DNA from: Paramacrobiotus metropolitanus
Taxonomy: Eukaryota > Tardigrada > Eutardigrada > Parachela > Macrobiotidae
Direction of reading: 5' to 3'
Length of the DNA stretch: 45,470 nt
Assembly: GCF_019649055.1 (NCBI RefSeq)
Contig: NW_026570555.1
Location: forward strand, 1 to 45,470
This document shows, piece by piece, positions 1-45,470 of this stretch (the stretch's first letter is position 1; each line of letters begins with the position of its first letter). The position numbers and the translations under genes are program-made. The notes below the pieces were generated by a model. It was given only the letters and a program-made list of their open reading frames with translations. It ran no database searches and was not told where the DNA came from.

Positions 1-1585
1 GAAGTCGGCGAACTCTTGCGAAGTGCAAGAGCCAATGGCTCCAGCGCGGACGCAGGCGCACCACTCCATGCAACGGAGCAACGGTCCAGATGTGACTGGA
101 CAAATGCGTGATAAAGTCCAAAGCGTTGGGGCACCGGCAGTGCGTCTTTCACACTGTTTATGAGGGCGATTCCATGATATGCACTTTTTTGGACCTTTTT
201 ATTTGATCAGTCCATTTAAGATGCTTATCAATTATCACTCCCAAGTGTTTTACTGACTCTTCCGGTTCAAGCTTATGCCCATTCAAATCAACCGACACAA
301 CACTTTTATCACGACTGTATGCAGATGTAACCATAAGCAATTTTGACTTTTTTTCGTTAACTACCAAACGATTCCAATTAAACCACTCACAAATTAATGG
401 AAGCGCCGCAGTTATTTTGCCTGCCGCTTCAGACTTCGTGTCCGCTATCGCGTAGCAGGTTATGTCATCAGCGAAACTTTCTAACCACACATCAGGTAAA
501 CGTAAATCGATTTTTAAGAATTCGTTCAAATAAATAGCAAAGAGTAGCGGGCCAAGAATGGAACCTTGCGGCACACCTGCACACACGCGCTCCCAAACCG
601 ATAGCACTTCACCAATACGCCCACGCTGCATTCTTCCAGTAAGGTACGAGCATAGAAAAGGATAATGATACGAGTGCAACCATTCAAATGCATCTCTGTC
701 GAAACCCAGATCGCGCAGTTTTTGCAACAGGAGATTGTGACACATCGAAGGAAAGGCACTTTTTAGGTCGGGAAAGACGCAAGCCACAGCCTTTTTGTTG
801 TCAACAGCCTTTTTCCATGTTTCCGTCACTTTTAGAAGCAGCGTTTCACACGAATAACCGTTTCGATACCCAGACTGGCATTGTGAGAGGATGTCATGAT
901 TTTTCAAAAATTTAACTATCTGCGGCTGCGCAACTTTTTCGAATACTTTAGACAGGTTGCACAATAAAGAAATCGGCCGCACTTGATCTATCGTTTTCGG
1001 CTGACCGCACTTCGGCAAAGCTATTACTTCAGCTTTCTTAAAAATAGCCGGAAAAACGTTTTTGGTAAAGCATTGATTAATCATGTGGGTCATGGGCTCC
1101 ACCAACAATGGGTAGATTTCTTGCAAGAGTTTATGTGGGACACCGTTAGGCCCGGCACATTTTTTCTTGCTTACTATGTCTGCAAACGCTTCCGCAACTG
1201 TCGCGGCGGTCACATGTTCAAACCCAAACAGCGGAGATGTGCTCGCTGCCGGTACTACCGGCGGGTGGGGACTTCCATGTTTACCCATCTTGGCAAAGTG
1301 CTGATTCAGTTCATTTGGTTCAAAATCCAATACAACGTGGGGTTTGTTACGATTCAACATGCGGTTCATTTCCCGCCAAATAGCCGCACTATTTTTTGCG
1401 TTCCGATCGAAATAACGTCTTTTGGCTTCCTTGATGTTCAGAATCACATCGCGCTTCAAACGTTTAAACTGTTGATTATCACCTTCATAATCGGAGGTAT
1501 TTTTCGACAGCTTTTTACGTTTATATGCGGGATCTTTTTCTTTAAGAAGTCTCTTTATCTTCCCGTTCATCCAAGGAGCAGCTTT
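1..1585 (-). pseudogene. Non-LTR retrotransposon reverse transcriptase, C-terminal part cut by window edge
   Basis: Minus-strand reverse transcriptase of a non-LTR (LINE-type, Jockey/CR1-like) retrotransposon, which copies element RNA into DNA at a nicked chromosomal target. The open frame runs from just below 1585 to 158. Visible RT blocks in order are a motif A with FPDLKSAF, motif B GVPQGSILGPLLF, the catalytic FADD box (SFADDITCYA), the motif D segment VVNEKKSKL and motif E HLGVIIDKHLKW. It is in the same frame as the endonuclease upstream, separated by a single TAG at 1583-1585. Near position 170 the frame shifts; the rest of the thumb region (GLYHAFVQSHLDRCS) continues in another frame to position 1 and beyond. 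With one in-frame stop and one frameshift it is a recently dead copy. The RT assignment is secure; the clade is a guess. Confidence 0.93.
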
Positions 1586-2530
1586 CTAAGAAACACGCTT
1601 AAAACGAATTGGGTAACAATCGTCGATAATTTTGGACAAATCACATACGAATTTCATAACTTCAGCATTGATGTCGTCGTAGTTCACGTAATTCACGTAG
1701 TTCTGGGTCAACTTGGCAACTCTGCTTTTGAAAACATCTATGCTCGTATGTTTCCAGTCTCGAAAAGTTACCGTGCGATGTTGCGGCTTTTTTACAGGAT
1801 AGACTGCGACCGTCTTGCAGATTCGATGATCGGAAATATCGATGTCCGTTGGAAGACATGGTTTGTACGCATTAGGTGGTCGGCATAAGATGTAGTCAAT
1901 CTTCGACTGGGATACGCTCAGGATATTATCGGTTTTCTTCAAGTACTGTGCTACCCGAGTATAACCGATTACCTTGTCTGCTAGCGAGAAATCTTCGATG
2001 AAACCAGCAGAAAGATTGTAGAAAGGGCTGGTAGAAGTAGGAGAAATATCAATATTAAAGTCGCGCATAACCACATGATCATGATCAGGGTATTTCAATA
2101 GGACCTCACGTAGATTATCAAAGAGCTCTTGGGTCTCCGACACGTTACTGTCAGGTCGACGATAAACAATACCCAGAATAACTTTCCGACGAGATATACG
2201 TAACTTCAACCACAAACATTCAAAACCCTTAGACTGAAAGGCTACTTCTATACGCACTGCATTAACGAAGACGGGAACATAACGGATGATACCTCCACCG
2301 CGCCGCTTCTCGTGAATATCAGGCCGATCGCTGCGAAACATACAGTAGTCCGGGATATGGTAGATTTGATCCGAATCAAGCGAGGAAAGATGAGTTTCCG
2401 TAAGGGCAAACCATTTCGAAATATTATCATCACAACACAGATAACGAGTTACAGTATCCAGCTTATCATATGAAAAACCTTGGATATTTAGATGGTAAAA
2501 ATCCAACGATGGTTTTTGGACCGAGGGCAT
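1586..2530 (-). pseudogene. Apurinic-like endonuclease domain of the same non-LTR retrotransposon
   Basis: N-terminal endonuclease half of ORF2, 314 residues from an ATG at 2530. It belongs to the exonuclease-endonuclease-phosphatase fold that nicks target DNA to prime reverse transcription. Recognisable pieces in order are LNIQG near the start, TETHL, GGGI, GIVYRRP, DFNID, SKIDYIL and the C-terminal SDHR. The usual G before DFN is Arg here (VVMRDFNID), a likely decay mutation. The frame ends at a TAG, and the RT resumes in the same frame on its far side, so the full ORF2 was originally one protein and a single substitution has split it. The gag-like ORF1 remnant lies upstream in the same orientation. 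Confidence 0.92.
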
Positions 2531-2887
2531 ATTTACACTTAACAGAACTTGTCGTGTTATACACCAGTCGATAGAGAAAACGTTCTTTTACTTTATGAAT
2601 CTAAATGTGGGAAGAAAAAGTCCCTAGGAAGTCGTTTACTTTTCAAAAACTACGCTGGCTGTGCGGATATAAATTTATCCGCCAGCCAGCCTGTTTATGG
2701 TCATTCATTTGGCTGTGGTCATTCATTAGGCTGTGCGCTTTGACCACAGGTGGCAGCAGGGCAGAAAGATCGTCAGTCCGCCAAAACAATATGGGCAACT
2801 ATCACAAAAAAATTTATAACATTTCAAGTTGCAATTTGATTTAAACGAACTTTGGTCTGAAGGTGGACCAGACCATGTTGATTACAG

Positions 2888-4523
2888 TTACAAAGTTTCC
2901 AAAATCAATATTTTGGTAACCACGACATGGTAGAATTTCTTCTTAACGGGATTTTTATACCAGTGTTTGGGATCCTTGTACTTCCGCTGTTCCGCTTTCC
3001 AAAATTCTTCACTGACGAAGTTTTCAGCCATAAAGGCTTTATCGGGATTATCGGGCCTCCCCCCGCAAACTTGACTGGACTCAGTCGTTTGCAACGTTAC
3101 GAGCGGTAACTCACTGGGCACTGTTCGCCCCCGCAAACTTGAGTGCTGCTGTACTTCACTTTCCCCATTTTCATTCATTTTGAAGTAGCATTGTACAGTA
3201 CGAATTTCCATAGAGCGCATTTCAACCCGTTTTATATTGTACCGTTTCAACACTTCAACCGTTCAACGGTCAACCGGAGGTTCTTTTGACACTTCTTTCC
3301 ATTTTTCCTCAAACGTACAGTACTTTGCAGGATGCAGCTCGTGACATTTAAAACAGATCGACTGACCCCTATCAGTACGCCATTTATTAACATCAATTTC
3401 GACATATCCAATCACGTACGGCTTTTTACCGTTACTACTGTAACTTGCACAATTTTCATACATTCCGTCGTATTCACATTCATTTTCGTTCGAATAATCA
3501 TTTCCATATTCATCATTCAGATCTTAACAATCAGTATCGTATTCATCTGAATCAGTATTTTCGTACATTTCTCTGTGACACTTCAAAATGTACAGCTTTT
3601 TTAACTGCGCCATTACGTCTTCATAAGTTTTAGGTTTTGACATCATCAGCTTGCCATACCACTCCATACGGGTATTCTTTAGTCCCTGAATGAAAACCCT
3701 GAATGAAAACTCGTTCTTTAGTCCCTGAATGAAAACTCGTTCTTCTTCCTTCGTACGAAGCGTATTAAAGTATAATTAAACCTGTTCAAAAAACCATCAA
3801 AAAACCAATTTACCGTGTCTTTCTCTTTGAAGACACTCGCATACATTGCTTGCCGCATTTCGGCCGGGTCACTCTCCGATGAGAAGTGTTTAACTAGACT
3901 ATTGGACTTCTTTCCAATAAATCCAGTCTTTACCTGGGTTTGACTTTTTATGTTCCACAAACCAGAGATATGCATGGCCTTTTAATGCAGAAGACAGCTT
4001 TTTTTCAGTTAACTGTTTTTCATTCCAACCAGTCAAGTGTTTACATCGTTCACAATCAAAAATAAACCGTTCGACTTCACCGCTTTCTTGCGTGCTTTAA
4101 TATATTTGCTGGTACTGTATTTTTTCAGACACTCTAGGCATTCCCTGCATTTCTTCCATTTTTGACATTAGCGCTACTTGGCGCTTCGTCAATTCATCAG
4201 CTCGTGCTTTTTCACCGCGATTCTCGTTTTCGAATCGTCCAGTTTTATTACGCAGTTTAACCAGTTCAGCACTTCAGGCGCTATTTTCAGTTGCCATATT
4301 CGTATCACGGCCGCTTAACTCATGGCATATGCGATTAGCATTACTGTACTTCTTTTGAAGGGTAAGTGCGGCATACAGAGATGCCCAGGCAATCTCTTTC
4401 TTCATTCATATCCATTTCTTCGTTAATTCTTACGTCCCAGTTTTCAATTGCTTTGTTAAATCTTTTCGTGTCAAGCGAATACTGAATCAGATCAGGCTGC
4501 AACGGGTGCATGTCGTACCACAA
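2888..4523 (-). pseudogene. Gag-like ORF1 remnant with zinc knuckle
   Basis: Decayed minus-strand coding region in at least four frames (4341-4523, about 4300-3718, 3463-3263, 3253-2888). Pieced together by eye it reads like a retroelement Gag/ORF1 nucleic-acid-binding protein: a coiled-coil-like charged stretch, a capsid-like block (HLTGWNEKQL, then HFSSESDPAEMRQAMY and EERVFIQGLKN), then one zinc knuckle CFKCHELHPAKYC of spacing CX2CX3HX4C, one residue shorter than the canonical CCHC. A tandem duplication of about 36 bp at roughly 3679-3745 contributes to the frame disruption. It lies some 360 bp upstream of the endonuclease in the same orientation, so ORF1 of the same LINE is the simplest reading; an unrelated Ty3-type gag is possible. 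Confidence 0.7.
3679..3745. repeat. Short tandem duplication inside the gag remnant
   Basis: The string GTCCCTGAATGAAAAC occurs twice about 37 bp apart, with a partial third copy (CCTGAATGAAAACTCGTTC) between. It repeats part of the gag frame and looks like a replication-slippage event in the dead element. Confidence 0.7.
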
Positions 4524-5256
4524 TTTTTCATCTTCAGCAATGCCGCCAAATAATTAATAAATGAAGGATGATGCAAATAAATTCGAGCTGCGAAACAACA
4601 AGCAAAATGCGGCCAAACAAGCGGCCCAAAAGGTTTTCGTTTGTGCCGTGTATCATCGTATAAGAACTTTTGTGCGAAAATTCACTTACATGCTTATAAA
4701 AACAGGGTTCTAATAAAATAAATCAAATAATTAATTAAGGGTGCCAATAATTAACCGGGTGTGGAAAAAGGGTGGCTATGAAAAACGAGGTGTTTGGGCT
4801 GGTTATAGCGTCATCCTAATATTTTTCTCATTAGAGATTTAAAAAATACTAGAATATATAAAAATGCGACTAATTCAGCTGTTTTAATGAGAAAAAATTC
4901 CACTGCTTTATCCCCGTAATTGAAAACATCAAAAATGCTTCGTTCCACATTTGCATAGTAAAATGCAATAACATTGTTCCCGCCATTACTGCAACAGTTT
5001 CATCTCCGTAAGCGCGCTTACAACTTCAAAGCAACAAACCATCCCTGTCACCACGCGTGCACCATTACAAGAACATATGACACTGCAAATACCCATGCAT
5101 TATAAACAACAAAACGGCAAACAGCTTAGTTTGCATTCCGCGCTCCGCCCACATTTCAGCGCCGCTCCGCTACCTATGGAAACAAGTACCGGTATTTAAA
5201 ATTACTATTGCGGAGTGGCAGCATTTTCTCCAAGTAAGTATTTAAGCTCGTACATC
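4524..5256. other. Gene-poor interval
   Basis: AT-rich DNA between the LINE remnant and the RG-rich gene. I see no convincing coding frame, RNA gene or sizeable repeat. It may include the 3' untranslated region of the RG-rich gene and the lost 5' end of the LINE. Confidence 0.5.
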
Positions 5257-6568
5257 TTAAAACAAACGACGTCGGTTATGGAACTCCAGCGCAGTCATCT
5301 CAGCAGCAGCAACCCGTGTAACGTTGCCATTATCTGCAACAATGACACCGTTCGACATTCGGACGCCACCCAACAATTTCGGTGCCGGTTTCTGATCAGG
5401 GCCTGCAGCAACAGCGCGCGAAGTTAACGGCGGTGGATGCGCACGAGCTGCAGTCCGCAGGCTTGGGTTGCCGCGCTTAGGCATTCCGCGAGAGATCCTT
5501 GTCCTCTCACACAAGTTACGGCGACGTGCTAAACAAATACTAAGGTTTGTCGTTTGGCACGAGTACATATTATAATAAAAAAGCGCTACCTGGTGGTGAC
5601 AGTGTTCGCGTTGGGGATGGACTTGGTGAGCATGCACGAGCCGGTGCAACAGTACATGCACGCCGTGAGCCACGCATTCCACCAACATGTCTACGTCGTG
5701 CTCCGCGGGAACAGGATCCTGATTCTGGGAACTTGGTCGGAGATCGCGTGCTCTGCACTACAGCAGCAGACCCGCGCCCACGTGCTGCCATGCGACGATA
5801 CGCTGAACACAAACATGTGTACAGGTGCACAAAAATCAATTACATTTTAAATTTGCGTCGTACCGTTCGTTACCGCCGGTTTTTCCTGCCCAAATGCGGC
5901 CGGTATCGGAGCAAACACTCGTCCAGGTACGACGGCACGTCTGCCCCGAATAGAACGGCCACGATTAGAGCCACGCACACCTACAATAGTACTTAGTTTC
6001 ATAAATCATACATACCCGGTATTTAAAGTGATTTTCCAGTCAGTTTCTCGTTTCTGAGCGGCTACTGTACATACCTGGTATTGTACATACTGGTACGTAC
6101 CTAGACGTAAAAACTAGCAAAATACTGTATTGATTATAATATCGTACCGCTCTGGCAATCCGCAATGTGAAATGCATTCAGCTCACAAAGTTCCGGAGCC
6201 TCTGCTGCTTCACTGCGACAAACCGGCGGGATTAAATTTCGTGGGGCTTGTGGATTGTGTTCAGACATAGGATATTCGTGGTGGGCAATCGTAGTTGCGC
6301 GTCTGCGTTTAGCTGCTGGACCGTTCTGACGTTTGACAGTTTTGGCTGGCTGGGACGTAAAAGCAGTGGATGTGGTTGGACTATCACACAGCTGGCGTCT
6401 TGGGTCGGACATGAGTATACTGCGGGCATGCTCCGTCGTTGGTCCTGTTGTCTTGGAGAGTTTTGTGAGAGTTGTTGATATTTGAGAGTTGTTGAGAGCA
6501 TTTGTAGGACTGGCTCCAAATGTACCAAACTTTTGTTGCGCAACGTGTTGCAGGGGCAACAGCAGCAC
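5257..6568 (-). CDS. Arginine-glycine-rich protein with nuclear localisation signal, unknown function (spliced)
   Basis: Four minus-strand exons: up to about 6568 (first ATG in frame at 6412) to 6148; 5980-5864; 5802-5590; 5528-5257, ending in TAA. Introns are 167, 61 and 61 nt, all GT-AG and all phase 1, and each join keeps the frame open, which chance would rarely give. The first exon encodes a Ser/Thr/Pro/Gln-rich segment with a basic patch AAKRRRATT; the middle exons are rich in RG and RGR (RGSNRGRSIRGRR, AARGRGS), then SPSPSPTRTLSPP; the last exon is basic then Ala/Val-rich. About 288 aa from the internal ATG. RG-rich disordered proteins often bind RNA or chromatin, but I do not recognise this family. 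The 5' end is unsettled because a stop lies just upstream of 6568, so another first exon may exist. Confidence 0.6.
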
Positions 6569-6640
6569 ACTTCACAACATGTGAATATTACAAACCGTTT
6601 TTATCGTTCGAAACCGTATTTAGCAGTGTTCAAGAAACAT

Positions 6641-7970
6641 CCGCAACAACAGAAACAGCGTTATAATACCGCAACAGCCGCAACGCCGTGTCTGGCCATT
6701 GGCCGTGCTCAGAAAACAGCCGCAACAACAGCAACAGCGGTTTAATACCGCAACAGCCGCAACGCCGTGTCGGGCCATTGGCCGAGCTCAGAAAACAGCC
6801 GCAACAACAGCAACAGCGGTATAATACCGCAACAGCCGCAACGCCGTGTCTGGCCATTGGCCGTGCTCAGAAAACAGCCGCAACAACAGCAACAGCGGTT
6901 TAATACCGCAACAGCCGCAACGCCGTGTCGGGCCATTGGCCGAGCTCAGAAAACAGCCGCAACAACAGCAACAGCGGTATAATACCGCAACAGCCGCAAC
7001 GCCGTGTCTGGCCATTGGCCGTGCTCAGAAAACTGCCGCAACAACAGCAACAGCGGTTTAATACCGCAACAGCCGCAACGCCGTGTCGGGCCATTGGCCG
7101 TGCTCAGAAAACAGCCGCAACAACAGCAACAGCGGTATAATACCGCAACAGCCGCAACGCCGTGTCTGGCCATTGGCCGTGCTCAGAAAACTGCCGCAAC
7201 AACAGCAACAGCGGTATAATACCGCAACAGCCGCAACGCCGTGTCTGGCCATTGGCCGTGCTCAGAAAACTGCCGCAACAACAGCAACAGCGGTATAATA
7301 CCGCAACAGCCGCAACGCCGTGTCGGGCCATTGGCCGAGCTCAGAAAACAGCCGCAGCAACAGCAACAGCGGTATAATACCGCAACAGCCGCAACGCCGT
7401 GTCTGGCCATTAATGCCCAGAAAACTGCCGCAACAACAGCAACAGCGGTATAATACCGCAACAGCCGCAACGCCGTGTCTGGCCATTGGCCGTGCTCAGA
7501 AAACAGCCGCAACAACAGCAACAGCGGTTTAATACCGCAACAGCCGCAACGCCGTGTCTGGCCATTGGCCGTGCTCAGAAAACAGCCGCAACAACAGCAA
7601 CAGCAGTTTAATACCGCAACAGCCGCAACGCCGTGTCTGGCCATTGGCCGTGCTCAGAAAACAGCCGCAACAACAGCAACAGCGGTTTAATACCGCAACA
7701 GCCGCAACGCCGTGTCGGGCCATTGGCCGTGCTCAGAAAACAGCCGCAACAACAGCAACAGCGGTATAATACCGCAACTGCCGCAACGCCGTGTCTGGCC
7801 ATTGGCCGTGCTCAGAAAACTGCCGCAACAACAGCAACAGCGGTATAATACCGCAACAGCCGCAACGCCGTGTCTGGCCATTGGCCGTGCTCAGAAAACT
7901 GCCGCAACAACAGCAACAGCGGTATAATACCGCAACAGCCGCAACGCCGTGTCTGGCCATTGGCCATTGG
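6641..7970 (+). repeat. 79-bp minisatellite, array 1 (about 17 copies)
   Basis: Tandem array with a period of 79 bp, except one copy near 7400 that is 3 bp short and altered (TTAATGCCCAG). Each unit contains GGCCATTGGCC, GCTCAGAAAAC, a CAACAACAGCAACAGCGG block and the perfect palindrome CGGTATAATACCG, varied to GGTTTAATACC in some units. Early copies alternate between CTGGCC and CGGGCC variants, giving a 158-bp higher-order period. Because 79 is not a multiple of three and each unit carries a TAA, the many short overlapping frames are not genes. The same unit in reverse orientation forms a second array at 38051-38760. Confidence 0.97.
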
Positions 7971-7984
7971 CCTTTCTTGGCGGA

Positions 7985-8722
7985 TGACCCAACGCATTCT
8001 AAGTAATTGCAACAGCTTACGGATACTCACGGGACACGGATGCAAGAAGCTTGGCACACGAAGATTGTTCATCGCTGCGAGAACTTTGTGCATTTTATAA
8101 TAAACACAATACACATCGAGCGCGGCAAAAGTTAATTTATTGAGGCATCCCAAATCCAACTTCCGCAACTCCATGTAATTCCAGCACTGCGGATTGCCAT
8201 CCGGATGAACGCCGTCGACACTAACAAAAGCTTCCAGTTATTTACCGTTAAACTGTAAAAGCCGCTTAATGCGGGTTGCTGCACGTACATTTGCAAGAAG
8301 CTGCGAATGCCTGTCCACCGATCGCGATATGCCGACCTCTGCATCCAGCGCCCTGCCGTGCCCTTTTCCAACACCCGGTGTGTAGCAACCGGGAAACTGT
8401 CGTTAGCTGCGACAGTGATACGTTGATAGTGCTCGGTGGCTGTCTCCGAGTTGCGGAAGCGCACAAAATCGAGTGATAATATCAAGCCGTCCTTCGTCAT
8501 CACCTCTTATAAACGCAGCATCTCTTTCCTGGCCTGTCAGCCCGGCAGTGGAGAGCTCGTGAGCAACAAAGATTTTCTGCTAGTGCCGTCCGACGCAGTG
8601 TCGTTGAGCAGCCCCAGTGTTTCACATATGCGATATCTTCCGGCATTCAGTCTGCCCGCTAAGCTCACCCTGCCACAGGCCCACGAAGGAGCTATTTCCT
8701 GAGGAGGCCATCTCGCGGCCAT
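7985..8722 (-). pseudogene. C-terminal fragment of an orphan (F-box-like, tardigrade-type) family
   Basis: Minus-strand coding-like DNA in shifting frames. One frame (about 8503-8260) carries FPVATHRVLEKGTAGRWMQR and DRWTGIRSFLQMY; another (about 8230-8000) carries HPDGNPQCWN followed by ELRKLDLGCLNKLTFAALD. The order agrees with the C-terminal end of a large lineage-specific family that I associate from memory with tardigrades, and the segment THRVLEK...GRWMQRSAYRDRW parallels VHAHWVRTVPYPHNKW in the locus at 41.2 kb. Frameshifts and the abutting minisatellite, into which the frame runs, mark it as a broken fragment. Function is unknown. Confidence 0.55.
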
Positions 8723-9325
8723 TTTTGACTATAAGCAACGGCAGGCGAATGCATGCGTTTTTGAGAAAATGTTAAATTGTCCACATTTTTGATGTGAAAC
8801 CACATTGATCTTTATCAAACTTTTTGTCTTCTACCGTTCTTTCGTCGACCAGCGCTATCGATCGGGTCTTCGCAGCAACGGCTCGCTTCAGTATCGCTGG
8901 CAACTTATGGTTAGTGAACGAGTAATAAGAACTATAAAGCGAAACCTCTTCTAAAATACACTTCTTTATAAAATACCATTCTTCCCATTGTGTTCTGTTG
9001 CGTTGTGTGGACGCAGATGTAATTTCCGATACTAAATAGGTTGCGTTTTGCACGGCGCAACAATTAGCGGCAAAATTAACGCCGATTTTAACGTTGTTAA
9101 TTCAAGGCTTCGTAAATGCAAAAAAGAGGTTGCGTTTTAGACTGAACGATTAACTCCTACAAATTTAACAATACAAATTTCGTTTTTTCAAACATTCGTT
9201 TCCAAATTTCTTTAGTGATAACAAATATCGAATTTTTTTTCAGCGTAAAAAATCAAAGCTTTTTTCGCGGGATATAATATCAAGGGGATAGAAATGTAAT
9301 TACATTTTCATGTAGTCAAACAGCA
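8723..9325. other. Gene-poor interval
   Basis: AT-rich sequence. One 93-codon minus-strand frame (8772-9053) has no recognisable domain or supporting splice structure, and I see no other feature. Confidence 0.4.
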
Positions 9326-9326
9326 C

Positions 9327-9590
9327 AGTATTCCATTCTGTAATGTTGCCGGAAGTGCTCCAATCTAAAGTGAATTTCGAGTATTCGAAATTTAAATACA
9401 CTACCGTTTGAATTCCGAGTAATCGGAATTGCAATTGCTGGCATTCCAATTCCAAGTAATCGCAATTTAAAAGGACGCTGTTGTAATTTCGAGTATTCGA
9501 AATCTAATTTCCGACATTCAAATTCCGAGTATTCGGAATTGCAATGCATATTCATATAAGTTTGAAATAATTGGTTTCTCAAAAAATTTA
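9327..9590 (+). repeat. Palindrome-cluster repeat, copy A
   Basis: About 260 bp made of repeated near-palindromes of two kinds, AATTCCGAGTAATCGGAATT (9411-9430; 8-bp arms around GTAA) and ATTTCGAGTATTCGAAAT, spaced 20-60 bp apart. The left border (TATTCCATTCTG ... TGTTGCCGGAAGTGCTC) matches the reverse complement of the right border of the cluster ending near 13706, so both are copies of one dispersed repeat in opposite orientations. It has no coding capacity and is probably a non-autonomous element. Confidence 0.75.
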
Positions 9591-9962
9591 TTTAAAATTT
9601 CATTTTTTAATGCCCTATCAAACTACATACAGTACATACTACGGAACTGGTAGTTGTACTGCGATACATTAAATAGTAACACTGAATATTTATGATCGAA
9701 TTAACTTTGTTATTTAAATGACAGTAAAAGTTTTAAAATTCTAGCGCCCAGAAAGTTCTAGGGCATGGTCATTGAACAGTGATATGCATTTATCAGTTCG
9801 GGGCATAATAAACTTTGGATAGCAAAAATAACAACGAAAGGTAGGTTTTCATTTGAAATTACCCCTATTCCAGCTTTTACCGTCGCAAATATGTAAAAAT
9901 CCTGGGATGTTGACTCAGAACTCACAGTTAGCGCAGTCTACGGCTGCGTACGTGCGACAATT

Positions 9963-10133
9963 AGGCCTTGTCGAATTCGAAGCGAATCTCACTATGGTAC
10001 GGTTGCTGAACCACACGAGGTGGCTGTATGCAGGGGCCACGCCTACAGATACGGGCGAAGCCACCTCGCGAGGTGGAGTTGCTGTATCGCAACGAGATTC
10101 GCTTTGAATTCGGGACAAAGCCTTACAGTGACG
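9963..10133. repeat. Long imperfect inverted repeat (MITE-like hairpin)
   Basis: Two arms of about 65-70 nt face each other. The left arm has AGGCCTTGTC, GAATTC, AAGCGAATCTC and GAGGTGGCT; the right arm in reverse complement has AGGCTTTGTC, GAATTC, AAGCGAATCTC and GAGGTGGCT in the same order. The loop is roughly 25-30 nt (GTATGCAGGGGCCACGCC region). The structure fits a miniature inverted-repeat element or a folded transcript; no protein is encoded. Confidence 0.75.
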
Positions 10134-11584
10134 ACGCGTAACGATTTGGCAAGCTTTTCTTTAGACACTTTTCTTTGGGTACTGTGTTATGTGCATTCGC
10201 TGCGTTGGACAATGGTCATTCAGCATGGGGCGCTTACGAATCTATTACGGCTATCAGCGATGTCGTCTGGATCTTGGACCTTTTCAAACGGCGCCAGGAA
10301 ATTTAAATTTGCCGGCTCTGTATGTGTACTTTCATCTGTTCACGCTTGCATGAAGAACGACCGTTGTAAAAACGGCACTTCTGGTCAATTTTCTCCGAAG
10401 AATTTTAGATTTACTTGCTCGGTTGCTAGGCAAAACGAAGGCTGACTAGATAAAGCCAAAATTCGTTTTAAAAAAAAGCACCATTAGAATCTACGCGCCC
10501 TGGTATAGTCTTAGTCTTATATAGGTTGTCTTAGACAATATAAAAATACACCTGTTCCATTTTCGCGCGTGAGTTCTTGGTCTGAAGCACCTTTATAATT
10601 GTGCTTCTATGCGAAAAATGAAGGTCAAGAAATGAGAGATAGAATTTTATTTTAATTATTTTTCGCGAATGTCGCGTTGCTTATTAAGACATAGTCATGT
10701 TCATTCGATACTTTTTTAAAATATTTTAAATTTGAGACACGGCAACGTGGTATCGCGGCTAAGTAATGGCCCTTTTGCTCTTCCATCTCATCACTCATCT
10801 TGCCTAAAGCAAGACAGGGCAATTAGTGCTTTAAACAACTCCCTTCTTCCATCAAAGTTGCTTGACATACTTACATGTCTATGGGAGATGTGGACGAATC
10901 AATGGAATCTGTTTGTTGCAGAGCGCGAAGCTGGCCCCTCGCAATGTACGGCTGACCACTAACTGTGCTGTGTACTGAATCCGCGTTCGATCGGCGCATA
11001 TACATGTATAATCGATGCGGACGCAGTCAGTGGGCACTAGAATGAAATTCACTGCTGCGTTATTTTCTTCAAACCCGCCACACCTCTGACCTGTTTTGAT
11101 TTTGTGTGTTGTTGTTTGTCTGAGGAGGATGACCTTCGGCCTGTTTGTGTTGACCATGATGTGCTTGTACATCCGGCATCTGCGGATGCCAGTATGGTTA
11201 TGCGATAAACCTGCCCCCCATTGCGTTTTTTGGTTGTTTTGTTGTTGTGTAGCGCTAATGCAGTAAACTTGGTCAAGCTACGACTGCAACTGATCTCTAC
11301 CACTGATCTGCTTAGTCTGCTTACTTGTAACAGACGCCTTCTTGGTCATTAACGGTTCTGCAAAAAAATATTTTTGGTGAATTTATGGAATATGCATATA
11401 AGTCTCTAGAAATGACAATTAGCGCACCCATCTAATTGCCCTTAGCTCTTTACAGAAATGCGAAAAGATTTTCGTAATAATAGAGCTGGATTTCTGAGAA
11501 ATAGTTACACTAAAAAAGGGTAAAAATAAAAGCAAAACCGTGTATGGAAATACTGTATTTGTGATTTACTTTACGTAAGTTATC
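10134..11584. other. Gene-poor interval
   Basis: Short frames only, none with a recognisable motif or coherent splice pattern. No RNA gene is visible. Confidence 0.4.
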
Positions 11585-11673
11585 TTATTAAATTGCACCA
11601 ACTTGACTGCCCAGGGCTGTATATACCGGGGTATATACAGCCCTGCGGCAGTCAAGTTCGGTGAAGCTAATAA
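11585..11673. repeat. Near-perfect 89-bp palindrome
   Basis: The left arm TTATTA...CACC, then AACTTGACTGCC, AGGGCTGTATATACC, is followed by an almost absent loop and its reverse complement (GGTATATACAGCCCT, GGCAGTCAAGTT, GGTG, TAATAA). Arms are about 43 nt with only a few mismatches. It would extrude as a cruciform or fold as a long hairpin RNA, and is probably a tiny palindromic mobile repeat. Confidence 0.88.
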
Positions 11674-13409
11674 AATAAATCTGGGCCCAGACTTCATCAG
11701 CAGGTAATGAGCAGGAGACTTCATCAGCAGTGCCGGTCGGTGGTACCAACCGGAAACGAATGCGGGAGCTTCACATACTTTAGACGTGACTGTAGTCTGT
11801 AGTCAGTATAATTATAGCGGATTTCGAAAGTTACATTAATTTTCTGAAAGTTTTAGCAATGTTGACTGTTGAGGATATTGTTGGAAAGTTTTGTTTTACA
11901 TACCGGATCTAGCATGTTTCATTTAGCTGATTGCCGGGACGGAAGCATACACGTCTTCCTTCAAAGTCAGATTATTACCTTCCCTTCTTTTTTTTCCATC
12001 TATGTTCTTAATTTCTTACTGCCGCTTTTAGAAGTTTGGTCGCTTTTTTGCGCTTAAAATTGGTTATTAGGCTTCATGGTCATAAGTGCATAACAACTGC
12101 GAAATTGATATTATAGCAATGACAATGTATTGAACAGTAGTGCTATGACAGTTTGTAGGTGATATGGTCAGATAATGCACTAGATCACCGTATTCTTAAT
12201 ATTGGTACCTTTAAGGAGAATTTATACTATGGTAGCAAGATCGAAAATGAGATTTTCGAAATTCTACAGTGTAATAAGAAGGGTTACACCTATTAATAGG
12301 CGGAAGTTGAGTAAAATTAGGTAGCAACGAAAAAGTTATTCAAGTTTTTTCGTTGCCGACCAAAGCGATTTGGCGGGCTGGCGCATCTTTCTACACTACT
12401 GCCACCTGTGGCCAAAATCAGTGAAAGAAAGATTGCTTCAAGAAGCGTTTCTTTCATTCTGGAAGATCCTTGTGGTTGTTAAAATATATACCATGCCAGC
12501 TTGCAAGTGTGATAGACAGACAAAGCTCATGTTTACACAGTGAGGACGCATAGAGCATGACAAAGGCGCTAGACAATGGAAAGACATGGCGCTGTCCGTG
12601 AGTGCAGATGAAAGAGTGGCCAAAGTCCACTCTTCGGTGTGCACACAATCTGGTGTGGCGGCACTGCAAGCGCAGAATCAGTAAGACCAAAGGAAAGCGC
12701 AGAACAAAAGAAGGTTCTTCGCCACGTTCTGAAAAATTTTCCAAAAATGACTTCTAAACTCAATAACAATTTTCAAAGATGTCAGAAAATTCTGACATTT
12801 GATCAGATTTAAGGAAAATCATTTTCAAGAAGAATTGTGGAGCGTTTTCGCAGAAAATGTTTGTATATTCTGCATAAAATAAAAGAAAGTAACTTTGGGT
12901 GTCAAAAAATTTGTTTTTTTCAAGAATGGTTGAGTTTTTTGGGAAAAACGCTCCACAGAACTTTAGTCATTTTAGCGGAGCACTTCGCTACGTTTGAAAA
13001 AAAAATTCAAAAATCTGCTTGAATTGTTATTGCTTCCGGAAAATAACGGCTTTTGATCAGTGACTTTTACATTTTAAAACTGTCTTACCAATTTCAGCCT
13101 TTCAATGTATGCAGTGAAAATATCATAGTGTTAGGTCAGATGTGTAGTTATGATGCAGCACAAGCGCACGCATTGTGACAGTGAGAATAGTCGAAAGAGG
13201 TCGAAATCGGTATAATCTCTTCTTAAGTAATAAACAGGGGTGCGAAAGGAGTGTGGCCTATGGCTATAATAATTAACAAACCTGGGCGGGAGATGTGCCT
13301 ATAACGGCTTCTTTCTACATCGCACTCAGTTAGACATATAAAGTACTTAAACATCTACTGTAAAAATCTCAAGATTCTACTCTATTCTGTTAACGCTAAT
13401 TAAATTTCA
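11674..13409. other. Gene-poor interval with small inverted repeats
   Basis: No supported gene. It contains a 15-bp inverted repeat (TTGTGGAGCGTTTT at 12835-12848 with its complement near 12945-12958) and a small palindrome ATGTCAGAA-AA-TTCTGACAT near 12779-12798. These may be borders of a decayed element of about 125 bp. Confidence 0.5.
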
Positions 13410-13706
13410 AAGAAATCAAAATCCAGAAACGTCACTTTTAAATTCTGAATATTCGGATTTTATTTTACCGCAGTTTAAATTTCGAATATTCGGAATTGAC
13501 ACTGCACATTTTAATTCCGAGTAATCGGAATCCAAATTACGGCCTTTTAAATTTCGAATATTGTATTTGAAAATCCAAAAAATTGTATTTAGATTACTCG
13601 GAATTGCAAATACCTGAATTTGAATTCCGATTACTCGGAATTGGTATCGAAATTCTTTCATATGCAATTTCGAGCACTTGCGGCAACACTACCATTCTGG
13701 AATACA
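13410..13706 (-). repeat. Palindrome-cluster repeat, copy B (inverted relative to copy A)
   Basis: Same composition as the cluster at 9.33 kb: repeated AATTCCGA-4 nt-TCGGAATT and TTTCGAATATTCGGAA palindromes (for example at 13624-13643 with centre TTAC). The right border, read in reverse complement, is TATTCCAGAATGG ... TGTTGCCGCAAGTGCTC, which aligns with the left border of copy A. The two copies are thus about 4 kb apart in opposite orientation. Confidence 0.72.
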
Positions 13707-14497
13707 TGCGCGCCATTTGCAGCTGCTGTAAGGCGTTGGATTTCTTACACTGCGTTGGCCAGTTCCCTAATTATACTAATCTTGTAACTGTATTATAATG
13801 TCAACTGTCACGTATTGAAATACGACGTTTCTTCTAGACTACTCATAGAGCAACTAATTTACTAATATCGCAAATAATCAACAGATAATAATTGCACAAT
13901 AACAGTTGCTAGGTCAGTACATCACATCAACAAAATTTAAAGCACCATTTGAGAAATCCATTTGAGCGGGTAAAGAAGTCAGTAGCACCGGTGCAAACGG
14001 TCGGTAGTTCGGTCGGTCGGGGGTTGCAATTTCGGAAAATTCGAGCCGAGTGGGCAACTCAGGATTGAATGCCCAGGCAGCAAGCCACTGGGCAACTGTC
14101 CAGTCTACGCAGCGTTTGTGCTCAGTGGTCTATGTGAGATCAGTCGCTAATTACTGATTCTCCCCTTCGTTATTAACGAAACGATACCCCCTTTTCTTTC
14201 GTTAATAACGATGAGAGCTGCCGTTTAAACTTTCCTTAATCGTACCCCGTCGTTAATTCTTTCGTCAATCGTATGCCTTCGCTGATACCGCAACCTGCTT
14301 ATTTTGTTCTTTTACATTCGATGTTTGATCATCTCACGCAAGTGCAGCCTCAGTCGCTTGGCTTGCATACCAGCGTCAGGGCATACTCCCTTCAACGGTT
14401 TAATAATTGGAACAACGCACTTTGATGGTCTCAGCATATCCAACCAGGCCCCAACGAGTGGTAGGCGTGTCAAGTTGACGATCTGTTTCATACTAAC
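13707..14497. other. Gene-poor interval
   Basis: No supported gene. The part at 14157-14275 has several near-palindromic CGTTATTAACG / CGTTAATAACG motifs interleaved with pyrimidine runs. The stretch upstream of 14498 may be the leader of the orphan-family pseudogene. Confidence 0.4.
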
Positions 14498-16040
14498 ATG
14501 AACGGGACGCGACGATACTTTCGGGAGATATATTCAGGTGCCCGGGAGGTGAACTACGGGAACACGGTACTAGTGCAGCGTGCTAACGGACAGTGGTGGG
14601 GGATACGTTCAGGATATAGCTGACGACCACTTCTTAATTGATTTTGACGCTTGGAATGTAGCAGCCGAATGGATTCATCCTCGACATCTCTGGCCACATC
14701 ATTGCCTCCAGGATTATTCCGGCCTATATAATGGCTCGATCCTGCAAGTGGCACTGCGGGACAATCAAGGCCGACCTATGGTGTTCCGCCCGTGTACTGT
14801 CTTGAGCGACCTATCCTGTGGCATGTTACTCGTCTCCAGCGGGGATAATGCGACTTCTCACGGAGAAAGGTCATCGTCTGCAAGCCACCGAATTGTGCAT
14901 CGTAGTCAGCTTGTCCAACAAGTGCCGCAGCCTGGCGACAGGGAGAGTTTTTTCGGGAGACGCACCGGGATGCTGTACTCGGCTTCGATAAAGCCAGCCT
15001 GCTGCGCAGTATGGATATGCTGCCCAAGTTTCTTGCCGACAGTTGCCAGTTGGCACTGGGTCGTGGCGATCTAGACTGCAGTGTGGATTGTCGGTTTAAA
15101 ATCCATACGTATGTTGATACCTTTCGTTTTTTTTGCCTTCGACACCAGAACGCGGATACTAATGCGGGTTACTATCAGTTTGATGTCGGTTGTCGAGCGT
15201 TTGTGCGAGCGGGATGGGATACGGTTACTTTCATCTGCGCGGAAGTCCATGGAGGCCTTGACGGTCCCAGTATGTTTTGGAGTGCAGATGCTCTACTGGA
15301 AGGTCTACAAAATTACCTGATCAGCCAACTGTCAGCGGGACGGTTCGAAATGCCCGGCTTTCACGAGGGTGATCGCAGACTTTTAAGCGCTTTAGATTGG
15401 GGTCAGTGATAATATACCGAAATACAATAAAACTGCCTGCACTGATTTTTATGCTATATAAACACCGTTTTGCACAAATAGGAATAATGCCTAATTGTGC
15501 GAATGCTTTGGAAGAAACGTCCTTGAGGGATCTTCACTACCCAGTTCTAACTGGCGTTCTGGTTAATCTAGAACTGTATGCGCAGTTACGCTTACACCGG
15601 CAAGTTATCTTTAGTGTTATCACACACAATCTTATCCGTGTCGATTCCAGGCAGAACCTTTTTTTTTGCTACAAACTGCAACGCCTAATGTTTTCGACCA
15701 GTGGCGTATATGCAACTCAAGAAAAAATCTGTTTACCGCACGCTTGACCTTCGTTTTGCTGTTGTACAGGGTGTGCGCGTTTTGCAGGGTTCTGCTGCTT
15801 AACTGCAGCAACCGACACATCATGATCGCGCCCCGTCGAACGACTGCAAGCAACCCATGGGAGGGGGCGTTTCCAGCTGATTATTGTTACCACGAATATT
15901 ATTTATAACTACACTCAGCAACATAATCACTGAGCGCGTTCAATCCTTGGCGCTCCTCTACGACCCGGAAAAAAGCGCCAGAGAGAACCAGCTGGAAGCC
16001 ACTGTATGGGCCACATATCAGTTCTTACAAAGTAAAGGCA
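14498..16040 (+). pseudogene. Orphan family (N-terminal and F-box-like part), frameshifted
   Basis: The most complete family copy in the window. From an ATG at 14498 the frame reads NYGNTVLVQRANGQWWG, shifts by one base in a G-run near 14585, and continues with GYVQDIADDHFLIDFDAWN, then WIHPRHLWPHHC, VALRDNQGRPMVFRPC and FFGRRTGMLY. Another shift near 14980-15000 leads into FDKASLLRSMDMLPKFLAD, RFKIHTYVDTF and FWSADALLEGL, to 15409. About 15480-15605 encodes an F-box-like helix run (LHYPVLTGVLVNLELYAQLRL), and 15930-16030 encodes a further plausible block (LALLYDPEKS). At least two frameshifts make it a pseudogene unless assembly errors are to blame. From memory it resembles a large uncharacterised tardigrade family; function unknown. 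Confidence 0.6.
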
Positions 16041-16140
16041 CTGACTTTTCAAGTGGAAGTGACTTTTCAAGCGGGCGAGCGAAGCGAGCCCGCGTTTCTA
16101 ATTCAAGACATGTTGAGGGTTCGATCCAACGGAAGTGACA

Positions 16141-16470
16141 GTGACCTTTGGGTCGCCGAGTGACCTTTGGGTCGCCACCGATTTTCATCGTGGTTCCTAT
16201 ACAGTTTGACGTGCTGAGTCGAACTGAAGTACTCGGGGACCTCGAACCCGGGTCCCCGAGGTCGCCACCACGATATGAACTACACATGTACAGTTTGATA
16301 TGCTGAGTCGAACTGAAGTACTCAGGGACCTCGAACCCGGGTCCCCGAGGTCGCCACCGCGATATGTATTGCATTAGTGCAGTTTGAAGTGCCGAATCGA
16401 ACTGAAGTACTCGGTCCCCAAAGTCGCCTCTATGAGACGCACAGTTTGGGCTGAGTCATACCAAACTGTT
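16141..16470. repeat. 89-bp tandem repeat with a GC-rich inverted motif
   Basis: Three units starting with CAGTTTGA near 16202, 16291 and 16380 (period 89), plus a shortened fourth. Each holds GAGTCGAACTGAAGTACTC and, in the first two, the inverted motif GGGGACC-TCGAACCC-GGGTCCCC. In reverse complement this contains GGGTTCGAGGTCC, close to the tRNA/SINE B-box consensus. A duplicated GTGACCTTTGGGTCGCC at 16138-16177 precedes it. It could be a tandem array of a tRNA-derived SINE fragment; no A-box is convincing. Confidence 0.75.
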
Positions 16471-16620
16471 TGGGTAGTGACGACGGCGGGCAGTTTTAAT
16501 TGTGTTTCCAGTTTCCCAAAATACCTGTTACGTTATGCACTTCGAAATATTTCAAAATCCCTACGTGTGAATACCAACCGTAAGCCCCGATCCAGGTCCA
16601 AATGCAAAAATATGTTTTGA

Positions 16621-16870
16621 AATAATTCTAAATAATTCTAAATAATTCTAAATAATTCTAAATAATTCTAAATAATTCTAAATAATTCTAAATAATTCTA
16701 AATAATTCTAAATAATTCTAAATAATTCTAAATAATTCTAAATAATTCTAAATAATTCTAAATAATTCTAAATAATTCTAAATAATTCTAAATAATTCTA
16801 AATAATTCTAAATAATTCTAAATAATTCTAAATAATTCTGAGTATTCCTAAATATTCCTAAATATTTTTA
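16621..16870 (+). repeat. 10-bp microsatellite-like array AATAATTCTA
   Basis: Twenty-two essentially perfect copies of a 10-bp unit from 16621 to 16840, followed by three degenerate units (AGTATTCCTA, AATATTCCTA, AATATTTTTA). The near-total identity suggests recent expansion. Confidence 0.98.
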
Positions 16871-16963
16871 AACAGCTCCAGATATTTTTTTTTGAGTTAA
16901 CTGTTAGAAATTCAATTAACTGGATATTCCGCATTAAGATTTCAGTACCGGAATCTTACGTAG

Positions 16964-17687
16964 TGTGACAGCTGGCGAACAAAGGCTCACGATAGTGAGA
17001 AGAGGCTTTATTGTGATAGCAATAAAGTACAGAAAACACAAACACAAAGGCTCGATGTGAGCTGTAGAATGAAAATCACCGAATGTCAGCTAGTGAATGA
17101 AAATGAACGGCACATCGAGCCGTAACATGGGAAAAAGCCTAATGCGGCACTGGGTAGATCCAACACGAGCGAACGAACGCTGATAGGCCGAGATGTGGAA
17201 AGGAGGCGTGGCTCCGCCTACATCGAGGCCGATGATTGGCCGAGACGAAAGGCTGGGCGGAAAGCTGCCTGAGTCGAGGCCGATCTAACGCTCGACAGCG
17301 AGTGCGACTCGGTGTGAGTCAGCACCGGAAGCGGGACTGTCGCTGGCTGCCTACTCGTAGGCTGCCATAGCGACTGGCCCAACATGCTCTCTGGGCGGGA
17401 GTCCGAGCCCCTGCGAAGGACCGGCCTCATACCGCTCCAGTGCCCGCTCCGCACACGACCCTATTGGGGTCGGTGGCTGCGCCTCGGGGTGTCCGATGAC
17501 GAAGGTCTCTCGGTGCCGCGTTCTCCTCCGGACCCGTGGTGGCGATACAACTCACGGCCGAAATCCGAAGGTCGGTCGGTGGTGTTGTTGGACCGGTGTA
17601 GGCATCTGTTGGTCGTGTCCGTAACGGCGAAAAGTAAAAAAATAAAGTATTATTCCATTTCTCTCTCTAGTAAAAAATAACATCACA
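16964..17687 (+). mobile_element. Putative LTR of an LTR retrotransposon
   Basis: A 724-bp segment starts TGTGACAGC and ends ATCACA, so its ends are the inverted pentamer TGTGA/TCACA with the usual TG...CA. Near the start a hairpin CTTTATTG-TGATAG-CAATAAAG (17006-17027) presents an AATAAA polyadenylation signal. Directly after the end comes ATTCCTGGTGAGCAGG, where TGG is appropriately placed for a primer-binding site, then a short open stretch (KINKIENIISRLEK and a stop) like the beginning of a gag coiled coil. No pol genes follow, so the element is truncated. A related sequence starts at 18152. Confidence 0.55.
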
Positions 17688-17859
17688 ATTCCTGGTGAGC
17701 AGGTTAGTGAAAAGATCAATAAAATTGAGAACATCATTTCGAGATTAGAAAAGTAAACTCAAAGTCTTTGGCTTTGGTCCGGGTGCTCATTCCGACTAGA
17801 GCTGATCCGCTCACGGGGGCTCCCAGTCCACAGGATATCCGGCCATCTAGGTCCGAGGC

Positions 17860-17960
17860 ATCGGTTCTCGGATACCAAGTGGTACCGGTTCGCTTCACCG
17901 AGGGTCGGGGGTTCGACCCTCGAGGGTCAAAGGTTCGACCCTATCGACTTCGGGTAAGGG
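17860..17960 (+). other. tRNA-like B-box tandem, possible SINE remnant
   Basis: Two GGTTCGACCCT motifs lie about 27 bp apart (around 17909 and 17931) preceded by a weak A-box-like TACCAAGTGGTA. I could not fold a complete cloverleaf, so this is only a hint of a tRNA-derived sequence downstream of the LTR. Confidence 0.2.
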
Positions 17961-18151
17961 TATGAATCTCCATTGTCGGGTGTGAAACGGGCGTGAAACA
18001 CACCTTCCGCTGTTTATTGTTAAATCTAACCTTTTACAAAATTTTTATGCGTTTTATTACCGGTGTTATTCAATTGTTAACCTTTAAATTGTTTTTCGCT
18101 TCACGTTTTCGTGGTTTGAAGAATGATAACCCGAAAATAAATAAAGCGGAC

Positions 18152-18640
18152 TGTAACAGACTCTGGCGAGGAGATCACGAATGTGCTTTATTGACAAATA
18201 AAGTGGGAACAATGCTGCGTAATAGCAGAAGCAAGAACAAAGGCGCTGATGGCCAAAAGTAGCAAGTGGATGCTAAAGTGGTTCTTGAGCGTCTGATGGC
18301 GTCAAAGAAGTGCTGGCGGCAACCACGTGCGTGCTGCAGGCCAGTCGTATGAGCTGTGTGATGCGCAGACTGGAACGCTGGGTCATACTGCGAGAGAGGA
18401 ACGAGAGAGCAAGTACAGCTCAGTGTGTGCGCCGCGTTTATCCGCTTCAGCGGATAAGTGCAGTGCAGTAGCACACGTACGTACAGCGAGAGAGGCGATA
18501 ACGGCATGCAATGGGTGCAAGTACGTCCTGTGTGGACCGTACGCACCAGACGCTATCGTACAGTCGTACGCCTCTGACAGGATGGAGCTCATTTACGACT
18601 TTCGCTGATTTCGGGCTTGTTGTTTTCGTTGTAGACTTTT
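18152..18640 (+). mobile_element. Second, related LTR-like sequence
   Basis: It starts TGTAACAGACTCTGGCGA...TCACGA and has a hairpin CTTTATT-GAC-AAATAAAG (18186-18203), the same arrangement as the LTR at 16964 (TGTGACAGCTGGCGA...TCACGA, then CTTTATTG hairpin). Later sequence shares only short blocks (ACAAAGG, GATG, AGTAG). The right end is not defined. I read it as a diverged LTR of the same family. Confidence 0.4.
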
Positions 18641-19340
18641 AAAATTGTTTACTACTTACGTTCTGGTTTTGCCAATACCACGGAGTTTTAGATTTTTCAG
18701 AACCCTTATGCAGTTGGACGTCGCCTTCGGCTCACAGAAATTAAAGGACTATAATTAATTAACAAAGTTTTGCGAGTGTTTGTAACCGCTAATGAAAAGC
18801 AAATGCAATTAACTGGTTTTGAATAGAACTGTAATAAACAATATGAGAGCGTTTACAATAAATAACAGAACCGCGCAGAACACAGTGCACAATTCACACA
18901 TATGTAGAACAAAAAAGGCTTTGATCTGCGAAATAGTGTGGCAGTATACGATTACAGTAAGATTATTGACTGCATGTACAGTCCACACTACACTTTGTAG
19001 TGTATGACCTGCCATGACAGTAAGTACTGGGCCAGCCCATAAACAGGTTGTTACGTTCACATTGAGCATACAGCTTCGGTAGCCAACTACGTAACAACCA
19101 ACTGGTTGTGAAAATTAGTGATTTCTCTTTTCTCTGATTGGTTGCTGCAGTGTTCCGTAGACTTTGCATAGTAAGGTTTCCAAATTTTCTTTGAAAACTT
19201 ATTTGTTTTTCCAAATTAAATGTGTATTCTACTCATCTACCAAATAAAGGCTATTAAATGATATGTCGATAGTAAGGATTGGCCCAGTGCATCATTCGTA
19301 GTAGGCGCGCACACTCACTGGCCACACCCCCCTTAATCTT
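18641..19340. other. Gene-poor interval
   Basis: AT-rich, with short frames on both strands and no recognisable domain, RNA gene or repeat. Confidence 0.4.
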
Positions 19341-19349
19341 TTATTATTA

Positions 19350-19440
19350 AGGATTTGAAAATATGGCAGTACTTCAAAAGTAAAGCAATACTTTAAAAGT
19401 GCTGTAATACTTTTAAAGTACTAGTTTACCAAAGTCACCT
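19350..19440 (+). repeat. Isolated copy of the 137-bp repeat core
   Basis: The string GGCAGTACTTCAAAAGTAAA...AGTGCTGTAATACTTTTAAAGTACTAGTTTACC matches the core of the tandem units at 20413-20825. It is a single separated copy about 1 kb upstream. Confidence 0.75.
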
Positions 19441-20412
19441 GACGTGTACTGGCGTCCCTTAGTACACATCGGTACTACTTTACTACTTCTACCCCTACTA
19501 CTAAGGCTTAGGCTTTACTACAATTTCTACGCGAGTCCTGACCCCAAGTCTCTACTTCGACTTCTCAGAAATCCCCAGCAGAGAACTTTGACCGCGACTT
19601 GCCATTTCGACGTGACCGCGCTTCGATGACGTAGCTTAACCTATTGTTCTAGTGTATTAGTTGACCTCTTGTTCTCATTAGTCCACGTGTAGTGATGCAG
19701 CGGTGTGATTAGTCCACGTGTCCTTAGATGTCTCTTAATGGCTAGAGTTTATATCCCTATTGTTCTCAAATCCGTACCTGCGCGTACGAAGAGCCAGCAC
19801 TTGCGGTGCCCAGGGCTATATAAGGCGCTCGTCGCCCACACAAATGTCAAGAGTTGTAATCCCAACAAAAGTAGAGTCTTGTTACTCGATCTGATTAACT
19901 TCAGGCTTTTGCTCTGGTCTTCTCTTTCCAAGTGAGGCTGTTCAAACTGACCTCTGGGTGACCTTTCACCTATTGTCAGGGGTCATTCCTCTATCTCGTT
20001 GACGTGCATTATCATCTTCGGATAATCTCGTGACGTAACAGGTTACCCACTTGATCCCACTTGATTTGCCTTGACCTTTCGGTCCCTTCGATCTTCATGC
20101 CCTGTAGCGCCAGGTTGATGGATCTCTCATACGCTTCAGCTACCATCTAGCGTCGGACAGGTAACGTATAACTTCACGCATCTCCCTTGTGTTTTCCTTT
20201 CGTGTCTTCTCTTTCAGCAGGGTTCCGGGTTCCTGACTTCTTCTTCATCCTCGCATATCATCTCAAACTTGTACATCAACATCCTTAACCTTTCGCTCCA
20301 TGAAATACATAAGAAGTTGAGATTAAGAGTCGCTCTATTCCTCCGACTGGTCGTGGTCTGGGAAGTGGTATAAACAACATACAACGCTTTTCGTTTATAT
20401 TGCACGACACAC
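19441..20412. other. Gene-poor interval
   Basis: Contains C/T-rich stretches and repeated short phrases such as GTCCACGTGT and TTGACCT. No supported gene. Confidence 0.4.
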
Positions 20413-20825
20413 CTTCCCGAACATCGCCGCACTGACCGATACTGACGATTATGAGCTGGGGCATCTGAAAGTATGACAGTACTACGAAAGTAAAGCAATA
20501 CTTTGAAAGTGCAGTAACGCTTTCAAAGTACTAGTGTACCAAAATGACCTTCCCGAACATCCCAGAACATGCCAAAACTGACGATTAAGGGCTGGGGCGT
20601 TTGAAATTAATGGCAGTACTTCGAAAGTAAAGCAATAATTTGAAAGTGCTGTAATACTTTCAAAATACTAGTTTACCAAGGTGAGTTTCCCGAACATCCC
20701 CGAACAGGCCGAAACTGACGACTAAGAGCTGGGGCATTTGGAAAGTATTGCTGTATTTTTAAAGTAAAGCAATATTTTCAAAGAACTGTGTCACTGTCAA
20801 AGTGCCTTTCAAATTGCTAGTGTGC
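20413..20825 (+). repeat. 137-bp tandem repeat, three copies
   Basis: Units begin TTCCCGAACATC at about 20414, 20550 and 20687 (period 136-137). Each has CTGACGA...GAGCTGGGGC(A/G)T and then an imperfect palindromic core around AGTACTTCGAAAGTAAAGC ... CTTTCAAAGTACTAG. The third copy is more diverged. Confidence 0.85.
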
Positions 20826-20881
20826 CAATATGCTAGTATTAAAAAACGGTGCTCATCATGGGTGTGGTGCCCCGACGCACT

Positions 20882-21021
20882 GGTCACCGCGTTGTCAAAC
20901 ACCAGAAACAGCATCCCCAGATAGAACCAGTTGAAGCGCAGGATTTTCTGGCAGAATTCCGGCGCGTGACCTTTTGGTTTATTCTCGTCCACCGTCTCTA
21001 GGCGCCAGTTGCCGGTCACCT
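20882..21021 (-). CDS. Possible isolated exon, membrane-helix-containing fragment
   Basis: On the minus strand the codons from about 21021 to 20882 read TGNWRLETVDENKPKG, then EFCQKILRFNWFY, then the hydrophobic LGMLFLVFDNAV, which could be one transmembrane segment. GC content and codon choice stand out from the AT-rich surroundings. A GTGCGT donor follows at 20881 and an AG acceptor precedes at 21021. A shortened relative (GACGAGGACAAATCC...GCTTCAACTGG on the minus strand) occurs near 21666-21695 with an internal deletion. I cannot name the family and found no companion exons; it may be a gene relic. Confidence 0.3.
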
Positions 21022-21154
21022 CTTCAGTAACGATAACAGTTACACATTTCTACATTTTCGCATTCCCACATTTTTGAATTTTCGCATGTTCGCTGATTTG
21101 CATTTTCGCATTTTGAAATTTTGACATTAATACAGAATCGTTTTTCCATGGTGC

Positions 21155-21595
21155 TTTATAGTGCGACGACGACGACGACGACACAAAATATGGTTAATGT
21201 GAATCGCAAATCTCTACTACACCGTGCTAGCACGTTTGCGTCATGGTAAAGCAATGTGCAGTATGATGCACAGTACTGTATAGCACTAGAGACTAGTACA
21301 AGACTGTAGCATGTGTCAATCAAAATGTAGTTTGAAGTGTGGTGCAAAAAATTATTAACTGCATATGCTTGGCATTTAGGTAACAAGTCTACACAGTACT
21401 GGTGCTGGAAAGGTGATACATTAAACAAAAGTTTTAACGACCGTTTTCACCGTGGTGCATTACAGGGCAACGACGACGACAAGTCGACAACTCAAAATAT
21501 AGATATGAACCGCAGATCGACGGTGTACCAAGAAGGTGCACGGCTGCATTATGGTGCATTACCATGCATTATGATGCACAACCAACGATAAGTTG
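21155..21595 (+). repeat. Diverged tandem duplication with a GAC microsatellite
   Basis: Two related blocks start with GACGACGACGAC (21161-21182 and about 21471-21484) followed by CAAAATAT...ATGTGAATCGCA / ATATGAACCGCAGATC and a stretch rich in GCATTATGATGCAC-type words. The period is about 305 bp. Confidence 0.5.
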
Positions 21596-21599
21596 TAGC

Positions 21600-22514
21600 T
21601 AGTTTGCATCGTGATGCTAATCTGCTTTGCATTTTGATACTATGCTTACAGTTCTGGCAGTCCTAGCCAGTTGAAGCAACGGATTTGTCCTCGTCAATAT
21701 TATTATTGTCATCTGCACTGTACTGGTACGGTTCTTTACCTTTACCGTTTTTTTATGGGGTTGCGATTTATTGCAGAGGCATGGCTATATAGAATACAAA
21801 AAGTTATTTTTTTATCTACGGGTTGATACTGACAATTACGGCTGAGGAGTCAGAAATGGGTCCGGATTCACCATACGCCATAGCCATGGACACCGGTCAG
21901 ATTTTACTGACCCTTATGTAGAAAAGACGAAGTCAAACATTCTGCAGTTAAACAAAAGGTAATTAGCTAAATAAAGGAGTTCTTCGTAAAATATTTTGAA
22001 TTTCTGAAACTGCGTGAGTTCCAAAAAGACTGTACTAGATTGATTAAGCGAATTAAACGGAGCGCTGCATCGATCAATAGCTAGTTATGTAGCGCCGATT
22101 GTGTAAAGGGCTCGTTGCTGACGGCATGCTACAACAGAGTTCCTTTTGGATTTCGCACAAACTTATTTATGCATCACGTACTGTTTATACCGATGGAGAA
22201 CATTTCCATAGGATTCTACAGTACACTGAACGCAACAGTTTTTCGTCAGCTTGCTTGCATTATTACATTACTACTTCGATTTCTTCTCTGTATTCATAAA
22301 ACCGAAGGCATCACTGCACTTAACTATACACTTTGGGAAGGACCGCGATAATTTGTGCAAAGTGAGAAGAATGCAGCTGCACAGCAATGATCGAAGAAAA
22401 GCTTATACTTGTTTTCAAGACTAACAAAACTGATAAAGGTTATTTCTGAAGTAGTGTTATTCAGAATGCAAGAGAAGTTATCGATGAAGAATTAGGTTTG
22501 TTACGGATGCAGAT
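21600..22514. other. Interval downstream of the KDZ gene, no gene recognised
   Basis: Two overlapping plus-strand frames at 22099-22351 look weakly protein-like but lack a domain. I could not identify a terminal repeat of a mobile element here by eye. Confidence 0.35.
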
Positions 22515-22522
22515 TTATTTTT
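22510..22522 (-). promoter_or_regulatory. Polyadenylation signal overlapping the KDZ stop codon
   Basis: On the minus strand the end of the frame reads GAA AAA TAA ATC, so AATAAA overlaps the stop codon. If used, the 3' untranslated region would be only some 15-30 nt, which fits a compact gene. Confidence 0.4.
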
Positions 22523-25500
22523 CTTTGAATGAACGCACGCTTCCTCCGATAGGTTGTTGATTGCTGGCCACACAACGCGACAGATACTGGTTTCTCCGTA
22601 CTATCAGTCGATGTATGAAGAAGATCTGTCTCGCCTTGTTCATCGCATTTAGTTGTTTCTTGTACCGAGCAAACCAAGAAAACGTTTGTTCTGCCGCCAT
22701 TGTATTTCGCTGTGTCGCTTCCGGGTGGCTTGTATTGTAGTTCTTCGGATGATACAATTCTTCGCACCTGGGATCCTTATGATTCTGTATGTGCAGTCCA
22801 TCTACTATCTTTGAAACACTCATCCACATGCTGTCAAACGGCGCGGGGAGGGGAAGCGGTGAATTTGCTGCTTTCAGCCGATTAAGCTGACAGATGTTGT
22901 CATAGCAAACAAAGGTTTCCTTCCAGGCCACGTGCGGAATCTTTTGCAGGATCTGATACAATGCGCATATGATGAAAAGGAAGACTTGACCCAAGCTTTC
23001 GGCTCTGCGAAATAATTGTATTGAGTTAATCAAGCTTTGCTTGGTATCCTGCGAAATAGTTAAGCGAACACGATAAAACGATTTTTAGAGATGCCGGTAC
23101 AACTCTCTTCAAACCGGAATGCTGTTTCCGGTGAGAAATACAAAGTAAAAATAAAGGCTAATAGCTATATTATTTTCCAGAATACCTGTAAATAGGAGAG
23201 AATGCAAAAATATGTCCAGTTGGTCCAACAAGGAATAAGTAACCACGGCTATACAAAAACCCACGGTCATTCTGCCCTTTATTTTTCACGCACAAATTCG
23301 GGTCAAACTTCCGACATTCAAACTCTTCAGAGTTCAAGTTAGTTTCTCCGCTGAGTATGGAATTAATGTCTGTCAGCGCTCTAGATCTGAGCGCTCTGGA
23401 AACACCTGTTCTTAACAGAAATCTTAAGAAAACATTCGGTGTCCTTTTCTAACTCGACCTAGCGTACCAGTCATATGAACAGTGGTGGCTGCTGTACCAG
23501 CTCCAGTGGGGACTTCCAGATGACGATGTTTTGCGCAGTAAGCAGAATTGCCAGATGGTGCACTGATGCACACCCGCGGGAAATTGATGAGATGAATGCC
23601 TTCCACGACATTCTGCAAAGCGAGCAAATACTGTATGGCTACATCAGAATCACATCATATTTGTCATATTACAATCAAAAACGTACATCTACTTCTGCAG
23701 CGCAGTGCCTAAAAGCAATCTTCCACAGGCCGTCCATAATGAATAGTTTTCCACACTGCCGAGCTCTACTTTCGTCAGAGCAATCATGCTCGTACGTAGT
23801 CGAAAAAATTTCTCCCATTCGCTGCTCTATGTACTGAAGGACACTCCGATCTTCTTTAAATTTGTATGGATGCAGATGCTGCTCTCGAATGTCGCACTCT
23901 ATTTCATGATGGAAAAAGATAGAGGCAACGGTTTTCCTTGAGAACACTAGAAAACATTGTTATAGAACTGAAATTCTTTAGCATTGAAATCTGTGTAAGG
24001 CTCTCTATCACATTCAGGCTTCCGCTGTGTGATGCAATTTTAGTCAAAGGTCTTACAGGAATTCCAGTTGTATGTCTCTTTCATGGTGGCTGCGATTCCG
24101 TCATAATTTGCACTGTTGAAAACTCTAAAAACGAACAATCAGTTTGCATTCGCATCTTTGAATTATGAATTTCTCAAGGATGATCGTACATCTGATTCAC
24201 AATTTCCAAGGCAAACTTTCGGCACACATAGATATCTTGCGAGATATCAAGATAGGGTTGCTGGTTTTCGTAAAATGAGTAGCAACCAGTTCGCCGATTT
24301 ATCCATGTGGCATAACTGTACCGCGACTCGCAGCCTCTGCACCGAAGCTTTACAGCCAATCCGCGTTTCACAACGCCCGCCCCGCAAAAAATTGACACCT
24401 GTAACGTCAATAGGTTAAACATGGCCGCTATAATTTTCAGCAATATTTTGCTGCCCTAGTCAACTTGAGCAGCTAGTTAACTACAGGATCGGAAACTATG
24501 AAACTGTTTACTGAGCGGCGACAGTGAATCGCATTAGCCGTGGGCACACTGCTTTATACGAGTACATTCTCCCGGTTATTATTTTGGTTGTTGGAGTAGC
24601 TTTCACATAGTAGTAGCAGCCGCAGTCTAGATGGCACACCGACAGTTTGCTGACCTTTATTTTGCTGATCGAAAATTTGCGAACCACTGACCATTTAGAC
24701 AAAATGTGTACTCTAAAATGTTTTATGCAACGACAAGTTAAGGATCAGCACATTGCCGAACGGCTGTTTGCCGAACCCACAACTTTGCTGCCCCCGATCT
24801 ACTGAGTAGAAGAAAGAATAATGAGGACCGTGAGAAAACATAAGAAATCACAACACAACAGCTACATTGAGGATCGCGCGCGAATAAAAGGAAACATATG
24901 AAGTCACAGCAAGAAAAAAACAAACGCAGACATTAGCCCGATTAGCGACAGCAAGACAATTTCTGCGAAACGCCCATTAGCAAACTGACTGTCAGCAACT
25001 ACCTAAATAAGTTATTTGTTGGTCAGCAAATTGTCGGCAAGCAAAACGGAAGTCACTTAATCGACATGCAGCCGACAAAGACATGACAGGGATATTGCGG
25101 CGATTAAACAAAAAAGATATGCATACAGGCAATCGTGCTTTGGTTTAAAAAGTGGTTAAAATTAAAAGATTTACCATCAAGATCGGGGTAAAATTCGGGT
25201 TCGAGCTAATCAGTGCTTGTAATAGGCTACTTATCCCAATCAGTTCGCAACTGCCAGTTTTTTTTCGACTAGCAAAGTCTAAAAGGTTTTGCAAACCAGT
25301 TTCATATAGATGGAATTAAGAAGTCCTAATAGCACAAGCGCGGTTGATTATTGTGCACGGCGTAGTAAAAATTTCTCCCAGGAAAACGTTTTAGAAACAT
25401 CTAATGACCGCGCTTTTAACCCGTCGATAATAACTAATGTTCTCGAATGCACATTTACTGCGGTCAGTTTACGGTACTCACTGGTGTTGGATCTCGGTGC

Positions 25501-26254
25501 CAGGACAACACGCGTAACATGCCTTTTCGTTTTCCAATCTTCCAACGGCAACCATTCTCGCAGTAGATTACTGGAGGAGCTAAGACAACTGAGGGTGCGG
25601 AATAGGGTTCGTTTAAAATGAAAGCAGGAGCATATTTTTTGACGTCCTCAGCAAATCCAGCCGTAACTGAGACCGGCAGTCTCATCATTTCCGCAATAAG
25701 CTGCAACATCTGCACAGTTATTTGTACGGAGACACAATCAAGACCTAACCAGACACACAGATGAAAGACTTACATCCAGTCTGTTTTTGCTTGGTAAGGT
25801 TTGTGGTATTACGGCACAACACGCTTTGAACCGTTCTAGGTTTTGCAGGCCATATTTTGTTGCTAGATACCCATACGCTTCTCGCGAATTGGCGGTGTAG
25901 TTCATTTCCGGCACAGTATCCACTGCGTTGGCCATTCCGGTTATTTCAACGCACAACTCTAACACATCTGCTTTTAACAGCCTAAAAACTGAATTGTAAA
26001 GGTGTTTCTTTCGGTCAATCAACAAAGGTAGACAACCTTCGAACGCCGACTCTTCTAAGACGGCACTGTTGTCAAAGACATGAGCTTGCAAGTTCTATAA
26101 TCGGAAACCATTTTTGGGCTGCGTGCTTTAACGCAGTCATGCTTTTCTCACAGTACGGTGAGTCAGAGTGCTGCCAGTTCACCATCTTCACCAGCAAAGA
26201 CTGAAAACTGTTAAGGATATCTTGTAAGCTGTGAACAGCGGTATGAGTCATCAC
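22515..26254 (-). CDS. KDZ-type (Zisupton-like, HMGXB3-related) transposase protein, 9 exons
   Basis: Minus-strand exons: 26254-26152, 26084-25774, 25700-25482, 24398-24190, 24124-24057, 23946-23687, 23612-23468, 23405-23186, 23004-22515. All eight introns (62-1083 nt) are GT-AG and phases match at every join, giving 674 residues with no stop. Exons 3-4 hold a cysteine cluster (CENGC, CRGCESRY) and exon 7 another (VCISAPSGNSAYCAKH), as in CxC modules of KDZ transposases and vertebrate HMGXB3. The RNase H-like core shows the acidic triad: Asp375 (FIMDGLWK), Asp547 (CYDNIC) and Glu617 (MAAEQTF), with a DGLHIQNHKDPRC motif between the last two. KDZ proteins are nuclear cut-and-paste-type transposases; catalysis here is inferred. 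The start could be the second Met. Head to head with the P-loop/PHD gene. Exon 1 is the least certain. Confidence 0.82.
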
Positions 26255-26588
26255 AAATCAAGCGTGGTGAGCTGCTGTCTAGCACCGATGCGGCGGGCCT
26301 GTGAGGTTCTTCGACATTGCATCCAGATGCGTGGACAGCAGTTTGCATTACGACTATGCTGGGTCTTCGTACTTTTAACAAGCTGGGCTCGTCCCATTTT
26401 TTGCTGATTGAAAGCGTTCATCGCTGTCACAGTTTCAGTGCTGTAGGCTAATTTTACATGTAACTTTCTTCGTTTCCAAAGTCAGCGCAGACCGTGCGGG
26501 TTGGTTTAACTAATTCCGATATAAGCGCTGACTGTAGCCTAAACTTGGAAGTTTTCAGTATTGACACTGTCGTTATTCGACTTTAACC
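26255..26588. promoter_or_regulatory. Divergent promoter between transposase and P-loop/PHD genes
   Basis: A 334-bp spacer separates the two start codons. It contains a TATA-like GATATAAGC at 26518-26526, about 65 bp before the plus-strand ATG, and an inverted repeat GTCAGCGC (26481-26488) / GCGCTGAC (26525-26532), extended outward by TTCCAA / TTGGAA. The geometry implies shared or coordinated transcription; the inverted repeat is a candidate protein-binding site. Confidence 0.5.
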
Positions 26589-29500
26589 ATGTCAGACCTC
26601 TCGGTAAGGCGTTTGTTGCACTTTATAATCATAATCATCGTCCCTTCCTGCGGTTCGCAATTTGGAATCTTCTGTTTTGCGCGTTTTGTGAAATGAACTA
26701 GATAAAAAGCCTATTTTAGCGGTGCATAAACCAAAATCGCGAAAACGGAAATGGGCTAAAATGCGATCTATTATAACATCGGTTTTGTAGATATCAAGCA
26801 GTTTTTCGTTTGATGCTGACGATGGAAAAACTTATAAGGTCCTGGTTCAGAAAGAAGCACAAGACGATAAAAGAAAGGTCCTGAGCTGCTCGCTCACCAT
26901 TCAGGCTATTGTGCGCGGAGATGACGATGAGACCGAAGGGGGGTGTGTGGTTGCTGTGGATTGTGGAGTACTTGGAAAATAGTAAGTACTGACGTAAGTT
27001 AAACTGCAGGCTTTAGATTCGTAAATGCGAACGATACTTTAGTTTAGCGGTGCAGGGAAACCGAAAACTTCGAAAACGGTTACGAGCGGTTAACAGAGGC
27101 TTAGTACACCATTTGATTAAGTGCCAAATTCCATATCTAAGAGACCCAGAATAAAGAAAACTGCTTCCGTGTGGCAAGCAAATGCCGATGTCCGAATGTA
27201 AATAATTTTGGTATTGCTGAAGTGGTCAACCTTTCGCACTACGTCACGTAGAAGGAACGACCAGTAAGAACGAAGTACTGATAAAAGGAATAAGTAAGAT
27301 GCACAATGAGGTTTCGCAACTGCACAATATTATCTTTTATGTTATTTACCGAACGAAGGCGTCAAGGAAGGTTTTTGCAGTATCTGCTCGACATAGGCAA
27401 CAGCTTCATGATATCAGCCCTGGTGTCGTTTCAAGTTATAGCGGATTACGCTGTTTAGCGACGGTGGAAATCTGTTATCATTAACTTACGTTTCTGTTCG
27501 AAAAACAAAATTTTTCAGCTCTGGTTTCCTTGTCAATACCGCATGGAAATCGCCGGATAACTTTAGCACTTGTTTGAAAAAGGCCTGCAAAGGCCTTCCA
27601 CCAATCTTCTGTAAGCTCAGCCACAGTGACCTGCAGGATTATGGGGACTCACTTATTGAAGCGTACATTCGGTTAGCAAACTGGTTTTCTTGTAGGTTGC
27701 CGTAATTAGCATTCCTGACCGTTTTTTTGTTTAGGGAATCAGAAAACAATGGGCGCCCAGTATTACAGAAGCGCGTTGTGCGGCATGGAAGGCAGTCGGA
27801 TAGGACTGTGATTGTGTTTGGTCCCGACGCTGCGTTTCGCGTAAACAGCGACGGCGAAGTGGATCGCGTTGATTTATCAACGACCGGTTACATCTGGGTC
27901 GAGAACACGTTAGCTGAACTGTCCATTCCGGAAACAGTGCCACCTGACTACGATGCTTTGTCTTTTCTCTGTTCCCTGCTGCCACCTAAAGCGCAACTCG
28001 CATTTGCACTTACGCTGGGTAAGCTGGAGTTGAGGCATTGTAAACAGTTGTTAAGGAATTTGTGTTACTCTTACAAAGCACACTGCATTTTGCTACAACT
28101 GCCTTAAACCCGACTAGATAATCTGACATCTTTTTTCTTACGTTGTTTCCGATTTGGCAAGTGTGAACTTACAAACTCGGGCAAAAGCATCGAGCCACGA
28201 GACACCTTCTTAAGTTAAAAACCGATTGCGGCTCCAATTCCTACGGTCGCACGTCGAACTTTATTATTTCCGAACTTTCCGAATATTGCACACGTGCCTA
28301 TCAAAGGTTTTGCTATCGCTAGGGCCTTAAACTTTAACACCTGTTTACGGACAAGCGGAGACATTCCTTGTAATGTTTACAAATCATTTTCAAGGTTGCC
28401 CGGCCTTTAGCTGGGTTACGACTGTTGTTTTAAATTCAGTTAATTTTTGCACATTTTTACACATGAAAAAATAACAAAACAGAAATTCCGCAACAGCCAT
28501 TTTATCTTGGTCAGGTAGCGTTCTGTTTACGCACGTGGCATTCCCTGGTTGAATCTTTACGGATGGCCACTACGCTGACGACTACTACGCGACAAGTCGT
28601 CGCAGGACATTGGGTTTTAGGGACACTTCGTCTAAGGACAAACTCGTTTTTATGGCAAATAGTCATATGCCTCTTTGTTGCCATAAACCAGTCGATTATT
28701 TTCCACTCCCCTAAAGTCGCTCTATCAAATGTTACTCAACAAAACTGCTGCAAAACGAGTTGTCCCAAAACAGATTAGCGGCTGCGACGAAAAACGTGTG
28801 GCGAAATGTCTCACGACGAAATGTCCCGCGACTACTTGGGCTGTCACGTTCGAACATCATAAAACGTCCAGTTTTAAATTTAAGGCAAAAAAACGGCAGG
28901 ATTTGCCTAAAGGGGTAACGAGCAACCAAATTATATTGCAGTTTTCTTACTGTGACTGACTGCGCGTTTCTAAAATCTTTATCGCATATTAAGGTTGTAA
29001 TTTGCTCCGTTTTTTTCAGGCGCCACTTACGGTGGATTTCACTATGATACTATGATTGGGGCGTTTAGGCGGATGCCAGCCTTCTTTCTGCACGGAGAGA
29101 CGAACTGCGGTAAATCGTGCATTGCGAGCATGGCAATGGAATGCTTTGCAGTTGGCGCTTCACAGTTGCTGGATTTGAAAACTGTAACGCCGGCAGCGCT
29201 GCGGGAGCTGATAGTTTCTCAGAATTTCCCTGTTGTCATTCATGATCCCGAGAGCCCAGAGATTGTGAAAACCGCAGTGGACGATACATATGAAAAGAAA
29301 ACTTTGGCAACGGCAAAAGAAAGAAGAGTTCCACAAACGTCAACAATTATCACACTTAACGAGGATGCCTTTGCAGAATTTCGTTCACATGATCAGTAAG
29401 TATTTATACGGTACCGCAATTGTGCTATGAGAAAGTTTATACAGTATATCATGGCTTTGTTGGGTGAATCAAACTGAAATTGCTGAGGAAAAAATGAGTA

Positions 29501-32500
29501 ATTAGGGATTAGGAATCACCGAGCATTTTTGGGGGGAGCAACCACTTATACAGTTCACTCTTGTACTGGTCGCTAAGATTCTTAGCGGGCGACTTTACCG
29601 TCGTCTCTTATCTGACTAGCGCGACGAGGCGAGCCTGACGAGCCTTAACTGATTATAGTTGAAAGTGTAGAAAGCATACTTACATAACTGCCGGAAAAGA
29701 GCAGCAATCATGATCTAAGAAACACTGTCTAATGCATATTAATTGACCGCTTACATGTGGGCGTACCACCTGATCTGCCAGCTTGCCAAAGTTAAGATCC
29801 ATCCGTCAAGTTTTCGGTTGACCATTGCTCACATCGGTTTCAAAGCGGTTGTTTAAAACACTGTTTCGGAACCCGATTCAAGCATTAGGTCATGCATTTA
29901 AAGTTAGTTTAAATCATGCAGTATCTATCGAAAGTGGAGCATATGAAAATAGTTCCTGGATTTGGTTTAACGCTAATCTGTATTTCAGCTTACGAGGACT
30001 TTCCCGTCTTGTCGCTTGTAAACTGGACGAACAAATGCCTGAACGCGATGCGCTATTGTGCATCACGGACAAGGAAAAGTTTCGATACGTGTGTCAGCAT
30101 GCGAAGAGGCTGTTATCCTGCAGCAAGAGTGACGTAACTGCGGTCGCACAACTGCATAAGCTCATTTTTCCGGAAGTTCTTGAGCAATTACGGAAGTACG
30201 ACGTCGTGTACTCCTTAGAGCGTATTGCATTCAACATTTCCCTTGTGTATGCTTTTGCAAGAAAGGTTGGTTGATTTATATATTGAAACGGACATTTGTT
30301 CTCACAGTATTAATCCAGCAGACTAGCGGCAGGATTCGCCTATGCAAATAGTGTAACTCGAAGTGGAGAGAAACAGCGATACATTTTTGCACGGTATCTT
30401 TTTAATTTACCAACCATGCAGCATTTAAAGTTCATGCAGCAGTAATCATGCAGCAGTAATCAGGCAGCAGCAGTAATCTGTTCTGCTGCATTTTTGGTCT
30501 TCAAACTATTACTGAAATCAAAATTCGAGCACATTTTCTTTATCCTGCGCATTTGCCTAGTAAATAAAAGCTAACAAAATGGTTTGGCTAGGCCTAGTAA
30601 TACGGAAAATATTCACAACTCAAACTACATGGTTAAAATTTAAGGTTCTTTGAGGTTTTATGAAAACTAGTCGCTTGTATTCTACAGTTAAAAAAATTCG
30701 TCAGTAGAACTGATTGCCAAAGCAGCAGTATTGGAAATCCGATTGCATTCGGTTGAGCAGCTCCGTGGTAAAGAGAGATAGAGAACAGAGAGAATACCGG
30801 TGACTCGATTACTTCTCACTTAGCTTGTTGTATTTAAGAAGAAAAGTTGGCTGTACTTAAATGCGCGTCACCCTAGATCTTATAATAACTGAAAAAAGTG
30901 ATCAACAATTGCTGAGAAATATTAGGATTTCGTTGAAGCACTCTTTGCAGGTATTAGAAATGATTGACGTGAAGAAATGCATTAACCTGGAGGAACTTCG
31001 TGAATTCGTTCTGAAGTACCTTTGCAAGAACGCAGCGACGTGGCAAAAGAAGCCACCGACTACCAAGGCCAAGCACACCTTACCTCCCACGCCACTATCG
31101 CCTGATACGAAATCGGCAAAAACCTCGGCTGCACCCGGTCAAGTTAGCGCAATGATAGAAGCGGCATGCAAGAAGCTCGATCCGAGTGCTGTACGTGCAA
31201 AGAACGTGACTAAAATGCAATCAACTTGATTACGTGTCAGAGCTTTAGCAGTAAACTGTTGACACCTCCGCGATGAGAGCCTTTCGTTTGAACGTCTGCA
31301 GTTGCGCATGTATTAGACGAGCATGAGTTTGTATTGAAGGCCTTCTTTCCTACTCTAGATATTGCAAAATTTAATTTTATTACCTCGAGCACAGTATCTT
31401 AGCACTTGTAACCTAAGCAAGATCAGCGTGCTTAAACTTGAAGCGCTAAGATCGCTACGTTTAAAATTTTGTGTACTTAAAACAAATTTCGTATGTATGC
31501 TTCAAAGGTCAAAGACTTCGCAAGACCTTTCACGGGGAAGAATAACAGAACGGGAGAATCTTGCTCGTATCTTGCATTTCGACAAGATGGAATTGAAGCG
31601 GAACTCAAGAACAGCGGTGTCGATGTATCGTTTTTGAAGCCATACGGAGCAGCGGTTCGCCTGATTCCTGACGCAGAAGTGTCACGCGATGTCCGTTTTG
31701 GCAGCCGCACACTGAAATCTTCTGTCATACCGGTTGCCAACGTTTCCAAACAGCTGATGAATCTCTTTGCTAAAGATGGTATGTCTGCCAGCCGTAAAAA
31801 AAATTTAAGGATTTATTAAAGCTCCAGCCGTAAATTAATATACTAAGTAAAGATTGTCTGCAGATTCGCAATCCATCCAAGGAGCCACAGCAGAGAAGGC
31901 CAAGGAAGAAATTCTGCCGCCACCTGCAGTTCAGTCTGGGGAGCTGGACAATGCTCAAAGCACGGAACCGATCACTGATCTGCCGGAGTCAAAAGGTGAC
32001 GCAGCTTACTCTGCAAACTTGAGTAATATACGCAGTTAATTGCGTATCTACAGAGAAAATCGTTATTAGTTTGAAGGTATCTGCAGGGTTTAGTGCTGGA
32101 TCTTTACTTTCCACGTAAACCAATTATTTTAACATCCTTTAATGCACATCCATGCTATTTTTCATTTGTTTCCATAAAATGCAAACTTTCATTTGTTTTC
32201 ATAAAATTGAATTCTGACTTGAACTTTTCCCATATCTTGGTCAGCTTACCTTTAGAACTTCTTATTTTGCTTACCAGGTATTAAATTTTCCTGGGAAACA
32301 AGGGCTGTCAGCAATGAGTAGTTTTTCTTGTTAAAGTTTTTCTCGTGAACTGCAGGGCATTAACAAAAATCAGAGTCTGCATGAAACAGAACAAAGAGCA
32401 GGAAACGGATCGCAGTTATCATCACTGCAACGTATAAACCGTGATGCCACCGCCGCTAGCCACGCTTAGAAAATTCTAAATTTTCACAATCTGGGTTTTT

Positions 32501-34461
32501 ATTGGTTTCTGTGGTTTTTGTTGGTCGCAGTGGAAGACAAGTGAAAAAACACTTCGAGCGGTCAGCAGGCAAAATCATGTTGCATGCCATATGGCTAGCG
32601 GCGCCAGTAACTGGTGGATAAAATATGAAGCCGCATACCTAAAGTGACCAAAATACAAGGAAGAATTGAGGTTAGAGCCCTGCACGAGCAGAGCAGCTCG
32701 GCTCGGCTCACGACCGCTAGTGCTCGCTATTGCTTCGAGCGAGCAGGCACCGTTTGCGTTTTTGCGAACGAGCTAAGCATCAGCAAAAAATTAGCGACCG
32801 AGCCGAGCGAGCAGGATGGTCGGATGCGAGCTATCTCGAGCTGACACGCCTCATATTGTGCGATCTGAAGAATTTACTGCGAGAAATTTAGCTGAGCCCC
32901 AAAGGCCTTAATACACCGTCAGCTTCGCGCTTCGCGCGACAAATTCTTCGTATTGATTTTTGTTATCACGATGCCAGTGACAGGCTGGCAGCTACCATTC
33001 TTAGGCAACCATAAGGTTCTTTCTATGGCATCGTGTGATTCTTCCTAAACCAGGGCTAGAGATGCTGAGTTTTTCGACTTTTAAGCGTGTTAAATACAAT
33101 TTGATTTCGAATCCAGAAACTTTTGTTAGCAAAAAACGAAATCAGCATCAAAACAAAGGAGTGGGGCGTGGAGGTTAAGCAGAAAAATCATAGACCAGCC
33201 GCCGAAGTGATCTTAGCGGAAAAGCAAATTTCGATAAAAGCTATCTGTAGTCGCGCATAAAACAGTTTAAATTTTGCTGTACCATATGTGAATTTTTTTG
33301 TCAATCTTACGAGCGAGCCGATCTTAGACCATAACAATACGAGCGAGTTGAGTGAGCTGGAGCAAAAAAAATCGGAAAAGGAGGGAGTTAGTGAGCAGAG
33401 GTTTCAGCGCGAGCGAGCTAAGCGACCAGAAAATTCTGAAAAGCTCAAATGAGCGAGTTGAGCACCACTTTTGCTGCTCATGCGTGCTCTCATTGAGGTA
33501 CTTGTACCCGTTCTTTCAAAAATTTTGGGCAGCACATAGAGACCCCTCGAAATAAACGTAAATCATTCGCTATTTTTACCCTGGCCGACGTTCCCTGCCT
33601 TCCACTTACAACTGTCCGGTTTTGCAGGTCTTGAAAGCACGGCAGACCGTGGTCTCAAAGATTCGGTCGCAAGCACCTCGGACATGAAAGCTGGTCAAAC
33701 TAATGCATGGTCTGATGTCGGTAACAGATTGCCATCGCCGGTGTCGGATACTGAAGGTGAAAGCATTAGTTTCGCTCAATACTCAACGAAGAAAAAGTAG
33801 AATTATTGTATACGTATTGCATATGCGAGCATATCTGCTAAATGGGGAAAGTTTAGGTGCCTAATGATTACGTACTTCAAGGTCGGATTATTATACAGGC
33901 AGCCGTCCCCTGGTGGCTGGCCGTGTTGCACAGGCACAGTTACCGGCTCTATTGCCCCTTGCTCGGGTGCTCGGGCTCATTTATTCCCTTCTCGCACTTT
34001 AACAAAATGTTTTACATAAATCATTTTTTTAAATTAAGGCAAGGAAAAAGGAAGCCCAAGCGCCAAACGAGATGTTGCTGGAGCTGAATTAGGAAATGAT
34101 CGTAAGCGCGTCGTTTTGCTCTTGGCTACTGAGCTACTCAGAAATAAATTTCGTACTCTAATTCGGATTTGGCTTAGTAGAAAGAAGAACGCGGAGCAAA
34201 AAGCTGAAAGTGAGTGTTATCAGCGATGGAAGCACTATTGCGGTAAGCCTTAGTTGATGGTTTGCTAATTTCAGAAGTTAAGAATCCAGTTTTCATTTGC
34301 AGTGTGTTGATTGCAAGAAAGAAGTCACGCCGGATGAACCTGGAATTGGTTGCAAAGCTTGCAAGAAGTGGTATCACAAAACATGTCAGAAGGTTCCTAA
34401 GAATATTAACAGTGCCAAGGCGAAGAAATTCAAATGCACATCCTGTGCACCCAGTGACTAA
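26589..34461 (+). CDS. P-loop ATPase/helicase-like (DUF927/SF3-like) protein with C-terminal PHD finger, 13 exons
   Basis: Plus-strand exons: 26589-26603, 26791-26981, 27519-27671, 27735-28018, 29020-29395, 29989-30265, 30951-31190, 31508-31778, 31864-31995, 33628-33756, 34039-34101, 34178-34209, 34303-34461. Phases match at all twelve GT-AG joins, giving 773 residues. Exon 5 has Walker A GETNCGKS (240-247), Walker B PVVIHDPE (Asp290) and a sensor-1-like TIITLNE (Asn328), the order of SF3/AAA+ ATPases; preceding GGFHYDTM...FFLHG resembles DUF927 proteins. The middle is acidic and disordered; exon 12 is a basic RRTRSKKLK patch. The last exon is a C4HC3 PHD finger: Cys722, 725, 738, 741, His746, Cys749, 766, 769. 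PHD fingers read histone H3 tails, so a chromatin-directed ATPase is inferred. The five-codon first exon (MSDLS) and the exon 3 donor (GTTAGC) are the weakest calls. Confidence 0.8.
28580..28850. repeat. MITE-like inverted repeat inside an intron of the P-loop/PHD gene
   Basis: The left side reads AAGTCGTCGCAGGACATT ... GGACAAACTCGTTTT; the right side in reverse complement reads AAGTAGTCGCGGGACATT ... GGACAACTCGTTTT. The block lies in the 1,001-nt intron after exon 4. Similar GGACATTTCGCCG-type words recur at 35.97-36.13 kb. Confidence 0.6.
32660..33480. repeat. Two GAGCGAG-rich blocks in a long intron
   Basis: Blocks at about 32680-32845 and 33300-33475 are rich in GAGCGAGC/GAGCCGAGC words and share GCGA(A/G)CGAGCTAAGC followed by A-rich sequence. 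They sit in the 1,632-nt intron before the exon at 33628 and are probably copies of one simple-sequence-like repeat. Confidence 0.45.
33757..33800 (+). other. Read-through alternative 3' end of the P-loop gene
   Basis: If the GTGAAA donor at 33757 is skipped, the frame continues for 14 codons (GESISFAQYSTKKK) to a TAG at 33798-33800. This would give a protein lacking the PHD finger. Unspliced or short-isoform use is possible but unproven. Confidence 0.3.
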
Positions 34462-34652
34462 AAACTGGGAAGAATATTTTCTGTGCAACAGATATCAACC
34501 GCGTCAGCAGATTCTCTTATTCTGCGTATTTGTCTGATGAGAATGCCTTACGTTAATTTTGCTACTGGATCCAGAACCTTGCTATTCTTGCAAAGTTCCA
34601 CTACCATCGAAATGTTTAATGCTTCTGTTGATACAACCTTAATGTTTTGTGA

Positions 34653-34658
34653 CAAATA
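34653..34658 (+). promoter_or_regulatory. Candidate polyadenylation signal of the P-loop/PHD gene
   Basis: First AATAAA (in ACAAATAAATGC) found downstream of the stop codon, about 190 nt after it. Confidence 0.4.
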
Positions 34659-34661
34659 AAT

Positions 34662-35960
34662 GCTGGGAATAGTTATGCATGCTTGACATTAAAAGGTTAT
34701 ATCAGTACTTTCTCAGAAACTCGTTTAACGACATAAGACTAACGACAACTGGTCACCATACTCTTCTTGTTCAGTTTTCTCAGTTTTTTACTTGTATCTG
34801 CATGAGGAGTGATTTAAATGCATCCCAGTTTTAGGCGCCTTCAATCAGATTCGGCTTTTTTTATCTCCGGTTCGGGCTTGTTACGACAAGTAAAGACAAT
34901 AATCCATAACTTTGCGGGCCAAGCTCTTTTTAAACTGAAACAGCAATCGAAGCACCTACCGCTTGAATGCCTCCGTGCTTTGACACTGATTAAGGCATTG
35001 GGCATGCAAGCCACAAAAACAACAACATTAATGGGTCGGCAAAACAAGCAAGAAGCCAAAGCTTGAAGTGAAAACTGATGTACACTTGTTGATATCTAGC
35101 TAGACACCGGACACATACTAAGCCGCATGGATTCGAACTATTTCTTTTTTCTAACTGCGACTCCACAAGCTGACTCGCTTGTACATACATATGCTGCACT
35201 CCCAAGATTTAATGCAAATTGCACATATATTCAAGCCTTAAGCTGGAAAATGACCAGGTAGAATAATTTTTCATCAAATGAAATGGTGCTTACACGGTAC
35301 GCAACTACGCAACCGTAAGTAGTAAATTTAATCGTGTTAAATCACTGCCATAATTATTATTGATTAACGGTAAGTTTCTCCCACCACTCCCAGGAACATA
35401 AAAGAAAGTATAGTAGATCTCTAAAAAATTCGACATTAGAATCGCATTGGGAAACCGGGCAAAAATTTGGGAGGGAGACCTTTAATTGAATTTTACGGCA
35501 CGTCACTCGTGCTTCTCTCTTCCAGGTTGGTAGGGTGTACGGATCATAACGGATGTACCTAGCGGCCCCACAAAATGGCGGTATACGTGCGTGGTTTGTC
35601 TCTCGTGCACAACTTGCCATACTGTAGACTACAGATACTCAGACTAGACTCATTCAATATAGAATTTTTAATCTTACCAACCAACAAACCGTTTTTTTTT
35701 AAAAGTTGACACATCACGGCGAGAAATACAGTAGTGCCAACTGAAATCGTACCAAAATTTGCACGCTTTGGCCGTGCTCACAAATTGCCGAATCACGTGG
35801 CAATCCTTTCCATTGCAAACCAAATGCGATTTTACAACTGGCTTATGTGGAGAAGGACTTCTATTTCCATTACAAAAAAAAACATTTTTGCCGTGGTGAA
35901 TGCGCTGGAGGCGATGCGCAGTCAGCCCACCTCGTGTCCGATCACATCGGCCGCATGCGA
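34662..35960. other. Gene-poor interval
   Basis: Frames here (for example 34818-35066 plus, 35357-35620 minus) lack recognisable motifs or coherent splice partners. Nothing else is supported. Confidence 0.4.
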
Positions 35961-35964
35961 TCAC

Positions 35965-36140
35965 TGGTACCGCGACATTTCGCCGGGGCCATTTCGCCGT
36001 GGGACAATTCGCCGTGGACATTTGGTTCCACGGACAACTAGACTTGAAACAATACGTCTTGGGACTTTTATTTTAACGGACAATACGTTTATGGAAAATC
36101 CGTTTCGTGACAACTAGCCGCGGTGCATTTCGTCGCAGTT
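35965..36140 (+). repeat. Degenerate GGACATTTCGCCG repeat cluster
   Basis: A run of diverged words (GACATTTCGCCG, GGCCATTTCGCCG, GGGACAATTCGCCG, GGACATTTGG, GGACAACTAG, GGACAATACG) spaced 15-20 bp apart. It is related in sequence to the inverted repeat at 28.58-28.85 kb and is likely another piece of the same element family. Confidence 0.55.
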
Positions 36141-38050
36141 TATGCAAGAAATACGTAAATCAAAATAAGTTCGCGTTCTACTAGTACGTAAAAGCTGATT
36201 ACTAGAAAAATGCACGTGGGCGTGCCTTAGCAGACCGGAGCGAAGCGGTTTCACAGCTTGGTCAAAAAGCTTTATTTGCATGGCCCGCCGACAAAAATTC
36301 ATTGACATTTTTTGTAAATCAGACAACATGTGGGAAAAACTGAACACCAGACAAAAGTGTTTTGCGACTGTTCTTCTTTTATTCTTTGAATTTGATTTTT
36401 TTCACTATATATTTATGCCATTTTAGGGCAGTTGTTCCCAGAGTTTGTCACAGATCACCCGTCAACAAATACAAATTGATCTGTTTTAAGTTATCACCGG
36501 ATACCGTACATCTAGCATCTTTTGCGAGTAGTTTCTAGCTATTTCTGACACCGCTAAACCGTGATTTTAGTAAAATAAAACTACGACAAATCGCCTTAAG
36601 CAGTTCAACCTGGTGTCCCTAAAGCACCTCCTCCCATTAAAAATTCGTTTTTAGTTGATGCCTGAGTTGAAGTTCAGAAACCGTTTCGTTATCACAAGCC
36701 CGCTTCACAAAATAAATTTTGTAATAAACAATGGAATTTTACGCAGACAATGGAGTGTCTATTTGCCAATTGATCTTAACCGACCACTGCGTGACCTTTT
36801 TAGATTGTTGCAGGCACTATTAAAGTGGGGGATCATCCGAATTACGTCCTACAACTGCCCAACCAGGGTTGGCATGGCTCTTCATTATTTATGCCAGGGT
36901 GCCCTTCCTTACTGGCCGATCTTCTTTTAAAAGTTGGGCACGTATTATTCGAATGCGACGATGGCAAAGGTTGCTATTCAAAGTGCCCCATGTTTTTCAT
37001 TAGCGTTTTAAGCATACAGGAAACACCACGTTACCATCAACGGTGCTTTCGTAGCAGACACAAAATGAGCAGTGCGAAACTGTTCTACAGTACAGTCTCA
37101 TGGCATTATCCGGCTAGCATAGTTTTTTGGGCTTCGTACGGGCCTTTAGCCTATCGAATCGTCTTTAAAGTCCTTTGCACGCATAAAAATGCGGGATTCG
37201 GCTTAACATCACGGCATTTCTAACTCGTGTCCAATTTCCACAGAAATTCAGAACTAAAATACAAGTTAACTGGATCTTCACCTCTTGTAGACAAATCGGA
37301 GCACTAAAACTGTAGTTGACCTTGGAAATAACATAAGGTCTCTGCCCGATGATGGTTCCAGCATGTTTTTTAAAGAGCGTTACGAAACTTACTGGTTTGT
37401 ATTATGTGGGGCTTCAGATTCGATAATTACGGTATTAAACCCGTAACAGGTTATAAAGAGTAATACCGCAAAACCTGATTGCAAACTACACCTTCGGAAG
37501 AAGCAAAGCCGATTGTCTGTGCTTAAGAAAAAGACTCGTACTCTCGGTCAGTTATCCAACAAACTTGATCGTCGCTCACGCTATTAATACTGTTTAAGTA
37601 ATCACTTAATAATAAAATCGAGTATTTATTAAGTAGCACTTGTCACTGTGCTGACCGCAGTTGTTATATTGCAAAATGTTGTTAATTGCAACTGGAAAGT
37701 AACACCTTCGCTTTTGACCTGCATATAGCTACAACACGATAGCGTTTTCCCAGGCAAAAACAATTGAAGGATCTTTAGTGAAACAGCCTCAAAGCGTCCT
37801 GTTATGGCAACAACAGCCAGAAAAGGCTTCAGGTATATGTACAAAAATTACGTCGAACTGCGAAGTTCGCAATAACTCCCAGTTATCATTTCACGTTAAC
37901 ACTGCAAAATCAATTCGCTCCAACTGTATTGCCAGTTTCCCGAAGAAAATTAAGCCATAGTGTCGCAACAGCTGCGGTAACCTGCCGCTATTATTGCAGC
38001 TGGACTGATGGCTCTACTCAAGGCCAGGATGGTAAGCAGATACAGCGCTA
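36141..38050. other. No recognised gene; weakly protein-like frames at 36655-37223
   Basis: Two overlapping plus-strand frames (36655-36930 and 36825-37223) look mildly coding (for example PSLLADLLLKVGHVLFECDDG) and could be one frameshifted relic, but I recognise no family. From 37960 the DNA begins to resemble the adjoining minisatellite (GTCGCAACAGCTGCGGTAA). Confidence 0.3.
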
Positions 38051-38760
38051 CGGCTGTTTCGGACATTGCGGTATCATACCGCTGTTGCTGTGGTTGCGGC
38101 AGTTTTCTGAGCACGGCCAATGGCCAGACACGGCGTTGCGGCTGTTGCGGTATTATACCGCTGTTGCTGTTGTTGCGGCTGTTTTCTGAGCACGGCCAAT
38201 GGCCAGACACGGCGTTGCGGCAGTTGCGGTATTATACCGCTGTTGCTGTTGTTGCGGCTGTTTTCTGAGCACGGCCAATGGCCAGACACGGCGTTGCGGC
38301 TGTTGCGGTAGTAAACCGCTGTTGCTGTTGTTGCGGCTGTTTTCTGAGCACGGCCAATGGCCAGACACGGCGTTGCGGCTGTTGCGGTATTATACCGCTG
38401 TTGCTGTTGTTGCGGCAGTTTTCTGAGCACGGCCAATGGCCAGACACGGCGTTGCGGCTGTTGCGGTATACCGCTGTTGCTGCTGCGGCTGTTTTCTGAG
38501 CTCAGCCAACGTCCGACACGGCGTTGCGGCTGGTGGCGGTATTATACCGCTGTTGCTGTTGTTGCGGCAGTTTTTCTGAGCACGGCCAACGGCCAGACAC
38601 GGCGTTGCGGCTGTTGCGGTATTATACCGCTGTTGCTGTTGTTGCGGCAGTTTTCTGAGCACGGCCAATGGCCAGACACGGCGTTGCGGTATTATACCGC
38701 TGTTGCTGTTGTTGCGGCTGTTTTCTGAGCACGGCCAATGGCCAGACACGGCGTTGCGGG
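38051..38760 (-). repeat. 79-bp minisatellite, array 2 (about 9 copies, inverted relative to array 1)
   Basis: Units carry the reverse complement of the array 1 unit: GGCCAATGGCC, GTTTTCTGAGC, TGTTGCTGTTGTTGCGGC and the palindrome CGGTATTATACCG. Period is 79 bp for the first copies, with truncated units from about 38465 onward. About 30-50 bp beyond its right edge, GCGCAACAAGTTTTGGTAC...GAGCC resembles the reverse complement of sequence outside the left edge of array 1 (near 6513-6542). Confidence 0.96.
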
Positions 38761-39036
38761 TTTTGCTTGGTCCGCAACAAGGCACTGACAGGCGCAACAA
38801 GTTTTGGTACGTATTGAGCCACTTCTGGACTTGCTATCTAAGCAGTAAGCTAAACTCTAGCGTAGATTTCATGCAACCGCCATTACTTGTACATGGAAGC
38901 CCAGGTTTGCTCGCATGGATCGCTTAACCTAGTGCAACTTGCAAGCTCGGTATACATCTCAAGTTGTCCATAATCAACAATGGCTAAGGTCTAATACCTA
39001 TTATGTAAGCCGCTGCAAATTAACCGTACACTCCGC

Positions 39037-39945
39037 TCACAGTATTTGCGCACAGTATAATATTTCGTTGCAACATAAAAACAGCTCGTTAAGCCATGTA
39101 CCTGTTTTTGTTTTCATGGAATCCATCTCCATTTTCGCCATTAACCGAGCCGACTTTCGGCGCTCTGAGACAACTCGACGGCCAACAGCATCAGCAACTC
39201 CTGGCTGATGATCTGTCGGACCTTGATCGAGCCCTTTCGATTCCACTCCGTGCAGCTCGGTAGTTACGGCATCGCGCAGACGGTTTTCATTCGGTGCGGT
39301 CGGTCCTCGGTCTGTATCTGCAGGTAATATGCCAGTAATGGCAGTGTCGTTCGACTGCTCTATGATGGCGCTGCCGGAGCGCTCCTCAGCATCAGCGTCG
39401 GCTATTTTATCCCGCTTCTGATTCGCAAGGGCTGTGATCTCCACTCCTGATTGTTGAAATTCACGGGCTTTTGCTGTTTCTTTTCGATCCATTTGTTGAT
39501 TTTCTGGCAAATTGTAACAGCTATCCGTAGTTAGAGCATGATTATGTAGCAGATGCTTCTTAGTAATAACCAGGCGGTGTTGTTTTAGCCTTGCCGCTAT
39601 AGTTATTTTTGCACCGCATTCCGCTCGTCGGGCATGTTCGAATGGCTTCTTTTCACATTTCTCAGCGTCATAGACCACGTAGCTGCCGCAAGCATATTTA
39701 ACTGACTTGTATCGCAAGGCCGGAAATCGGGGATCATTGGCTTTCAGCTTCTGTGAGCGATGGATAACGAACGTTTGAAATGTGTTCTTTTGGTACTCCT
39801 TGAAGCTTTCGTCGAACTCTTGCCATGTACTAAAAAGATCCGACAGTTCGGCGCCATGTGGTTCAAAAAGAACGGAGCCGCTCGTGGTTTCCATCAAATT
39901 TTCCACGTAATCAGAAGAAACTATATTTTGTGCCACAGACTGCAA
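39037..39945 (-). CDS. FAR1/ZSWIM3-type N-terminal DNA-binding domain protein
   Basis: A 302-residue minus-strand frame from an ATG at 39945. Residues about 35-150 match the N-terminal domain of ZSWIM1/ZSWIM3 and FAR1-like transposase-derived proteins, a zinc-chelating fold: FSTWQEFDESFKEYQ, TFQTFVIHRS, the pair CGSYVVY and CGAKI, then LHNHALTTDSCYNLPENQQ. In that family this domain binds DNA and is usually followed by a MULE transposase core and SWIM finger; neither is present. The rest is charged and low in complexity with a basic stretch RRKSARLMAKM (possible nuclear signal). A GTACAT donor follows codons for MKTKT near 39112, so the last 22 codons may be replaced by another exon. It is likely a standalone domain gene or fragment; function beyond DNA binding is unknown. 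Confidence 0.72.
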   Translation of the reverse strand: MQSVAQNIVSSDYVENLMETTSGSVLFEPHGAELSDLFSTWQEFDESFKEYQKNTFQTFVIHRSQKLKANDPRFPALRYKSVKYACGSYVVYDAEKCEKKPFEHARRAECGAKITIAARLKQHRLVITKKHLLHNHALTTDSCYNLPENQQMDRKETAKAREFQQSGVEITALANQKRDKIADADAEERSGSAIIEQSNDTAITGILPADTDRGPTAPNENRLRDAVTTELHGVESKGLDQGPTDHQPGVADAVGRRVVSERRKSARLMAKMEMDSMKTKTGTWLNELFLCCNEILYCAQIL

Positions 39946-40470
39946 TGTAAGAATAAAATAAGTAGAAGATGGTCCGTTTTATACTTTATAGAATAGCGCA
40001 GAAACTACCCCTTCATAAAATTTAATCATGGGGCGGATTACATGAATCACATAATTATATACATGTTTTTATGGCGAGATAGACAAGATATAGTTATTTT
40101 AGATTCTTCGCAACCTATCACTTACCAGTACCACTGGTAATAATTGGTTTTCGGAATGCAGATAAAAAATGCAAAGCGGTAGTTTCTGCCACGAAGAATA
40201 CCTTTTGCCAGTGACGGCCGGTATATCACGGGTGGAAGAAATTATGCTCTCTAATTACGCTCAACCGCTTTTAACCTACAAGAAGTCCCATATCAGTAGC
40301 CGTAGAATGAATCAATCAGAATTCCTAGTTCATGGTAAATCACAATATTGCCGAAACGTGCAACTAAGTAACTGTTCTGTTCGAATTGTTAAATTATTAT
40401 AATGGAGCAAATCGGCTGAAGCTGGCGTTTTTGAAAACGGAGCCGAGAAAAGAAATTTGCTACTTGGGCA

Positions 40471-40824
40471 ATGGTCTTTCTGCTTAATCCGGATGAACAA
40501 CTAACCTTTACGGCTTACCGTCGGTCAGCTCTTGCGCGATGGCTTATTCGGCGTAATCAGCAGCCATTCCCAGTGCCCGTGCGCATTCAGGGCCATCGGC
40601 CTCCACGGAATGACAGCCTGCAAAAGCAAGCTCGCAAAAACTTCTACATAAAAATTTTGAAAACATTATTCTCTGTCATCCCTTAACTGATAAAGCAGGT
40701 GCAAACCCAGATGCAGGGGAAAAGTCATTTATTCGAAAACGTCAATTGCACATTAGTTAAACAGTACCATAGAGCCATTCAATGGTCAACGGGCAAGGGA
40801 TTCATCGCAGGCGGCAGCCAGTCG
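40471..40824 (+). CDS. Possible two-exon gene fragment, unknown protein
   Basis: An ATG at 40471 opens MVFLLNPDEQLTF...YRRSALARWLIRRNQQPFP, with candidate phase-0 donors at 40573 or 40579. A second exon, 40699-40824, has an AG acceptor, 42 codons (ending GKGFIAGGSQS) and a perfect GTGAGT donor, also phase 0. The frame joins cleanly but I recognise no family and could not place a following exon. It precedes an orphan-family fragment on the same strand, possibly by coincidence. Confidence 0.3.
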
Positions 40825-41179
40825 GTGAGTAAACAAGATAACACTGTTGAGATTTTATTAATAAACTAATTAAAGCCTGCGTTCGGATGATGTGAACAAT
40901 AAAAAAGTAACTGCTCCTCTTGTAGACCTAAAGTGCGGTTCGTAAGTACATTTCCTAAAGGTCACATTAATAATTTTGTCGTTTTATTTCTGGTTTAAAG
41001 CTAAGTGACCGGCCTGGTAGTTGATTACTGTCGACATTAGTAATTTCCCTGATCGAAGAATCAGCTGCGTATTTGTCGTAACTGCAGATTACCATTGAAT
41101 CTATTTAGTACGGCTAGAGTGGTGTCTGTGGGACATTAGTGTACAAACTACAAACACTACAGATCTGGTGCTCAGACAT

Positions 41180-41918
41180 CTTATACTTTTAGAGTACAGT
41201 AAGTTCATTGTGGAATCAGTTAATACCTGACACAGCACTGGCCACATATGTTACCATCGACTTCTCGCGGATCAGTTCTCAGTTACCGGGACAGCCGGAA
41301 GTCGAGGACTACCGCCTGGTGTACCTCCTCCATCGCACGGTCACCCAGCAATCTAGAGGTTTAGCCCTGCTTCATATGACTCACCGTACCAACTGCATGA
41401 TGGCTCTGGTAGACTGCAGTACAGCAGTTATTACTTTGAAGAAATTATTTTTATCCGTCATGTGCGTTACCGTATGGCGCTGGAAAACAGTCCACCTTTT
41501 ACGTTTGACTACGACGATCCAATTTTCGGAAAAATTTATCTCCCGATGTTGCAACTAACAACAATCTTCCGATGTCTGCGCGCGTACCAACTACTTAGTA
41601 TTTGACTTCTCCATTTGGAATTTGCCAATCTCCACCTGCCCCATGCGGAATGTCGCGAAGTGGACCAAACCGTTTGCTCTGCTCATAGTAGTTCGCGTTA
41701 TTCAGTTCGGCAGTGAAGACGACCAGGAGAGTTTACGACACTTTGAGCGCGCTCTGGAGCGCAGCTGCCCACCCGTGAACCAAACTGTCATTAAGCGTTT
41801 ACGAAATGTGCATGCTCACTGGGTTCGCACGGTCCCGTATCCGCACAACAAGTGGAAACGGTTTAAGAAAGCTATTCCAGTTGTAAGTCTAAATCTGCCA
41901 ATGTCTTTATTGGCGTGA
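41180..41918 (+). pseudogene. Orphan-family middle/C-terminal fragment, frameshifted
   Basis: From about 41190 the frame gives LWNQLIP...YVTIDFSRISSQL, YRLVYLLHR and LALLHMTHR, then shifts near 41450 into FDYDDPIFGKIYLPMLQLT, and again into RALERSCPPV / VHAHWVRTVPYP further on. It is clearly homologous to the locus at 44.1-44.8 kb, sharing LWN, VTIDF, L.LLHM.H and RAL...CP.VN in order. The several shifts indicate a pseudogene. The family also has copies at 14.5-16.0 and 8.0-8.7 kb. Confidence 0.6.
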
Positions 41919-41959
41919 TACTAACGCAGATGCTAATCCAATATGCGCGCAAGTTATGC

Positions 41960-44140
41960 GTGTCTAACTTTTCAGCGGGATATTTTTGACGTATACCACG
42001 TTTTGTAGCTATGGAGTGCTGGAGTGTGGAGATCAGGATGATACGACAGCATGGAATGCTTTGGAGTTGAGAAATTTTGACAACCTGCGTTTAGGCAACC
42101 TACAGCTGTCCGTTCTTGCACATCTGTACCTGCGCCGATAATCATTGTACCGAGAATGTGAAATACCAAACCAAGTGGGTGCACTGCCAACAGTATGCCC
42201 CATTTCCGGCTGTTATTAAAATTAATATTGCATTTAAAAATACTAGTATCATCGCAACAAGTTGACTGTTAGGTACCGAAGTTAGTTTCTTTGCACAAGA
42301 AAATTCAGATTCAGCACCATCGGCGACGGTTTCGGCAATAAAATTAAATTTGTTATTCATTCAGCATAATTATTCGATGTTTTGCTGTTTAACAGAATAA
42401 CTTTGACCGTAAGCGTCTAAGCGCATTTAATTTTACTTTCTTCAAAATGCATCCTAAACCTAACACACGCTCATACAATTCAGACGCTTCGCTCCATACT
42501 GTGCAGAATTGCAGATGCCTTAATTTTCTTGCCATTGTCCGTGTGAGTGTAAAGGCAATAGTGTTTGATATTGTCTTCTTTCAGCTTGTGTGGTTTAAAA
42601 TTGGTAAAGACGAATCAAAAATTATGGTTTATATCTGTGTTGTTTTAGGTTTATATCTGTGTTGTTGTTGTTTTTTTTGTGTTGTTTGTTTTCGATCAAA
42701 TTACTAATTACTGTAATTAGGTAGTAACGATAAGAAGTAATAAGAATTATGAAATTGCACTATGTCACTGTCAACGCCTTTCTCATCACTCCTCAGGACA
42801 GAAAAAATGTAATTTCATGTGATTAGGTGCGTGGCTGATAACACATGACCACAAAAGAGAACACATAAGAAAACACATGACCGTTCAATGATCGCTAAGA
42901 AAACAAAATTACGGCTGTCAGGCATATGACACTCCGCTCTCTAACCGTAACAGTATTAAAGCTTCGTAAAGGGCTACAATAAGTCATTAATGCAGGCAGA
43001 AATGGGCAAGAATTGACAACTGAAAATTGTTGAACGGTATGCTTTCGAAGCTCGTTAACGTCCTCGTCTTCAACCAGAGATTCCAGTCCACCTTCAGCCC
43101 TTCCAGATCTTCCTTCTCCAGATCAGCGTACCTGCAGTACAATGTGTACATATGTTTTGCATGATTATAAACTAAATGTGTGCAGTCGCATAATACTGAA
43201 CTGGTAAGTCTGGTATAGGTATAAATAAAATTGTTTACTTAATGATAAGTTAATACTGCACTGCTGCTATTAGCAGCTGCTTTTGTTATAGAATAAACTG
43301 TACTGTACAGTAAAAGTAACATCATTGCTGCGTTCACAGGTAAACACGGGCATTGACTGTGTGAACGGGTGATCTTTTGGGTTCCTGTGTGCACGGTCAA
43401 TTTATTTATTTTTTTATTTCGCGAATGTTTTGCATGGATAACTACATACTATGGAAACCGCTCGCTTAAACCATTATTGTTTAAAAAAATACAATCATCG
43501 AAAACTATCGTTGTACTAGTACATACCGTAGTACTAGTACTAGTAAGTTACTAATGCTTGTCAGTTTTGTACTACTTTGCATTTGAAAGTCACAGTAACT
43601 GTAAATCTGTAATCAACGAAGTAAGAAGAATCCCGAAGTATTTTGCGGCTCTATAATACTCCTAATGAAAGTAAGCCGTGTCGAAAAAACACAGAGTCTC
43701 AATACAAAAGTTTCTGTAACTATTCCAAGATTTTGCACACGAAACAAACATTTGGAGAAAACCGGTAGAAAAAATTGTTTCGGTTGAATAGAAAATTTGA
43801 ATCTATAAAATCTTGCTACAACTGAAGTTCGAAAACATAAAAATCTATATAAAATCTAATCTGAAATGTCATGCACACCGCCGAAACCTGTGCCCAACCT
43901 CCATGGACACAGTCAAGATCGGCGCAGACACCCGTGCGTGCACACAGCCATCGCCCGTGTTTTCCCGTGCGACGTGCATGAAACATCGAACTAAAATTTA
44001 AAGAAACAACCGGTGGCGTATTTAAGATAACATTCGAGGACGACGAGAGGACAGTGCATTTTTTTATTACATTAAGGCGTTTCTTTGCACTTCGCCGTTG
44101 GACTAAAGGCATACAGAAAGCCACAGTTTGCCAATAAAAC
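41960..44140. other. Gene-poor interval
   Basis: Includes a GT-rich stretch (42640-42700) and ACTAGTACTAG-type palindromic words at 43515-43545. Small frames show no domain. No gene is supported. Confidence 0.4.
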
Positions 44141-44839
44141 CTACTTTGTCAATAAATACCACAAATCCTGCACTGTGGCTGAGGGCCATTCATCCCGATG
44201 TTCATACCACGCTCCCTGAATCCAACTGGATAAGAATGCTTTTAAATAATCCTTGATATCATTGTTCACGAGCGGGCAGTGCTGCTTTAGCGCTCGTTTA
44301 TAACAGTTGGTATTGAGCTGGGGTCGTTTGCGTTAAACACCATAGCGGGAATTGCAATAATAAGTTTGCCAGGTATGCTGTACACCGATGGACACCGTCC
44401 ATGCAAGTCTCGACAGGCATTGAACGATGCGGCATTCCGTTTCGGAAAATCCACAACGTAATTCTGTACTCGGAGATGGCGGCATTGCAGCTTCAGTGAT
44501 AAGAGGTGGAAAATGATGATGTGTTCGCCGTCCCAGTTGTAGGCGGATTCGAACGTCACACGACAATTTTTAACCAGAATGACAGGGATACAAACCTTCT
44601 TTAGGTCCAGTAAAGTTGCCACACATTGAGCCACAGGATTGACACTATCGTAGTGATCCATGTGAAGCAGGCACAGTGCCCGCGTGTGCTGGTTAATAAG
44701 ATGATTTAGGAGAGAGGCCAAATGATACCCTTTCGTTTCCGGGAGTCCAGAAGATTTGGCACCGATTGTGGTGAAGTCAACGGTGATATGTAAGGCATTT
44801 GCCGCGGCAGTAAGTAAAATATTCCACAAAGCATTTACT
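44141..44839 (-). pseudogene. Orphan-family middle/C-terminal copy, one frameshift
   Basis: Minus strand. A pyrimidine-rich acceptor (TTTTCTCTGTCGCAG) precedes 44839, after which the frame reads VNALWNILL, ITVDFTTIG, YHLASLLNHL, ALCLLHMDH, LDLKKVCIPVILV, CRHLRVQNYV and IIAIPAMVF. Near 44295 the frame shifts by one base into RALKQHCPLVNNDI and ends at a stop at 44141-44143 after QDLWYLLTK. Its order of motifs matches the 41.2-kb copy. It may be a real last exon with a sequencing or assembly slip, or a young pseudogene. Function unknown; F-box-like membership is inferred from the 14.5-kb relative. Confidence 0.6.
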
Positions 44840-45180
44840 CTGCGACAGAGAAAAATTTTTTAAAACTGATCGAGATTGAAATTCAAACATTTTTGCATCG
44901 TTTTGGTGGCAATCTGAGAACCGATTCGATTTTATCAAAAATGAAACAACAAATGAAAACAACTGCTGTTTACGGGAAATTTTAAAACATTGTTTGTGGC
45001 TTATGGTTCCGTACTCCCCAAGTTGACCTTTTACTTGCTATTGATAATTTGTTTATTATCATTCGGGCCACAACCTTCGACTTTCTTACCACAACAATCA
45101 CCTGCGTTCCCAATCGTCACCTATGGCACGTTTTCTACACGTAATTTTTTGGAAAGCTAAATCCTGCCTGTTGTTTGCTG
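44840..45180. other. Gene-poor interval
   Basis: AT-rich, probably intron or upstream sequence of the orphan-family copy. No other feature is seen. Confidence 0.35.
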
Positions 45181-45249
45181 AGCCCCCGGTTGACGTCTGT
45201 TGTCCGCCTGTAACCCTCCAGTTGTCTTGGGCCCTCTGTCCACGCATTA

Positions 45250-45470
45250 CCCTTCTTCTCTGTCGTTATCCTCCGTTGTCCCCCGTTGTCTTGCGTTGTC
45301 CACCCGTTGTCTTGCGTTGTCCATCCGTTGTTCTCCGTTATGCTCCCGTTGTCCCCCGTTGTCTTGCGTTGTCCACCCGTAGGCTTGCGTTGTCCATCCG
45401 TTGTCCTCCGTTGTGAACCCGTTGTCCTCGGTTGTCCACCCGTTGTCCTCCGTTGTCCATCCGTTGTCCT
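45250..45470 (+). repeat. 10-11 bp minisatellite CCGTTGTCCT running off the window
   Basis: About 20 degenerate copies of CGTTGTCC(N)C with variants TTGCGTTGTCCA and CCCGTTGTCCT, spaced 10-11 bp, often alternating so that longer 20-30 bp periods appear. The frames it keeps open are repeat artefacts. Confidence 0.85.

Follow-up and report, generated by a model that had tools for sequence, protein, structure and literature searches.

What does a KDZ-type transposase gene have to do with the P-loop ATPase/PHD gene that faces it in the genome of the tardigrade Paramacrobiotus metropolitanus? An initial annotation of the window (the whole stretch of 45,470 nucleotides that was analysed, contig NW_026570555.1) proposed that the two genes form one functional unit, either a transposon or a domesticated pair. 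Our gene models confirmed two head-to-head multi-exon genes, both open through all exons (9 and 12). The models give 697 and approximately 810 codons in place of the 674 and 773 first reported and 337 bp in place of 334 bp between the start codons, because the splice choices differ. The features of the gene pair are as follows.

22515..26251, minus strand: KDZ transposase gene of 9 exons encoding 697 aa, start codon (ATG) at 26251 and stop codon at 22515-22517
KDZ exons 1-9 (K1-K9), minus strand: 26251-26080, 25988-25774, 25709-25482, 24455-24190, 24124-24057, 23946-23687, 23612-23468, 23405-23186, 23034-22515
26252..26588, no strand: 337 bp separating the start codons, presumably a promoter for both genes
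26589..34461, plus strand: P-loop ATPase/PHD gene of 12 exons encoding 810 or 815 aa (depending on the last splice choice), start codon (ATG) at 26589 and stop codon at 34459-34461
P-loop exons 1-8 (P1-P8), plus strand: 26589-26603, 26791-26981, 27519-27671, 27735-28018, 29020-29395, 29989-30265, 30951-31205, 31508-31778
P-loop exons 9-12 (P9-P12), plus strand: 31864-31995, 33628-33756, 34039-34244 (or 34209), 34303-34461 (or from 34283)
29020..29395, plus strand: ATPase core exon with Walker A GETNCGKS, Walker B-like VVIHDP and an ITLN motif, aligned over 11 sequences
34303..34461, plus strand: PHD finger exon (PF00628)

Other genomic copies conserve exons K2-K9, P2-P8 and P12; splice signals were the only basis for modelling P1, P9-P11, K1 and the 5' end of K4. 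The proposal that the minus-strand gene encodes a KDZ-type transposase with a cysteine cluster was borne out by profile matches, all of which fall short of the Pfam curated cut-offs in the window copy: CxC5 matched at E 9.1e-6 (26.3 bits, 0.6 bit below the cut-off of 26.9), and the KDZ profile PF18758 at E 0.007 over the whole protein and 8.7e-4 over the last exon. Matches to PF18758 at E<=1 were obtained for 9/16 family members (best E 6.2e-6), and these matches across members, together with conserved candidate residues, identify a KDZ transposase catalytic domain. The candidate D, D and E, which we take to be the catalytic residues, lie in IMDG (exon 6) and in YDN and AEQ (exon 9). The first D is kept in 10/10 aligned rows and the second D and the E in 16/16, the latter alignment comprising 16 of 20 fetched KDZ loci after four with internal stops were left out. 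Separately, we observed that stops interrupt several genomic copies.

The plus-strand gene contains the P-loop motif, which is conserved across the 11 sequences, and a conserved SR lies approximately 17 residues beyond the Asn motif of the core. The PHD finger, also anticipated by the initial annotation, was recovered as PF00628 (a C4HC3 zinc finger) at E 3.5e-5, just above the cut-off, and at 2.1e-7 and 3.2e-7 in copies C7a and C171; the top match among solved structures was an ALFIN-LIKE PHD finger (E 0.0034). All six complete two-gene copies have the PHD finger, and among 18 matches to its exon, 11 lie inside paired ends; the contigs of the other seven carry either an unpaired end or a P-loop match of the family. 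The exon was undetected in nine more distant KDZ/P-loop pairs (C53, C420, C50, C4, C74, C103, C58, C138 and C130).

The feature was originally delimited to 22515..34461, and both genes do lie there, but the element that contains them is far wider, so that only its middle had been noticed.

6505..38827, no strand: whole transposon copy from L to R terminus, 32.3 kb, with terminal motifs at both ends and 79-bp arrays inverted inside both
6505..6528, plus strand: L terminus, TAGGAC plus the 18-bp core TGGCTC..GTACCAA, core letters identical to the end at C104:420698
6635..7965, plus strand: left subterminal array in which a 79-bp unit is repeated 16.9 times; each of its 32 GCCGCRAC octamers points forward
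7966..22514, no strand: region from the left array to the 3' end of the KDZ gene, at least in part nested repeats
38066..38766, minus strand: right subterminal array in which the left array's 79-bp unit is repeated 9.1 times in reverse; each of its 15 octamers is reversed
38804..38827, minus strand: R terminus, CAGAAG plus the 18-bp core in minus-strand reading

Across the genome, the 18-bp terminal core (14 fixed letters) identified 70 ends, compared with none for a reversed-pattern control. The short terminal inverted repeats (TIRs) of a KDZ-type element delimit the window copy at 6505 and 38827, far outside the gene pair, and we rejected the possibility that the element consists of the two genes alone. 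An inverted-repeat search confined to 20500-36500 had yielded no convincing TIR because the true ends fall outside that span. An exact 8-bp target site duplication (TSD), as known for KDZ elements, flanks 12/20 end pairs examined (nine flush, three with 1-5 extra bases) versus 1/380 swapped pairs. No recognisable TSD was found for the remaining eight pairs, comprising seven others and the window copy, whose compared flanks are AGCATTTG/GACTTGCT. The KDZ, P-loop and PHD sequences all lie inside 6/19 complete elements. Octamers number 47 in the two window arrays, none in the 30.1-kb interior and two outside, and the octamer arrays were strand-polar in 8/8 checked. Within the interior, 14000-15600 has copies on C141 (91% and 77%) and an approximately 290-bp dispersed repeat (82-88%); a Pfam scan of six ORFs from 7966..22514 found no family at E<=0.01. 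The transposon branch of the original proposal is therefore supported, as copies lie between common TIRs and many have target duplications; a domesticated pair is unlikely because copies are numerous and include decayed ones and deletion derivatives.

The suggestion that the pair might recur in divergent orientation held in a survey of the 170-Mb genome (28 P-loop-exon matches, 53 KDZ places, distance limit 15 kb). A KDZ match lay within 15 kb of 22/28 P-loop matches, against approximately 0.3 expected by chance for proximity (expected fraction 0.9%), and 19 of the pairs were head-to-head. These pairs include nine loci with P-loop identity of only 21-37%; four distant P-loop matches (C103, C58, C138 and C130) are marginal, at E 4e-4 to 5e-4. 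Neither of the two outcomes that had been named as contrary to a unit was encountered, as homologues recur adjacent to one another and the P-loop gene is multi-copy. Chance adjacency was thus rejected, as was a single-copy host gene, given the 28 matches and their mobile context. Six P-loop matches have no KDZ match nearby, and 34/53 KDZ places have no divergent P-loop match within 15 kb; the latter may be incomplete copies or deletion derivatives, or may belong to KDZ lineages that do without the ATPase or have an over-diverged partner.

Coding changes in five usable pairs of copies indicate similar purifying selection on the two genes. The KDZ/P-loop dN/dS values were 0.12/0.11, 0.12/0.11, 0.19/0.14, 0.18/0.22 and 0.08/0.09 (range 0.08-0.22), and the corresponding dS values 0.263/0.267, 0.262/0.222, 0.052/0.051, 0.111/0.072 and 0.84/0.72. 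For the close pair C9a-C38 the KDZ dN/dS of 1.67 on a dS of 0.003 reflects too few changes to interpret. The two gene trees have identical topology over nine copies.

We believe it highly probable that the window copy is a KDZ-superfamily (Zisupton-like) cut-and-paste transposon whose complete form carries a KDZ DDE transposase with a CxC5 zinc cluster and a P-loop ATPase with a C-terminal PHD finger, the latter protein having a presumed role in transposition. Comparison of the copies establishes TIR-bounded units, 8-bp TSDs, oriented octamer arrays, divergent pairing, similar purifying selection on the two genes and matching trees. In the complete form, transcription of the two linked genes is predicted to start in the short interval that they share and to run outward from it. 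The best reading is that transposition in this lineage needs the co-encoded, probably chromatin-binding ATPase. The transposase would recognise the element ends and the GCCGCRAC arrays, and the ATPase, assembling either on target DNA or on the complex bound to the arrays, would license or position strand transfer. The PHD finger would dock the ATPase on histone tails, and insertion would therefore be chromatin-guided (or silencing escaped). Within this explanation, ATP-dependent control of the target or complex is the most likely specific role, a choice that we make tentatively.

It is feasible, if somewhat unlikely, that the ATPase-PHD gene lies outside the transposition machinery as an accessory for persistence, acting in anti-silencing, chromatin opening or protection from host control. 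A PHD finger fits chromatin binding, and its lack of detection in distant pairs is what would be expected of a possible add-on. The ATPase core, however, tracks the KDZ gene, sharing its tree topology and resembling it in dS, and far older relatives again have the two in divergent orientation. In the available part of the account of fungal KDZ elements, their TET/JBP genes are proposed to counter silencing, and several TET/JBP types cross between transposon lineages, whereas the Kyakuja/Zisupton type does not (PMC12730594). Because that type stays within its lineage, stable linkage alone is insufficient against an accessory role. As far as that account extends, the fungal elements resemble ours in having a second chromatin-related gene in a KDZ transposon, theirs being a dioxygenase and ours an ATPase-PHD.

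That the ATPase is a helicase aiding copying or repair of the element (SF3/primase-helicase-like) we consider doubtful. The order of Walker A, Walker B-like and Asn motifs followed by the conserved SR presumably resembles the SF3 layout, and a PHROG phage primase family matched weakly (E 0.048 over 148 positions). Of the SF3/DUF927-like module in the initial annotation, the P-loop motif stands; the class assignment found no support in Pfam, where no SF3, D5 or DUF927 family matched at E<=1, and a Pfam scan of the gene product found no primase or polymerase domain. The weak Pfam matches of its members point instead to TniB, STAND (nSTAND3, the best at E 0.0048) and AAA; TniB (PF05621) was matched at E<=10 by 8/11 members, weakly (12.3 bits in the window against a cut-off of 22.4). 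NCBIfam and PHROG scans gave no identification, and a profile search of the PDB gave at best an ABC transporter (E 0.053), with nothing below E 0.23 in a second search. AlphaFold models were of low confidence (pLDDT 40 for the ATPase exon alone, 36 for two exons translated together with the short intron between them). Protein database, viral contig and genome contig searches (mainly prokaryotic/viral collections) found no P-loop relatives outside this genome, and the viral contigs no KDZ relatives. Finally, the ordinary multi-exon appearance of both genes and the window copy's lack of a TSD might suggest that the two are neighbours by chance or a pair domesticated by the host, but the recurrent divergent pairing, TIRs, TSDs and deletion derivatives make this extremely improbable.

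An ATPase with a role in transposition would have bacterial parallels, as Tn7/Tn5053 and Mu, like the lineage described here, combine a DDE transposase with a co-encoded P-loop ATPase. The differences are the eukaryotic host, the lack of a significant TniB match (window E 0.11, best member 0.014) and a histone-reader-type domain in place of the bacterial target selector. A eukaryotic counterpart of Tn7/Mu logic, in which the target of a DDE transposase would be chosen by an array-loaded, co-encoded ATPase reading histone tails via its PHD finger, is a rather improbable extension. Galileo (P superfamily, Drosophila) resembles our element in its repeat-rich ends and differs in its transposase family; on the partial account available, it has inversions via recombination between copies in common with our element.

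Among KDZ elements themselves, the parts of the literature available describe an 8-bp TSD for Zisupton/KDZ (PMC12730594, PMC12810828) and, in Pristionchus pacificus, multi-exon elements with families of transposase genes (1166 and 1367 aa), for which no partner gene is named and no TSDs are reported there (PMC9297572). To the extent of these sources, elements from fish, fungi, algae and Pristionchus have in common with ours a KDZ transposase with a cysteine cluster, a multi-exon gene, TIRs and the 8-bp TSD, whereas the divergent ATPase-PHD partner, the long inverted subterminal octamer arrays and the two distinguishable ends set ours apart. Giant KDZ elements reach 30.3 kb in Ectocarpus, Chlamydomonas has one of 31.7 kb, and many giant families there carry extra transcribed genes, left unnamed in the part of that account available (PMC12477816). 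They match our element in size, nested insertions and non-autonomous derivatives, and their unnamed extra genes may or may not include an ATPase/PHD partner. Among the literature matches listed, none describes a transposon, KDZ or otherwise, that has an ATPase, helicase or PHD partner, so we found no prior description of the ATPase-PHD pairing for this element class, which is not proof of its absence.

To our knowledge, cut-and-paste transposons of eukaryotes usually rely on just a transposase. An ATPase-PHD protein kept as strictly as the transposase in a long-lived KDZ lineage would allow transposition under ATP control and chromatin guidance to be tested in a eukaryote. Binding tests could use the oriented octamer arrays directly as DNA substrate, and the KDZ and ATPase-PHD proteins would be a naturally occurring pair of enzymes for directing integration by histone marks.

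The minus-strand KDZ transposase gene and plus-strand P-loop ATPase/PHD gene that the initial annotation placed head to head are real. In C335, the 45,470-bp contig that makes up the window, nine exons (K1-K9; 697 residues) and twelve exons (P1-P12; 810-815 residues) were modeled, with 337 bp between their start codons, and most exons are conserved in other copies in the genome searched (169.8 Mb in 533 contigs, eukaryotic). K2-K9, P2-P8 and P12 are collinear in other copies at about 35-79% amino-acid identity (compared in at most 11 stretches, of which C9a and C9b overlap; C-numbers denote contigs and suffixes copies); exons K1, P1 and P9-P11, as well as the 5' boundary of K4, were placed by splice signals only. 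Features of the window are as follows.

158-2587, minus strand: reverse transcriptase ORF (RVT_1, E = 8.4e-26), presumably of non-LTR type, outside the element
6635-7965: left array of 79-bp tandem units
14000-15600: nested repeats inside the element
29020-29395, plus strand: P5, the P-loop exon (ATPase core)
34303-34461, plus strand: P12, the PHD exon
38066-38766: right array of 79-bp units, reverse complement of the left array
39040-39978, minus strand: ORF encoding a ZSWIM3_N domain (E = 7.8e-12), directly beyond the R end

Among the nested repeats, a 1.6-kb piece has a copy on C141 that is 91% identical, and a dispersed repeat of ~290 bp has at least dozens of copies (40 of 249 candidates scored). 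The ZSWIM3_N ORF possibly derives from another transposon, and a second long ORF upstream of the reverse transcriptase ORF had no Pfam match.

The minus-strand protein matched two Pfam families, CxC5 (a cysteine cluster; E = 9.1e-6) and the KDZ transposase domain (E = 0.007 for the whole protein, 8.7e-4 for the last exon alone), both scores of the window copy being under the Pfam curated cut-offs; nine of 16 family members matched the KDZ domain at E ≤ 1 (best 6.2e-6). We take the aspartates of IMDG and YDN and the glutamate of AEQ to be the DDE triad. The candidate first aspartate is conserved in 10/10 rows (C7b has the variant IMDE), and the candidate second aspartate and glutamate in 16/16 rows of an alignment that omits 4 of 20 KDZ loci, these four containing internal stops. 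The plus-strand protein has a predicted ATPase core, in which GxTxxGKS, PVxxHDP and one Asn are invariant among 11 sequences (one at 37% identity; L007, a copy with a stop, omitted), and ends in a PHD finger, scored at E = 3.5e-5 for the window copy, 2.1e-7 for C7a and 3.2e-7 for C171. Profile matches of the ATPase were weak (nSTAND3, best E = 0.0048; TniB, best E = 0.014; a phage primase family, E = 0.048), PDB searches returned no convincing match and both predicted structural models were unusable.

The divergent pair recurs: 22 of the 28 genomic P-loop exon matches lie ≤15 kb from a KDZ place (expected fraction 0.9%), 19 of them divergently. Three tandem matches lie beyond the KDZ gene in loci already having a divergent partner, and six matches have no KDZ nearby. 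Conversely, 34 of 53 KDZ places (from 65 + 61 search rows, second pieces per locus being removed by hand) have no divergent P-loop match nearby. The arrangement looks old, because nine distant divergent pairs (C53, C420, C50, C4, C74, C103, C58:868169, C138, and C130) have only 21-37% identity to the window P-loop exon, four of these matches being marginal (E = 4e-4 to 5e-4), and 37-54% to the KDZ exon. The PHD query found no match in these nine pairs; the finger may have joined after the pair arose, or its sequence may have diverged beyond detection. In the C7a/C56/C92 subfamily, extra P-loop matches past the KDZ 3' end and on the KDZ strand (C7:2307667-2308008, C92:18396-18557, and C56:367944-368078) are perhaps a third gene. 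C9:862000-895999 holds two family elements with convergent P-loop genes and inverted stretches of 1.8 kb (94%) and 2.7 kb (93%).

An inverted terminal motif was found outboard of both 79-bp arrays, and the window copy is therefore assigned to 6505-38827. The 18-bp terminal core (14 fixed letters) has 70 genome matches, against none for a reversed-pattern control. Pairing by nearness and facing direction gave 19 pairs, 20 with the window; the target site duplication (TSD) test covered these 20 pairs, and the 30 remaining ends mostly lack a facing partner. In 17/20 pairs one end (L) is TAGRAC plus core and the other (R) CAGAAG plus core. Exact 8-bp duplications flank 12/20 pairs (swapped-pair control, 1/380), nine flush and three separated from the R end by 1, 3, or 5 additional bases. 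No 8-bp TSD was found for the window, C171, C56, C52, C142, C1a, C134, or the palindromic C1c. That the window's two ends, which no TSD joins, belong together is suggested by their shared array and by C104: its L end matches the window's in the unusual letters of the core, and its KDZ exon is the closest relative. C1:2833017-2844359 (11.3 kb) bears two cores of the L type, and its inverted flanks are identical; it is either a large palindrome or a product of misassembly.

The left array holds 32 copies of the octamer GCCGCRAC, every one forward, and the right array 15, every one reverse; the 30.1-kb interior has none, and two lie outside. Its polarity persists in six arrays of other copies despite diverged units of 82-94 bp (the window and C92 units align no better than shuffled units), which suggests that the octamers are protein-binding sites. 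Among ten complete KDZ-bearing elements (on C1, C7, C38, C44, C56, C60, C171, and the window), the KDZ 3' end faces L in five and R in five. Orientation differs even within the close-relative pairs C56/C7a and C171/C7b, and in the latter the switch sits between array and genes. Recombination between the inverted arrays, flipping the gene-bearing interior, would explain why it faces either way relative to the ends. The copies show a two-gene transposon with terminal inverted repeats (TIRs), 8-bp TSDs, and oriented arrays.

Among 19 end-to-end elements (C1c omitted), six have KDZ, P-loop, and PHD together, four have KDZ but no P-loop match, and nine have no KDZ match, the smallest being 300 bp. 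C134:113463-113762 is a miniature derivative, 0.3 kb long, that retains both ends. Eleven of 18 PHD-exon matches lie inside these elements; the other seven (C121, C150, C92, C27, C9, C171:9022, and C63) are on contigs carrying an unpaired end or a family P-loop match. Two C35 elements, 433665-458457 (24.8 kb) and 590328-604211 (13.9 kb), have perfect TSDs and the PHD exon, with no KDZ or P-loop match.

Nei-Gojobori dN/dS on joined exons (KDZ/P-loop)
C56-C7a: dN/dS 0.12/0.11; dS 0.263/0.267
C171-C7b: dN/dS 0.12/0.11; dS 0.262/0.222
C92-C150: dN/dS 0.19/0.14; dS 0.052/0.051
C38-C9b: dN/dS 0.18/0.22; dS 0.111/0.072
C56-C92: dN/dS 0.08/0.09; dS 0.84/0.72

In all five usable pairs dS is alike between the two genes, and their trees (nine copies) have identical unrooted topology. 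C9a-C38 had too few changes to use (KDZ 1.67 on dS 0.003, P-loop 0.25), C171-C38 approaches saturation (0.04 and 0.10), and dS is saturated wherever the window copy is compared (dN 0.28-0.29 KDZ, 0.39-0.41 P-loop). From the dN/dS values, like dS and shared topology we infer that the genes travelled together, and the element appears to need both. The transposase would bind the element ends and arrays, the ATPase would act on the transposase-DNA complex or on target DNA, and the PHD finger would link the ATPase to chromatin. Alternatively, the ATPase-PHD gene may be an anti-silencing accessory, or the ATPase may be a helicase for copying or repair of the element.

Published passages describe KDZ elements with 8-bp TSDs (PMC12730594, PMC12810828), giant elements that contain nested insertions and further genes left unnamed there (PMC12477816), and, in fungi, accessory chromatin genes (PMC12730594). 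Passages of a P. pacificus study report TIRs and no TSDs (PMC9297572). Those of PMC9587614, PMC12062965, PMC8226300, and PMC5718144 name no ATPase-PHD partner, one platyfish Zisupton isoform having an F-box (PMC12062965). This partner was not found described among the literature matches listed, the two founding papers lying outside their scope, and we therefore regard the tardigrade element as a variant within the known KDZ kind, apparently with a new partner gene.
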